The notes under the pieces: model-generated
Told to the model about the DNA's origin: nothing
The model's input: only the letters and a program-made list of their open reading frames with translations
Database searches by the model: none
Assembly (NCBI GenBank): GCA_001874005.1
Contig: MNYJ01000004.1
Span: 1 to 48,527, forward strand
Source of the DNA: Desulfobacteraceae bacterium CG2_30_51_40
GTDB lineage: Bacteria > Desulfobacterota > DSM-4660 > Desulfatiglandales > Desulfatiglandaceae
Direction of reading: 5' to 3'
DNA length: 48,527 nt
In this document: positions 1-48,527 of the stretch, piece by piece
How the letters are laid out: every line of letters begins with the position of its first letter
Numbering within the stretch: the first letter of the stretch is position 1
Translations under genes and position numbers: made by a program

Positions 1-78
1 GTGTTCTATGAGTTCCCGCACGGTGACGATGTCCCCGTCGGTAATCAAACGACCCTGGATAAGACTTGGAATCTTCAT
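1..78 (-). CDS. Start of a possible DUF4338 (DruA-like, transposon-associated) protein, cut by window edge
   Basis: Reading leftward from an ATG at 78-76, 26 codons stay open to the window edge. The peptide begins MKIPSLIQGRLITDGD and continues IVTVRELIEH. From memory, this matches the usual opening of DUF4338 proteins, where an LIQGR-x-IT-x2-D-I segment is followed by a short helix of the VRELI type; such proteins are found in transposon-like settings and as DruA of Druantia defence systems. Only the first 26 residues are visible, so the family call rests on a short motif and is tentative. No strong Shine-Dalgarno sequence precedes the ATG. It starts about 100 bases beyond the point where the neighbouring response-regulator gene stops resembling its family, which fits an insertion into that gene. 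Confidence 0.4.
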   Translation of the reverse strand, partial: MKIPSLIQGRLITDGDIVTVRELIEH

Positions 79-177
79 GGCCAACCAATCTGCCATATTA
101 TGGAATCAGAGTCCAGGAAAAAATGCAGTCGTTTGAAAAATTATCCCTTCAGATTAAAGAAGGGGTGTGGAATGTAG
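79..177. other. Junction between the truncated regulator and the left-edge gene
   Basis: This stretch separates the last regulator-like codons (about position 178) from the start codon at 78. It holds a perfect 11-base palindrome, CCATATTATGG at 93-103, and no other gene-like reading. It probably contains the end of the element that replaced the 3' part of the regulator, but no terminal inverted repeat can be paired because the other end lies outside the window. Confidence 0.4.
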
Positions 178-723
178 GACAAAATGCTCGATCAGGGCGG
201 GGATATCCTCTCTACGTTCCTTAAGAGCCGGTACTTTCAGGGTAATAACATTGAGCCTGAAAAAAAGGTCTTCTCTGAATTTGCCATTCTTTACCTCATG
301 TTCCAAATCTCTGTTGGTGGCGCTTATCAGCCGCACGTCTGCTCTAAGGACTTGGCTTCCCCCCACCCTCTGGAACTCTCCTTCCTGCAGAAATCTGAGG
401 AGCTTGACCTGTACGGAGGGAGACAATTCGCCGATTTCGTCCAAGAAAAGGCTACCGCCGTCTGCCTGTTCAAAGCGACCGATCCTCCGCTGATGCGCGC
501 CTGTGAATGAACCCTTCTCATGACCGAAAAGCTCGCTTTCTATGATGGACTCCGTTAGCGCCCCGCAATTTACCGTGATCAACGCCTTGCCGGACCGTGG
601 GCTCAATGTGTGCATCAGTCGGGCGAAAAGTTCTTTTCCGGTGCCGCTTTCTCCTTCTATCAAGACAGAGGCTTTGCTGCCTGCAATCCTTCCTGCAAGG
701 TTTATAAGCTCAGCCATTTTCAC
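154..723 (-). pseudogene. AAA+ sigma-54 activation domain of broken NtrC/ZraR-type response regulator
   Basis: This is the central domain of a sigma-54-dependent activator, which hydrolyses ATP to open promoter complexes held by sigma-54 RNA polymerase. Visible motifs are Walker A GESGTGKE (residues 24-31), the sigma-54 contact loop GSFTGA (71-76; GAFTGA in most relatives), Walker B SLFLDEIGE and the FREDLFFRLNV segment. It is in the same frame as the receiver domain at 745-1170 and is separated from it only by a TAG codon (745-747) and seven further codons. A GTG at 723 could restart translation, but no clear ribosome site is seen. Family resemblance stops after ALIEHF; a foreign tail VLHSTPLL and a stop follow. 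The sensor II part of the AAA+ domain and the Fis-type DNA-binding helix-turn-helix are therefore missing, so the product should not bind its sites. Loss by insertion of the element at the window edge is inferred. Confidence 0.85.
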
Positions 724-744
724 ACTCTTAAATACTATCTGCTC

Positions 745-1170
745 CTAAGTTATGCTTTTCTCCTGAATTTGTCTTCGCAAAGTTTCATTTTCACGGATAA
801 GTGTCTTTCGCTCTGCCGCCTTCTTCAGGATAAGAAGCAATTCGTCCAGCTCTATGGGCTTTGTTATGTAATCTACGGCGCCTGCCTTCATGGCTTCAAC
901 GGCTGTCTCTATGGTTCCGTAAGCTGTTACCATTACTACATCCAGTTCAGGATTGATTTGCTTGAGGTCCTTGAGCACGTCAAGTCCATTTCGCCCAGGC
1001 ATCTTGAAGTCCATGACCACCACATCCAGGTCCCTGGCCCGAACAAGCTTGATTGCTTCCTCACCGTTTTCCGCGACGCTCACCCCATGGCCTTCCTTTG
1101 TCAAGAAATCCCTGAGCATTTCCCTCTGAGCGCGCTCGTCTTCAACAATCAAGATATCCTGCTTTTGCAT
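745..1170 (-). pseudogene. Receiver domain of the same broken response regulator
   Basis: A CheY-like receiver of 141 residues. The acidic pocket is at IVEDE (residues 8-12), the phosphoacceptor is Asp54 in VVMDFKMPG, the conserved Thr is at 82 and the Lys is at 104 in YITKP. It ends in the linker helix (ENETLRRQIQEK) that in NtrC-type regulators runs into the AAA+ domain. Here the linker meets an in-frame TAG at 747-745, and the reading after it continues as EQIVFKSVKMAEL, matching the linker of relatives. The defect is therefore a nonsense codon and not a frameshift. The start at 1170 is chosen because AAAGG lies just before it; an ATG at 1191 is possible. The gene follows its kinase by about 30 bases. 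A free phospho-receiver could still be made and act as a phosphate sink. Confidence 0.87.
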
Positions 1171-1203
1171 GATCAAACACCTTTCAGCCATCCCACTGAG
1201 GCA

Positions 1204-2973
1204 TCACCTCAGGGGGAGAATAATCTGAAAAACAGTCCCTTTTCCAGGCACGCTCTCAACAGAAATTTTCCCGCCGTGGGCCTGGATTATTTCACGGGCG
1301 ATAGGCAGTCCGAGCCCAAGCCCTTTTTCTTTGGTAGTGTACTCGAAATCAAATATCCGTTCAGTGTCCTTTTCGGCAATTCCAGCGCCTGTGTCCTTTA
1401 TCATTATAACCAGATGGTCGGAACGTGGGGAAACGCAGGAGACGCTAACCTTTCCCCTACCCTCGATTGATTCAACCGCGTTTTTCATAAGATTGAGCAG
1501 TGCCTGATGCATCATTGAGGCGTCCATCATGACAACGGCCTCGGGATCATCCCAGTAGAACTCGATCTCGATGCCCCTGGATTCAGCAAGTTCCTTTACA
1601 AGGATCAAGACTCGGTTAAGCACATCGGCTATTTTTCCCTGTTTGAAATCAGGGTGCCTTTCCCTTGCAGGTGATACGAATTCTTCAATGATCCTGTTGA
1701 GGCGCCTTATCTCCTCCCTGACCACCCCGAGGATATTCATGAATTCATCTTTGTTTAAGGACTCGGCGGGAGCAAATTCCCGCGCGATCCTCTGAATGGC
1801 AATGCTTACTGCATTTAGTGGGTTTCTTATCTCATGGGCAAACCCGGCAGCGATCCTCCCGAGAGAGGAAAGCCTTTCAGCCTGAGCAAGCCTTTTTCTC
1901 ATCTCCTGTATCTTTTTGGCGTGGCGCCCCTGAAGGCGGTAAAAGAGAAAAGCGGCTGCAACAAGAGCTGTCATCATGAGGAGGGCTGAAAGAAAGATAT
2001 GGCGCTGGTTTCTCTCCTTCAAACGAAACACCTCTTCCGTATCCATAGCTACCTGTGCAGTGCCTATCTGAATGCCTTCCAATCGCACGGGCGCGAATAC
2101 CTCCAAGAGCCTGGGAGAACCATCCAGAATCCTTCGACCCTCCCTGCCCGGCGCATCGGGTTTTGTTTTATCTGCTTCCTGAATGGAAACAAATGAGATG
2201 TCACCCCCGGCCGCCAGAAGATTACCGCTTGTATCTAAGACGGCAAAGTAATAGACCCCCTTTCGCCATCCCCTCTCCTCCACAGCCTCCTGGAAGGCCA
2301 CCTTGGAGGCCCTGTATTTGAGTCCTTCTCGGTTCAGCATCAAAAAGATCATTCCCGCGGATCTTTCCTTTTTGACCCCAACAATGGGGAATATCTCGCC
2401 TTTATCGTCTCTAGCATAAAAATTCAAAGCGACTGCGCCACCCGAATCAATCAACGATCTGATGTGCTTACCCATGCCTTGGGGAATCGGCGTGCTGGCA
2501 GATTGAATACTGCCTTCGTTATCAGTAACTATAATGCCAAGGATATTTTCCCGGATCTCGAACTCGCTTGTTTGGGTGGGCTCGGATGAAAATTCCTCAA
2601 GTCTGTGTTCAAGGGTCTTTGCTGTATCCAGAAGGCTGTTGAGGACTACTTCCTGAATTCTGAACCCTTCTTCAATGGCCTCTACATCAATAAAAGAGTT
2701 CTCTGCGCGGCCGGTTACCGCCATAAACTCTTTTAGCTTGTTCTGTGCCAATATCTCTACACTTTCTATGATTGTTTTCCCCTTATTTTCAAAGACATCA
2801 AGCAATGTATTTTGTGTGCGACCGATATCAAGAATCGCCGTGATAAAAAATAGGGAGACAATAATAAGACAGAACAAAACAAATATTACTGGAGGTAATA
2901 AAGGCGAGCTGAATACCGGCTCTTTACTATCGAGTCTGAATGGGTATCTCTTATTATTCGCTTCACCGCTCAC
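1204..2973 (-). CDS. Membrane sensor histidine kinase (ZraS/AtoS-like)
   Basis: The sensor of the two-component pair is 589 residues long. Transmembrane helices lie at about 27-49 and 326-346 and enclose a roughly 275-residue periplasmic sensor region that looks Cache-like in size. The cytoplasmic half has a HisKA domain with His380 in FAHEIRNPLNA, followed by a HATPase domain with the N-box Asn497 (LLNLMKNAVE), G1 DTGAGI (527-532) and G2 GLGLGL (551-556). All catalytic motifs look intact. The start is a GTG preceded by GAGGAGG. A sigma-54-type promoter (3093-3108) lies about 120 bases upstream. It faces a ZraP-like gene, the arrangement known for zraP-zraSR in enterobacteria, which suggests sensing of envelope or metal stress. 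Its partner regulator downstream is broken, so signalling by this pair is probably lost or redirected. Confidence 0.93.
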   Translation of the reverse strand: MSGEANNKRYPFRLDSKEPVFSSPLLPPVIFVLFCLIIVSLFFITAILDIGRTQNTLLDVFENKGKTIIESVEILAQNKLKEFMAVTGRAENSFIDVEAIEEGFRIQEVVLNSLLDTAKTLEHRLEEFSSEPTQTSEFEIRENILGIIVTDNEGSIQSASTPIPQGMGKHIRSLIDSGGAVALNFYARDDKGEIFPIVGVKKERSAGMIFLMLNREGLKYRASKVAFQEAVEERGWRKGVYYFAVLDTSGNLLAAGGDISFVSIQEADKTKPDAPGREGRRILDGSPRLLEVFAPVRLEGIQIGTAQVAMDTEEVFRLKERNQRHIFLSALLMMTALVAAAFLFYRLQGRHAKKIQEMRKRLAQAERLSSLGRIAAGFAHEIRNPLNAVSIAIQRIAREFAPAESLNKDEFMNILGVVREEIRRLNRIIEEFVSPARERHPDFKQGKIADVLNRVLILVKELAESRGIEIEFYWDDPEAVVMMDASMMHQALLNLMKNAVESIEGRGKVSVSCVSPRSDHLVIMIKDTGAGIAEKDTERIFDFEYTTKEKGLGLGLPIAREIIQAHGGKISVESVPGKGTVFQIILPLR

Positions 2974-3092
2974 TTGTGCGACCTCCTCAATTATCGAGCC
3001 GCTGCCCAGCGCAGAGGGGATTTGCGGGTGTAAATACTGTAAGGCCCCTGCACGGGGTTTAATACCATTTCATACACACAGAGGATTATTTG

Positions 3093-3108
3093 TGCAAAGC
3101 TTATTCCA
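3093..3108 (-). promoter_or_regulatory. Sigma-54 promoter for the kinase-regulator pair
   Basis: On the minus strand the sequence is TGGAATAAGCTTTGCA. It satisfies the GG-N10-GC rule, with a perfect TTGCA -12 element and a partial -24 element (TGGAAT against TGGCAC). Transcription would start near 3082 and give a leader of about 110 bases before the kinase GTG. With the promoter at 3378 it makes a divergent sigma-54 pair around shared activator sites. Confidence 0.62.
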
Positions 3109-3170
3109 GCAAGAGGGGAACTACAAGGAAAAGCGATTCTACTGAGCTGGCTTGAGTTACGGCTTTATCT

Positions 3171-3184
3171 CGACACAATTGTCG
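3171..3184. promoter_or_regulatory. Inverted repeat CGACA-N4-TGTCG, candidate activator site
   Basis: Perfect 5-base arms CGACA and TGTCG flank CAAT. It lies between the two divergent sigma-54 promoters, about 63 bases from the leftward one. The half-site recurs in the boxes at 3260 and 12849, where the second has TGTCCGACA. Binding by the ZraR-like regulator is inferred. Confidence 0.45.
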
Positions 3185-3259
3185 GGTTCACTAAAATCAT
3201 TTCCCACCGGTCAAAGATAAGCACTTTCAATAGGATGAAGCAACGATGAAGATGCTTTT

Positions 3260-3274
3260 CGACATTTGTTGCCT
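3260..3274. promoter_or_regulatory. Candidate upstream activator box CGACATTTGTTGCCT
   Basis: This 15-base box matches, with one difference, the box at 12849-12863. It starts 118 bases before the -24 element of the promoter at 3378; the other copy starts 112 bases before its own -24 element. Conserved sequence and spacing in front of two related genes fit an enhancer site for one sigma-54 activator. Confidence 0.5.
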
Positions 3275-3377
3275 CTAGCACCTGGTTCGCTATTCGTTGC
3301 ATTCTCCCGTGCATAATAGACCAATAGATTTGCATAATCAACATGTTGTCAAACGTCTTCTTACATGGCCTCGCTGG

Positions 3378-3394
3378 TGGCACAACCGCTGCAA
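3378..3394 (+). promoter_or_regulatory. Sigma-54 promoter of first ZraP-like gene
   Basis: TGGCACAACCGCTGCA has an exact TGGCAC -24 element and a CTGCA -12 element, with GG-N10-GC spacing. The predicted start is near 3404, which gives a leader of about 55 bases to the ATG at 3459. This is the best -24/-12 match found in the window. Confidence 0.78.
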
Positions 3395-3421
3395 TATCTG
3401 GTTGCACAACCGCTGCAGTAT
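3380..3421 (+). repeat. Two tandem copies of a promoter-core repeat, 24-base period
   Basis: GCACAACCGCTGCA occurs at 3380-3393 and again at 3404-3417, with related flanks (ATATC, GTATA). The first copy forms the sigma-54 core. The second lacks the GG of the -24 element because it is preceded by TT, so it is probably not a promoter but lies over the predicted start region. Confidence 0.7.
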
Positions 3422-3458
3422 AACGGACACAAATTCAATCAAAAAGGAGGTAGTAGAA

Positions 3459-3875
3459 ATGAAAAGTTCAACAAGAAAATTCGGAATGGTATTCGTGGGA
3501 GTGCTAGTGGTTATGTTTTTTGCATCCTTCGCACTTGCGGGCCCCGGCGGGTATGGTCGCGGGATGATGGGCAAGGGGGCCGGCGGCGGCCAGGGAATGG
3601 GCCCAGGTCAAGGCAATTGCTCCTACACAGGTTCGCTTACTGCGGAGCAGTCCAAGGAGGTGCAGACCTTGCGCGAAGGCTATATAAAGGAAATAACGCC
3701 GCTTCAGAACCAGCTCTTTGCCAAGAAGACCGAACTCAGGGTCCTATGGTCACAGGCAAATCCTGATAGGGCTGCGGTAATGGCAAAGCAGGCTGAACTC
3801 AATGAACTCCAAAGACAACTTCAGGAAAAGAACACTACATTCCAACTGGAGATGCGTTCTATCGCCGGAAGATAG
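3459..3875 (+). CDS. ZraP/Spy/CpxP-family periplasmic stress protein (first copy)
   Basis: A 138-residue secreted protein. The signal peptide covers about residues 1-26 (hydrophobic core VFVGVLVVMFFASFALA, cut before GPGG). A Gly/Met-rich segment follows, then a helical LTAEQ...L-x2-LR region typical of the heavy-metal-resistance/Spy fold, whose members bind metal or act as periplasmic chaperones. The start is fixed by AAAGGAGG at 3443-3450; upstream codons in the same frame give a Trp/His-rich extension that no relative would have. It is shorter at the C-terminus than the second copy at 13101, with which it shares the core ITPLQNQLF. It has its own sigma-54 promoter and is followed by two terminators. 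The exact substrate cannot be read from the sequence. Confidence 0.88.
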   Translation: MKSSTRKFGMVFVGVLVVMFFASFALAGPGGYGRGMMGKGAGGGQGMGPGQGNCSYTGSLTAEQSKEVQTLREGYIKEITPLQNQLFAKKTELRVLWSQANPDRAAVMAKQAELNELQRQLQEKNTTFQLEMRSIAGR

Positions 3876-3882
3876 AGCGATG

Positions 3883-3932
3883 AACCGAGCTGCAAATGGA
3901 TCAGTGTTATCATTCAATGCGGCTCGGTTTTT
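3883..3932 (+). terminator. Possible rho-independent terminator after first ZraP-like gene
   Basis: Arms AACCGAGC (3883-3890) and GCTCGGTT (3922-3929) pair perfectly and are followed by a short T run. The loop is long, about 31 bases, so strength is uncertain. Confidence 0.6.
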
Positions 3933-3940
3933 ACCATAAT

Positions 3941-3984
3941 GAGAGGCAGGAGAATGAGACGACTCCCTCCTGCCTCTTTTCTTT
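3941..3984 (+). terminator. Rho-independent terminator before the efflux operon
   Basis: GAGGCAGGAG pairs with CTCCTGCCTC (ending 3976) over a loop of about 14 bases, followed by TTTTCTTT. With the preceding hairpin it should separate the ZraP-like transcript from the TolC gene. Confidence 0.82.
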
Positions 3985-4055
3985 GACATGTCGAGATGAG
4001 ACGCGGAATCCACAGGAGAGATCAGGCGGTGGACGGACAGTTGAAAAGAGCAGCA

Positions 4056-5471
4056 ATGAAATATCTAATGAATATAACGGGAATAATTTCAATCTTGTTT
4101 TTCTGTGGATGTGTCATGATGTATCCTACCGATCCTTTTTCAGGGGGTGCATTGAATTCACTCGGCGCTGCGCGCGCTGCTTCCCTCCATTCTCTCCGAC
4201 CTTTGCCTCAGGAACCGATTGCCTTAAGGGATGCGATCAGGATTGGCCTTGAGAACAATCCCGATATCGCAGCCGCGGAGATGGATGAAAACAGCGCTAT
4301 GGCCCAATATGACCTTGCCTTTGCAGAAAGACTTCCGAACATCAAGGCAGTCGGAGGTTATCTTCATTATTCAGATGATCAACGTTTGGTCCAAGCAACC
4401 TACAACGGCGAGCCTGGAACCTTCGGTAGCGACATTGCTTCGGCAGATATAACACTGAACCTTCCGCTCTTCACTGGAGGGCGCATCATAAACCAGGTGA
4501 ATGCTGCTGAACTCCTTCATAAGGCCTCCGGGCAGAGACTTGCAAGAACCCGTCAGGAATTGACATTCAATATCTCCAGTGTTTTTTTTAACATACTTGC
4601 CCAGCAACGGGTTGTGGAGTCATTGGATTTTTCGAAGAATGTCCTTGAAGAGAATCTTCGAAGAGTGAAGGCCCTGATCTCAGCCAAGAAGGCTGCCAAA
4701 GTTGACCTGCTTCGAAACGAGGTACGCCTTGCAGACATCCGGCAGCGCTTGGTTCGCGAGCAAAACACTATGGCCGTGCAATATCGGATCCTGGCCAACC
4801 TACTCGGCGTAGGAGGTGAGCCGAATAAGCCGCCTGCGATTCAAGGAGATCTCCTAAGCAGGGAGGAGGTTGATATTCCTGAATGTGCGTCAGCTTTGGA
4901 CAAGGCCCGATCTCAAAGGGGAGACTATCTCGCTGCTCGTCTATTGCTTGAAGGACTAGCCAGAAGCGTTGATTCTGCCAGGGCTGGATATCTACCCACA
5001 ATAGCCCTGCAAGGCTCCTACGGTGAACGCCTGGCACTGGGTTCAGCTACAGGCCCCACCAGCGGTCTTGATCGCGGCGAAGAATTGGGGCGTATCGGGA
5101 TTGTTGCTGAGATTCCCTTATTTGATGGGGGAAGGACCGGCGCTAAGGTCAGAGAACAATTATCCAGACTTGGCTCAGCTCGGGAGCGTTTGAGAAAACT
5201 GGAACTTCAAATATGCCTCGAGGTCGAGACCGCTCTCCTGAATATTAATTCTTCAAGGGAAAGGATCCTCGGCACCCAAAAGGCAGTGGATCAGGCAAAG
5301 GAGAGTCTTCGTATCGAGGGTCTTAAGTATGAAGCCGGCAAAGGCTCGATAGTGGATGTGTTCGATGCTGAGAGGGCCTTGCTCGACTCACAGGTAAACT
5401 ACTACCGGTCTCATGCTGATCTTAAAACTGCGATGGCACAGTTGAAATTAGTAACAGGAGCAACGTTATGA
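4056..5471 (+). CDS. TolC-family outer-membrane efflux protein
   Basis: The outer-membrane channel of a tripartite pump, 471 residues from the chosen start. The N-terminus has a hydrophobic stretch ending in ILFFCGC, a likely lipoprotein signal, so the mature protein may be lipid-anchored as in OprM. Two OEP repeats follow, each opening with the usual form (LRDAIRIGLENNPDI near 65-80; the second after the middle) and containing NLPLFTGGRI and EIPLFDGGRT, the strand-turn signatures of the beta-barrel part. Start 4056 gives a clean signal sequence; an upstream ATG at 3996 would add a charged extension. A TTGACA at 3983-3988 could be a -35 box but has a poor -10. The stop overlaps the next start by ATGA. 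Confidence 0.9.
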   Translation: MKYLMNITGIISILFFCGCVMMYPTDPFSGGALNSLGAARAASLHSLRPLPQEPIALRDAIRIGLENNPDIAAAEMDENSAMAQYDLAFAERLPNIKAVGGYLHYSDDQRLVQATYNGEPGTFGSDIASADITLNLPLFTGGRIINQVNAAELLHKASGQRLARTRQELTFNISSVFFNILAQQRVVESLDFSKNVLEENLRRVKALISAKKAAKVDLLRNEVRLADIRQRLVREQNTMAVQYRILANLLGVGGEPNKPPAIQGDLLSREEVDIPECASALDKARSQRGDYLAARLLLEGLARSVDSARAGYLPTIALQGSYGERLALGSATGPTSGLDRGEELGRIGIVAEIPLFDGGRTGAKVREQLSRLGSARERLRKLELQICLEVETALLNINSSRERILGTQKAVDQAKESLRIEGLKYEAGKGSIVDVFDAERALLDSQVNYYRSHADLKTAMAQLKLVTGATL

Positions 5472-6538
5472 AACCTGCTATTCCAAGGATAATTCTGTTT
5501 GTATTTCTCGCAGTGGGAACGATTGTTACGGTCAGCGGGATTTCTTCAAGTCAAAAGGAGACAACTCAGCCCTCCTCACCGACCAAGGCAGCGGAGGTGA
5601 AAGTTGCTGCTGTTGCTCGCGGCGATATCGCAAGATTTCTTGATTTGAGCGGCACTGTGGAGCCTTACCGTATCGCCCAGATTGCATCCCCTGCAGAGGG
5701 GCCGATTATGAATATAAGAGTGTGGGAGGGAGACCGTGTAGAAGTCGGATCTCTCTTAATGGCAGTAGGCCGCAAGAAGGGTATTGATGCACTCATTGTC
5801 TCCCTTCGAGAAGATGTAAGAAAAGAAGAAGACAACTACATACGTGTTAAGGGCCTGGTCGAAGAGGACGCGCTTCCCGCAGAGCAACTTGACAATGCCA
5901 AGTCCAGTCTCGAAAAGGCAAGGTCTCAGCTTATAAAGGCGGAAGAAACAATGGGAGACTATTCGATTCTGGCCCCATGGCGGGGGATAGTATCTCGTGT
6001 AAAGGTGAGAGAGGGAGATTTTGTAGGACCGCGCGCACCCCTGATTGAGATATATGATCCGGGCAGTCTGATCATCAGGCTCGCATTGCCGGAGGCTGTT
6101 GCTGCCGGCATCAAAAGCGATATGAAGCTGGAAGTCACGCTGGATGCGTTCCCAGGCAGTCTTTTTCATGCCAGGATAGTGAGGCTTTATCCTTACCTGG
6201 AGCCTCGCACGAGAACAAGGACACTCGAGGCGAAGATAATAGAACCCATAGAGATATTGCCGGGGATGTTCGCGAGGGTGCGGCTTCAAGTAGAATCGGT
6301 GACGGATGCACTTGTTGCGCCCGTGGAAGCGGTGAAGGTCTCCCCGCGCGGGAAAAAGATAATATTCGTCGTAAATCAGGGCACCGCTTCGAGACGAGAG
6401 GTTGAAACAGGAATAGAAAATGGCGGCAGAATTGAAATAAAGAGAGGTCTTTCGCTCGGTGAACAGGTGATTGTGGCCGGGAACGAGAACCTCACTGACG
6501 GTACTCGAATCCAGGTTAGAGAGGGAAAGCCGCAATGA
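5468..6538 (+). CDS. RND efflux periplasmic adaptor (membrane fusion protein, HlyD/AcrA family)
   Basis: A 356-residue adaptor that links the inner-membrane RND pump to the TolC-type channel. It has an N-terminal signal/anchor at about 8-27 and a first half of the lipoyl-like hybrid domain (GTVEPYRIAQIASPAEGPI, about 58-76). A coiled-coil hairpin, about 105-150, is rich in Glu/Lys, and the second lipoyl half is near YSILAPWRG. A beta-barrel domain and a membrane-proximal domain (ending near ENLTDGTRIQV) complete the normal order. It is translationally coupled on both sides by ATGA overlaps (5468 and 6535). Substrate is unknown. Confidence 0.93.
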   Translation: MKPAIPRIILFVFLAVGTIVTVSGISSSQKETTQPSSPTKAAEVKVAAVARGDIARFLDLSGTVEPYRIAQIASPAEGPIMNIRVWEGDRVEVGSLLMAVGRKKGIDALIVSLREDVRKEEDNYIRVKGLVEEDALPAEQLDNAKSSLEKARSQLIKAEETMGDYSILAPWRGIVSRVKVREGDFVGPRAPLIEIYDPGSLIIRLALPEAVAAGIKSDMKLEVTLDAFPGSLFHARIVRLYPYLEPRTRTRTLEAKIIEPIEILPGMFARVRLQVESVTDALVAPVEAVKVSPRGKKIIFVVNQGTASRREVETGIENGGRIEIKRGLSLGEQVIVAGNENLTDGTRIQVREGKPQ

Positions 6539-8895
6539 AGGCTACTTCCCTGGCAGTTAGAAAACGAATCGCATCCAGCGTAATAGCTTTTGCGCTTGTG
6601 GTTCTAGGAGCCTATGGACTGCTGAGCCTGCCGGTTAATTTCCTGCCGGATATGACCTATCCTATGATCAAGGTCAATATCTGGTGGAGAGGCGCCACAC
6701 CAGAGGAAATAGACACAAATATCGCTGACCCTGTGGAACGAATTATGGCCACTGTAGATGGGCTCGATTACCTTGAATCATCATCCATTGAAGGTATGTA
6801 CTCCCTCACAGCGAACTTTAAGTACTCTGTTGACTTGAACACGGCTTATCAAGATGCCCTGGCGGCCATGGCGAGAGTGGCCAGGCAGTTACCCAAGGAC
6901 ATTGATCCGCCGATTATATTCAAGGCTGATCCCACTCAGCTTCCTGTGGTTCAGCTTACTATACGCTCTGAAGAAAAAGACCTGGTGGAGATCCGCTCCT
7001 GGGTTGAGAACTGGCTTCAAAAGCAACTTCTCTCCGTTGCAGGGGTCGCGGGTACGGAGATAGTCGGGGGATTAAAGCGGGAAATCCGTGTGCATCTTGA
7101 TCCCGGGGCCATGGAAAAATACAGCCTTTCTCTCCAAACGGTTCTGAAGAGAATGCAGGAGGAAAACATTGATCAATTTGCGGGCCGTATTACTGCGGGA
7201 CCGCGTGAGATAATAGCCAGAACATCGGGAGAATACCGCTCTCTTGAGGAAATAAGAACAGTTGTCCTGGCGAGGAAGGGAGATGCTAAAATAACTCTGG
7301 AGGATATTGCCGAAGTAGTTGACTCCCATGAGCAGGTACGAGTAATTACCCGTCTGGGAGGCCGACCCTGCGTCAAGTTGAGTATCCTCAAACAGGCGGA
7401 TGCAAATACAGTGGAGGTTGCGGATGCCGTTAATAACAAAATAGAGGAACTGCGCCCTTCTCTTCCTGCCGGGATAGAGCTGGGTGTAGTTGAAAACCAG
7501 GCAGATTATGTCTTGCCTGCCCTAAGGGGTGTGCGCAATGCGGCAATTGAGGCTGCGATCCTTGTTCTAATAGTAGTTTATCTATTCCTGGGAAGCCTGC
7601 GCCAGGTTTTGGTAATGCTCCTTGCCTTGCCCATAACACTTGTCCTTAATTTCGCGATCATGAAATTGGCGGGTTTTTCCCTTAACATCTTTTCCCTGGG
7701 GGGCCTGGTGGTTGCTATAGGGGTGGTGCTCGACAACTCTATAGTGGTTATCGAAAATATTACCCGCCTTCGCCATGAAAGTTTGACAGGGTCAACAGAA
7801 GAGATTGCTATCGAAGGCACAAATCAGGTGGGTTCGGCGATACTCGCAGCCACCCTTTCTTTCATAGCTCTGTTTGTGCCTTTTCTTCTTGTGCCAGGCT
7901 TGACGAGCCTTCTTTTTAAGGAATTGATTCTCGTCATAGCCGGAATAGTTTCAGTAAGTTTGATAATTGCCGTGACCTTGACGCCTATGCTGACGGCGAT
8001 TCTCTTAAAGGGTAACGGTAACGCAGGACCAAGAAAAACGCTGTTTGAGAAGTTTTTTGATAAGGTCACTAGTCTGTATGGAAGGTCTCTTTCCTGGACC
8101 ATGCGGGAGAGATGGCTTACCTTTTCTTTTTTCATAATGGCACTGATCATTGCCGTCGCTCTGGCCCCAAGGCTGGGCAGCGAATTCCTCCCCCAGATGG
8201 ATGACGGCAGGATTATGATAAAGGCCAAACTCCCCACCGGCGCGTCTCTTAATGAAACCGACAGTGTCCTGCGACAAATAGAGGCACAACTGATCAATGA
8301 TCCCATTATTGAAAGCTATTTTACCTTGAGCGGCGGAAAAGTCCTGGGCCTTTATACCTATGAAATCGCAAACGAGGGAGAGGTTGATATCCAGCTTGTG
8401 CCGCGTCATAGTCGTAAAATAAGCACAAAGGATTACATAAAGACGCTGAGGCCTAAGGCAGTTGCGGTGTCTGTCCCGGGCGGCAAGGTTATTGTGACTC
8501 AAGCCAAGGTTAAGGGAATGCGTAAAATAGGAGAGGCAGATATCGAAATCAAGATAAAGGGCCAGAACCTTGGAACGCTTTTCTCTATTGCAAACGATTA
8601 CGCTAGACTCATGAGCGGCCTCAAGCAGTTTGCAAATGTCTATGTCACCATGGATATGAATAAGCCTGAATACCAGATAAGGGTGGACCGAACCCGGGCT
8701 GCAGAAATGGGCGTTTCGGTCTCGGATGTCGCCAATACGGCCAGATCCTTCCTGAACGGCGCAGTGGCAACCCGCTATAAGCAAGGTGATGATTTCTACA
8801 ATATCAGATTGATGATTGCCGAGAGCCGAGTTACCTCACGCAGTGATGTGGAGGGACTCCTTGTGAACACGAGCCAGGGGGGTACCTCAGGCTGA
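6535..8895 (+). CDS. RND efflux pump, N-terminal part of a frameshifted gene
   Basis: The inner-membrane proton-driven pump of the tripartite system. This reading gives 786 residues: TM1 at about 9-28, the first periplasmic loop, TM2-TM6 with VLDNSIVVIENI around Asp400 (the position of the proton-relay acid pair in AcrB; only one acid is present, as in many HAE-type relatives), TM7 and most of the second periplasmic loop. It ends early at TGA 8893-8895, after LVNTSQGG. The following bases in another frame continue the protein without a gap (YLRLRDVADVTEASG). The frames cross at a run of six G (8877-8882); seven G would restore one reading frame of 1021 residues, a normal RND length. Either the gene is broken, the run varies in length, or the sequence has an indel error. 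Without the last third the pump cannot assemble. Confidence 0.88.
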   Translation: MKATSLAVRKRIASSVIAFALVVLGAYGLLSLPVNFLPDMTYPMIKVNIWWRGATPEEIDTNIADPVERIMATVDGLDYLESSSIEGMYSLTANFKYSVDLNTAYQDALAAMARVARQLPKDIDPPIIFKADPTQLPVVQLTIRSEEKDLVEIRSWVENWLQKQLLSVAGVAGTEIVGGLKREIRVHLDPGAMEKYSLSLQTVLKRMQEENIDQFAGRITAGPREIIARTSGEYRSLEEIRTVVLARKGDAKITLEDIAEVVDSHEQVRVITRLGGRPCVKLSILKQADANTVEVADAVNNKIEELRPSLPAGIELGVVENQADYVLPALRGVRNAAIEAAILVLIVVYLFLGSLRQVLVMLLALPITLVLNFAIMKLAGFSLNIFSLGGLVVAIGVVLDNSIVVIENITRLRHESLTGSTEEIAIEGTNQVGSAILAATLSFIALFVPFLLVPGLTSLLFKELILVIAGIVSVSLIIAVTLTPMLTAILLKGNGNAGPRKTLFEKFFDKVTSLYGRSLSWTMRERWLTFSFFIMALIIAVALAPRLGSEFLPQMDDGRIMIKAKLPTGASLNETDSVLRQIEAQLINDPIIESYFTLSGGKVLGLYTYEIANEGEVDIQLVPRHSRKISTKDYIKTLRPKAVAVSVPGGKVIVTQAKVKGMRKIGEADIEIKIKGQNLGTLFSIANDYARLMSGLKQFANVYVTMDMNKPEYQIRVDRTRAAEMGVSVSDVANTARSFLNGAVATRYKQGDDFYNIRLMIAESRVTSRSDVEGLLVNTSQGGTSG

Positions 8896-9599
8896 GAGAC
8901 GTAGCGGATGTTACGGAGGCTTCGGGTCCGGTGGAGATTTCGCGGGAAGACCAAGTCAAGGCCGTGGTGGTGCGCGGGGATGCAGCAGGCACAAGCGTAG
9001 GTGAGGCGCTCGCTTCCCTGAAGAGAACCATTGAGGGCACCCCCATACCTACAGGATATCAGATAAGTTTCGGGGGCCAAGCCCAGATGATGGCTGAAAT
9101 GACTCAAACAGTCAAAATTATTTTGGCGTTTGCGCTCTTTTTCTCCTTCGTAGTCCTTGCAGTGCAGTTCAACAACTTAAGACTGCCGGCAATAATTCTG
9201 GGCTGTCTGCCGTTTTGTGCGGCAGGAATGATATATGCTCTCTACTTGTCGCAACTTCCCGTTGGTGCTACTGTCCTTATAGGGCTTCTGGTAGTCGCCG
9301 CTGCAATGGTGAACGGAGGAGTGCTGCTCCTGGTTTTGGCGGAAGAGCTGCGGCAGAGTGAAGGGCTTACTCCGTTTGAGGCAGTGCTGAAGGCGGCAAA
9401 GATACGTTTGCGGCCCCGTGTAATGATAGCCGTAGCTGTTATTGTGGGATTCATCCCCCTGGCCCTGAATCTTGAAGAAGGCGGCGATATGTTGCAACCC
9501 ATGGCAGTGGGTGCTATCGGAGGATTGCTGCTGGGCATAATGGTCGCGCTCTTTTTGATGCCTTGTCTTTACCTTATTTTTTCTCGAAGGACGAGTTAA
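8883..9599 (+). pseudogene. RND efflux pump, C-terminal part after the frameshift
   Basis: This in-frame continuation of the RND pump has no proper start of its own; the first ATG-like codons lie inside the domain. It contains the end of the second periplasmic loop (YLRLRDVADV, the usual hydrophobic-LRDVA segment) and then TM8-TM12, with helices near KIILAFALFFSFVVLAVQF, GATVLIGLLVVAAAMVNGG, RVMIAVAVIVGFIPLAL and GLLLGIMVALFLMPCLYLIF. It ends with a short basic tail. Together with 6535-8895 it makes one complete RND protein if one base is added in the G run at 8877-8882. Confidence 0.87.
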
Positions 9600-9614
9600 T
9601 AGACTCAGGAATTA

Positions 9615-10139
9615 ATGCACACTGATGATTTCAAAAGAAAGCTTACCGTAGCTTTCAGTGCCGACGCGGTCGGCTACAGCCGTTTGATGGGTGATGATGA
9701 GACGGCTACAGTCAAGACCTTGGAAGAATACAAGCAGGTAATGTCAGACCTGATCCTGGGGCACGGAGGTCGCGTTGTTGACTCTACCGGAGACAACCTG
9801 CTTGGGGAATTCGCAAGTGTAGTTGATGCCGTCAAGTGCGCGGTGGCCGTTCAAAATGCCCTTCGAGAGCGCAATGATGGCCTTTGCGAACAGCGAAGGA
9901 TGCTTTTTCGCATAGGCATCAACCTGGGAGATGTCATTGAGAAAGAGGGAAGGATTTATGGGGACGGTGTGAACATAGCCGCCAGACTTGAGTCCCTTGC
10001 CGATCCCGGCGGTATCTGCGTTTCCAAGACAGTAATTGACCAGATCGAAACGAAGCTGCCGTTCAGCTACGAGTATCTGGGTAAAAAGAGGGTAAAAAAA
10101 CATCGAAAAAACCATTCCCTCTTACAAGGTGCATTTTGA
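9615..10139 (+). CDS. Class III adenylate/guanylate cyclase domain, 5' part of a frameshifted gene
   Basis: A cyclase homology domain making a cyclic nucleotide from ATP or GTP in the cytoplasm. Metal-binding aspartates are visible at Asp17 (FSADAVGYSRLMGDDE) and Asp59 (VVDSTGDNLLGEF), and the transition-state Asn/Arg pair lies in VNIAARLES. The last normal residues are YLGKKRV; then an extra A in a run of seven (10094-10100) shifts the frame and gives a false tail ending at 10139. With six A the protein continues as KNIEKTIPSYKVHFEAAE into the reading at 10129-11505, giving 629 residues: cyclase, one TM, TolB-like domain, TPRs. This is a known arrangement for soluble-domain-first cyclases. 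It begins 15 bases after the RND gene and is probably in that operon. Confidence 0.85.
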   Translation: MHTDDFKRKLTVAFSADAVGYSRLMGDDETATVKTLEEYKQVMSDLILGHGGRVVDSTGDNLLGEFASVVDAVKCAVAVQNALRERNDGLCEQRRMLFRIGINLGDVIEKEGRIYGDGVNIAARLESLADPGGICVSKTVIDQIETKLPFSYEYLGKKRVKKHRKNHSLLQGAF

Positions 10140-11505
10140 AGCCGCGGAGAAGTTGGGAGCCTCATGTGAGGTTAATCCTGTGAGATGTTTGACCGCCCGC
10201 CGTTGGAAGGTGCTGGCTGTTGCCGCATTTTTGGTCGCCATCGGGTTGGCTGTTCTGCTTTACGGTATCGCTTCAAGAGAGGTTGTACCGCCTGAGGGCA
10301 GCCGTGTAAGCGAAGCGACCGGCCAAGAGAAATCCATCGCGGTGCTGCCTTTCAATAATCTCAGCGGCGATCCAGAGCAGGATTTCCTGAGCGATGGTTT
10401 GACGGAAGACATAATAACCGCCCTTTCGGCTATCCCGCGTCTCTTTGTTGTTGCTCGTAACACCTCCTTTACGCTCAAGGGAAAATCAGTCAATGTGAAA
10501 TCCGTGGGGCAGGGACTGGGTGTCAGATATATCCTTGAGGGAAGCGTTCAGACTGAGGCAGGGAGGGTGCGCATTACAGCTCAGCTTATTGACGCCGTGA
10601 CAGGCAATCACCTATGGGCTGAACGCTACGACAGGGAACTTAAAGACATCTTCGCGCTTCAGGATGATATTACCCTTAACATCTTGCAATCTCTCCAACT
10701 GACTATCCTGGAGGGGGAAAGGCATGGGCCGGCAGCCGGGCCTCCCAAAAGCCTTGACGCATATCTGAAGCTCCTCAAGGCAAAGGCATATTTCATGAGT
10801 TCAAAGAGAGCCGACAACGAAAAGGCCCGGCAGCTCCTGGAGGAGGCGGTCCTGCTTGACCCTGAGTATCCTTCAGGGTATGCCCTGCTTGCCAGGACTT
10901 ATCTGCGTGAGGTGTGGCTGGCTTGGAGTTCCGATTCAGCTAATGCTCTCAGAATGGCGCTTGAATTTGCGGAAAAGGCCCTGTCGCTTGATCCAAATGA
11001 CGGCTCCAACCATGCGCTCATTAGCCAGATATACCTGTTTCAGGAAATCTACGATAAGGCGCTCATCGAAGCAGAAAGGGCTGTTTCCCTTAGCCCTGGC
11101 TCTGTTGAAGGATACATTAGCCTGGGAATGACGCGCTGTTTTTCGGGTCAATTTGCAGAGGCATTACTGGCATATAAGGATGCCCTAAGGCTAGATCCGG
11201 CTCCCCCTGGCGGACTCTATTACCAAATTGGCAACAGTTATCTGATGATGGGAAATTTTGAGGAAGCAGGAAAGGCATATAGAAAGCTTTTGGCTGTCAA
11301 CCCCAATAGCTTATGGGCCTATGTTGGAATGGCGTCTCTCTACAGCATGTCCGGATTAACAAAGGAGGCTATTGAGGCAGGGAAAAAAGTTATCGAGATA
11401 AATCCCTACTTTTCTCTCAAGAACCTCGAAGAGATTTCTCCTTACAGAAATCCCGGCCACAAGGAGCGTCTTCTGGATGCGCTGCGCAAGGCAGGCCTGA
11501 AATGA
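10129..11505 (+). CDS. TolB-like/TPR portion of the frameshifted cyclase gene
   Basis: 458 residues. One transmembrane helix lies near 26-48 (WKVLAVAAFLVAIGLAVLLYG). A TolB-like N-terminal fold begins at KSIAVLPFNNLSGDPEQDFLSDGLTEDI; in these proteins it follows a cyclase or winged-helix domain. About five tetratricopeptide repeats (two-helix units such as ALLARTYLREVW, AEKALSLDPND, AERAVSLSPGS, YKDALRLDP, YRKLLAVNPNS) reach to the end. Resemblance begins upstream of the first ATG (10129), near 10097, showing that this is the second half of the gene starting at 9615 and was split by one extra A. If translated alone from 10129 it would lack the enzyme domain. Function as a sensor or scaffold is inferred from domains only. 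Confidence 0.85.
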   Translation: MHFEAAEKLGASCEVNPVRCLTARRWKVLAVAAFLVAIGLAVLLYGIASREVVPPEGSRVSEATGQEKSIAVLPFNNLSGDPEQDFLSDGLTEDIITALSAIPRLFVVARNTSFTLKGKSVNVKSVGQGLGVRYILEGSVQTEAGRVRITAQLIDAVTGNHLWAERYDRELKDIFALQDDITLNILQSLQLTILEGERHGPAAGPPKSLDAYLKLLKAKAYFMSSKRADNEKARQLLEEAVLLDPEYPSGYALLARTYLREVWLAWSSDSANALRMALEFAEKALSLDPNDGSNHALISQIYLFQEIYDKALIEAERAVSLSPGSVEGYISLGMTRCFSGQFAEALLAYKDALRLDPAPPGGLYYQIGNSYLMMGNFEEAGKAYRKLLAVNPNSLWAYVGMASLYSMSGLTKEAIEAGKKVIEINPYFSLKNLEEISPYRNPGHKERLLDALRKAGLK

Positions 11506-11587
11506 AGCGCAGTATCATTTCTTTTTCCGGCCCGGCAAGGCTGGTTATTGGGCCGAAGGTCTTCTGTCTCGCTTTGGGGAGGAAATC

Positions 11588-12202
11588 ATGGGTGTAAAAA
11601 AAGATACAGCGATGAAGACGATACCATTGAATCTATTTTTGCTGCTGGCGATTTGCATATTTATTGGAGGCATGGTCGGCGGGATACTTCTATGCGGCCA
11701 GGTAGCGCATAAAGGCATAGGATCGAGCGGAGAGTTTTCGCAGGAAGATAGATTAGCTTCCCAGATCAAGAAACTTACGAAGCTTCTTGAAAGTGAACCG
11801 CAAAATGTCGAGGCATGGACTCAGTTAGGGAACTTCTACTTCGATAGCGATAAGTATGAGAAGGCAATCGAGGCCTATCAAAAAGCTCTGTCGCTGGCGC
11901 CCAACAACCCTGATGTCTGGACTGATCTCGGAATAATGTACCGAAGTGCCCGAATGCCTGAAAAGGCACTGGAGGCCTTCGACCGCGCAATTTCTATTGA
12001 TGCCAAGCATGCCAATGCGCGATTCAATAGGGGTATTGTCCTGATGCATGATCTCAAACAGGAAGAGGCTGCTATCAAGGTCTGGGAGGAGTTGAGCAAT
12101 ATCAGCCCGACCTTTGAAACAGCCGACGGCACACACATTGATGAAGTCATTCTCTACTACAAGACCAAGCAGGATGAGAAGAACAGGACGGTGTCCAAAT
12201 AA
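11588..12202 (+). CDS. Membrane-anchored TPR protein
   Basis: 204 residues. A hydrophobic N-terminal helix (about 14-38, NLFLLLAICIFIGGMVGGILLC) anchors the protein, probably with the rest in the periplasm. A short linker is followed by about three TPR units: VEAWTQLGNFYFDSDKYEKAI, PDVWTDLGIMYRSARMPEKAL and ANARFNRGIVLMHD. TPRs bind other proteins; here the partner is unknown. GGGGAGGA is placed well before ATG 11588. It follows the cyclase-TPR gene by about 80 bases and may be in the same transcript. Confidence 0.85.
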   Translation: MGVKKDTAMKTIPLNLFLLLAICIFIGGMVGGILLCGQVAHKGIGSSGEFSQEDRLASQIKKLTKLLESEPQNVEAWTQLGNFYFDSDKYEKAIEAYQKALSLAPNNPDVWTDLGIMYRSARMPEKALEAFDRAISIDAKHANARFNRGIVLMHDLKQEEAAIKVWEELSNISPTFETADGTHIDEVILYYKTKQDEKNRTVSK

Positions 12203-12354
12203 GGGCTTCAGAGAATAGCCGGAAAATGTCTTGGGGGATTTGGTAATTGAAAGGCGTTTACTATCTTGCGTTGGTTTGGACTGCCCTGTTAAACTATGAA
12301 CTTGGGGCAGGCTATCATTAGCTGGAGTTGGTTCAAATTAAAAGAAAGGTATCA

Positions 12355-12672
12355 ATGTTGAGCGATTTTATTGCTATTGTTTCGTTTATTGTGGCTGTTT
12401 TAGGTTCGTTGGCTGGGATGTTTTTGAGTCATAGGGATAAGCAAACAATGGCCTCGATCGTCGCTTTTGCCTTTTTGATCTCTTTCTTTGTCAATATAAA
12501 CCATGACTCAAGGTTTATTCTTCAAGGGACCTGCCTGACGGCCTTCATCCTTGCGATGGTAGGTGGAGCAGTGGCTATCTTCAGCAACGTAGAAAGCAAA
12601 AGAACTTGCGCCATCGTTACCGGAGTGATCTCTCTTGGAACATCGCTTTTGATCTTATTTTCTTACCTGTGA
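12355..12672 (+). CDS. Small membrane protein with four predicted helices, unknown function
   Basis: 105 residues, nearly all hydrophobic. Helices lie at about 2-25 (DFIAIVSFIVAVLGSLAGMF), 33-50, 57-78 and 85-104, with short polar turns (SHRDKQ, NHDSR, ESKRT). No family is recognised. The ATG at 12355 is preferred because AAAGG lies about 8 bases upstream; a TTG at 12328 would add nine polar residues. It is AT-richer than its neighbours and ends at a stretch without genes. The reading is plausible but rests on open frame and helix pattern only. Confidence 0.6.
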   Translation: MLSDFIAIVSFIVAVLGSLAGMFLSHRDKQTMASIVAFAFLISFFVNINHDSRFILQGTCLTAFILAMVGGAVAIFSNVESKRTCAIVTGVISLGTSLLILFSYL

Positions 12673-12848
12673 GTTCCTTTCCTGTTAAAGATTTTCTTGG
12701 AGATCCATCAAAAACCAGCTTCATCAGCCTAGAGAGGTGGTTTGTGAAGACTCCATTCTCGACAATCGTGTCGAATCCATGAAAAACTCTTCCATTCCAT
12801 TTATTATATTGGATTAATTATCTTTTTAAATCTATGCATAAAATTGTC

Positions 12849-12863
12849 CGACATTTATTGCCT
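12849..12863. promoter_or_regulatory. Candidate upstream activator box CGACATTTATTGCCT
   Basis: This box differs by one base from the box at 3260-3274 and lies 112 bases before the -24 element at 12961. Its left end overlaps TGTCCGACA (12846-12854), a perfect inverted repeat built from the same half-site as CGACA-N4-TGTCG at 3171. No gene was found between 12673 and 13100; this box, the promoter at 12961 and the leader are what that stretch holds. Confidence 0.5.
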
Positions 12864-12960
12864 TATGACGCCCGAACACACCTCATTCGTTAGTAATGGC
12901 CTCTAAAGAAAAACCTATTCCTTTCAATATGTTCTTCAGTTCAGATCCTATGCTCCATCC

Positions 12961-12976
12961 TGGCACTCAAGGTGCA
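12961..12976 (+). promoter_or_regulatory. Sigma-54 promoter of second ZraP-like gene and envelope cluster
   Basis: TGGCACTCAAGGTGCA has an exact -24 element TGGCAC and GG-N10-GC spacing, with a GTGCA -12 element. The expected start near 12988 leaves a leader of about 113 bases before ATG 13101. A 60-codon open frame crossing this site (12896-13078) has no family features and is not accepted as a gene. Confidence 0.7.
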
Positions 12977-13100
12977 GGTGCATTTAAGCAACTTCAAAAG
13001 AAGAAGCTGAATAAAGATGAAGGTGTCAGTAGTTTCTTTGAATTTTCTTTGCACGATAATATCCTTGCGGTAGGATAAAAAGTGCTGGAGGTGCGTTAAG

Positions 13101-13568
13101 ATGAGGCGAGTTATTTTTTCATTTGTTTTTTTGTCTTTGGCTCTCTGGGCCACTTCGGCATTTGCCGGCCCCTGGGGAAGAGGAATGGGCACAGGCGCCT
13201 TTGACTCACTTCCTGCTGAGGCCGCATTAGGTTTGACATCAGAGCAGTCCCAAAAGCTTCAAACGCTTAGGCAAGCTTATCTGGATAATATAACACCTTT
13301 ACAAAATCAGCTTTTCAGCAGGAAAGCCGAACTCAGGCTGCTCTGGTCCGCGCAAAACCCTGACCAAGAACAAATTGCCTCCAAGCAGAAGGAGATCAAC
13401 GAGCTTGAGCAGAAGATAGAGGAAATATCAACCAGACATCGGCTCGATTGCAGGGAGGTGCTGACACCGGAGCAAAGGGAGAAAGCGGCCAAGATGGAGG
13501 GAGGGAGGCATAGAGGCCCGGGGTGGAGATCCGGGAGAATGTCACAGGGGTGGAAAGGAGAAAACTGA
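13101..13568 (+). CDS. ZraP/Spy/CpxP-family periplasmic stress protein (second copy)
   Basis: 155 residues. Signal peptide MRRVIFSFVFLSLALWATSAFA is cut before GPWG. The helical core has LTSEQSQKLQTLR, ITPLQNQLFSRKAELRLLWS, a Glu/Lys-rich coiled segment, and VLTPEQREKAAKM, the second LTxxQ motif of this family. The tail is rich in Gly, Arg, His and Met, a possible metal-binding end. It is a clear paralogue of the protein at 3459 but keeps the C-terminal part which that copy lacks. GGAGG at 13087-13091 fixes the start. It is the first gene after a sigma-54 promoter and lies 29 bases before the ABC ATPase, so it probably leads that operon. Confidence 0.9.
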   Translation: MRRVIFSFVFLSLALWATSAFAGPWGRGMGTGAFDSLPAEAALGLTSEQSQKLQTLRQAYLDNITPLQNQLFSRKAELRLLWSAQNPDQEQIASKQKEINELEQKIEEISTRHRLDCREVLTPEQREKAAKMEGGRHRGPGWRSGRMSQGWKGEN

Positions 13569-13597
13569 ACCATGGATTTATCAGGAGGATTAGTGTC

Positions 13598-14302
13598 TTG
13601 GAACTTGTTACAGCAAAGGACTTAAAGAAGACTTACGGAACCGGTAATGCTGCCGTGGATGCCTTGAAGGGCGTGAGCTTCTCCGTTGAGAAAGGAGCAT
13701 TCCTTTCAGTTATAGGCCCTTCCGGAAGCGGGAAGACTACACTTCTAAACCTCATAGGATGTCTTGACAGGCCGTCAGAAGGAAGTCTTTCTGTTGCCGG
13801 GACAGAGGTATCCGGCTTGAGCCGAAGGGACGGGGCCAGGTTCAGAGGAAACAAAATAGGCTTTATTTTCCAGAGCTTCAACCTTATTCCAGTGTTGACA
13901 GTATTTGAAAATGTTGAATATCCTCTCGTGATGGTTCAGGAGGTGCCCGCCTCCACCAGGAGTAAGCGCATAATGGCGCTTCTGGAGGCGGTCGGAATGG
14001 CTGATCAGAAGAAGAAACTTCCAGATCAGCTTTCAGGAGGCCAAAAACAGCGGGTTGCCATTGCAAGAGCGCTTGTGACCCATCCCGAGCTTGTGCTTGC
14101 AGATGAACCGACTGCAAATCTTGATAGGGATACCGCGCAGTCCATCATAAGGCTTATGAAGACCATCCGAAATGATTTCCAGACCACCTTTATATTCTCA
14201 ACTCATGACGCAAGGATAATTGATGAGGCCGAGCGTATCCTTCGCATAGAGGACGGAAGGCTTACTTCAAACGGCAATAACGGAGGCATACGACATGACT
14301 AA
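13598..14302 (+). CDS. ABC transporter ATPase, LolD/MacB type
   Basis: 234 residues from the chosen TTG. Walker A is GPSGSGKTT, the Q-loop is FIFQSFNLIP (the SFNL form typical of MacB/LolD/FtsE), the signature is LSGGQKQRVAIARAL, Walker B is LVLADEPTANLD and the H-loop is STHD. All are intact. The TTG at 13598 is preferred to upstream codons because AGGAGG at 13583-13588 is correctly placed and it gives the family length. It overlaps the FtsX-type permease by 8 bases, the usual pairing for type VII ABC systems, which use ATP in the cytoplasm to drive lipoprotein or periplasmic substrate movement and do not pump through the membrane themselves. Confidence 0.92.
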   Translation: MELVTAKDLKKTYGTGNAAVDALKGVSFSVEKGAFLSVIGPSGSGKTTLLNLIGCLDRPSEGSLSVAGTEVSGLSRRDGARFRGNKIGFIFQSFNLIPVLTVFENVEYPLVMVQEVPASTRSKRIMALLEAVGMADQKKKLPDQLSGGQKQRVAIARALVTHPELVLADEPTANLDRDTAQSIIRLMKTIRNDFQTTFIFSTHDARIIDEAERILRIEDGRLTSNGNNGGIRHD

Positions 14303-15536
14303 CACCTTGAGAATTGCCGTCAGGAACCTCTTTCGTTACAAGAGAAGGACCATTCTGACCCTTAGCCTGATCGTCCTGGGAATAATGTTCGTATCCATCT
14401 TTATTGCAGTTACCGGATCGTTCAAGAATATGATGATCGGCCAGATGACTGACTCCATGCTCGGGCATATCCAAGTCCACAGAAAGGGATATCTCGCTGC
14501 AATAGACAATTTACCCCTTAACCTGAATATGAAGTCTCAGGCATATAAGAAACTCGAAAAAACGCTCGATGACCTGCATGAAATTGAAGCCTACTCACCC
14601 AGGATCAAATTTGGGGGCATGTTCAGCACCTTTGTGGAGACGACCAATATACGGCTTAACGGTGTTTATCCCGATAGAGAATCAAAAACCGTCCCGCTGC
14701 TTCCCTCAAGGCTTATTGAGGGTAAAGGCGCGACCCTCAGTAAGGGTGAAATATGGATTCCGGAACTTATGTCCAAGAGCATGAAAGCAAAGATGGGAGA
14801 CATGATTGTCATCATCGCCACCAACCAGGACGGCTCGGTCAACGGCAAGCAGTTTAAGGTCTCGGGCGTCCTTGAAAGCGTCACAGGGCCGGGCGGCAGG
14901 GACGGCTATATCCACATCGAGGACGCAATGGAGGTACTTAGAATGGAGAATATGGAGATAAGCGAGGTGGCTATACGTCTCAAGAATTTCGGGGATATGA
15001 ATCCCCTGAGCAGCAAACTTGACACTCTCCTTGCCTCCCAGCTCAACAAGCAGGGCAAGCCCATGTTCGAGGTTCACACCTGGGAGAAGCTTTCGCCCTT
15101 CTACAACATCGCTCGTATGATTGACATCATGACCCTTTTCATAAAAATCATGCTTATTGCCATTGTGCTGATAAGCATCATGAATGTCATGATCATGGCG
15201 GTTTACGAACGGATTAGGGAGATAGGAACAATAGCAGCAATTGGCACCCTTCCGGGAAGAATCCTTTCCATGTTCGTCCTTGAAGGGTTTTGCATGGGCG
15301 CGGCAGGCACCGTGATAGGGGGTGTCTTGAGTGCCCTAATCATATATTTTGCCAACATGGCCAGGATCACCTTCGATTTCGGCAGGCAGACCGGGCTGGT
15401 CCTCTCGGCAGCCATAAGCCTTTCGGAAATTTTGACCATTTCAGGCATTGTCATTGCGGTTTCCATTGTCGCAAGCCTCCAGCCTGCTCTTAAAGCGGCG
15501 AGGATGGACCCCATCGAGGCACTGGGACATGTATGA
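14295..15536 (+). CDS. ABC permease with FtsX/MacB fold (LolC/E-like)
   Basis: 413 residues with the type VII layout. TM1 is at about 18-40 (RRTILTLSLIVLGIMFVSIFIAV), a large periplasmic domain lies at about 45-270 (MacB_PCD-like), then three helices near 275-300, 325-350 and 375-400. The cytoplasmic coupling helix ends in the usual (A/S)LxPAxKAAxxDPxEAL form, here SLQPALKAARMDPIEALGHV. It overlaps the ATPase gene and is followed after about 50 bases by a LolA-like gene. That neighbour suggests lipoprotein or hydrophobic-ligand transfer toward the outer membrane, but the substrate is inferred only. Confidence 0.92.
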   Translation: MTNTLRIAVRNLFRYKRRTILTLSLIVLGIMFVSIFIAVTGSFKNMMIGQMTDSMLGHIQVHRKGYLAAIDNLPLNLNMKSQAYKKLEKTLDDLHEIEAYSPRIKFGGMFSTFVETTNIRLNGVYPDRESKTVPLLPSRLIEGKGATLSKGEIWIPELMSKSMKAKMGDMIVIIATNQDGSVNGKQFKVSGVLESVTGPGGRDGYIHIEDAMEVLRMENMEISEVAIRLKNFGDMNPLSSKLDTLLASQLNKQGKPMFEVHTWEKLSPFYNIARMIDIMTLFIKIMLIAIVLISIMNVMIMAVYERIREIGTIAAIGTLPGRILSMFVLEGFCMGAAGTVIGGVLSALIIYFANMARITFDFGRQTGLVLSAAISLSEILTISGIVIAVSIVASLQPALKAARMDPIEALGHV

Positions 15537-15587
15537 AGGCGCTGGCTCATGAATGAAATGGCGATTCAATTCGTTAGGAGATTTGGA

Positions 15588-16316
15588 ATGAAAGCATTGT
15601 TTTCTCTGTTGGCGGTTTTATTATGCGCGGCCCCGGCCTATGCCATTGATGGGAAGCAGCTCCTGGAACAAGTGGACAGAAATCTGGCCCCAGAGTCTTA
15701 TGAGCTATATAGAAAACTCATCAATATCGAACCGGATGGAAGGAAAAAGGAATTCGTCCTCTATACGGTGAAAAAGGGAAAGGACAAGATAGCAGGCCTT
15801 TTCATCGCGCCTGCCAGCGAGAAAGGCCGAAGCACCCTTCGCCTTGGAGACAACATGTGGCTTTATATACCCAATGTGGGGAAGCCCATAAGGATAACAA
15901 GCCTCCAGTCCGTCATTGGTGGCGTCTTCAACAATTCAGACATACTTCAGCTTGATTATTCGGAGGAATACGACGTGGCGAAGGTGGAGGATCTGGGAAA
16001 GGAATATCTTCTGCAACTAAAGGCCAGGACGAAAACCGTTGCATACGATCAACTCAAGATGTGGGTGGACAAGAAGAATGTGTCACCCACAAAGATCGAG
16101 TGTCTAACCGAGGCCTCCATGCTCATCAAGACCATCTATTTCAAGGACATAAAGGACTTTGGAGATGGACTGGTGAGGCCTGCATCGGTTGAGACGGACA
16201 GCCCTCTCTACAAAGGATACAAATCGGTTATGCTCTTTGCCAACTTCAAGAAAAAGGAAGTGGCCGATGAAGTGTTCACCTTGACCTTCATGCCCAACAT
16301 TGACTCGGTCAGATAG
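15588..16316 (+). CDS. LolA-like outer-membrane lipoprotein-sorting protein
   Basis: 242 residues, secreted. The signal peptide is MKALFSLLAVLLCAAPAYA, cut before IDGKQ. The remainder is an all-beta LolA/LolB-type fold of the COG2834 subgroup: FVLYTVKKGKDKIAGLFIAPASEKGRSTLRLGDNMWLYIPNVGKPIRI, then strands such as YLLQLKARTKTVAYDQLKMWVD. This subgroup usually accompanies MacB-type permeases or RND/MmpL exporters and is distinct from the housekeeping LolA. ATG 15588 has TAGGAG upstream and begins the signal peptide directly; an ATG at 15549 would add 13 residues. It is probably the periplasmic carrier of the cluster. Confidence 0.87.
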   Translation: MKALFSLLAVLLCAAPAYAIDGKQLLEQVDRNLAPESYELYRKLINIEPDGRKKEFVLYTVKKGKDKIAGLFIAPASEKGRSTLRLGDNMWLYIPNVGKPIRITSLQSVIGGVFNNSDILQLDYSEEYDVAKVEDLGKEYLLQLKARTKTVAYDQLKMWVDKKNVSPTKIECLTEASMLIKTIYFKDIKDFGDGLVRPASVETDSPLYKGYKSVMLFANFKKKEVADEVFTLTFMPNIDSVR

Positions 16317-16324
16317 CTCCTCCC

Positions 16325-17623
16325 ATGTGCCGAAGATTCTACTGGTGCATCCTGTGGTTTGCCGTTTTTCTGAGCACACAGGCGCAGGCCGAGGAGTTCA
16401 AGTTCGATCCCTCCGAGGTGGAGAAAAAACCTTACCACCTTGGGGGGTACCTAGAGCTGAAGCCTTCGGTTTCCCACACGGACAAGGAAGCTTCTCTTTA
16501 TAAACTTCGGTTTTATGATCGCTCCGACGAAGAAACCCTTAAGCAGATTTCAGGTACGGCCCAACTGGAAGGATCTCTTGAGAAAGGCATAGCAAGGCTT
16601 TTTGCCAGGGCTAACTTTGAGCTGGATCACTCCTATCTCGGCTGGAGCGATCAGGGCAAACTCTACGAGGGATACATGGCGCTTAAGCCGAGCGATTTAT
16701 TCAATCTTGCGTTGGGCAAGCAGACCATGAAATGGGGAAAGGGCTACGCCTGGAATCCGGTGGCCTTCGTTGACAGGCCCAAGAACCCGGATGAGCCCGA
16801 TCTTAATCTTGAAGGCTTCTACATGGCCTCGGCTAATCTCATCAAGAGCTTTGATGGGCCGCTTAAAACCATATCATTTACACCGGTTGTGATCCCTGCC
16901 TACGGTGATATAAACGATGATTTCGGAGAGCCCGACAAGCTCAATTTTGCGGCGAAGCTATATCTTCTTTACTATGACACGGACATTGATTTCATGCTTC
17001 TTGCCAAGGGAAGCAAATCCCCCCGCTATGGGTTTGATTTCTCCAGGAACCTTTTTACCAATCTGGAGATACACGGGGAGTTCGCCTGGCTGCCTGATTC
17101 AAAGAAAACTATGCTTGAGCCAACAGGAAAGACCCTTCAAGAAGAATCTGATGAAGCAAGTTATCTTCTGGGCCTGAGATACCTTAGCACGCTTGATACT
17201 ACCTATATATTCGAATACTACCACAATGGAACCGGGTATAGCGAGGCAGAGGGAGAGGAGTTCTTCTCATTTATAGGCCGGGGGTATGAGGACTATATCT
17301 CAGGAAGGGGCGATGCAGCCTTGAAGAAGGCGCAGAGTCTTAGCGAAGGCGGTTACGGAAGGCCCAACTTCATGAAGGACTACCTTTACCTGCGCGTCAG
17401 CCAAAAGGAACCTTTTAATATACTCTATTTCACCCCTGCCCTAACATGGATTCTTAACCTTGAGGATAAAAGCTTTACCCTTTCCCCGGAGATATTGTAC
17501 ACTGGCATCACCAACCTTGAGCTAAGAGCGAAGGGCTCTGTCCTGGTCGGAGACGATTTCTCCGAGTATGGAGAAAAGCAAAACGACTACCGCCTGGAAC
17601 TTAGGGTTCGATATTACTTTTGA
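16325..17623 (+). CDS. Predicted outer-membrane beta-barrel protein
   Basis: 432 residues. The signal peptide (CILWFAVFLSTQAQA) is cut before EEFKF. The rest is made of alternating amphipathic strands (for example LYKLRFYDRSD, GIARLFARANFELDHSYLGWS, LFNLALGKQTMKWGKGYAWNPV, YRLELRVRYYF) and ends in Phe after aromatic residues, the signal used by the BAM machine for barrel insertion. The KWGKGYAWNPV segment resembles DUF1302/alginate-export-like barrels, but no named family is certain. It begins 8 bases after the LolA-like gene, so the two are probably made together; it could be the outer-membrane end of the transport route. Confidence 0.8.
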   Translation: MCRRFYWCILWFAVFLSTQAQAEEFKFDPSEVEKKPYHLGGYLELKPSVSHTDKEASLYKLRFYDRSDEETLKQISGTAQLEGSLEKGIARLFARANFELDHSYLGWSDQGKLYEGYMALKPSDLFNLALGKQTMKWGKGYAWNPVAFVDRPKNPDEPDLNLEGFYMASANLIKSFDGPLKTISFTPVVIPAYGDINDDFGEPDKLNFAAKLYLLYYDTDIDFMLLAKGSKSPRYGFDFSRNLFTNLEIHGEFAWLPDSKKTMLEPTGKTLQEESDEASYLLGLRYLSTLDTTYIFEYYHNGTGYSEAEGEEFFSFIGRGYEDYISGRGDAALKKAQSLSEGGYGRPNFMKDYLYLRVSQKEPFNILYFTPALTWILNLEDKSFTLSPEILYTGITNLELRAKGSVLVGDDFSEYGEKQNDYRLELRVRYYF

Positions 17624-17689
17624 GGCATGCCACGGTCAGGAAGAGTTACATCCCTGCAAGGGGGACAAACAAAATGGGAAAATAGACTG

Positions 17690-18655
17690 ATGAAAGCAAT
17701 TGTCGCAGAAAAGCTTACCAAGAGATTCGGGGAGGTACAGGCCCTCCAAGACGTAAGCTTCGTTGTTCACCAGAGAGAACTTTTCGGCTTTCTTGGGCCA
17801 AATGGAGCCGGCAAGACCACTACAATAAACATCCTCACAGGTCTTGCCCGCCCCGACTCAGGGGTGATCCGGATCGGAGACATTGACTGCACAGACAACC
17901 CAAAGGCCGCCCAGCATCTGATAGGGGTTGTACCCGATGAGAGCAATCTTTATCCGGAATTGACAGGCTTTCAGAACCTGTGTTTCTGTGCCTCGCTCTA
18001 TGGTTTGAAAAAGAGCGAGAGGGAATCACGTGCAAGTGAGCTTCTAAAGTCCTTCGGCTTGGCTGAAGCCGCTTCCCGGAAGTTCGGAGGCTACTCCAAG
18101 GGCATGAAGCGCAAGCTCACCATTGCAGCGGGGATCATACATAATCCCTCCATACTTTTCCTGGATGAGCCCACTACAGGTATTGACGTCGCAAGCGCAA
18201 GACAAATAAGGCAGCTCATATCGCATCTAAACCTGTCAGGCACCACTATCCTCTTGACCACCCATTACATCGAGGAGGCGGAGCGACTTTGCGCGAGGCT
18301 TGCCTTTATCGTGTCGGGCAGGATCGTGCAGACTGATACGATCGAAAACCTTCTGCAGCCGATAAAGCAAAGACATGTAATGGAGATCGCCCTAAACAAC
18401 AAGGAAACCGGCTCGTTGGAAGCGATGGCTTCCGCGTTTCCGGATCTTGTTATCGAGCGCCGGGAGGAAAATAAGATTAGGGTGGAATCAAGTGAGCCCA
18501 TCCGTGCCGGCGCCCTTGTACGCTATTTGGAGGAAAGGGGCTTGGAGGTAATGGAGGCCAGGAGGATTCATCCGTCCCTGGAAGACGTCTTTGTGCGAAT
18601 CACCGGAATAGAGGCAGGGGCCATGAAAAAAGAGAGGGAGAGGTCCGGATCATGA
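17690..18655 (+). CDS. ABC transporter ATPase, ABC-2 export type (CcmA/NatA family)
   Basis: 321 residues. Walker A is GPNGAGKTTTI, the Q-loop region is VVPDESNLYPELT, the signature is YSKGMKRKLTIAAG (SKGMK instead of SGGMK, common in this family), Walker B is ILFLDEPTTGID and the H-loop is TTHY. A C-terminal extension of about 90 residues (from VMEIALNNKETG) is typical of DUF4162-like regulatory tails. Start 17690 is chosen because MKAIVAEKLTKRFG is the family opening; an upstream ATG at 17627 adds 21 unrelated residues. It overlaps the permease by ATGA. A 41-base piece of this gene (17982-18022) is copied in the scar at 21522. Confidence 0.92.
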   Translation: MKAIVAEKLTKRFGEVQALQDVSFVVHQRELFGFLGPNGAGKTTTINILTGLARPDSGVIRIGDIDCTDNPKAAQHLIGVVPDESNLYPELTGFQNLCFCASLYGLKKSERESRASELLKSFGLAEAASRKFGGYSKGMKRKLTIAAGIIHNPSILFLDEPTTGIDVASARQIRQLISHLNLSGTTILLTTHYIEEAERLCARLAFIVSGRIVQTDTIENLLQPIKQRHVMEIALNNKETGSLEAMASAFPDLVIERREENKIRVESSEPIRAGALVRYLEERGLEVMEARRIHPSLEDVFVRITGIEAGAMKKERERSGS

Positions 18656-19389
18656 AGATGTGGATTGCCTTCTGGAATATCATCCTAAAGGACATGCGCG
18701 CCTATTATCTCAAACCCCCGAACATAAGCTGGGGAATCATATTTCCCCTTGCCTGGACAGGGATGTTTTTCATCAGATCAGGAGGGGGATTTGACGGGGT
18801 TCTGACGCTTCTTCCCGGGCTTATGGCGATTTCCATCCTCTTCGGGACAACCTCGATGCTTGCAGTGACTGTAACGTTCGAGAAGAAGGGCCGTTCGTTC
18901 GATAGGCTCCTCCTTGCTCCGATACCACTAGGCATCCTCATGCTCTCAAAGACCTCCGGCGCGATAGTCTTCGGGATTGCTAACGCCTTTGTGCCTGTGG
19001 CCATGGCGGCGTTTTTCTTTGATCTGTCAAGCGTAGCGTGGCTCACGGCCTTTCCGGCTGTTGTCTTGATAGCGGTTTCTTCCACGTTCCTCGGTCTTTT
19101 CATCGCAGTTTCCGTAAGCGAGGTATTTGAGGCTCAGACCTTCTCCAACTTCTTCCGCTTTCCCATGATATTTCTCTGCGGTCTTTTCTTTCCCATTGAA
19201 CGCCTGCCCTCTGTTATCAAACCCCTTTCATATATCCTGCCCCTTACCTACGGAGCCGATATACTTCATGGAGCATTCAGCCAGGGGCATACCATGCCAT
19301 TCGGCCTTGACTTCGCCCTGCTTGGGGCATCCTGCGTTTTTCTCTATCTATGGAGTCTTAAAAACATCAAGCGGCGATGGATACTCTGA
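18652..19389 (+). CDS. ABC-2 type export permease
   Basis: 245 residues with six predicted helices, the size of NodJ/DrrB-type permeases. Helices lie near IIFPLAWTGMFFI, TLLPGLMAISILFG, TSGAIVFGIANAFVPVAMAAFFF, LTAFPAVVLIAVSSTFLGLFIAVSV, FPMIFLCGLFFPIERLP (the conserved FLCGLFFP segment just before the last helices) and FALLGASCVFLYLW. It partners the ATPase at 17690 to form an exporter and ends the plus-strand cluster that began at 13101. The last bases of the gene and the following bases (19364-19396) are copied in the scar at 21563-21595. Confidence 0.9.
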   Translation: MKMWIAFWNIILKDMRAYYLKPPNISWGIIFPLAWTGMFFIRSGGGFDGVLTLLPGLMAISILFGTTSMLAVTVTFEKKGRSFDRLLLAPIPLGILMLSKTSGAIVFGIANAFVPVAMAAFFFDLSSVAWLTAFPAVVLIAVSSTFLGLFIAVSVSEVFEAQTFSNFFRFPMIFLCGLFFPIERLPSVIKPLSYILPLTYGADILHGAFSQGHTMPFGLDFALLGASCVFLYLWSLKNIKRRWIL

Positions 19390-19425
19390 GCGCGATAACG
19401 AAGGAATAGGGAAAAACGTTTAACA

Positions 19426-21150
19426 TCAGGCAAGGAGATATAACTGCACTTCCTCATTAAATCCCTTGAGATCAGCCGTCAATCGTCTCCTGGTTTCTAT
19501 TTGCCGCCCCGCATTGGCAATGACCGCCTCCGAGACCACTATCTCTCCAGGCCCCGCAACTGACTGGATACGCTGGGTGAGGTTGACCGGCGAGCCGACA
19601 ATGCCGTACTTGGCCCTTGTCTCCGAGCCGATGTTGCCCACGACCACCTCTCCCGCGTGTATTCCAATTCCCATCTTGAGTTCGGGGAAGCCTTCGGCCT
19701 TCAGAGACTGATTCAGGGGCCCCATCGCATCTCGCATCTCCTCTGCGCATTGCAGAGATTTTTGAATGGAGGACGCGAGAGGGCCTTCAAAAGGATCGAA
19801 AAAGATCAGTATGGAGTCCCCAAAGAAATCTACAATAATTCCTCCGTGGGTCTGAACGACCTCGATCATTGCGGAAAAATAGCGGTTAAGGAAAGCGATG
19901 ATCCTTTCGGGGCTAAGGGTTTCGCTCAGAGTGGTAAAGCCCCTTATATCGGACATGACAATGGCTACCGATCGCTTCTGGCCTCCCAGCCTTGCTGCCT
20001 CCGGTCTCCTGAGAAGTTCTGAGGCTATCTCCCGATCAACATATCTGCCGAATGTATTGGCAATAAAATCCCTTTCTTTGAGACCCTTGACCATGGATTG
20101 GAAGCTTTCAGTCAGCTCTCCTATTTCATCTGAGCGATGCTCCTTGAGGGATTGAGTGTAGTCACCCCTAGAAATCTTTCTGGCCGCCTGAGAGATGGCT
20201 GATATTGAGCGGATCGTCTTTCCGGTATCAAGCCGGATAAGCAAAATAACCATCAGGATACAGATTCCTGCTCCTGCCAGGTAATAAGCCCTGTAGCGGA
20301 TGATCGGGGCGAGAATCCTTTCCCCGGGCGCCCAAAGTACGATTGTCCAGGGGGCATACTCGATTCTATAAAACCCGGCCACCTCCCCGGGTGGGTATCC
20401 CGGGCCCATAACCGTGCCGGAAGGGTTATCCTTCATAGCCTTTAGGATCCTAATCTCAAGCTCATCTCCCTCCTCAGCAAGCCTGCTGCGGTTTTTCATG
20501 TAGGAAGCCGTATGTGCGAGATAGGTACCTTCGTGGTCAACAAGACAGGCCATCTCGCTCTGCCACCACCCAAGCGATATAATGTCCTGCATAAGATAGT
20601 CGAAACGGACGGATACTGAAATCTTTCCTAATAACTTCCCTGATCCATCTTTCAACTCCGATACCAGATCGACGGTTTCTCTCACCCGCTCTGCGTTATA
20701 TCGAGGTGGGGTTACTTCCAGTATCTTTCCTCTGTTGAATCGCATCATCTCACCTGGTTCCGCTGACAGGGCATTTCGCACCATGACCCCCATGCGGCTC
20801 CCCATAGGTGAGGGCAAGACCTGTGATCCTTGATCCTCAGACCACTTGAGGGTTACGGCCTCCACACCCTCCAGTTCCCGGATCCTTTCGATAATCCATT
20901 CCTGTATTAGGTGGCCTCCCCGCTCAGTTGACGCGGTATGGAACATCTCTATCCAGTCTATCGGCCGACTGAGCCTCATATCTATCCGGTGGGCCGCCCT
21001 CTGAAGCTGCGCTATGGCTCCCTCTCGCCACTGATCAAGCATGACTTCCCTTGCAGAGAAAAAACCCAAGAATCCGGCCATCAGCAGAAACGCACCCACA
21101 GGCAAGACTGTTAGAAGCGTCAGACGACGGCTAAGGCTCTTTATTTCCAT
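19426..21150 (-). CDS. Membrane class III adenylate/guanylate cyclase with Cache-like sensor and HAMP
   Basis: 574 residues. TM1 is at about 11-31, an extracytoplasmic sensor region of about 250 residues follows (dCache-like by size; one ligand-pocket-like segment is LVDHEGTYLAH), then TM2 near 286-306 (YYLAGAGICILMVILLI), a HAMP linker (ISQAARKISRGDYTQ) and a cyclase domain. Catalytic motifs are complete: metal Asp in VMSDIRGFTTLSE, second metal Asp in IVDFFGDSILIFF, and the Asn/Arg pair in VNLTQRIQS. It would turn an outside signal into a cyclic nucleotide. It points toward the ABC cluster, with only 36 bases between the two ends. An upstream CGGAG supports ATG 21150. This is the second cyclase gene in the window and the only intact one. 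Confidence 0.92.
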   Translation of the reverse strand: MEIKSLSRRLTLLTVLPVGAFLLMAGFLGFFSAREVMLDQWREGAIAQLQRAAHRIDMRLSRPIDWIEMFHTASTERGGHLIQEWIIERIRELEGVEAVTLKWSEDQGSQVLPSPMGSRMGVMVRNALSAEPGEMMRFNRGKILEVTPPRYNAERVRETVDLVSELKDGSGKLLGKISVSVRFDYLMQDIISLGWWQSEMACLVDHEGTYLAHTASYMKNRSRLAEEGDELEIRILKAMKDNPSGTVMGPGYPPGEVAGFYRIEYAPWTIVLWAPGERILAPIIRYRAYYLAGAGICILMVILLIRLDTGKTIRSISAISQAARKISRGDYTQSLKEHRSDEIGELTESFQSMVKGLKERDFIANTFGRYVDREIASELLRRPEAARLGGQKRSVAIVMSDIRGFTTLSETLSPERIIAFLNRYFSAMIEVVQTHGGIIVDFFGDSILIFFDPFEGPLASSIQKSLQCAEEMRDAMGPLNQSLKAEGFPELKMGIGIHAGEVVVGNIGSETRAKYGIVGSPVNLTQRIQSVAGPGEIVVSEAVIANAGRQIETRRRLTADLKGFNEEVQLYLLA

Positions 21151-21231
21151 TATGATCTCCGATTTTGCTTTATGGGGAAATCGCTACTATTTTCCTGCCC
21201 TAAGTCACCTTTTGTAAACCATTCTAACGCT

Positions 21232-21265
21232 CATGCCCTTTTGGGGCAGAACGAAACATGAAAAT
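21232..21265 (+). repeat. Dispersed intergenic repeat, copy 1 (short form)
   Basis: CATGCCC-N4-GGGGCAGAACGAAACATGAAAAT. TGCCC and GGGCA can form a small hairpin. Related copies lie at 22462-22517 and, on the other strand, 43702-43771. Here the right half of the repeat is missing and a different palindromic repeat follows. Confidence 0.7.
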
Positions 21266-21271
21266 GCTGCA

Positions 21272-21338
21272 CGTCATTCCGGACTTGATCCGGAATCCAG
21301 GTATAAATGACTGGATACCGGCCTACGCCGGTATGACG
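21272..21338. repeat. Palindromic intergenic repeat (CGTCATTCCGG type)
   Basis: The ends CGTCATTCCGG and CCGGTATGACG are inverted with one mismatch, and inside them GGAATCCAG and CTGGATACC are inverted with one mismatch around a short AT-rich loop. The whole 67 bases can fold into one hairpin. Repeats of this kind are widespread between genes in many bacteria; this is the only copy seen in the window. Confidence 0.8.
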
Positions 21339-21521
21339 ATGTATTTTCATATAAAGAGCTGACAATAGTTAGTTGATATATGGCCAGGGATTATATTTCA
21401 TCTCGTGCCACCCTTGGGAGGTTTGCCCCAGGGTTTCATAATACCTTTCCTTGTTTTGTTCAACCCATATTTCGCACCATATCATACTTCGTCGCTCCTA
21501 TTTTCTCATCCCGGTACCTTC

Positions 21522-21595
21522 GTTTCTGTGCATCGCTCTATGGTTTGAAAAAGAGCGAGAGGACATCAAGCGGAGATGGATACTCTGAGCGCGAT
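21522..21595 (+). repeat. 74-base chimeric scar copied from the nearby ABC exporter genes
   Basis: Bases 21522-21562 match 17982-18022 (inside the ABC-2 ATPase gene) with one mismatch. Bases 21563-21595 match 19364-19396 (end of the permease gene and its downstream bases), also with one mismatch. The two pieces are fused directly, as expected if a second copy of the ATPase-permease pair once lay here and lost about 1.3 kb between these points. The rest of the 21151-21646 stretch holds the two repeats described separately and no gene. Confidence 0.9.
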
Positions 21596-21646
21596 CATAT
21601 CGTTTTTACCGGAACAGTTCCGCCATTACCATAAGTCCCTCCAGTA

Positions 21647-22435
21647 TCAAGACCCAGTAAATACCGGCCTTCTTTTCTCCACAAAGGCGGTTACACCCTC
21701 CCTTCCCTCGCTGGTTGCGGCACAGAGGGCAAGCGCCCTTCTCTCCTTTTCAAGCTGAGCCTCAAGGGGAGTATCAAATGAATCCGTAAGGAGCCTCTTT
21801 GATGCCGCAAAGGAAGGAAGGGATCGCTCTGAAATCTCCTTTACCATCAAGATGGCTCTTTTGACGGAACCTCCCTGTTCGGCGATCTCCGTCACAAGGC
21901 CCCAGTCAAGCGCTTTTTTAGCTTCGATTGCTCCATCGAAAACAGCTATCTCCAGTGCCCTTGCAAACCCGACCAGGCGCGGAAGGCTGAACGTGCCTCC
22001 GCCGTCAATGCTCAGCCCGTTGGAGGTATATGCCTGTCTCAGTACCGCCTGCGCTTCCATGACCCTGAAATCGCACCCAAGGGCAAGGCTGAAGCCTCCG
22101 CCAGCGGCAAGGCCGTTTATGGCGGCGACAACCGGCTTAGGCATCCTCCTTATCTCGACTATTGCCTGATGATAACTGGCGGCGAGTTCGTGAAAAGCCG
22201 CGCTGAAACCTCCTGCGTGCGAGGAGATCCATCTCAAATCCCCCCCGGCACAGAAGGCCTTCCCATTTCCGGATATAACCGCTCCTTTCACAGATTTCTT
22301 AAGGGCAATTGAGGTCAGTTCCCTCGCAAGGGTCCTTATCATGTCAAGATCAAATGCGTTATATGTGTCCGGCCTGTTCAGCATAAAAACCGCAACTCCA
22401 TCCTGAATCTCCAGACAGATATTATCACTCATCAC
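21647..22435 (-). CDS. Enoyl-CoA hydratase/isomerase family protein
   Basis: 262 residues of the crotonase fold, which stabilises an enolate of an acyl-CoA ester through an oxyanion hole. The oxyanion segments are KAFCAGGDLRW and AAINGLAAGGGFSLALGCDF. The segment around the usual catalytic site reads GLSIDGGGTFSLPRLVG; an acid sits where PaaG-type isomerases have Asp, and the Glu of classical hydratases is not evident, so isomerase-type chemistry is at least as likely as hydration. The C-terminus has the family helix region (LEAQLEKERRALALCAATSEGREGVTAF). It stands alone, without other fatty-acid genes nearby, next to a thiamin locus pointing the other way. Confidence 0.88.
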   Translation of the reverse strand: MMSDNICLEIQDGVAVFMLNRPDTYNAFDLDMIRTLARELTSIALKKSVKGAVISGNGKAFCAGGDLRWISSHAGGFSAAFHELAASYHQAIVEIRRMPKPVVAAINGLAAGGGFSLALGCDFRVMEAQAVLRQAYTSNGLSIDGGGTFSLPRLVGFARALEIAVFDGAIEAKKALDWGLVTEIAEQGGSVKRAILMVKEISERSLPSFAASKRLLTDSFDTPLEAQLEKERRALALCAATSEGREGVTAFVEKRRPVFTGS

Positions 22436-22461
22436 GTCATCCCTCCTTTGTTTCTAACCGC

Positions 22462-22517
22462 CATGCCTGAATAGGGCACAACGAAACATGAGAATCACCC
22501 CCGCCTCTCGCTCTCCC
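22462..22517 (+). repeat. Dispersed intergenic repeat, copy 2
   Basis: It begins CATGCCTGAATAGGGCACAA, continues CGAAACATGAGAATCACCCCC and then has a decayed CCTCTCGCTCTCCC end. It matches the minus-strand copy at 43702-43771 over most of its length and copy 1 over its left half. Confidence 0.7.
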
Positions 22518-22630
22518 TAGACGCTGGTCTTTATACACACTAGTATAGTATCTCAATAACGCCCGTGAAACTCAACCCCTTCAAGGATACTTCTCCTCCT
22601 TCTGTCCCGCGCTGATTTGTCAAAGGGGGC

Positions 22631-22660
22631 TTGACAATGTCTCCATTTAGGCGGTAGTCT
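22631..22660 (+). promoter_or_regulatory. Sigma-70-type promoter of the thiamin locus
   Basis: A perfect TTGACA (22631-22636) is followed after 18 bases by TAGTCT (22655-22660), a weak -10. Transcription would start within a few bases of the 5' side of the riboswitch, which supports the assignment. Confidence 0.55.
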
Positions 22661-22747
22661 GTATTGAGTGGGGTGGTTCCGATCAGGGGCCTGAGATTAT
22701 ACCCGTTGAACCTGATCCGGGTAATGCCGGCGTAGGGATCCAATATT
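22660..22747 (+). promoter_or_regulatory. TPP (thiamin pyrophosphate) riboswitch
   Basis: The THI-box core is clear: CCTGAGA (22690-22696), ACCCGTTGAACCTGATC (22701-22717) and GGGTAATGCCGGCGTAGGGA. The closing stem can form between ATTG near 22663 and CAAT at 22741. It precedes the thiM remnant and thiC, so thiamin pyrophosphate should repress both. No clear terminator hairpin with a T run is seen after it, which favours control of translation or use of the thiM remnant as leader, but this is not settled. Confidence 0.95.
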
Positions 22748-23288
22748 GTCCATCAGTCTCCTCCATGCCATTCCCGCAATAAATTTTTTTAGCCACTGCG
22801 CCCAGGTGGTGAAATCCCTGCGCGCCTCACCGGTCATGGCCCATGCCGTCAAAGAGGTTGCGGACATGAGCAGTCTGGCCTCGACCGTGGTGCTGAACAT
22901 CGTCACACTCACGGAGGATTTCGTCGAGAGCATGAAGAAGGCCGCCCCTGCCGCGAGCTGCAGGAACATCCCGGTGATACTGGATGTGTGCGGCGCAGGG
23001 GCCACGCCCTTCAGGGATAAGAAGAGCTTCGAGATTCTTGACGCGGCGCACGTGGGCGAGGACCTCGTTGAGATCGCGGCAGGGCTGGCAAAGAAAAGAG
23101 CATGCACGGTGGTAGTCACCGGGAAAGAGGATATCGTTACGGACGGCGCACGTTCGTACCGTGTCCGCAACGGCGTCGAGCTCATGTCGCAGGTAGTGGG
23201 AACAGGCTGCATGGCCATATCCGCCGTGGTGACCAGGCCGGATCTGACCGCAGAGATCGCGAATATCCAGAAAGAGTTCGGATTATGA
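22746..23288 (+). pseudogene. thiM: Degraded hydroxyethylthiazole kinase (thiM)
   Basis: The 180-codon frame is related to ThiM, which phosphorylates hydroxyethylthiazole in thiamin salvage. Recognisable parts are ASPVMAHAVKEVADM, VVLNIVTLT (NIGTLT in relatives), IPVILDVCGAGATPF (DPVGAGATPF in relatives) and VVGTGCMAISAV. Missing are a proper N-terminus (the frame opens at a TTG inside the riboswitch end), the IRGN-x-SEI segment with its flanks (about 25 residues, between DAAHV and GEDLVEIAAGL) and about 70 C-terminal residues after the GTGC site. ThiM is normally about 260-270 residues. The frame stays open and its stop overlaps the thiC start by ATGA, so it may survive as a translated leader for thiC. 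Loss of function is inferred from the missing parts and altered DPVGAGAT. Confidence 0.8.
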
Positions 23289-24556
23289 CACAGCTTGAAC
23301 AGGCAATAAAAGGACACGTTACCAAGGAGATGCTCCAGGCGGCTCAGTCCGAGCCGTTGAGTGCCCAGGAGATATGCGGCAACATCGCTTCAGGCAACAC
23401 GGTGATACTCAAGGGCGCACTGCATGACTGCAACCCGGTAGCTGTAGGCAAGGGTCTGCTTATCAAGATAAACTCCAACATCGGGACCTCGGGATTCAAT
23501 GCCGATCCGGCCAAGGAACTTGAGAAGCTCGCCGCCTCGGTGAGGTACGGGGCCGACACAGTAATGGACCTCTCCACAGGCGGAGATATCCGTGCCATGC
23601 GCAGGATGATCCTGGCATACTCCAAGGTGCCCGTCGGCACCGTACCCGTGTACGAGGCCATCGTAAGCTGCCCCGACGTGGCAGAACTGTGCGAAGACGA
23701 TTTTTTAGATTCCATACGCACGCATATCGAAGACGGGGTGGACTTCATCACCGTGCACTGCGGCCTCACCAGGAACTGCATTCCGCTGCTGAATTCACGC
23801 ATCATGGGCGTGGTGTCGCGCGGCGGGAGCTTCCTCATTAAGTGGATGCTCCACCATAAGAAAGAGAATCCGCTCTATACCCGCTATGACGAGATCCTGG
23901 AAATGGCGAAGAAGTACGACGTAGTTTTGAGCCTGGGCGACGGCCTACGGCCTGGCTGCCTTGCCGATGCCACGGACAGGGCCCAGATCAAGGAACTTAA
24001 GACCCTGGGCAGGCTCTCGGCAAGAGCCAGGCAAAAAGGCGTGCAGGCCATGATCGAAGGCCCTGGCCACGTGCCGCTGCACCAGATAAAGAAGAACATG
24101 GACATGCAGAAGAAGTACTGCCACGGTGCCCCGTTTTATGTCCTGGGCCCGCTGGTCACAGACTGCTCGCCCGGGTACGACCATCTTACCGGCGCCATCG
24201 GCGGGGCCCTGGCCGCCTTTTACGGGGCAGACTTCCTGTGCTACCTCACGCCCACCGAGCACCTGGGCCTGCCTGAATTGACCGACGTCATAGACGGGGT
24301 CATCGCGTCGAAGATCGCGGCCCATGCCGCGGACATCGCCCGCGGTATCCCGCAGGCGCGCGACCGGGACGACGCCATGTCAAGAGCCCGGAGCAACCTG
24401 GACTGGGAGGCCATGTACTCGATAGCCCTGAATCCGGAGAGGGCCCGTGCCGTCAGGAAGGCCACCGGCAGGAACGGGGAAGAAGTTTGCACCATGTGCG
24501 GCGAATTCTGCTCGGCCAAGATCAACAAGGAGTGCAGGGGTATCTACCACAAATGA
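23285..24556 (+). CDS. thiC: Phosphomethylpyrimidine synthase ThiC
   Basis: 423 residues, the compact bacterial form. It is a radical-SAM enzyme that rearranges aminoimidazole ribotide to hydroxymethylpyrimidine phosphate for thiamin. Seen motifs include NSNIGTSG, ADTVMDLSTGGDI, DFITVHCGLT, SLGDGLRPG, EGPGHVPLHQI and the C-terminal cluster CTMCGEFC, whose cysteines bind the 4Fe-4S cluster. The start ATG (23285) overlaps the thiM remnant stop; an open frame reaching further upstream reads through thiM in another frame and is not real. The gene and its leader are clearly richer in G and C (many GCC, CTG, GGC codons) than genes on either side, a sign of transfer. It is under the TPP riboswitch at 22660. 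Confidence 0.96.
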   Translation: MTQLEQAIKGHVTKEMLQAAQSEPLSAQEICGNIASGNTVILKGALHDCNPVAVGKGLLIKINSNIGTSGFNADPAKELEKLAASVRYGADTVMDLSTGGDIRAMRRMILAYSKVPVGTVPVYEAIVSCPDVAELCEDDFLDSIRTHIEDGVDFITVHCGLTRNCIPLLNSRIMGVVSRGGSFLIKWMLHHKKENPLYTRYDEILEMAKKYDVVLSLGDGLRPGCLADATDRAQIKELKTLGRLSARARQKGVQAMIEGPGHVPLHQIKKNMDMQKKYCHGAPFYVLGPLVTDCSPGYDHLTGAIGGALAAFYGADFLCYLTPTEHLGLPELTDVIDGVIASKIAAHAADIARGIPQARDRDDAMSRARSNLDWEAMYSIALNPERARAVRKATGRNGEEVCTMCGEFCSAKINKECRGIYHK

Positions 24557-24576
24557 AGATAGCGAATATCGGCGGT

Positions 24577-24793
24577 TGATGCAACGTGTTCCTTCCCAGT
24601 AGACGAGTTGGTAAGGGTTATCAGGCTTTGAAGTCCTTCGGCCTGCTTCCGGCACCAGGAATTCAAGTATAAACTCGGGATGAATCAATCTGACGTATCC
24701 CTCGGGGAAACTGTGCTCCAGAACAAAGCTCAAATCTTCGAGCAAGGCGGGAAGGCCCACTTTATTGGCAAATGTTGTCCTCCGAGGCTGCAA
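24577..24793 (-). pseudogene. Fragment of an unidentified minus-strand gene
   Basis: About 72 codons read like real protein: VGLPALLEDLSFVLEHSF, then PEGYVRLIHPEFILEFLVPE and PDNPYQL. The pattern weakly recalls nucleotidyltransferase-like proteins of the GSU2403 type, but I am not sure. No start with a ribosome site is seen upstream, the same frame runs on into antisense thiC, and flanking bases in other frames do not continue it. It is probably the remains of a gene destroyed when the thi segment arrived. The rest of 24557-24882 shows no gene. Confidence 0.4.
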
Positions 24794-24882
24794 TCCAGTG
24801 TGACTAAAGTTGAGCCCGGCTGGAATGGAATCTCAATCAGAATCAGTAGGGTTAGGCTTGGCGCATAGCGATGAACATTTCC

Positions 24883-25308
24883 CTACTTCACGACCAAAAC
24901 CGAGCAGGGCGCGAGCCTCACCAGGCTCTGGCAAGTGCTTCCCATTATCCGCTCATAGAGCGCTGAGCGACCCATGAATCCTATGACCAGGAGATCGAAG
25001 TTCCGGGCCTTTATGAATTCAACGATGGTTTTGACCTCATGTCCCATAATGACATGGGATTTGACCGTCGCGGACCTTTCGGCGGCCATCTCTTTTGTCC
25101 TCTTAAGAACTTCAGCGAACTTGCCGTTTGAGGCCTCTTTCTCCTCTATGATTTCGCCGATGGTCCCCGGATACTGTGGGACCTCCTCCACAGTTATGGT
25201 GTGAAGTTCGGCTTCGTATCTCTTTGAGAGTTCAATGGCCTCGGACAATGACTTATAAGCGTTTTCAGAGCCGTCTATGCCAGTTAGGATTTTCTTAAAC
25301 ATCTTCAT
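24883..25308 (-). CDS. Universal stress protein, UspA family
   Basis: 141 residues, one Usp domain. The opening is KKILTGIDGSENAYKSL (strand 1 and the Asp of the nucleotide pocket), and the end has VIGFMGRSALYERIMGSTCQSLVRLAPCSVLVVK, a variant of the ATP-binding G-x2-G-x9-G-S/T motif. ATP binding is likely. Its first codons overlap the end of the cation/proton antiporter gene by 14 bases, so the two are translated from one message; Usp domains often serve as regulators of such antiporters. An ATG two codons further in is an equally good start. Confidence 0.92.
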   Translation of the reverse strand: MKMFKKILTGIDGSENAYKSLSEAIELSKRYEAELHTITVEEVPQYPGTIGEIIEEKEASNGKFAEVLKRTKEMAAERSATVKSHVIMGHEVKTIVEFIKARNFDLLVIGFMGRSALYERIMGSTCQSLVRLAPCSVLVVK

Positions 25309-26434
25309 CCTCCTTGTCAGATCTTTTGGGTTGAAAGAACTTTTGCGCGATGAGTGTGGGAACCACAGCGCTTCCTATGACGGCGGTTACCAGGATCGTG
25401 TACTGGTCCTGGTCTATGATGCCGTTAGTGAGTCCAAAAAGGGCGGAGATGCTTCCGAATGTTAGCCCGGTACACATCATTAGGGTGGTGTACATGCCTT
25501 CCTTCCTTTCGAAACGGAAGGCCTTTGTCAGCGGCAAAATCCCCACGAATTTAGTCAGCATTTTTACCCCGAGGAATGCTGCGATAAGGCCTAGAGCTGA
25601 TGCTATGGTACCGAATTTTACCAGAGAGCCGGCCTTAAGGAAATAAAAAGGGGTGAGCAAAGTAAAGGCGATTACACGCATCCTCTGGGAAAGGACACGA
25701 TCCTTCAGGAAAAAAGGCGCCAGCACCATTCCTATGAGGTATGCAGGAAGAACTGCCTCGCTCTTCGCTATTGAAGCGAGGCCACCGAGAAAGAAAAGTA
25801 TGAGCAGGATGGACTTTATCTCAGGCTCGCTGATCCTGTTACCGACCTTTGCGAAATACCATGGGACCACTTTAGGCAACAGCCACATGGCCAGTGCCGT
25901 GACAATAACAAATAAAACCAGCCACAGATTATAATTGGCAAAGACGATCCCCAGAGCAAGTACCGTTCCTATGTCGTTAATAAAACAGGCAGCCAGTATT
26001 ATCTTGCCCATCTCAGTCTTATTAAAGCCCGTCTCCACCATAACCGCATAAACCACTGCCACCGAGGTGGTTGAAAGAGCTATCCCCGCTATTTGTGCCT
26101 GGGGCCAGGGCCAGCCGCACGCGTAATGAGCAAATGCAAGAACCCCCAGATAAGGGGCGAAAAAACCCACGACCCCTATGCTGACGCTTGACCAGAAATG
26201 CTTCTTGATGACCGCGGGATCTATCTCAGCTCCTGCCAGAAACGTCAGAAGTATTGCCCCGACCCCTGCCAGATAGTTCAACCACTCAGTCGTTGTGACT
26301 CCCAATAGATTTCCGGCAAATGCCCCAACGCAGATCTCTATCAGGGCCACCGAGATGCTTATCCTTATTGATATTAATGCCGCTACAAGAGCAAGCCCCA
26401 CCCACAGGGCCGATTGAAGCCATAAGTTTTCCAT
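25295..26434 (-). CDS. Cation/proton antiporter, CPA2 family
   Basis: 379 residues, about 12-13 helices. The hallmark is the pair in ACFINDIGTVLALG (Asn-Asp of the ion site), together with FLAGAEIDPAVIKKHFWSSV (the elongated helix 3 segment of NhaS/KefB-type carriers) and the FYFLKAGSLVKF region. No RCK domain is present. It moves Na+ or K+ out in exchange for protons across the inner membrane; the ion is not decided by sequence. ATG 26434 has AGGAG correctly placed; an in-frame upstream ATG would add 23 polar residues. It overlaps the Usp gene downstream and faces an MFS gene across a 143-base intergenic region. Confidence 0.9.
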   Translation of the reverse strand: MENLWLQSALWVGLALVAALISIRISISVALIEICVGAFAGNLLGVTTTEWLNYLAGVGAILLTFLAGAEIDPAVIKKHFWSSVSIGVVGFFAPYLGVLAFAHYACGWPWPQAQIAGIALSTTSVAVVYAVMVETGFNKTEMGKIILAACFINDIGTVLALGIVFANYNLWLVLFVIVTALAMWLLPKVVPWYFAKVGNRISEPEIKSILLILFFLGGLASIAKSEAVLPAYLIGMVLAPFFLKDRVLSQRMRVIAFTLLTPFYFLKAGSLVKFGTIASALGLIAAFLGVKMLTKFVGILPLTKAFRFERKEGMYTTLMMCTGLTFGSISALFGLTNGIIDQDQYTILVTAVIGSAVVPTLIAQKFFQPKRSDKEDEDV

Positions 26435-26577
26435 CAAGAGCTCCTTTCCCGAATCGGTGGCAATTATAGGCGAGACATCTTCTAAAACAAGAGCAAACTT
26501 CAAAAAGCAAAAGCTCTATTGCGGCCGAGTTGCCCGTGTGTTAGTTTTTCTACTCAAATTGAAGGCAAGTAAAGGAC

Positions 26578-27876
26578 ATGAAGATTTATCCAAGAACAGG
26601 ATCAAGATTTTATTACGGCTGGGTGATAGTCGGGGTAGCCTTCGTAACGCTGGGGATAGCTTTCGGAGTCTGGTATTCGTTTTCGGTCTTTTTTCTGGCC
26701 GTGATAAAGGAGTTCGGCTGGAGCAGGGCTGCTGCCTCAAGTGTCTTTTCCGTCTTTATCATCTCACAGTCATTTCTTGGACCCATAACTGGTCACCTTC
26801 AGGATCGCTTCGGACCCAGGCTCATTATTCCTATTGGCGCTATTGTCCTAGCTATCTGTCTTGTGCTTGTGAGCAGGGCCACATCACTTTGGGAGTTTTA
26901 CATATTTTACGGCATTTTTGCTGGAGCAGGAGTAAGCCTTCTCGGGTTTTCCTCGCATTCAGCATTCATCCCGAAGTGGTTTGAAAGGAAAAGAGGATTT
27001 GCCATAGGGATAGCGATGTCAGGGATAGGGCTGGGGATGCTTTTTATCATACCGCTGGTAGAAAGGGGCATAACCGCCTTAGGCTGGAGAACAACATATT
27101 TATTTCTGGCCGCCGCGGTTCTGGGGCTGATTGTACCCCTTAACCTGATATTCGGACGCAAGAGCCCTGCGGAAATGAACCTGATCCCGGACGGACAAGC
27201 AGCCGATGAAATCCGCGTTTCCGATAAGTCCGCTTTTCGCGTCAGGGTGATGGACCCTGTCTGGGCCGGTGAAAACTGGACACTCAAGGGGGCAGTAAGA
27301 ACGGGTCGCTTCTGGTTTCTTCTGGGATCATTCTTCTTCGGGTCCTGGGTTTATCAGGGCACGCTTCTTCACTCAATATCAGCAATGGTTGACAGCGGGC
27401 TGCCCAGCGAAAAGGCTGCCTTCTATTTCGGGATACTGGGACTTGCCGGTTCGGCAGGGAAGATTCTTTTCGGCTATCTCTCAGATGTGCTGGGAAGGGA
27501 GAAGGCCAATAGCCTTGCAGGAATCATTACCGCACTCGGGCTATTGTGTCTGCTTCTCATGTCGGAGTTGCACGGTCTCATGCCCTTTCTCTTCGCAATT
27601 TCTTTCGGTCTAGGATACGGGGCTGCAGCCCCACTTTTTCCTTCAGTGAGTGCCGACATATTCATAGGAAATTCCTTTGGACTGATATTTGCCGTGATAT
27701 GCATGGGCGGAGGCCTCGGAGGATCAGTCGGGCCTTATGTGGTAGGCCTCATCAGAGACATAACAGGCTCCTATACTGCTGCCTTCGAGATCAGTTTCGC
27801 AAGCATTGCCTTCTCCTGCCTATTTATCTGGCTCGCCGGGCCAAGCAAGATAAGAAAGCTTGTGAGATATCGCTGA
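26578..27876 (+). CDS. MFS transporter, oxalate/formate or monocarboxylate type
   Basis: 432 residues, 12 predicted helices. The opening FYYGWVIVGVAFVTLGIAFGVWYSFSVFF is typical of the OFA/MCT branch. The loop between TM2 and TM3 has GHLQDRFGPRLIIPIG (MFS motif A variant), repeated as GYLSDVLGREKANSLAG between TM8 and TM9. A cytoplasmic loop of about 50 residues lies in the middle. It probably carries a small carboxylate, but no substrate residue is decisive. TAAAGGA stands before the ATG. It is convergent with the GAF gene, with 12 bases between them and no clear terminator. Confidence 0.88.
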   Translation: MKIYPRTGSRFYYGWVIVGVAFVTLGIAFGVWYSFSVFFLAVIKEFGWSRAAASSVFSVFIISQSFLGPITGHLQDRFGPRLIIPIGAIVLAICLVLVSRATSLWEFYIFYGIFAGAGVSLLGFSSHSAFIPKWFERKRGFAIGIAMSGIGLGMLFIIPLVERGITALGWRTTYLFLAAAVLGLIVPLNLIFGRKSPAEMNLIPDGQAADEIRVSDKSAFRVRVMDPVWAGENWTLKGAVRTGRFWFLLGSFFFGSWVYQGTLLHSISAMVDSGLPSEKAAFYFGILGLAGSAGKILFGYLSDVLGREKANSLAGIITALGLLCLLLMSELHGLMPFLFAISFGLGYGAAAPLFPSVSADIFIGNSFGLIFAVICMGGGLGGSVGPYVVGLIRDITGSYTAAFEISFASIAFSCLFIWLAGPSKIRKLVRYR

Positions 27877-27888
27877 GTTCCATCCGAA

Positions 27889-28395
27889 TCACATTTCCGA
27901 TACCGCCGCCCTGAGTATCGCCAGACAGCCCAGTTTGCCCAGACTGTAAAGTAGTTCCATTTCTTCGTGGGTAGGGATCTTTTTGGCAGTGAAATAGACC
28001 CTCAGGATGCAATAGGTGGTCTCATTTACCGTGAAAGGAATACCAATCACAGCCCCAAGGCCTTCCTTTCTGGCAGCATTTCTATCCTGTACGCGGGGGT
28101 CATTTTCGAAATCGTTTATGATGATAACATCGCCCTCCTTGATCTCCGTTATGCTTCGGCCGTGGTCAATGGCCCCGGAGTCAAGATAGACCTTGCTTAA
28201 GCCATAGCTTGCAACCACCTTGAGATTGAAGCTCCCCTGTTCAAGAACCCTAAGGGTGCCGCCTTTTGAGCCTGTAAGTTCGGAGGCGAGCGACACCAAA
28301 AAATAGAGTGTGTCCTCCAGGGGTTCCTCCTGATAGACGGCATCAATAACTCTTGTGAGGGCGTAAAAATACGAATCCGCTAGATCATGGTTCAT
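27889..28395 (-). CDS. GAF-domain protein
   Basis: 168 residues consisting of one GAF domain, a small-molecule or redox-sensing fold. Typical parts are LEDTLYFLVSLASELTGSKGGTLRVLE, ASYGLSKVYLDSG, the central GRSITEIKEGDVIIINDFENDPR and GIPFTVNETTYCILRVYFTAKKIPTHEEMELLYSLG. No output domain follows, so it must act through another protein. It is the last gene on the minus strand after the zinc-ribbon gene and dut; whether it belongs to that operon is open. Confidence 0.85.
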   Translation of the reverse strand: MNHDLADSYFYALTRVIDAVYQEEPLEDTLYFLVSLASELTGSKGGTLRVLEQGSFNLKVVASYGLSKVYLDSGAIDHGRSITEIKEGDVIIINDFENDPRVQDRNAARKEGLGAVIGIPFTVNETTYCILRVYFTAKKIPTHEEMELLYSLGKLGCLAILRAAVSEM

Positions 28396-28443
28396 CGGCT
28401 TATCACTCCCTGATACAGGTTGAAGACCCCAATCCGGGAAACA

Positions 28444-28671
28444 TCAGAAGGGTCTGAGGCTGCCGCAATCCGGACACTGCCAGTTAACTCCGCTGCATGT
28501 AAGCCCCCAGAGGTTTTCATCCATGCATCTGTTGCATATCTGAAAACCGCAAGGGCATGTCCAGCAAAAGGGAACGGGTTTGCCGCAACAGCTGCATACG
28601 AAGGCTTTCTTTCGTCTGGTCCTTATGCCACTCCGTTTAGGCTGGGCATTACTCTCTTCATCCAGATGCAT
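28444..28671 (-). CDS. Small cysteine-rich zinc-ribbon protein, unknown function
   Basis: 75 residues with eleven Cys. Four pairs can be arranged as two zinc sites: FVCSCCGKPVPFCWTCPC and ICNRC-x-DEN, then TCSGVNWQCPDCGSLRPF at the end. The N-terminal 20 residues are basic. No named family is recognised. It lies between dut and the GAF gene on the same strand, 48 bases before the GAF start; a role with that gene is possible but not shown. The Cys spacing makes a chance reading frame unlikely. Confidence 0.75.
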   Translation of the reverse strand: MHLDEESNAQPKRSGIRTRRKKAFVCSCCGKPVPFCWTCPCGFQICNRCMDENLWGLTCSGVNWQCPDCGSLRPF

Positions 28672-28718
28672 TAGCGGTTAATTCTCATTCTACCATATTC
28701 CAAGCAATGAGCCAAGAC

Positions 28719-29171
28719 TCAGATGATTCCGCTGTGTCCGAATCCGCCCGCACCTCTTTCGGTTTCATCAAGGCATGAGACCTCCATAAGTTCCGCCTTG
28801 CAAACACTTGCTATAACAATCTGAGCTATCCTGTCTCCCCTACTCACAGTGAAGGAATCTTTTCCCAGGTTGATAAGTATAATCCCTATTTCACCCCTGT
28901 AATCGGAGTCGATAGTGCCCGGCGCGTTCAATATCCCAATCCCGTTTTTGAGCGCAAGTCCGCTCCTGGGCCTTACCTGCGCTTCAAAACCCTCAGGTAT
29001 GGATAGTGCTATACCTGTAGGGATCAATCGTATATCCCCCGGATCAAGAGTAATCGGTTCATCAGGCCATGCCCGGACATCCATGCCGGATGAACCCGAA
29101 GATGCATGCTCCAGAAAATTGTCCGGCATACCCCCACGCACCCTCATGACTTTTATGCTTGCACGATCCAT
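28719..29171 (-). CDS. dut: Deoxyuridine 5'-triphosphate nucleotidohydrolase (dUTPase)
   Basis: 150 residues, trimeric dUTPase that splits dUTP to dUMP and pyrophosphate, keeping uracil out of DNA. The five family motifs are seen in order: near SSGMDVRAW (motif 1), [11 protein letters not shown] (2), [14 protein letters not shown] with the catalytic Asp (3), GDRIAQIVI (4) and [10 protein letters not shown] (5, the P-loop-like tail). ATG 29171 gives the family length; an upstream codon at 29219 would add 16 residues. It follows the M16 peptidase, as in many Desulfobacterota. Confidence 0.96.
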
Positions 29172-29220
29172 AGTAATATCCCCAGAGTTCTTCCTTTGCC
29201 CTCCGCTCCTTCCCGGCACA

Positions 29221-30498
29221 CTAGGAAAACCTGATGAGGTTCATGTCGAGATCCCCTTCTTTTAAAGGCCCAAGGGTCGCAAGGGCCGTATTCCCGTTTC
29301 CGAATATATGAGCGGCAACGCCGACCACATCATCCAATGTAACTGATTCAAGCCTGGTCACCAGCTCTTCATAGCTTACGTCCCGGCCATACAATATTTC
29401 ATTTTTAGCCAGCCTTATCATTCGACTATCGGCACTTTCCGAGGACAGATAGAGGGAGGCAGTCAAATGCTCCTTGGCAGCCTCAAGCTCAGAGGCGGAG
29501 ATTCCACCGCGGATAATTTCCATGCATTCTTTACGGATAACCTCAAGCGTCTCCTCTGCCCTTTCCGGATCGGTCGCAGCATAGATAACCAGCACTCCTG
29601 AATCGCTGAAGGTATTGATAAATGAGTATATGCTGTATGCCAGAGCCCTTTTTTCTCTTATCTCTTGAAAAAGACGCGAACTCATATTCCCTCCGAGAAG
29701 GGTGTTAAGCACTCCGCAGGCAAATCTATTCTCATCCTGCAGAGAAGGAGCGCGGCTCCCTATGCATATCTGCACCTGCTCCAGATCCCTCTCCGTGTGG
29801 GCGTAGGCACCTGTAAATCCAGGACTTGTCCTGGCATCAGAATCACTGTTTAAGGGTTTTACGGAGGAAAAGACAGGCTCAAAAAAGGCCAACAGTGCCT
29901 CGTGATCCAATCTCCCTGCGGATGCCACTATGATCTTTTCAGGCCTGTATCGTCTCTGCCTGAAGGACATGATAATATCTCTATTAAACCCTGAGACGGT
30001 ATCCTGCTCTCCCAGTATCGGAGAACCCATGGCATGCCCTCTCCATACAAGCCCGTTTAAGAGTTCATGGACATATTCCTCAGGAGTATCCTGCACCATG
30101 CCAATCTCCTGAATCACGACCTGACGCTCAAGCTCTATATCTCTTGGTTCAAATATCGAGTTAAGGAACAGGTCGGAGAGGATATCAGCCAGCTGAGGGT
30201 AATGCTTTCCTAGAACCCTTCCGTGGAAACAGGTTGTCTCCTTACCAGTAAAGGCGTTATGGAAGCCCCCGATCGAATCCAGTTCTACTGCAATCTGAGC
30301 GCTGCTTCTGTTTCTGGTGCCCTTGAATAGCATGTGCTCAATAAAATGGGCTATTCCTCTGTCGCTGTCAAATTCGTCCCTGGAGCCAACGTCGGCCCAG
30401 ATACCCAGAGACACGGATCGCATATGATTTACCCGCTCTGAGAGTATCCTCACGCCGTTAGGCAGAACGGTTTTTCGGCACCTATTCTCTGCTGTCAT
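29221..30498 (-). CDS. M16-family zinc metallopeptidase
   Basis: 425 residues. The inverted zinc motif HxxEH is in [13 protein letters not shown], with the third ligand Glu about 75 residues later near [20 protein letters not shown]. The inactive-like C-terminal M16 half contains [25 protein letters not shown]. The substrate in bacteria of this type is unknown. The start overlaps the pnp end by 17 bases, so the two are coupled. This pnp-M16-dut order is common in the Desulfobacterota. Confidence 0.95.
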
Positions 30499-32572
30499 CC
30501 AGGGCTGCCTTTCGGGAGAGTCTTATCTTCCCGTCATCACTTACCTCAAGAACCTTCACCATAACTTCGTCGCCTTCCTTGAGGATATCGGAGACCCTGT
30601 TGACCCTTTCACGGTCAAGTTGTGAAATGTGCACAAGCCCGTCAGTGCCGGGAAATATCTCCACAAAGGCCCCAAAATCAGCTATCTTTACGACCTTTCC
30701 CTTGTAAATCTTACCGATCTCCGCCTCCTGAACAAGGTCGTGGATCATCTTAACCGCTTCATCCGTGATCTCCCTGTCAGGGCCGGAAATACTTACAGTT
30801 CCATCGTCCTGCACCTCGACCCTGGCTTTCGAGTCATTGGTTATCTGTCTTATGGTCTTTCCGCCGGGACCAATAAGCACCCTCACCTTTTCGGGCTTGA
30901 TCTTAATGGTCTGGACTACCGGCGCGTAATCCGATACCTGCACCCTGGGCTTAAGGATACCCTTAGCCATATTTTCAAGGATGTGAAGGCGGGCGAGCCT
31001 TGCCTGTTCAAGCGCCTTTTCCATAATCTCTCTTGAAAGGCCCGCGATCTTTATATCCATCTGCAGGGCGGTAATTCCGTAGTCTGTTCCCGTTACCTTG
31101 AAATCCATATCCCCGTAATGATCCTCATCGCCTATTATGTCGGTGAGAACAGCCACCTTATCACCTTCTGAAACAAGGCCCATGGCTACTCCAGCCACCG
31201 CATCCTTAATAGGCACTCCTGCATCCATCAGAGAAAGCGAACTACCGCATACTGTGGCCATTGATGATGATCCGTTCGATTCCAAAATCTCGGAGACGAT
31301 TCTGACCGTGTACTGGAAGGCCTCTTTTTTGGGCATAACAGGGGTCAAGGCACGCCTTGCAAGGGCTCCATGCCCTATTTCCCTTCTACCTGGACCGGAC
31401 AATCTCTTAACTTCTCCAACTGAGTATGGAGGAAAGTTATAGTGAAGTATGAAGTTTCTGGTGGTATCCCCGTAGATGGATTCGATCCGCTGCTCATCCT
31501 GTTCCGTTCCAAGAGTTGTCAGAACCATTGCCTGAGTTTCACCTCTAGTGAAAAGGGCGGAACCGTGAACCCTGGGGAGAATCCCAACAGCACATTCTAT
31601 CGGGCGTACCTGGTCAAAAGACCTTCCGTCAATCCTCCTTCTCTCATCTAACACCATCCTTCGAACAAGCTTCTTTTCCAAAGACTCCATAAATGCAACC
31701 GCAAGGGAGCCTTTCTTTTCGTAAAGCTCGGAAATAGCGTCCGATGCCCTTTTCTGTGCCTGGGCCCTTTTTTGTTGTCGCAACTTCTTATCTGCGGTAT
31801 TTATCACATCAAGGAGAAGGTCTTTACCGATCTCCTCCACCTTGGTTTCGACCTCTTTTTCAAGCGGATCCTGCGGAAGCTCCCTCTTGGGTTTTCCCAC
31901 TGCCGCCTTGAGTTCCTCCTGCATCGCCACGATAGGCTTGATGGCTTCATGGGCGAAGAATATCGCTTCAATCATGTCCGCCTCTGAAACGAAGTCGCCT
32001 CCTCCCTCAACCATAACTATGGCGCTGCTGCTTCCGGCAACAATGAGGTTTATATCGCTTTCGGCCTGCTGCGCGATTGTCGGGTTGATTATCAGTTTTC
32101 CGCCGATTCGGCCCACCTTCACACCGGCTATAGGCCCCATAAACGGGATATCCGAGATACCAAGTGCCGTTGACGCCCCTATCATGGCAAGGACATCAGC
32201 TTCGTTTTCCTTATCCGTGCTCAGTACGCTTGCTATCACCTGGGTTTCGTATCTATAGCCCTTCGGGAAAAGGGGTCTGAGTGGCCTGTCAATGAGTCGT
32301 GAGACAAGGGTTTCCTGCTCTCCCGGACGGCCCATGTCCCGCCTGAAGAAGTTACCGGGGATACGGCCTCCGGCATAAGACATCTCCTGGTACTCAACCG
32401 TGAGAGGGACAAAATCAATACCCTCCCTGACTTCGTCTGTGGCTACCGCGGTCACCAGCACCACGGTCTCTCCAAAGGTTACCACTACAGCACCATTGGC
32501 CTGTTTCGCTACACGGCCTGTTTCAATATGTAACGTGCGACCATTTATTTCGATCGTACAGCTCTTAATCAT
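30482..32572 (-). CDS. pnp: Polyribonucleotide nucleotidyltransferase (PNPase)
   Basis: 696 residues. Two RNase PH domains (about 1-220 and 310-540) are joined by an all-alpha linker. The second carries the catalytic segment FKVTGTDYGITALQMDIK. They are followed by a KH domain (VRVLIGPGGKTIRQI) and an S1 domain (IYKGKVVKIADFGAFVEIFPGTDGLVHISQ). The enzyme degrades RNA 3' to 5' with phosphate and takes part in mRNA decay. It lies 75 bases after rpsO, the normal neighbour. Confidence 0.97.
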   Translation of the reverse strand: MIKSCTIEINGRTLHIETGRVAKQANGAVVVTFGETVVLVTAVATDEVREGIDFVPLTVEYQEMSYAGGRIPGNFFRRDMGRPGEQETLVSRLIDRPLRPLFPKGYRYETQVIASVLSTDKENEADVLAMIGASTALGISDIPFMGPIAGVKVGRIGGKLIINPTIAQQAESDINLIVAGSSSAIVMVEGGGDFVSEADMIEAIFFAHEAIKPIVAMQEELKAAVGKPKRELPQDPLEKEVETKVEEIGKDLLLDVINTADKKLRQQKRAQAQKRASDAISELYEKKGSLAVAFMESLEKKLVRRMVLDERRRIDGRSFDQVRPIECAVGILPRVHGSALFTRGETQAMVLTTLGTEQDEQRIESIYGDTTRNFILHYNFPPYSVGEVKRLSGPGRREIGHGALARRALTPVMPKKEAFQYTVRIVSEILESNGSSSMATVCGSSLSLMDAGVPIKDAVAGVAMGLVSEGDKVAVLTDIIGDEDHYGDMDFKVTGTDYGITALQMDIKIAGLSREIMEKALEQARLARLHILENMAKGILKPRVQVSDYAPVVQTIKIKPEKVRVLIGPGGKTIRQITNDSKARVEVQDDGTVSISGPDREITDEAVKMIHDLVQEAEIGKIYKGKVVKIADFGAFVEIFPGTDGLVHISQLDRERVNRVSDILKEGDEVMVKVLEVSDDGKIRLSRKAALDDSRE

Positions 32573-32647
32573 TTCCTGTTTTTCCTTTCGCTCCAGCGTG
32601 TAAACTTAAATTAAAAATAATGAAATAGATTACCTTCAAGCAGCAGA

Positions 32648-32917
32648 CTATTTGCGGATTCCCAGTTCCTGGAGCATGGTTCTGTAACTTCCGAAATCCT
32701 TTTTCTTCAGATAATCCAAGAGCCTTCTCCTCCTGCCTACCATCTTCAACAACCCCCTGCGTGAATGGTGATCCTTGGAGTGGGTCTTGAAGTGCTCAGT
32801 AAGATATTTGATGCGGTTGCTTAAGAGAGCAATCTGCACCTCCGGACTTCCTGTGTCCTTTTCATTTGTCTTGAATTTTTCAATTATGTCTCTTTTTATT
32901 TCAGGTGTGAGAACCAC
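32648..32917 (-). CDS. rpsO: Ribosomal protein S15
   Basis: 89 residues, exactly the usual length when the GTG at 32917 is taken as start. AAAGGAGG lies just upstream of that GTG, inside the longer open frame, so the apparent ATG at 32938 is not used. The family segments are [15 protein letters not shown] and [19 protein letters not shown]-x-MV, which bind 16S rRNA. It lies between truB and pnp. Confidence 0.97.
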
Positions 32918-32938
32918 TTTGCTACCTCCTTTATCCAA

Positions 32939-33874
32939 TTAATTAATGTTGTCTGGAGAGGGAAAAACCCTCTCCAATGAAACACTTTTGATATCCTCAG
33001 CACTGCCTATCCGAACTATGGCTGTCAGGTCGCCCCTATTGAGAAGCCTTAAGAATCCTTCCGCCGGATGCCCCTTTTCGCTTTGCCGTGTCAGCTCTTC
33101 GATGGACGGTTTCCTTCCTACTCTTAGAGATCGGGCCAGGGCGGCGTCAATCTCAATGGCAGGCATGTCGGGAAGCGCATCGGCTATGGGCATTATCCGT
33201 TCTCTAAGCTCATCCCTTACCAATGGCCCCTTGAGATCACTTGAGCGGATGGAACCATAAGCCCTGAAAGGGCCGCACACGGTTCGTCTTAAAGTGATAA
33301 GATGCCCGATGGTTCCCAGGCTTACGGCGAGATCATAGGCAAGCCTTCTTATATATGTACCGGAAGAGCAACTGACTTCCATATCAATGACCGGGCCTTC
33401 GCAGTAAACTATATCAAGTGAGTGAATAGTTACTTTTCGGGGAGACAAATCCGGCATAACTCCCTTCCTTGCAAGGCTGTAAGCCCTCTTACCCTGAATC
33501 CTTACTGCTGAAAAGGCAGGCGGGGTCTGCCATATTTCTCCGACAAAAGAACCCGCAGCCCTCTCGATAACAGATCTCTCCAGTCTGGGGACAGGTAGTG
33601 TTCTAATGACCCTGCCGGTAGGGTCCATTGTATCGGTTTCTGAGCCAAGCAGAATAAGTCCCCTATAATTCTTACTCCATGCTTGAATAAATCTTGTTAG
33701 AGCGGTCGCCCTCCCCATAAGAATAATCAGAAGCCCGCTGGCAAAAGGATCAAGAGTTCCCGCATGGCCTACCTTCCTGGCCCCAAGGATACGTTTCACC
33801 CTCCTAACAACCTCCGATGATAGATCTACCGTATCCTTGTCTATCAGGAGGATACCATCAGTTGTGTCATTCAT
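32939..33874 (-). CDS. truB: tRNA pseudouridine-55 synthase TruB
   Basis: 311 residues. It makes pseudouridine 55 in the T-loop of tRNAs. The catalytic Asp is in HAGTLDPFASGLL, and other family segments are LLIDKD, SETDTMDPTGRV and CSSGTYIRRLAYDLAVSLG. The C-terminal extension is of PUA-like size. It overlaps the DHH phosphoesterase gene by 8 bases and is followed after 21 bases by rpsO. Confidence 0.96.
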   Translation of the reverse strand: MNDTTDGILLIDKDTVDLSSEVVRRVKRILGARKVGHAGTLDPFASGLLIILMGRATALTRFIQAWSKNYRGLILLGSETDTMDPTGRVIRTLPVPRLERSVIERAAGSFVGEIWQTPPAFSAVRIQGKRAYSLARKGVMPDLSPRKVTIHSLDIVYCEGPVIDMEVSCSSGTYIRRLAYDLAVSLGTIGHLITLRRTVCGPFRAYGSIRSSDLKGPLVRDELRERIMPIADALPDMPAIEIDAALARSLRVGRKPSIEELTRQSEKGHPAEGFLRLLNRGDLTAIVRIGSAEDIKSVSLERVFPSPDNIN

Positions 33875-34835
33875 TGAGAAACCTCTCGGCTTCCTTCAAA
33901 AAAAGCCTCAGGTTATCATCAAGGAGTCCTTTTATTTCAAAGCCCGCAGCCCTGGCGTGTCCTCCCCCTCCGAATACACTTGCCAGTTCCGCAACCCTAT
34001 CCGTGGTATTTGACCTCAGGCTGAATTTATACATATTATCGCCAGTCTGTCTCACGAGAACGGCAATCTGCACACCCCTTACACATCTCGGATAATCAAC
34101 GAATCTCTCACTCTCACGAAAATCCGCACCGGCCTTCTGAAACATCTCCTTTGTGAGAACCATCATCCCTATTCTGTCTTTGTAATGAAAGGAGACAGTG
34201 CCTAGGCCCATGCGAAGAAGCTTCAGTTTTGATACATTAGAACCGTCAAGGACCCTCATTGCCACATCCCACGGTTTGACTCCCATCTCAATAAGCTCAA
34301 CGGCAGCCATGAGAGATGAGGTGGTGGTGTTGGTGTACCTAAAAGAACCGGTATCGCTTTGAATTGCAGCAAATATGTTTTCAGCAGTTACATAACCCAG
34401 CGGCAATCTGGCTGCCTTTATGAGCTTGAGCACCATTTCTCCCGTTGATGAACTCAAGGCGTCAACATAATTGAGGTGTCCGAAATGGTCATTTGTAACG
34501 TGATGGTCAATGTTAACGAGCGGGGAAATGCTTCTTCCATCCCGGCCCGCGATACGTTCAATGGCGCTGCAGTCGAGCGCTATGAAAACGTCGTAATCCG
34601 ATCCTTCCTCCTCGCTGAATACTATATTCTCAGAGCCTCTAAGCATCCCCAGAGAGCCTTCAAGCGGGCCATCGGCCAAGCATACGGCCTTTTTGCCTGA
34701 TTCCGAAATAGCCATTCCAAGAGCAAGCATGGAGCCTATGCCGTCTGCGTCAGGGTCCCTGTGGGTAAGTAATAAGAACCGTTCAGAACGATTAATAATA
34801 TCAGCTATCGATTGGAGATTTTTCTCAGGATTCAC
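33867..34835 (-). CDS. DHH-family phosphoesterase, NrnA-like
   Basis: 322 residues. The DHH domain has THRDPDADGIGS, FIALDC and the DHH triad in VNIDHHVTNDHFG, with the DHHA1 domain at the end carrying GGGGHARAAGFEI. NrnA proteins degrade short oligoribonucleotides and dephosphorylate pAp. The GTG at 34835 is preferred because it lies in the rbfA stop region and gives MNPEKNLQSIADII; the longer frame adds 16 basic residues antiparallel to normal length. It overlaps rbfA by 11 bases. Confidence 0.9.
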   Translation of the reverse strand: MNPEKNLQSIADIINRSERFLLLTHRDPDADGIGSMLALGMAISESGKKAVCLADGPLEGSLGMLRGSENIVFSEEEGSDYDVFIALDCSAIERIAGRDGRSISPLVNIDHHVTNDHFGHLNYVDALSSSTGEMVLKLIKAARLPLGYVTAENIFAAIQSDTGSFRYTNTTTSSLMAAVELIEMGVKPWDVAMRVLDGSNVSKLKLLRMGLGTVSFHYKDRIGMMVLTKEMFQKAGADFRESERFVDYPRCVRGVQIAVLVRQTGDNMYKFSLRSNTTDRVAELASVFGGGGHARAAGFEIKGLLDDNLRLFLKEAERFLNE

Positions 34836-35175
34836 TGTAGTGTATCTTTTCGAATATCTTTTCCATCTGCGCCGCCTTTTCAAGGGTGGAGTCGTGCCTG
34901 AAGCTTATTGCCGGTACATATTTAAGTTTCATCCTGGCCCCTATCTCCCGCCTTATAAACCCTGTTGCCCTTTCAAGCCCTTGCCCGGCCCGTTCGTAGT
35001 CATACCCGGGCAGCACGCTGAAGAATATCCTCGCATCCCTGAGGTCATTGCTCAAATCTATACCGGTAAGCGTCACTCCCTGAACCCTTGGATCCTTTAC
35101 CCCATCACAGAGCAACTGGTTGATCTCTTTTAATATCTCGTTTCCGACCCTGATCGCCCGCCTTTTATGTTCCAT
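34825..35175 (-). CDS. rbfA: Ribosome-binding factor A
   Basis: 116 residues. A KH-like ribosome maturation factor for the 30S subunit. Typical parts are RAIRVGNEILKEINQLL, DPRVQGVTLTGIDLSNDLRDARIFFSVL and LKYVPAISFRHDSTLEKA. It lies between the DUF503 gene and the DHH gene on the minus strand. Confidence 0.95.
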   Translation of the reverse strand: MEHKRRAIRVGNEILKEINQLLCDGVKDPRVQGVTLTGIDLSNDLRDARIFFSVLPGYDYERAGQGLERATGFIRREIGARMKLKYVPAISFRHDSTLEKAAQMEKIFEKIHYSES

Positions 35176-35209
35176 GATGCCTTCCCTGCCCGTGGCGCGG
35201 CCCGTTTCA

Positions 35210-35497
35210 CTAAACGTTTATGAATTCCATTTTGGTGTCAATAATCTCAGCAAGATATAATGAGTCAATAAAATTAAGGATATTGCTGAGTGATGAGTCA
35301 ACGTGCCGTTTGTCATTGCCGACAGTGGTCAACCCCAGCTCAATAAGCTGCCATTTGTCGTTTTCTCCTACCTCTGCGATGGCCGTGTTAAATCTTGACC
35401 GAACTTTACCCACCAGGCTCTTTACGACCTTCCTTTTCTCCTTAAGTGAGTGGCCTTCTCCCAGATGCATTTGAATCTTGAGTATCCCTATTACCAT
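35210..35497 (-). CDS. DUF503 family protein (YlxP-like)
   Basis: 95 residues. The family opening is IGILKIQMHLGEGHSLKEKRKVVKSL, followed by VGENDKWQLIELGLTTVGND. Relatives (YlxP in Firmicutes) sit in the same place between infB and rbfA and have a ferredoxin-like fold; a role in ribosome assembly has been proposed from context. It starts 3 bases after infB ends. Confidence 0.93.
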   Translation of the reverse strand: MVIGILKIQMHLGEGHSLKEKRKVVKSLVGKVRSRFNTAIAEVGENDKWQLIELGLTTVGNDKRHVDSSLSNILNFIDSLYLAEIIDTKMEFINV

Positions 35498-35500
35498 GAC

Positions 35501-38314
35501 TTATAAGTCTTTGATCACCCGCTCGAGCTGATATGCCTCTATTACGTCTCCGGCCTTAATATCCTGGAAATTCTCTATCCCAACACCGCACTCATAACCT
35601 GCCGCTACCTCCTTGGCGTCCTCTTTGAAACGCTTTAGGGATGTAAGCTTTCCGTCAAATACAACGACTTGATCCCTGAGAAGCCTGACCTTGTTACTTC
35701 TCTCCAGATGTCCGTCAGTGACATAGCATCCAGCGATAGAACCGATCTTGGGTATCTTGAATACTTCTCTTACGTCGGCATGTCCTATTACCTTTTCCTT
35801 ATAGGTAGGATCGAGCATACCCGCCATAGCGAGACGAATATCCTTGGTGGCATTGTAGATGACGTCATAGTAGCGTATGTCGACTCCCTCTTTTTCGGCA
35901 AGTTCCGCCACCCTTGGATTTGCTCTGACATTGAAACCCAATATGATGGCCCCTGATGCCGAAGCAAGCATAATATCCGACTCGGCTATGCCACCTGTTC
36001 CACCGTGTATTATCTTTAACTTGACATCGTCGTTGCTGAGCTTGAGGAGGGAGTCTGCCAGCGCCTCCATCGTCCCCTGCACATCGCTTTTGACCACTAT
36101 GTTGAGTTCCTTTACCTCACCGTCCTTGATCTGCTGAAAGAGATCATCCAGACTGACTAGGCCCCTTCTGGCTGCAGGCTGCTTGATGGCTTTCTGTTTC
36201 CTGTTTTCTATGACCTGCTTGGCTATTCTTTCGTCTTGGACCACTATAAATTCATCTCCGGCCATGGGCACCCCGGATATTCCGTACACCTCGACGGGCA
36301 CCGAAGGGCCGGCAGTGACCATGCGCTTACCTCTATGGTTCAGCATGGCCCTTACCTTGCCGAAATGATCGCCGCAGATAAAGTGATCTCCCTGCTTGAG
36401 TGTGCCTGTCCTGACGAGCACAGAGGCTGCAGGTCCTTTGCTCTTGTCCAGTCTGGCTTCAATCACCGAACCCCTGGCAGCCTTGTTTGGATTCGCCTTG
36501 AGTTCCAGCATTTCAGCTTGAAGCAGTATGAGATTCAGCAAATCATCTACACCCTGACCGGTCTTAGCGGAGATCAGGCCGAAGATGGTATCCCCGCCCC
36601 ATTCTTCAGGTACAAAATTGAGTTCGGCTAATTCCCTCTTTACTCTGTCCGGGTTTGCTTCAGGCTTGTCTATCTTGTTTATGGCTACAACTATAGGGAT
36701 TGACGCTGCGCGCGCATGATTTATTGCCTCTTTTGTCTGCTGCATGACGCCGTCATCAGCGGCCACAACCAGGACTATAAGATCGGTGACCTTTGCTCCC
36801 CTGGCCCTCATTGCGGTAAAAGCCTCATGACCGGGTGTGTCCAGAAAAACAATGTCTCCGCCGTCAGTCTTTACGTAATAGGCGCCTATGTGCTGTGTTA
36901 TGCCTCCGAATTCGCCACCGGCCACGTTGGAATGTCTTATATAATCAAGAAGTGAAGTCTTTCCGTGATCAACATGCCCCATTATGGTCACAACGGGTGG
37001 GCGAGGTCTTAACTCCTCCTCAGGATCGGCAATATCTCCTATCAGGCTTGACTCTTCAACGGTGTCTATTTCCAACTCATAGCCGAAATCATCAGCAAGA
37101 AGGCTGGCCGTCTCGAAATCTATGGGCTGGTTAAGGGCAGCAACAACACCCAGGGAGAGCAACTTTTTGATAAGCTCTGAACCCTTTGCGCCCATTGCCC
37201 TCGCAAGCTCTGCTACGGGTACCGCATCCCCAATTTTGATTTTTCTCTTTGCCGCCTTTGGCTGCGGCAGCTCAGTGTCAGCAAGTCTTTTCTGCATATC
37301 CCTGGGTTTTTTAAGTAATTTCTTTTCCTTCCTTCTAAGTTCTCTGCCCTCATAGAGATCCGCCTTCTCATAGACCTCTTTCTTAATGCGCCTGGCAGCT
37401 CCGCGAGGTGTCGTATCTTTGTCGTCAATCCTTTTTTTCTCTTTCTTCTTAGGTACCTTCGGTTTGGCCTCTCCTTCAACAGAAGAGGGCGCCTCAGGCA
37501 CCTTAACGAACTCTTCAAGCGGCGGTAGAGAGGGTGATTCAATAACGGCATCAGGCGCCTTTTTTGCGGGAGTAATCTTGGCAGGCACTTCAGCAGGCCT
37601 GCTGATAATCTTGGCGGGCTGATCAAACCTCTTTTTCTTAACTTTCTTGGGGGTGGGCCTCGTTTCAGGCGGCTTTTTAGTCTTAGGGGGCTCCACTACC
37701 GGATGGGCCTCTTCCTCTTCGACAGGCCTCTCCTCTGCCTTCCCGTCCGGCTTATCCAAGGGTTCCTCGTGAGCCTCAGCCATATTCTCGAGAGAAGGCT
37801 CCTCTGCCGTTAAGGATGGAGTCTCAGGCATGGCGCCCGTTTTATCGGACACTCCATCCGCAATAACGACCTCCTCAAGCTTTTCTTCTTTAACTTCAGA
37901 CGCCGGCGGCTCTTTAACCTCCACAGGGGTGATAGATGCATTTGCCACAGCAGCTTCGATTACCGGCTGGGGTTCATCTTCTTCAAGGCGCTTAGATTCT
38001 GGCGCTAAAGAGACAGCCTCCGATGCCTCAGCCTTGGCTTCCCCAGATGTCTCCGGCGCACTTACTTGAGGCTCCTGTTCTATCGTTATTTTTTTTCTGC
38101 GACGGATCACATTGGACTTAACTCTTTCCTCTTGAATGACCACTTTTACTGTAGCAGAGCCTTCAACTATTTCTCTAGCCCTTCTCACACTGTCTTCATC
38201 AAGCGTGCTGTTGTGATTTTTTACCGGCAGCCCTGCAGCGATTAGTTTATCCGCCAGGAGCTTGCTGTCCATGTTAAGCTGTTTGGCAAGCTCATAGACT
38301 CTTATCTTTGCCAT
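35501..38314 (-). CDS. infB: Translation initiation factor IF-2
   Basis: 937 residues. It places initiator tRNA on the 30S subunit using GTP. An N-terminal IF2N domain (MAKIRVYELAKQL) is followed by a long Glu/Lys/Pro-rich linker (about 70-330), a second IF2N domain (VPVAELARAMG), then the G domain with GHVDHGKTS (G1), DTPGHEAFT (G3) and NKIDKP (G4), and domains II-IV. The acidic low-complexity linker varies strongly between species. It lies between ylxR and the DUF503 gene. Confidence 0.97.
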   Translation of the reverse strand: MAKIRVYELAKQLNMDSKLLADKLIAAGLPVKNHNSTLDEDSVRRAREIVEGSATVKVVIQEERVKSNVIRRRKKITIEQEPQVSAPETSGEAKAEASEAVSLAPESKRLEEDEPQPVIEAAVANASITPVEVKEPPASEVKEEKLEEVVIADGVSDKTGAMPETPSLTAEEPSLENMAEAHEEPLDKPDGKAEERPVEEEEAHPVVEPPKTKKPPETRPTPKKVKKKRFDQPAKIISRPAEVPAKITPAKKAPDAVIESPSLPPLEEFVKVPEAPSSVEGEAKPKVPKKKEKKRIDDKDTTPRGAARRIKKEVYEKADLYEGRELRRKEKKLLKKPRDMQKRLADTELPQPKAAKRKIKIGDAVPVAELARAMGAKGSELIKKLLSLGVVAALNQPIDFETASLLADDFGYELEIDTVEESSLIGDIADPEEELRPRPPVVTIMGHVDHGKTSLLDYIRHSNVAGGEFGGITQHIGAYYVKTDGGDIVFLDTPGHEAFTAMRARGAKVTDLIVLVVAADDGVMQQTKEAINHARAASIPIVVAINKIDKPEANPDRVKRELAELNFVPEEWGGDTIFGLISAKTGQGVDDLLNLILLQAEMLELKANPNKAARGSVIEARLDKSKGPAASVLVRTGTLKQGDHFICGDHFGKVRAMLNHRGKRMVTAGPSVPVEVYGISGVPMAGDEFIVVQDERIAKQVIENRKQKAIKQPAARRGLVSLDDLFQQIKDGEVKELNIVVKSDVQGTMEALADSLLKLSNDDVKLKIIHGGTGGIAESDIMLASASGAIILGFNVRANPRVAELAEKEGVDIRYYDVIYNATKDIRLAMAGMLDPTYKEKVIGHADVREVFKIPKIGSIAGCYVTDGHLERSNKVRLLRDQVVVFDGKLTSLKRFKEDAKEVAAGYECGVGIENFQDIKAGDVIEAYQLERVIKDL

Positions 38315-38368
38315 GAAATCCCCCGATTAATCCCTTGGTACATTCCTCTTGGTGTTTCGCGTTTCTTT

Positions 38369-38641
38369 TCAGCGTAAAGAAAGCGGCTTCAACTGTTCCA
38401 ACAAACCATTTTCGACCCTGAAAGGCCTTAGAAACGCCTTAGGTCTTCTGCATTCCCGGAGAGCGGCAATACACTCAATTTCAGGGCACACATATCTGCC
38501 TCTTCCAGGCTGCGTCCGCTCCGGATCAGGCCCCAGAAGACCCGTTTCATCAACCACCAGTCTGAGCATATCCTGTTTTTTTTGCCTTTTTCCACAAGAG
38601 ATGCAAGTTCTTATGGGAATATGACCCTTAGGGCTGCTCAT
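38369..38641 (-). CDS. YlxR family RNA-binding protein (DUF448)
   Basis: 90 residues from ATG 38641. The family core is IPIRTCISCGKRQKKQDMLRLV, then GRGRYVCPEIECIAALRECRRPKAFLRPFR, with a Cys-containing nucleic-acid-binding surface. The start overlaps the nusA end by 14 bases. It is the standard small gene between nusA and infB. Confidence 0.92.
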   Translation of the reverse strand: MSSPKGHIPIRTCISCGKRQKKQDMLRLVVDETGLLGPDPERTQPGRGRYVCPEIECIAALRECRRPKAFLRPFRVENGLLEQLKPLSLR

Positions 38642-39953
38642 CGGCCGGTTCCAGCTCATCGTGATTATCCTCAATGGCAGTGCCCTCTACTGAATTATCT
38701 CCGGAGCCTGTCTCAAAGCTGACAGGGGGAGCGGCTTTGGCGGCATCTATAAGTGCTTGCGCCTTCTCTTCATTCATGCCGGCTATTACCATGAGATCCG
38801 ATGCGGAGACGCCGGTGATATCTTCGGGAGACCTGAATCCATAATGATACAGATCCGAAGCAAGTTTTTCGCCTACCCCTTCAATACTCAATAGGGCGCT
38901 ATAACTCTCCTTAAGTGCCTTGGTGTAATTCTTTTCGCTTACCACATCTAGTTTCCACCCGGTAAGTCGGGATGCAAGGCCTACGTTTTGGCCCCTCCTG
39001 CCGATGGCCAGAGATTGCTGATCGTCAGGGACGACCACCTCCATCGAATGGTTGGTTTCGTCAACGATAACTCTTATGATTTCTGCCGGTGCAAGTGCAT
39101 TACATATTAGTTTTGCCGGGTCAGGATCCCATGCTACGATATCAATCTTCTCTCCGCGAAGTTCCTGCACCACCGCCTGAACTCGACTACCTTTTATGCC
39201 TACGCAGGAACCCACCGGATCCACGTCAGTATCTCTCGAGGCAACAGCTATCTTGCTCCTATTTCCCGGCTCCCTTGCCACCTGGATTATCTCAACTATG
39301 CCGTCTGCGATTTCAGGAACTTCGTTTTCAAACAAAGCGGCAAGGAAATTGGGATGAGTTCGGGAAAGTATTATCTGAGGACCTTTGGCGTTTCTCTTGA
39401 CTTCGAGGATGTAGGCCCTCACCCTGTCACCCTGCCTGTAGCTCTCCTTTGAAATCTGCTCCTTCAGAGGCAATTCAGCCTCTGTCCTGCCTAGATTGAC
39501 GATAATGGCACCCCTTTCGAAGCTTTGAACTATGCCGTTAATGATTTCACCCCTTCGATCTTTGAAATCATCATAAACCACATCGCGTTCTGCCTCTTTC
39601 AGTCGCTGCGTTATTACCTGCTTGGCAGATTGAGCCGCTATGCGGCCGAATGCTTCGGTGCTCATCTTGACACCAAGGCTGTCCCCCAATTCACAATCAG
39701 GGTCAATCTTGCGCGCATCACTAAAACCAATCTGCAGAGCAGGATTGCTGACCTCGTCAACGACCTCCTTGAACTCAAAAACCTCTATTTCGCCCATCTC
39801 CACGTCATAACTGACTTCGAGATCATAGTCAGGCCCGAACTTCTTTCTGGCTGCGGCCTTCACAGCCTCCTCCAGCGTGCTCACAAGAACCTGAGGCTCT
39901 ACTCCCTTTTCCCTGCTCACCTGGTCTATAGTTCTCTTCAAATCAGAAATCAT
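38628..39953 (-). CDS. nusA: Transcription termination/antitermination factor NusA
   Basis: 441 residues. The RNA-polymerase-binding N-domain (about 1-130) is followed by S1, KH1 and KH2 (GRRGQNVGLASRLTGWKLDV) and a C-terminal helix-hairpin-helix segment (SIEGVGEKLASDLYHYGF and DLMVIAGMNEEKAQALIDA), then an acidic tail. It acts on pausing and termination and joins in rRNA antitermination. It is translated from the same message as rimP, 26 bases upstream of it. Confidence 0.97.
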   Translation of the reverse strand: MISDLKRTIDQVSREKGVEPQVLVSTLEEAVKAAARKKFGPDYDLEVSYDVEMGEIEVFEFKEVVDEVSNPALQIGFSDARKIDPDCELGDSLGVKMSTEAFGRIAAQSAKQVITQRLKEAERDVVYDDFKDRRGEIINGIVQSFERGAIIVNLGRTEAELPLKEQISKESYRQGDRVRAYILEVKRNAKGPQIILSRTHPNFLAALFENEVPEIADGIVEIIQVAREPGNRSKIAVASRDTDVDPVGSCVGIKGSRVQAVVQELRGEKIDIVAWDPDPAKLICNALAPAEIIRVIVDETNHSMEVVVPDDQQSLAIGRRGQNVGLASRLTGWKLDVVSEKNYTKALKESYSALLSIEGVGEKLASDLYHYGFRSPEDITGVSASDLMVIAGMNEEKAQALIDAAKAAPPVSFETGSGDNSVEGTAIEDNHDELEPADEQP

Positions 39954-39979
39954 TATATTATTCTCCGGCCATAGTTATT

Positions 39980-40459
39980 TCAGAGCTCATCTGCCTCGTA
40001 TATTAAGTTAGCCTTTTGGATAGTATCAAAAGGTATTGATATAATACCTGATTCTGTCTCCATACCCAGCCTCTTGCCGTCCTTAAACCGTAGTATCCCT
40101 TTAAAATTACGGGAGCCGCTGATGGGAATGCCGGTTCTTACTCTTATCTTCTTGCCTATCGAGTTTATGTAATCTTTTTCTCTAGTCAGTGGTCTGTCGA
40201 GTCCAGGGGAGGATACCTCGAGGACGTACCCGTGGCTAAGAGCACCGTCAACATCTAGTGCATCCCCTATTTCCCTGCCGGCTACGGCGCAATCATCCAG
40301 AGTAACTCCTCCATCCTTGTCTATAAATATCCTCAGGGTCCACCTGCCCTGGATGGATAGGTACTCAATCAGAACAAGCTCCAGGCCGAGGTCATCAAGT
40401 ATCGGCCTAATAAGTGCGCCCACCCTGGCTGCCATATCGTTTCTGCTGATGTTAGCCAA
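39980..40459 (-). CDS. rimP: Ribosome maturation factor RimP
   Basis: 159 residues. The N-terminal domain has LGLELVLIEYLSIQGRWTLRIFIDKDGGVTLDDC and EIGDALDVDGALSHGYVLEVSSPGLDRPL, followed by an Sm-like C-terminal domain. It helps assemble the 30S head. A TTG start with TAGGAG about 10 bases upstream is used; an ATG eight codons later is the alternative. It is the first gene of the nusA-infB operon. Confidence 0.94.
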   Translation of the reverse strand: MANISRNDMAARVGALIRPILDDLGLELVLIEYLSIQGRWTLRIFIDKDGGVTLDDCAVAGREIGDALDVDGALSHGYVLEVSSPGLDRPLTREKDYINSIGKKIRVRTGIPISGSRNFKGILRFKDGKRLGMETESGIISIPFDTIQKANLIYEADEL

Positions 40460-40564
40460 GAAGAAAACTCCTATCCAAGATTAGGGCCTTCCTATTTTTC
40501 GCCGGCGGCTTCACATCAGGAACCAGCATTAAAACCGTCATATTAACACCATAGATGTTATAAC

Positions 40565-40590
40565 AAAAAAAGCGGGCCTTTCGGCCCGCT
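40565..40590 (-). terminator. Rho-independent terminator after the tRNA/possible RNA
   Basis: On the minus strand GCGGGCC-GAAA-GGCCCGC is followed by seven T. It ends the transcript that starts at the tRNA-Gly promoter, before rimP. Confidence 0.92.
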
Positions 40591-40593
40591 TCC

Positions 40594-40735
40594 TCTTGCA
40601 GACAAAAATATTAAGCGCTTGGTTTCGCCTACATATCGGTAAGGGTACTTACCCAATCCATGTCCGCACTCGGAAGTAGACCGGCCCTGCCTTCGGCCGG
40701 GCGCAAGCAACCTCACAAGGGGTCGAGGCCACATT
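40594..40735 (-). ncRNA. Possible structured RNA between tRNA-Gly and terminator
   Basis: This stretch has no open frame but folds well by eye. Bases 40700-40708 can pair with 40617-40621 and 40626-40629 (a 9-pair stem with a bulge), enclosing a CCGGCC/GGCCGG hairpin and a GGTAAG-N4-CTTACC hairpin (40638-40653). It would be made with the tRNA and end at the strong terminator. It could be an independent small RNA (a 6S-like RNA was considered but its features were not confirmed) or only a long tRNA trailer. Confidence 0.4.
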
Positions 40736-40748
40736 TTCATCCTTGAAA

Positions 40749-40824
40749 TGGAGCGGGCAACGGGGTTCGAACCCGCGACACCAAGCTTGGGAAGCTTGTA
40801 CTCTACCAACTGAGCTATGCCCGC
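40749..40824 (-). tRNA. tRNA-Gly (anticodon CCC)
   Basis: Acceptor arms GCGGGCA and TGCCCGC pair, the T-loop has GGTTCGAACCC, the D-arm is GCTCAGTTGGTAGAG, and the anticodon stem CAAGC/GCTTG holds loop TTCCCAA, giving anticodon CCC. The 3' CCA is encoded. CCC reads GGG codons. Confidence 0.95.
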
Positions 40825-40879
40825 TCAAAGAAGAACGAAGTTCTGACGGGTCGGGCCTCCTGTTAATCCCGTGTAGTGT

Positions 40880-40908
40880 TTCATACAGTATCCTCTTGAA
40901 GCAGTCAA
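40880..40908 (-). promoter_or_regulatory. Sigma-70-type promoter of tRNA-Gly
   Basis: On the minus strand TTGACT (40908-40903) and TATGAA (40885-40880) are spaced by 17 bases. The start would fall about 50 bases before the tRNA. Confidence 0.65.
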
Positions 40909-41221
40909 GTATTTTTGTTAAATGGAATGATTTCATGCGAAAGACCTTGACAATATGTGCGCGTATCAATTAACTTTTGAATAAGATAACCCTTTAACAG
41001 CGCGTTAAAAGAACCAATGGTTACAGGGTGAAGAAAAATGCCCGGATGCATGGCCTGCTTTCATGTGACCAGCCAGGAATGCGGGGGAGCCAGTTCGAAT
41101 GCATGGAGGAATCTGTAATTACGCCGAAGTGATGCGTGATGGGCAACCAAGCGGATGTTTAACAAAGCCGAATAACTCATCTTTGTAAAGAAGGGCAACC
41201 AAAAGGAGAAAAATTCTGGAA
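40909..41221. other. Intergenic stretch before corC with an inverted repeat
   Basis: No gene is seen. It contains TTTAAC-AGCGC-GTTAAA at 40993-41009, a perfect inverted repeat suited to a dimeric repressor, and GC-rich bases (about 41040-41150) that might fold as a leader for corC. I compared these bases with cobalamin and other riboswitch patterns and found no convincing match. Confidence 0.4.
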
Positions 41222-42058
41222 TTGGAAGAAGACTCAGAAGCAGGATTCCTGAGCCCTATCAAGTCGTTTTTTAATAAGGTCATCCGAAGGAATCAACCTG
41301 TTGACATAACAAATGAACTTCACGAACTGATGCATGAAGGCATGGCCAAGGGGCTCATAACAAATGAGGAGTCCGAAATGGTTGATGCCGTGCTCGACCT
41401 CAGGGAAACCCAAGCTCATTCCGTGATGATACCGCGGACTGAAATACGATTTGCCTCAGCGATGGCCACACTAGGGGAAGTAATTAATTTGATTAACGAG
41501 TGTGGCCATACGAGAATACCAATCTACGGACAGGGAATAGACGATATAGTCGGTATTCTCCATGCGAAGGATCTGCTTAAGTTGTGGGGAAGTGGCCGCG
41601 ATACTCATCTGCCCGTTTCAATATTAAGAGAACCTCATTTTGTTCCTGAAAACCAAGATATCAATGCAGTGTTTGAAGAACTCAAGGTGGCCAAGACGCA
41701 CTTGGCAATAGTAATGGACGAATATGGAGGGACTGCCGGAATTATCACTGTTGAGGATATACTTGAGGAGATAGTTGGAGAGATAATGGACGAGCATGAT
41801 CAGGAGGAATCCATGATCGTGAAGAATGATGACGGCAGTCTCCTTGTTGATGCCCGAGTTGAGGCTGAAAAACTGGCTGAATATCTTAAGACAGAGTTCC
41901 CGCATGGTGATTATGATTCCGTGGGAGGACTGATTATACATGTCTTGGGAAGAATACCTCAGCCTTCAGAGGAGATAGCAATAGGGGAATTTATTTTCAA
42001 AGTACAAAAGGCGGATAATCGCAGGATACACAAGACTCTCGTATCCAAGAAGCCCTGA
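41222..42058 (+). CDS. corC: HlyC/CorC family protein with CBS pair
   Basis: 278 residues. Two CBS domains (MIPRTEIRFASAMATLGEVINLINE and HFVPENQDINAVFEELK...EYGGTAGIITVEDILEEIVGEI) are followed by a CorC/HlyC transporter-associated domain (DGSLLVDARVEAEKLAEYL). There is no DUF21 membrane part, as in CorC (YbeX). It is linked to magnesium/cobalt resistance in enterobacteria, and a role in ribosome maturation has also been reported for YbeX. The start is TTG with AAGGAG 13 bases upstream, a little far. It is followed by lnt, the common ybeX-lnt pairing. Confidence 0.9.
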   Translation: MEEDSEAGFLSPIKSFFNKVIRRNQPVDITNELHELMHEGMAKGLITNEESEMVDAVLDLRETQAHSVMIPRTEIRFASAMATLGEVINLINECGHTRIPIYGQGIDDIVGILHAKDLLKLWGSGRDTHLPVSILREPHFVPENQDINAVFEELKVAKTHLAIVMDEYGGTAGIITVEDILEEIVGEIMDEHDQEESMIVKNDDGSLLVDARVEAEKLAEYLKTEFPHGDYDSVGGLIIHVLGRIPQPSEEIAIGEFIFKVQKADNRRIHKTLVSKKP

Positions 42059-42085
42059 AGACGCCTCCACACGGAAAAAAACCAA

Positions 42086-43669
42086 ATGAAATTCAATAGA
42101 TATACCCTACCCGAGGGAAAATACCGGGCAGAGGGCGCGGCAAAACCGCTGCTTCTAACCGTCTCATCAGGTCTCCTGATGAGCGCCGGCTTTCCTCCTC
42201 TAAGTCTTTCCTGGATATCGTGGTTTGCCCTTATCCCATTTCTCGTCTCTCTTAAGTATACATCGCCTGGAAAAGGCTTCCTGCTTGGAATAGTATGGGG
42301 GCTGAGCCATTTTATCTCGCTGATTTACTGGATTGTCTGGGTGGTTGGATATTACGGCGGTCTGGGCACATTAGTAGCCATTTGGCCGATGATATTATTG
42401 TGTTCTTATCTCTCCGTGTTTCCTGGTCTATTTGGCGCTATCGCAGCCCCCCTTTCTAGAAGGCCCTATCCGGCTGTAAGCCTTTCGGCGATATGGGTCT
42501 CCCTGGAATATCTTAGAGCCAATGTATTGACCGGCTTTCCGTGGTGTCTGATCGGCTACTCCCAAGGATCCTACCTCAGCCTGATTCAGATAGCTGACGT
42601 GACCGGAGTGTACGGCCTATCTTTTCTGGTTTTGATGGCAAACCTCTCCCTTACCGGTTTTTTAGCAAGGGGAGGAAGCACCGGGGTACTGGCGCGAAGT
42701 CTGGAAACGGCATTCACGGCCATCCTGATATTTTCGGCAATGGCTTACGGCCATGAAAGGCTTTCGCGTTTCCAATCGGGAACCGGAACCCCGAAGGTCA
42801 TCAAGGCGGCTCTTATTCAGGGGAACATTGACCAGTCTGTTAAGTGGGAAAAGTCATATCAACTTTCAACCATTGAGAAGTATATCTCCTTGAGCAATAA
42901 GGCGCTGGCAAGTAAGCCGGAACTTATTGTATGGCCTGAAACTGCCGTCCCGTTTTTTTTGCAGGAGGAATCGGAGCTTTCCCAAAGGGTCATTTCCGCC
43001 GTTAAGATGGGCGGTGTATTTCTTGTGACAGGGTCCCCGGCCTACAGGAGAAGTGAAGCAGGCCTTTCATATCTCAACAGGGCATATCTTGTTAAGCCTG
43101 AGGAAGGTCTGAGCGATTATTATGACAAGGTTCACCTTGTTCCCTTCGGAGAGTATGTACCGCTCAAGTCTGTCCTTTCCTTCGTCAATAGACTTGTTCC
43201 GGCGGCAGGTGATTTCGAATCCGGGGCCTCTCTATCTCTGCTGGATTTAAAAGGGCTAAAGGCAGGAACGATAATATGCTTCGAAGCAATATTTCCGGAT
43301 ATATCAAGAAAACTAATTCATAACGGGGCTGACCTACTGCTAAACCTGACAAACGATGCCTGGTTTGGAAAGACAAGCGCTCCATATCAACACGCGGCTA
43401 TGGCCCGTTTCAGGGCAATTGAAAACAGAGTTCCACTTCTAAGGGCCGCCAATACCGGGTTCAGCATGATTGTTGAGGCAACAGGAGAGATTATTGCCGC
43501 AGGAGATATTTTCACCGAGGAGATCATCGAAGGCGAGGTAGCTATTGGGTCTTATGAAAAGAGTTTCTATACAAGGTTTGGTGACATATTTATCTTTATA
43601 CTGATTATTTTTGCCATTTTGAGGGTCTCTTGTCTCATGATAAGGAACAGGGTGAATAATCAACCTTGA
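42086..43669 (+). CDS. lnt: Apolipoprotein N-acyltransferase
   Basis: 527 residues. It adds the third acyl chain to lipoproteins in the inner membrane. About six N-terminal helices are followed by a periplasmic nitrilase-like domain with the Glu-Lys-Cys triad: Glu in LIVWPETAVPFF, Lys in YDKVHLVPFGEYVPLK and Cys in GTIICFEAIFPDI. The segment LTNDAWFGKTSAPYQHAAMARFRAIE is typical. A last helix ends the protein. It follows corC by 27 bases and is probably in one operon with it. Confidence 0.96.
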   Translation: MKFNRYTLPEGKYRAEGAAKPLLLTVSSGLLMSAGFPPLSLSWISWFALIPFLVSLKYTSPGKGFLLGIVWGLSHFISLIYWIVWVVGYYGGLGTLVAIWPMILLCSYLSVFPGLFGAIAAPLSRRPYPAVSLSAIWVSLEYLRANVLTGFPWCLIGYSQGSYLSLIQIADVTGVYGLSFLVLMANLSLTGFLARGGSTGVLARSLETAFTAILIFSAMAYGHERLSRFQSGTGTPKVIKAALIQGNIDQSVKWEKSYQLSTIEKYISLSNKALASKPELIVWPETAVPFFLQEESELSQRVISAVKMGGVFLVTGSPAYRRSEAGLSYLNRAYLVKPEEGLSDYYDKVHLVPFGEYVPLKSVLSFVNRLVPAAGDFESGASLSLLDLKGLKAGTIICFEAIFPDISRKLIHNGADLLLNLTNDAWFGKTSAPYQHAAMARFRAIENRVPLLRAANTGFSMIVEATGEIIAAGDIFTEEIIEGEVAIGSYEKSFYTRFGDIFIFILIIFAILRVSCLMIRNRVNNQP

Positions 43670-43701
43670 AAAAATCCCATGTGATGTTAAGGTCCCTTTA
43701 T

Positions 43702-43771
43702 CCCTCCCCCTCGACGGGGGAGGGCGGGGTGGGGGTGATTTTCATCCTTCGTTGTGCCCCACCAGGGCATG
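43702..43771 (-). repeat. Dispersed intergenic repeat, copy 3 (longest)
   Basis: Read on the minus strand it starts CATGCCCTGGTGGGGCACAA, continues CGAAGGATGAAAATCACCCCC and ends in a CCCTCCCCC/GGGGGAGGG hairpin. The left half matches both other copies (21232, 22462). It lies in the 145-base gap between lnt and prfB and might also act as a weak terminator. Confidence 0.7.
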
Positions 43772-43814
43772 GGGGTTAGTGTGAAACAATATTTACCATA
43801 GATGGAGGTTTGTT

Positions 43815-44946
43815 ATGAACGAAGTTATTGGTGCTAGAATAAGGGAGTTGAAAGAAAAGCTTCAGGGGTTGCGGAGTCATCTTTGACTTGGATACCCGCC
43901 AGAAGGAACTTGATAAAATAGAAATTGTAATGGCATCCCCCGATTTCTGGAAAAAGGAGCAGGCGGAGAGATCCGGCTTGGGACAGCAGCGGGCCGTTTT
44001 CAAAAATCAGATTAACTCGTGGAAGGAGCTTAATCAAAGGGCGGAAGACGCTGAAATGCTGGCACAACTTAGCATTGAAGAAGACGATGGCGATACCCTG
44101 AAAGAGGTGGCTAAAGACGTAACCGTTCTCGAAAAACAGATCGCTGATGTGGAGAGACAGCTTCTCCTGGGTGATCCCAATGATATAAGGAACGCGATTA
44201 TTTCCATTAACTCAGGGGCGGGCGGCACTGAATCTCAGGACTGGGTTGAAATGCTTTTCAGGATGTATAGCAGATGGTGTGAAGAAAAGGCCATGAAAAT
44301 GGAAATCCTGGATCATCTGCCTGGAGAGGAAGCCGGGATCAAGAACATAACCTTTTCGGTAGAGGGTTCTTATGCCTTCGGCTATCTCAAATCAGAGCAT
44401 GGAATTCACAGAATGGTAAGAATATCTCCTTTTGATGCGAGCGGCAGAAGGCATACCTCTTTTGCATCTGTTTCGGTTTATCCGGAGTTGCCGACCGACA
44501 TCAAGATTGAGATAGACGAAAAGGACATCCGTATAGATATCTTTCGGTCAAGCGGCCCAGGCGGTCAGCATGTCAACAAGACGAGTTCGGCTGTCAGAAT
44601 AACCCACTTTCCTACCGGCATAGTTGTTCAGTGCCAGAACGAAAAGTCCCAGCATAGAAATCGCGATACGGCCTTCAAGATTCTTAAGGCAAGGATTTAC
44701 AGCCTGGAGCAGGAGAAGCTGGAGAAGAAGAAACACGATCTTCACCACAATCAAAAAGAAATAGCCTGGGGAAGCCAGATAAGGTCTTATGTTTTTAACC
44801 CCTACAGGCTAGTAAAGGACCACAGGACCGGCGTCGAGATAGGAGACGTTGACAGCGTAATGAACGGCAGCCTGGATACGTTTATGGATTCATACCTCAG
44901 GTCGAGGAAGCCCGAACTCTTGATAAAGAAGGCAGCATCCTCTTGA
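43815..44946 (+). CDS. prfB: Peptide chain release factor 2 with programmed +1 frameshift
   Basis: It recognises UGA and UAA stops and releases the peptide. ATG 43815 starts 23 codons ending CAT CTT, then the in-frame TGA at 43884-43886. Slippage on CTT TGA C into +1 gives D-L-D-T-R-Q and the full 376-residue protein. An internal Shine-Dalgarno-like GGAG lies four bases before CTT, with AGGGG slightly further away. The peptide anticodon region SPF is in RISPFDASG and the catalytic GGQ in SGPGGQHVNKTSSAVR. The shift is autoregulatory: low RF2 allows more shifting. A reading from 43888 alone is the shadow of the second part. Confidence 0.96.
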
Positions 44947-44967
44947 AAGGCGGCGTTCGGGCCTGCA

Positions 44968-46698
44968 CTAGGTAAGCGTTTCGCTCACCTTTTTAACATA
45001 ATTCTCTACTGCATCACATATACCGGAGGCGACGTGATCTTGATACTCCCTGGTCGTAATTCTTTTCCGTTCAGTCTTGTTGGTAATAAACCCTATTTCA
45101 ACCAAAACCGCCGGCATTGAGGCCCCTGTAAGGACGTAGAAAGGGGCCTGTTTTACTCCAAGGTCCTTTACCCTCCTATATCTTCCGGATAGACGTGAAA
45201 GAACATTCTGCTGAATCTCATGGGCCAGTTTGCTTGATTCGTTTATCTTGTTGTTTAGCATGAGATCCCTTATGATTACCTGCAGGTCGCTCATGTTCTT
45301 TTCAGTTGTAGCATTTTCCCTGGCGGCAACCGTAATGGCGCCTTGATCGGTAGCCATGTTGAGAAAATAGGTCTCAATTCCGTTGACTCGCTCATCCTTG
45401 TGCGCATTGACGTGAATGGATATAAACAAATCCGCCTTCCGCATATTTGCTATAGCAGTACGCTGTTCCAGCGAAAGAAATATATCCTTGCTGCGAGTGA
45501 GAAACACCTCAAATCCAAATTTCTCTTTCATCTGCTTTGCGAGACGCTTTGCCGCATTGAGCACCAGATCCTTTTCGTATATGCCCCCTCCCACATAACA
45601 GCCTGGATCCTTTCCCCCATGGCCGGGATCTATTACTATCCTCCTTATCCCCAATCCCAGTTGCCTTGCAAGGGAGACATCCGGTTCAGGCTCCTTGGAT
45701 ATTAAAATCCCATTCCTGGCCTTCCTTGTCGTGCTCTTTCTCGTTAGTTTCGTTTCCTTAATTCTGTCTTGAGGTCTCTCCACATCAAGCACTATCCTGA
45801 AGGGATCAAGAAGATGAAATATCCTGTAGTCCTTCATGCTCTCGATGTCCAGGACTACCCTCACCGTGTCGGGAGTGTTCAAGGCCGCTCTTGCCCTCTG
45901 GAGAAGACCGTCTCTTATTGGTATTTCACGCTCTATGTCTTTTTTGATATGTGTCTTATCCAGGTCAACGTATAACCGCCTCGGCCTTTCAGCCTCTGCA
46001 TTCGGCTCAAGGGAGGCATGAGTGTAGTTAACGGCCCTGTCCAGATCAATCACAACTCTGGTATAGTTCTGGGAAGACCAGTATCTGATATCCGTAACTG
46101 TGGCATAATCTCCGCCTGGTTTTTCCCCTTGTACCGGGATCCTTGTGGCCTCGTTTTCACCGAGGGCAACAGCAATATCTTCAAGCATTCTCTTTGCACC
46201 AGGGACCATATCTCCATCAGGATAATTAACCTCTATCTTCAGAAAAGATCTATAGGCCTGAACCAGATCGTTCTTGTGACGGAAGTATATAATTCCAATA
46301 GAGTATTGGGCGTCATCAGCCAGGGAATGGCCGGGGTGACGTTTGACAAGCCCTTCGAAAGATTCAATAGCCTTATCCAGATCTGCCGGCCTTGCTGAGA
46401 AGCCAAAAAGGCCGACATAGAGATTCCCTACCCTGTAAAGCGACCATGCCGCATCTTCGCTGGCGGGAAATCGCCTGGTTATGTTTTCGTAGCGACCAAT
46501 GCATTTCATCCAATTTTTTCTAAACTTCATATCCTTGCTTGAAGTCTCAAGCTCTTTTCTACACGCATCTGCGCTTGCGAGCATATCCGTTTTCTTATCC
46601 CGCGCCATGGCTTTCGGGGAAATCAAGAGGAGGGCAAAGATGCATACCAGAACATAGGACAATGCTCTACGAAGTCTATTAGTCGAATCTAACATCAT
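44968..46698 (-). CDS. N-acetylmuramoyl-L-alanine amidase with AMIN domain and TPR-like N-terminus
   Basis: 576 residues. The signal peptide (residues about 12-32) is followed by a TPR-like part (about 45-175), an AMIN domain (VTDIRYWSSQNYTRVVIDLDRAVNYTHASLEPN) and an Amidase_3 domain with zinc ligands in IVIDPGHGGKDPG, the Glu in IYEKDLVLNAAKRL, and FISIHVNAHKD; the catalytic Glu is in PAVLVEIGFITN. It cuts the amide between MurNAc and the stem peptide in the periplasm, as AmiC does in cell separation. Its start overlaps the mutS stop. The N-terminal TPR part is an addition relative to AmiC and AmiB of enterobacteria. Confidence 0.93.
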   Translation of the reverse strand: MMLDSTNRLRRALSYVLVCIFALLLISPKAMARDKKTDMLASADACRKELETSSKDMKFRKNWMKCIGRYENITRRFPASEDAAWSLYRVGNLYVGLFGFSARPADLDKAIESFEGLVKRHPGHSLADDAQYSIGIIYFRHKNDLVQAYRSFLKIEVNYPDGDMVPGAKRMLEDIAVALGENEATRIPVQGEKPGGDYATVTDIRYWSSQNYTRVVIDLDRAVNYTHASLEPNAEAERPRRLYVDLDKTHIKKDIEREIPIRDGLLQRARAALNTPDTVRVVLDIESMKDYRIFHLLDPFRIVLDVERPQDRIKETKLTRKSTTRKARNGILISKEPEPDVSLARQLGLGIRRIVIDPGHGGKDPGCYVGGGIYEKDLVLNAAKRLAKQMKEKFGFEVFLTRSKDIFLSLEQRTAIANMRKADLFISIHVNAHKDERVNGIETYFLNMATDQGAITVAARENATTEKNMSDLQVIIRDLMLNNKINESSKLAHEIQQNVLSRLSGRYRRVKDLGVKQAPFYVLTGASMPAVLVEIGFITNKTERKRITTREYQDHVASGICDAVENYVKKVSETLT

Positions 46699-48527
46699 TA
46701 TTCAGCCGCAAGGTAGTCCTTCAGTTTGTTTAGTTCATTTAATGCCGCCAGCGGCGTCATGCTGCCTATATCAAGAGAGAGTATCCGATTCCTCAGCTCT
46801 TCTTCTCGGTTACTAAAAAGCGCCATCTGGGAGGGATATTGACTCCTGGACCTGGAGGGCTTGCCTTTTGACGCTGTCTTGAGCTTTCCTTCCAGCGACT
46901 CCAGGACCTCCGTGGCCCGGTTTATAACGGATTCGGGGATGCCCGCTATTCTTGCACATTGAATGCCGTAGCTTCTGCTTGCAGCACCTGAAACCATCTT
47001 TCTTAAGAAGATAATCCGATCTTTCCATTCTCTGACAGCGACGTTGTAGTTCTTAATCCTGGGTTTGGTAAATGCCAGCTCGGTAAGTTCATGGTAGTGA
47101 GTGGCAAAAAGAGTTCTCACCCCCCTACCCGACCTGTCATGAAGCGCTTCAGCCACTGCCCAGGCTATGCTCATACCGTCATAGGTACTTGTGCCTCTGC
47201 CAATTTCATCGAGGATAACAAGGCTTCTATCTGTAGCATTTCTTAGAATATTTGCCGTTTCACTCATTTCTACCATGAAGGTACTTCTTCCTCTGGCAAG
47301 ATCGTCAGAGGCGCCCACCCGGGTGAAAATCCTGTCGGTTATTCCTATGGATGCCTTTGACGCGGGAACAAAACTTCCCATCTGAGCCATAATTACGCTC
47401 AAGGCGGTTTGCCTCAGAATTGTTGATTTGCCTGCCATATTAGGCCCTGTTATTATAAGAAGCTGGCTGGCGGAAGAGTCAAGATAGATGTCGTTGGGAA
47501 CAAAATCTTCAGACTTAACCGTCTTCTCTATTACCGGATGACGCCCATTAGTTATTCTTATTATGTCTCCGTCATGGACCTCCGGGCATGTATAATTATT
47601 TTTTTCAGATACTACTGCAAATGACCCAAGGACGTCTATGGAGGCTACCGCGGAAGCGGTATCCTTTATCCTGCCGCTCTCCCGCGAGATGGAGCCGGCT
47701 ATATCCTGGAATATCTGCATTTCAAGTAGTACCCTCCGCTCCTCGGCCTTTACTACTTTATCCTCCATTTCCTTTAGAGATTCATTAATATAGCGCTCAC
47801 AGTTGACCAGAGTCTGTTTCCTGATGTAATCACTTGGAACAAGATGAGAGTTTGCCTTGGAAACCTCGATATAGTAACCGTATATCCTGTTGTACCCCAC
47901 TTTCAGGCGGGGGATGCCGGTTCTTTCCTGTTCTGAGGCCGCAAAATCCGCGATCCAGCTCTTGCCGTCCCTGGTCAGATATATAAGCCTATCTAGTTCT
48001 TCATTGTACCCTTCCTTGATGAAACCCCCATTCTTCAGGTTAACAGGTGGCTCATCCTTTATCGCCCTTGATATCAGCAAGGCAATATCATCAAGCGGGT
48101 CAAGCGCGTCAGCCAGACTGGATAAAAGTGAGCTTGGCGAGGCGTTGATTCTCTCCTTTATGGACGAAACCCTTTCAAGGGAAGCCTTAAGAAGGATTAA
48201 ATCCCTCGGGTTGGCTCTACCAAGTGAGATCCTGCCGTTAAGCCTTTCGATATCACCCATTCCATCCAGGGCATCTCTGATACCTTCCAGAACCACCGGA
48301 GCATCCACGAAAAAGGACACTGCTCCAAGCCTTTCTCTTATAGCATCCAGGTTCAGAAGCGGATATAGTATCCATCTCCTCAGCAGTCTGCCGCCCATCG
48401 GAGTTAATGTCTGATTGATCGTCTGATACAGAGATCCGATTTGGGCCTGACGGCGCGATGTTGAAACAAGCTCAAGGTTGGTGCAGGTTGTTTCATCCAT
48501 TATCAAGGAGTCTCCGACCCTGTAGGT
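46698..48527 (-). CDS. mutS: DNA mismatch repair protein MutS, N-terminus outside window
   Basis: 609 residues are visible, open to the window edge; the mismatch-binding domain I and most of domain II lie outside. Present are the core and lever (SLYQTINQTLTPMGGRLLRRWILYPLL), clamp (GYYIEVSKANSHLVPSDYIRKQTL) and ATPase with Walker A GPNMAGKSTI, Walker B LVILDEIGRGTSTYDG and the signature segment TFMVEMSETANIL. The C-terminal helix-turn-helix region closes the protein. An apparent internal start at 48506 is not real, as codons upstream continue the family sequence (YRVGDSLIMDETT). Confidence 0.97.
   Translation of the reverse strand, partial: TYRVGDSLIMDETTCTNLELVSTSRRQAQIGSLYQTINQTLTPMGGRLLRRWILYPLLNLDAIRERLGAVSFFVDAPVVLEGIRDALDGMGDIERLNGRISLGRANPRDLILLKASLERVSSIKERINASPSSLLSSLADALDPLDDIALLISRAIKDEPPVNLKNGGFIKEGYNEELDRLIYLTRDGKSWIADFAASEQERTGIPRLKVGYNRIYGYYIEVSKANSHLVPSDYIRKQTLVNCERYINESLKEMEDKVVKAEERRVLLEMQIFQDIAGSISRESGRIKDTASAVASIDVLGSFAVVSEKNNYTCPEVHDGDIIRITNGRHPVIEKTVKSEDFVPNDIYLDSSASQLLIITGPNMAGKSTILRQTALSVIMAQMGSFVPASKASIGITDRIFTRVGASDDLARGRSTFMVEMSETANILRNATDRSLVILDEIGRGTSTYDGMSIAWAVAEALHDRSGRGVRTLFATHYHELTELAFTKPRIKNYNVAVREWKDRIIFLRKMVSGAASRSYGIQCARIAGIPESVINRATEVLESLEGKLKTASKGKPSRSRSQYPSQMALFSNREEELRNRILSLDIGSMTPLAALNELNKLKDYLAAE

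What the first reader, a model, noticed from the sequence alone, without database searches (positions are those of the whole stretch)
2974..3458. Divergent sigma-54 promoters around shared activator sites between a sensor kinase and a ZraP-like gene
Both strands have GG-N10-GC matches (3093-3108 minus, 3378-3394 plus), with CGACA-based sites in between. This suggests one sigma-54 activator autoregulates its operon and drives a periplasmic stress gene, as in zraP-zraSR, but in a different phylum and with a different site sequence.
Basis: partly seen in the sequence, partly recalled or inferred. Interest (0 to 1): 0.65.

Follow-up and report, generated by a model that had tools for sequence, protein, structure and literature searches.

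The report
Metal-stress promoter hub, broken master switch
A stretch of DNA between a sensor gene and a metal-stress gene carries a real, widely conserved on-switch of a known type, built around a DNA landing site seen across related bacteria, while the regulator gene that should read it is interrupted by a jumping gene in this genome.

Summary
In a whole-window scan (97,022 positions; recalled matrix) the best sigma-54 site is 3377-3393(+), upstream of the ZraP-like gene; third best is 3093-3109(-), facing the kinase; second best, 12960-12976(+), serves a second ZraP-like gene 9 kb away.

The CGACA sites form a bipartite enhancer, TTCGACA-N4-TGTCGAA plus TTCGACA-N5-TGCCG. All 17 relatives with a divergent zraP-like/kinase pair have both sites and a zraP-directed sigma-54 site. 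A genome-collection scan found 33 matches to the 31-type enhancer; 20 have a sigma-54 site 78-106 bp downstream. The ABC/LolA-like operon behind the second window promoter has the enhancer in two relatives too.

The kinase-facing sigma-54 site is not conserved: 0 of 18 relatives. It may be lineage-specific autoregulation or chance.

The cognate regulator is broken here: an in-frame TAG, and a multicopy insertion element separating the DNA-binding end onto contig C3. Both window enhancers have 89-bp internal spacing, against 31-32 in 16 of 17 relatives.

Verdict: ZraSR-like logic, new variant; not a member of the ZraSR/ZraP equivalog families.

The parts
3377..3393 (+). sigma-54 core promoter (GTGGCACAACCGCTGCA) for the ZraP-like gene; predicted start of transcription about 3403-3405
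   Evidence: Best matrix score in the whole window, 16.4; orthologous sites score 14.6-18.1 in 17 of 17 relatives
3374..3421 (+). 24-bp tandem duplication of the core promoter; second copy (3398-3421) has lost the GG and scores 9.0
   Evidence: (92% identity)
3093..3109 (-). candidate sigma-54 promoter (CTGGAATAAGCTTTGCA) for the kinase operon; not conserved
   Evidence: Third best score in the window, 13.3; 0 of 18 relatives above 8
3169..3186 (.). enhancer site 1, palindrome CTCGACACAATTGTCGGG (family consensus TTCGACA-N4-TGTCGAA)
   Evidence: CGAC...GTCG invariant in 19 of 19 promoters
3258..3274 (+). enhancer site 2, TTCGACATTTGTTGCCT (family consensus TTCGACA-N5-TGCCG); 89 bp from site 1
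3459..3875 (+). ZraP-like periplasmic protein (Metal_resist PF13801), 138 aa; calls used 3462-3875, i.e. without the initial Met
3941..3984 (+). intrinsic terminator-like hairpin plus T tract after the ZraP-like gene, before the efflux genes
   Evidence: fold (-24.3 kcal/mol); the simple scan did not list it
3996..5471 (+). TolC-type outer membrane efflux protein
5468..6538 (+). RND periplasmic adaptor
6535..9599 (+). RND pump, reading frame broken at a run of six G near 8877-8882 (ORFs 6535-8895 and 8931-9599)
1204..2973 (-). sensor histidine kinase with dCache-like periplasmic domain and ZraS-like kinase core
745..1191 (-). receiver domain of the NtrC-family response regulator; ends at an in-frame TAG (745-747)
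179..744 (-). AAA+ sigma-54 activation domain of the same response regulator, same frame, cut off by the insertion element
1..178 (.). end of an insertion element (terminal repeat AAGGGGTGTGGAATGT at 160-175, duplicated target TTTTGT at about 179-184); the regulator's DNA-binding end resumes on contig C3
   Evidence: 5 places in the genome carry this sequence
12758..12775 (.). enhancer site 1 of the second promoter (CTCGACAATCGTGTCGAA)
12847..12863 (+). enhancer site 2 of the second promoter (TCCGACATTTATTGCCT), again 89 bp from site 1
12960..12976 (+). sigma-54 promoter (CTGGCACTCAAGGTGCA) of the second operon, 15.9 bits
13101..13568 (+). second ZraP-like protein, 43% identical to the first
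13523..17623 (+). ABC ATPase, MacB/FtsX permease, LolA-like protein and an unassigned protein: second target operon
   Evidence: homologous operon behind the same enhancer in L099 and L100

Best explanation
This intergenic region is a sigma-54 control hub of a ZraSR-like envelope/metal stress system. A membrane kinase with a dCache-like periplasmic sensor phosphorylates an NtrC-family regulator. Two regulator dimers bind the bipartite enhancer (palindrome at 3169-3186, second site at 3258-3274) and, by DNA looping, drive sigma-54 polymerase waiting at 3377-3393 to transcribe the ZraP-like gene and, past a leaky terminator, a TolC/adaptor/RND efflux system. The same regulator class drives a second operon (ZraP-like, ABC transporter, LolA-like) from 12758-12976. 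The weaker minus-strand site at 3093-3109 may add autoregulation of the kinase operon in this lineage only. In the sequenced genome the regulator gene is interrupted (TAG and insertion element), so the circuit is probably silent, or read by an intact cousin regulator on contig C220 that keeps the same recognition helix and has its own TCGACA palindrome. Shown by sequence: the sites, their conservation, the second promoter, the breakage. Inferred: phosphorylation, binding by this regulator, looping, stress signal, readthrough of the terminator, present silence.
For: zraP-directed sigma-54 site in 17 of 17 relatives, 14.6-18.1 bits, with both enhancer sites upstream; the same test on the kinase strand gives 0 of 18, an internal control. 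Independent scan: of 33 enhancer matches in the genome collection, 20 have a sigma-54 site (at least 14.0 bits) 78-106 bp downstream; the 13 others (several in unrelated phyla) have none above 10.2. Recognition helix GISERxLRYK is shared by the enhancer-linked regulators with a complete C-terminus, by the window regulator's end on C3 (GLSERMLRYK) and by the C220 cousin, but not by the 7 other own-genome paralogs whose end could be read. Second operon: ATPase 65% and LolA-like 64% identical to the operon behind the same enhancer in L100. One sigma-54 gene in the genome. Kinase core closest to ZraS 9jfj among single-domain fold hits; sensor domain hits are dCache domains. Regulator breakage.
Against: No transcription data. 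The matrix is recalled. Kinase-side site not conserved. 89-bp spacing differs from 31-32 in relatives, so binding by the same kind of complex is not certain. A terminator sits between the ZraP-like gene and the pump. Regulator and pump genes are broken in this assembly, so the circuit may no longer work. No zinc or other inducer is shown. The sensor fold match is weak in TM-score (0.2-0.35).
Confidence: 0.82

Rival explanations
1. The kinase-facing sigma-54 site at 3093-3109 is a coincidence; the kinase operon is transcribed from an ordinary promoter and only the ZraP side is sigma-54 dependent, so the hub is one-sided.
For: 0 of 18 relatives have a kinase-directed site above 8 bits; the site departs from consensus in the -24 element (TGGAAT).
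Against: Third best of 97,022 positions and 0.3-0.7% by chance in the available stretch; lies about 63 bp from enhancer site 1, a workable distance.
Confidence: 0.42
2. The enhancers are now read by another activator, the intact cousin regulator on contig C220, whose recognition helix and palindrome are nearly the same; it has taken over the orphaned promoters.
For: C220 regulator helix GISERVLRYKM and palindrome TCGACAATCCTGTCGA about 86 bp upstream of a sigma-54-like site on the same contig.
Against: C220's second half-site has a different order and spacing; no expression data.
Confidence: 0.2
3. The whole locus is a relic: regulator split, pump frameshifted, enhancers drifting under no selection, which also explains the altered 89-bp spacing.
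For: TAG plus insertion element in the regulator, frame break in the pump, flanks of site 1 degraded (CTCGACA...TGTCGGG, 11 of 14).
Against: Spacing is exactly 89 in both promoters although the spacers are barely more alike than shuffled sequence (26 of 75 against 20.9, p about 0.10); ZraP-like and kinase reading frames are intact; single-base breaks could be assembly errors.
Confidence: 0.3

Closest known systems
ZraSR-ZraP of E. coli and Salmonella
   Same: Kinase and NtrC-family regulator divergent from a periplasmic ZraP-type chaperone gene; sigma-54 promoter with activator sites between; ZraP structure 3lay matched at E=2.7e-5, kinase core like ZraS 9jfj, relatives' regulator AAA+ like ZraR 1ojl. 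Divergent sigma-54 promoters for zraSR and zraP are stated in passages read of PMC4987338.
   Different: Kinase and ZraP-like protein fall below the ZraS/ZraP equivalog cut-offs; recognition helix SERMLRYK versus TRKTLLAK in 1ojl; second target is an ABC/LolA-like operon and the zraP-like gene is followed by an RND pump; the E. coli regulon in PMC7657598 passages is zraP, zraSR, mgtA; kinase-side sigma-54 site not conserved in relatives.
Sigma-54 regulators mapped in Desulfovibrio vulgaris (PMC3333781, PMC4641369)
   Same: Same broad group of bacteria, palindromic sites and sigma-54 promoters.
   Different: The letters TCGAC/GTCGA (PMC3333781) and TCGACA/TGTCGA (PMC4641369) do not occur in the main texts searched; motif logos and supplementary tables were not readable, so an identical site there cannot be excluded.
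Cousin system on contig C220 of the same genome and C128 of G001
   Same: TCGACA-N4-TGTCGA palindrome and a sigma-54-like site in both; on C220 an NtrC-family regulator with GISERVLRYK helix.
   Different: Second site is an inverted half TGTCGAA close by; -12 element reads TTGAA; different target genes.

Membership tests
ZraSR-ZraP (enteric) | Kinase passes the ZraS equivalog cut-off (NF007688, 479 bits) | tested here: not met
   227.5 bits
ZraSR-ZraP (enteric) | Periplasmic protein passes the ZraP equivalog cut-off (NF008584, 200 bits) | tested here: not met
   31.3 bits; but PF13801 Metal_resist passes
ZraSR-ZraP (enteric) | Regulator passes the ZraR equivalog cut-off (NF007689, 760 bits) | tested here: inconclusive
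   Gene is in pieces; AAA+ piece 251.4 and receiver 94.9 bits
ZraSR-ZraP (enteric) | Divergent gene order kinase-regulator / zraP | tested here: met
   Window and 17 of 24 best relatives' loci; in 5 of the other 7 the contig ends at or near the kinase
ZraSR-ZraP (enteric) | Sigma-54 promoter for zraP with regulator sites upstream | tested here: met
ZraSR-ZraP (enteric) | Sigma-54 promoter for zraSR (autoregulation) | tested here: inconclusive
   13.3-bit site in the window, absent in 18 of 18 relatives
ZraSR-ZraP (enteric) | Zinc/envelope stress inducible | not testable with these tools
   no expression data
sigma-54-dependent promoter class | -24 GG / -12 GC element above background and a sigma-54 gene | tested here: met
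sigma-54-dependent promoter class | Conserved activator sites roughly 70-200 bp upstream | tested here: met
sigma-54-dependent promoter class | Measured start of transcription 12-15 bases after the GC | not testable with these tools
   needs RNA data

The most novel reading that the evidence does not exclude
A conserved enhancer code (TTCGACA-N4-TGTCGAA + TTCGACA-N5-TGCCG, read by a helix SERxLRYK) defines an undescribed envelope-stress regulon across several classes of former Deltaproteobacteria; in the window's lineage its internal spacing moved in concert at both promoters from 31-32 to exactly 89 bp, i.e. from about 3 to about 8.5 helical turns, implying that the regulator's assembly geometry was rewired; and in Syntrophorhabdales-like genomes the same enhancer drives a conserved structured small RNA that is not in Rfam.
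Probability: 0.35. Interest if true: 0.65.

Novelty: new variant of a known kind. Interest (0 to 1): 0.5.

Why it matters
Genomes of the Desulfobacteria are among those richest in sigma-54 activators (stated in a passage read of PMC12316311), and many have no known site or target. Here a regulator type, its recognition helix, its DNA site, its core promoter and two target operons can be tied together from sequence, which makes binding and regulon predictions directly testable in cultivable relatives. The matched 89-bp spacing across two unlike spacers is a natural test of how rigid enhancer geometry must be, and the orphaned promoters are a natural case of what happens when a regulator is lost while a cousin with the same helix remains.

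Tried and rejected
Loose consensus scan with mismatches: no excess over chance, so a weighted matrix was used. Idea that the regulator was broken by a frameshift: rejected, receiver and AAA+ are in one frame separated by a single TAG. Idea that TAG is read as an amino acid: not pursued; the ZraP-like gene itself ends in TAG, and a second own-genome regulator match (C72) also shows one TAG. Idea that the second promoter is a recent copy of the first: spacer identity 26 of 75, shuffles 20.9 +/- 3.7, ZraP-like proteins only 43% identical; not supported but not excluded. Search for the small RNA in 99 relatives including the own genome: none, while the model does find it in 5 of 8 genomes given as a check. 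Rfam: nothing at gathering score in six loci. Whole-kinase fold search was dominated by the kinase core, so the sensor domain was folded alone. Sigma-70-like promoters in the region: 2 found, 1.4 expected, uninformative. Literature searches showed no description of this enhancer; most papers were seen as listings only; passages were read of PMC4641369, PMC3333781, PMC12316311, PMC8836040, PMC4987338 and PMC7657598.

Full report
What is in the window. The window is the whole of contig C16 of a 3.44-Mb, 229-contig genome. On the minus strand lie a sensor kinase (1204-2973) and, behind it, pieces of an NtrC-family response regulator (745-1191 and 179-744). On the plus strand lie a ZraP-like periplasmic protein (3459-3875, PF13801), a terminator-like hairpin (3941-3984), and TolC, adaptor and RND pump genes. 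The genome has one sigma-54 gene. The host is therefore inferred to be a relative of NaphS2 in the former Deltaproteobacteria.

The promoter sites. With a matrix written from the recalled sigma-54 consensus, 3377-3393(+) is the best of 97,022 window positions (16.4 bits) and 3093-3109(-) the third (13.3); the second best (15.9) is 12960-12976(+). No other position reaches 12 bits. Markov controls put a site of 13.28 bits or more at 33 of 1,940,440 positions, or 99 of 2,832,000 with intergenic composition. The plus-strand core promoter is a 24-bp tandem duplication whose second copy is degraded.

Conservation. The kinase was sought in 99 genomes. Among the 24 best relatives' loci (L003-L026), 17 have a ZraP-like gene divergent from the kinase; one (L025) has two ZraP-like genes in the same direction; in five the contig ends at or near the kinase; one (L013) showed no ZraP-like match. 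All 17 divergent loci have a zraP-directed sigma-54 site of 14.6-18.1 bits and both enhancer sites upstream. The other strand of the same regions serves as a control: 0 of 18 distinct relatives have a kinase-directed site above 8 bits; the maximum is 7.9. Five of the 23 relative rows of that call repeat loci already counted.

The enhancer. Over 19 promoters (17 relatives, 2 window), site 1 is TTCGACA-N4-TGTCGAA with CGAC and GTCG invariant, and site 2 is TTCGACA-N5-TGCCG with CGACA invariant. In 16 of 17 relatives the sites are 31-32 bp apart and site 2 is 94-105 bp from the GG; in L017 they are 86 bp apart; in both window promoters 89 bp. A pattern with 89-type spacing occurs twice in the own genome, both times at these promoters, and in none of the 84 other genomes of the class; the 31-type pattern occurs in 8 of 85.

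Independent test. One scan of the named genome collection with the 31-type enhancer gave 33 stretches. In 20 of them a sigma-54 site of at least 14.0 bits lies 78-106 bp downstream; these records are titled as Deltaproteobacteria, Desulfobacterales, Desulfobacteraceae, Syntrophobacterales, Syntrophorhabdus, or simply as proteobacteria. The other 13, among them Streptomyces, Devosia, Ruegeria and Salipiger, have no site above 10.2 bits; most are likely chance, though L122 (10.1 bits) precedes the ABC operon. Seven of the 20 are loci of genomes already seen in the first set.

Targets. The second window promoter precedes a second ZraP-like gene (43% identical to the first) and an ABC ATPase, MacB/FtsX permease and LolA-like protein. 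The same kind of operon follows the enhancer in L099 and L100; ATPase and LolA-like protein are 65% and 64% identical to L100's. In L124 and L144 the enhancer precedes small exported proteins followed by the kinase, and in L124 also the regulator, in one direction, so autoregulation there would come from co-transcription.

The regulator. Relatives' regulators are 60-64% identical to the window's. The window gene has an in-frame TAG at 745-747 in an ungapped alignment, then stops matching at about 179. A 16-base repeat there is shared with the end of contig C3, where the missing DNA-binding end resumes, and TTTTGT flanks both sides. The sequence 1-175 occurs at five places in the genome. This is the signature of an insertion element inside the regulator gene. 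The DNA-binding helix on C3 reads GLSERMLRYKLKK; relatives' complete enhancer-linked regulators read GISERxLRYK, with small departures (ISERMLRYK after a different residue in L021, GMSERMLRYK in L124); of eight own-genome paralogs whose end could be read, only the C220 regulator shares it (GISERVLRYKMQK), and it sits on a contig with its own TCGACAATCCTGTCGA palindrome and sigma-54-like site. Salmonella ZraR has a different helix.

The sensor. The kinase core is nearest to ZraS 9jfj among single-domain hits. Folded alone, the periplasmic part (mean pLDDT 76.8) matches dCache ligand-binding domains, with low TM-scores. The ligand is unknown.

Mechanism and limits. Best reading: ZraSR-like logic in which a phosphorylated regulator on the bipartite enhancer activates sigma-54 polymerase at the zraP-like promoter and at the ABC/LolA-like promoter. 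Binding, looping, inducer and readthrough into the pump are inferred. Kinase-side autoregulation through 3093-3109 is about even. In this genome the circuit is probably silent or read by the C220 cousin.

Known or new. The kind is known: divergent sigma-54 promoters of zraSR and zraP are described (PMC4987338 passages; PMC7657598 passages). The enhancer, its helix, the second operon and the 89-bp spacing were not found in the searches listed under Tried and rejected; motif tables in supplements could not be read, so this is not proof of absence.

Side finding. In six loci of the scan the enhancer and sigma-54 site precede no protein but a 62-base, two-hairpin element with two pairs changed on both sides; shuffled controls reach that in 36 of 500, so covariation is only suggestive. 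It has no Rfam match. A model of it finds one copy in 9 of 46 genomes of the order of G099 and none in 99 relatives of the window; all 9 copies have a sigma-54 site (16.7-19.3 bits) and the enhancer upstream, including one whose palindrome was too degraded for the pattern.

Noticed in passing
L112, L114, L115, L129, L137, L142; also L150-L153: Conserved 62-base two-hairpin RNA-like element (loop with CCUUCCUCCCC) downstream of the same enhancer and a sigma-54 site, next to xerC/hslVU-like genes in several of them; not in Rfam; one copy in 9 of 46 genomes of that order. Candidate sigma-54-dependent small RNA.
   Followed up: partly
window 8877-8882: RND pump reading frame is broken at a run of six G; could be slippage, decay or an assembly error.
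   Followed up: no
G000 contig C72:4169-5563: A second response regulator of this genome matches through one in-frame TAG.
   Followed up: no
L097 (G000 contig C220) 1918-2022 and L107 (G001 contig C128) 2523-2629: Cousin promoter: palindrome TCGACA-N4-TGTCGA plus inverted half TGTCGAA and a sigma-54-like site ending TTGAA instead of TTGCA, in both species of the genus.
   Followed up: partly
window 9615-11505: Guanylate-cyclase-like protein and TPR protein between the two operons; they look like one gene split by a frame change near 10110.
   Followed up: no
L133 (G064 C409) and L143: Enhancer matches with ordinary spacing but no good sigma-54 site downstream.
   Followed up: no

Follow-up and report, generated by a model that had tools for sequence, protein, structure and literature searches.

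A dyad-and-box operator before zraP-like and Lol-like genes points to a Zra-type sigma-54 regulon with an apparently broken regulator in one deltaproteobacterial genome

The ZraP-ZraS-ZraR system of Escherichia coli is a zinc-activated, sigma-54-dependent envelope stress system, and its zraP/zraSR spacer (L306) contains inverted copies of GAGTAAAAATGACTC together with sigma-54-like elements facing both ways. A role in regulating the response to envelope stress, through only a handful of targets, has been proposed for E. coli ZraR (PMC7657598). Two further cases come from Desulfovibrio vulgaris: DVU3381 is described as a sigma-54 regulator that targets DVU3382-DVU3381 and DVU3384 and is linked to envelope stress (PMC3333781, PMC4641369), and DVU0539 and DVU0946 are described as paralogous sigma-54 regulators with one shared motif (PMC3333781). 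The locus considered here lies in a window of 48,527 nucleotides, which is the whole stretch of DNA analysed, and belongs to a kind of system that is already known; what is new is its operator code, the presence of a Lol-like operon in its regulon, and a broken regulator.

The layout matches that of the Zra system; as in E. coli, zraP is divergent from a kinase-regulator pair, with the operators in the common spacer and a sigma-54 promoter. Unlike the E. coli system, the operator is CGACA-N4-TGTCG rather than inverted GAGTAAAAATGACTC, the recognition helix is LGISERxLRYKL rather than LGITRKTLLAKL, the NCBIfam cut-offs for ZraS, ZraR, and ZraP are all missed, and the apparent regulon includes a Lol-like transport operon. 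The locus resembles DVU3381, as described, in that a deltaproteobacterial sigma-54 response regulator would control itself and a neighboring envelope-stress gene; it differs from the DVU3381 regulon, compared by its available description and not by motif, in the two-site code of dyad and box and in the Lol operon. With DVU0539 and DVU0946, in the description available, it would share the arrangement of two sigma-54 regulators using one site, inferred here for a zraP-type regulator and one of a second type encoded on contig C220; the genes and sites are others, and the promoter classes found here differ in a second site. The features of the window, with UAS1 and UAS2 denoting the dyad and the box, are as follows.

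1-178, minus strand: mobile-element end, inserted in the regulator gene
179-723, minus strand: AAA+ sigma-54-activator part of the cognate regulator, cut off ahead of the DNA-binding domain
745-1191, minus strand: receiver part of the cognate response regulator, up to an in-frame TAG (745-747)
1204-2973, minus strand: sensor kinase, closest to NCBIfam ZraS but under its cut-off (227 of 479 bits)
3171-3184, no strand: UAS1 of the first zraP-like gene, perfect dyad CGACA-CAAT-TGTCG
3260-3274, plus strand: UAS2 serving the first zraP-like gene, 15-base box CGACATTTGTTGCCT
3378-3393, plus strand: sigma-54-type -24/-12 element TGGCACAACCGCTGCA, 1 mismatch to consensus
3459-3875, plus strand: first ZraP-like protein (43% identity with the second), C terminus apparently frameshifted
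12760-12773, no strand: UAS1 of the second zraP-like gene, perfect dyad CGACA-ATCG-TGTCG, conserved in relatives
12849-12863, plus strand: UAS2 before the second zraP-like gene, 15-base box CGACATTTATTGCCT, the one originally reported
12961-12976, plus strand: sigma-54-type -24/-12 element TGGCACTCAAGGTGCA, 1 mismatch to consensus
13101-13568, plus strand: second ZraP-like exported protein (Metal_resist, PF13801)
13598-14302, plus strand: LolD-like ABC ATPase, whose homologues elsewhere lie directly behind UAS1 and UAS2
14295-15536, plus strand: LolC/E-like (MacB/FtsX) permease
15549-16316, plus strand: LolA-like outer-membrane lipoprotein-sorting protein (PF17131)
16325-17623, plus strand: probable outer-membrane protein without Pfam match, encoded in the same operon
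17627-19389, plus strand: two genes, for an ABC-2 type ATPase and permease, that come next with no gap

The original prediction was that a 15-base box and a sigma-54 promoter recur before the second ZraP-like gene, and this was confirmed: the pattern CGACATTTRTTGCCT occurs at 3260 and 12849, 118 and 112 bases ahead of the -24/-12 elements at 3378 and 12961, and the window holds no further match at up to two mismatches. At the first zraP-like gene, a near copy of the -24/-12 element, TTGCACAACCGCTGCA (GGTTGCACAACCGCTGCA), lies 24 bases after 3378, at 3402. Sigma-54-like strings are not rarer in the window than chance would have it (20 found against 22 expected); consensus matches by themselves were therefore dropped as evidence, which leaves the boxes as the carriers of the signal, in need of outside support. 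The earlier observation was correct but incomplete, in that a second shared element had been overlooked: a perfect dyad, CGACA-N4-TGTCG, precedes both boxes (at 3171 and 12760), in each case by exactly 89 bases. The 75 bases that separate dyad from box are identical at 26 positions between the two copies (p about 0.1), so the control regions are not simply a recent copy of one spacer, and a recent duplication of the entire control region is unsupported. Across the 3.44-Mb genome the dyad occurs at four sites (two in the window, one inside a gspE-like coding sequence, and one on C220), three of which lie ahead of sigma-54-like elements; a genome-wide over-representation was rejected, as the reversed control also gave four. 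The box core CGACANNTNTTGCC has only five copies in the genome (reversed control, one) and so is not freely scattered, which answers the first refuting condition set with the original prediction. Of the three copies beyond the window, two fall in long open frames, and none has a -24/-12 element within 200 bases.

Outside support was found in related bacteria. With the second ZraP-like protein as the query, 60 relatives were searched, the closest homologues being taken as the best 20 besides the window's own (E about 1e-17 or better) and the upstream thresholds as at most one mismatch for the dyad, two for the box, and one for the -24/-12 element. UAS1, UAS2, and the -24/-12 element were all present upstream in 18 of these 20, so that the box does precede the zraP-like genes of close relatives. 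None of the eight more distant zraP homologues having upstream sequence showed a dyad or box at these thresholds, and their sigma-54 element was perfect in seven and near-perfect in one; the signal is therefore a property of one zraP group and not of zraP generally. In 118 genomes scanned for the dyad with a -24/-12 element, 37 sites matched and the reversed pattern matched 2, and a scan across the order for dyad plus box gave 29, again against 2; the signal is conserved in more than 20 genomes.

Over 38 assembled sites, the UAS1 consensus is TTCGACA-N4-TGTCGAA and that of UAS2 is TCGACATWTNTTGCC(G/T). Because these sites were partly selected on their central bases, conservation counts there are upper bounds, and the informative parts are the flanking TT/AA, the TTGCC of the box, and the spacing. 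The distance from UAS1 to UAS2 is 30 to 32 bases in 30 cases and 86 to 99 in 7, the window's 89 included; the longer distances themselves fall at 86 to 89 and 98 to 99 bases (L152 to L154, L283, and the window). The two spacing classes are about 5.4 helical turns apart, and the sites therefore seem to differ between them in relative helical face. Two findings count against the model in the window itself: its spacings (89; 118 and 112) are unlike the usual 31 to 32 and about 102, although 86 to 99 recurs elsewhere, and its promoters have CTGC or GTGC as the -12 element, versus TTGC in most dyad-bearing homologues.

In at least a dozen relatives, the dyad/box spacer lies between zraP and a divergent kinase orthologous to that of the window; beyond the kinase, in every case where the contig extends far enough, comes a sigma-54 response regulator with receiver and AAA+ domains. 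Identity to the window is about 30% for the kinase, about 50 to 60% for the receiver, and about 70% for the AAA+ part. The recognition helices of these regulators are nearly invariant (LGISERxLRYKLKKYG), and their scores miss the cut-offs of both AtoC (514 of 714) and ZraR (471 of 760). The intact NtrC-type set of receiver, AAA+ domain with GAFTGA, and HTH_8 is present in relatives (L046), not in the window. A scan of named genomes with the kinase alignment returned mostly unrelated kinases and few full-length orthologues of use, and the same-genus genome G001 (66% complete) has no clear orthologue of the kinase. The conserved neighborhood and the private operator, taken together, make the regulator of the divergent pair the probable binder of the sites.

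We consider it likely that dyad and box form a two-site enhancer, UAS1 distal and UAS2 proximal, of this NtrC-type regulator, and that with the regulator disrupted here the promoters are either silent relics or served by the C220 paralogue. From the sites, promoter-like elements, gene content, and synteny, we infer a course of signal, phosphorylation, binding, and transcription in which envelope stress would lead the kinase to phosphorylate the response regulator encoded beside it; the phosphorylated regulator would bind UAS1 and UAS2, loop to the -24/-12 promoter, and open it, activating the zraP-like chaperone genes together with the LolD/LolCE/LolA-like lipoprotein-transport operon and a small number of further envelope genes. 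In related bacteria the probable effect of the regulator is to activate a small group of genes for repair of the cell envelope. In the present genome the sites persist, and the cognate regulator is disrupted. The two ZraP-like proteins of the window match PF13801 over its cut-off (3.7e-14 and 8.3e-18) and show 29% identity to E. coli ZraP; they do not reach the NCBIfam ZraP equivalog (46 and 32 of 200 bits), and the N-terminal HGGHG and C-terminal His/Cys-rich stretches of E. coli ZraP are absent from both. A frameshift near the end of the first zraP-like gene (3860 to 3930) is suggested by the stretch LSPEDRAM in another frame, which is like the LTPEQR with which the family usually ends.

The prediction of a small regulon of envelope genes is supported by the genes that the signal precedes in relatives. 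It stands ahead of a LolD/LolCE/LolA-like operon in five other genomes; dyad and box lie directly before a LolD-like ABC gene homologous to 13598-14302 in G020, G008, G061, and G034, and in G013 an operon zraP-ABC-FtsX-LolA-OMP, equivalent to 13101-17623 of the window, and the divergently oriented kinase flank a single control region. Dyad and box also precede FecR/DUF6600 genes (G005 and G066), an adenylate cyclase/TPR gene that resembles 9615-11505 of the window (G055), small exported-protein genes (G008, G011, and G057), and another exported-protein gene (G029); the ECF sigma factor gene of G021 has dyad and promoter without a clear box. In several relatives (G072, G029, G010, G016, and G032) the LolA-like operon lacks the signal. 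Of the cluster 13101-19389, which had been assigned to the regulon as a whole, the Lol-like operon is upheld by G013 and by the LolD-like genes, and 17627-19389 is included by gene adjacency alone. The Lol equivalog cut-offs are not reached (LolD, 228 of 308 bits; LolCE, 117 of 362), and LolA-like is assigned by PF17131 only; judged from these scores, the window genes represent a putative paralogous Lol-like exporter. The LolA-like gene nearest to that of the window (83%; L282, G072:C3) lies in a genome assigned to a different family and is closer than any copy from the window's own family; horizontal transfer of the operon is possible. A Lol-like lipoprotein transport operon would in this way be tied to a Zra-type stress signal, and the operator code of dyad, box, and spacing lets an envelope-stress regulon be read from sequence in many, mostly uncultured, bacteria.

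The cognate regulator is interrupted twice in the window. The in-frame TAG at 745-747 falls between the receiver and the AAA+ domain, and with no PylS gene over the cut-off, read-through as pyrrolysine is unlikely and TAG is presumably a stop. Regulator homology then ends at 179, where a repeated element begins, and copies of this element on C207, C71, and C44, as well as a diverged one on C214, have their ends at that base or only a few bases away from it. The C-terminal half of the regulator, with the DNA-binding domain, was found at C3:7187-7564, joined to the element's other end, and TTTTGTC is present on both sides of the insertion as a target duplication of 7 bases. The assembly contains no further copy of the regulator gene. 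On C44 (8797-9220), the two ends of a diverged copy of the element are joined to each other, as though its interior had been deleted; the C3 part of the split region (7187-7843) is locus L090. The stop and the insertion make present control by the kinase at 1204 doubtful. The prediction that this kinase governs the cluster therefore holds for ancestry, by the orthologous pair divergent from zraP, and, barring a mixture of strains in the assembly, probably no longer applies to the organism as it is now; the break is seen in a fragmented metagenome-type assembly and could be explained by strain mixture.

If the cognate regulator is lost, the surviving sites might now be read by the response regulator of C220, so that the C220 kinase would control the zraP promoters. 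On C220, the dyad lies 87 bases ahead of TGGCACAATCCTTGAA and a small exported-protein gene, in an operon (L057, 7420-13000) that encodes small, glycine-rich exported proteins and a probable outer-membrane protein along with a kinase and a regulator; none of three nonregulatory proteins scanned matched Pfam. Its regulator carries LGISERVLRYK; of the roughly two dozen such regulators in the genome, it is the sole intact one that matches the zraP-type helix, which makes it, as a hypothesis, the best substitute candidate and the protein most likely to be still acting on the window promoters. Cross-regulation after loss is favored further by the dyad being kept 86 to 90 bases before the -24 element of such operons in seven genomes, the same-genus G001 included, and by the precedent of the motif-sharing paralogues DVU0539 and DVU0946, as described (PMC3333781). 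In all seven genomes, however, the C220-type promoters invariably carry a half-site (TGTCG or CGACA) at +28/29 and lack the box throughout, and this, with the shorter distance, suggests that the systems are kept apart. We regard such a takeover as a tenable minority possibility. UAS1 would be common to both systems, with the second site telling them apart. An extension, in which the box or the half-site at +28/29 selects which of two paralogous sigma-54 regulators acts on the shared UAS1, and in which the zraP-type regulator is dead here and its promoters perhaps passed to the C220 type, would amount to rewiring in progress, and we hold it to be doubtful. The pair nevertheless offers a test case for how enhancer-binding paralogues with near-identical recognition helices, one of them broken here, stay apart.

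The regulator could also be intact in the living population, with the kinase at 1204 running both promoters through it; the TAG and the element end would then reflect either an error of assembly or a strain present as a minority. The fragmentation of the assembly (229 contigs), the end of contig C16 within a repeated element, and the apparent frameshift at the end of the first zraP gene are in keeping with this; it is made unlikely by the presence of two independent lesions, by the joining of the C-terminal half on C3 to the element's other end with a matching 7-bp duplication, and by an assembly that holds no intact copy of the gene.

The reading of the box as a second enhancer site has its own competitor, namely that the box has nothing to do with the regulator and is bound by something else, such as a protein that bends the DNA between enhancer and promoter. 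Its position between UAS1 and the promoter would suit such a role, and its right half, TTGCC, is well conserved yet unlike the dyad half TGTCG. The left half, however, is the dyad half CGACA (CGAC in 38 of 38 sites and the final A in 37 of 38, both upper bounds), CGACA-N5-TGCCG retains four of five bases of the second half, and the usual spacing of UAS1 and UAS2 is three helical turns, all of which renders an unrelated site quite improbable. That the box is a chance repeat in AT-rich spacers, as might have been thought from the only two copies in view originally, is refuted by its recurrence in more than 20 genomes against reversed-pattern controls of 2, and we give it virtually no weight.

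A third zraP paralogue, on contig C218, was considered as a further target of dyad and box and rejected. It has other sites, GGATAAAAAGTATCC and GGATAATAAGTATCC, and the helix of its regulator is like that of E. coli ZraR; its own sites and ZraR-like helix suggest that two separate Zra-like circuits exist side by side in the genome. At this third zraP-like gene (L006, 2127-2141 and 2171-2185), the sites form a pair of inverted repeats of the form GGATA-N5-TATCC.
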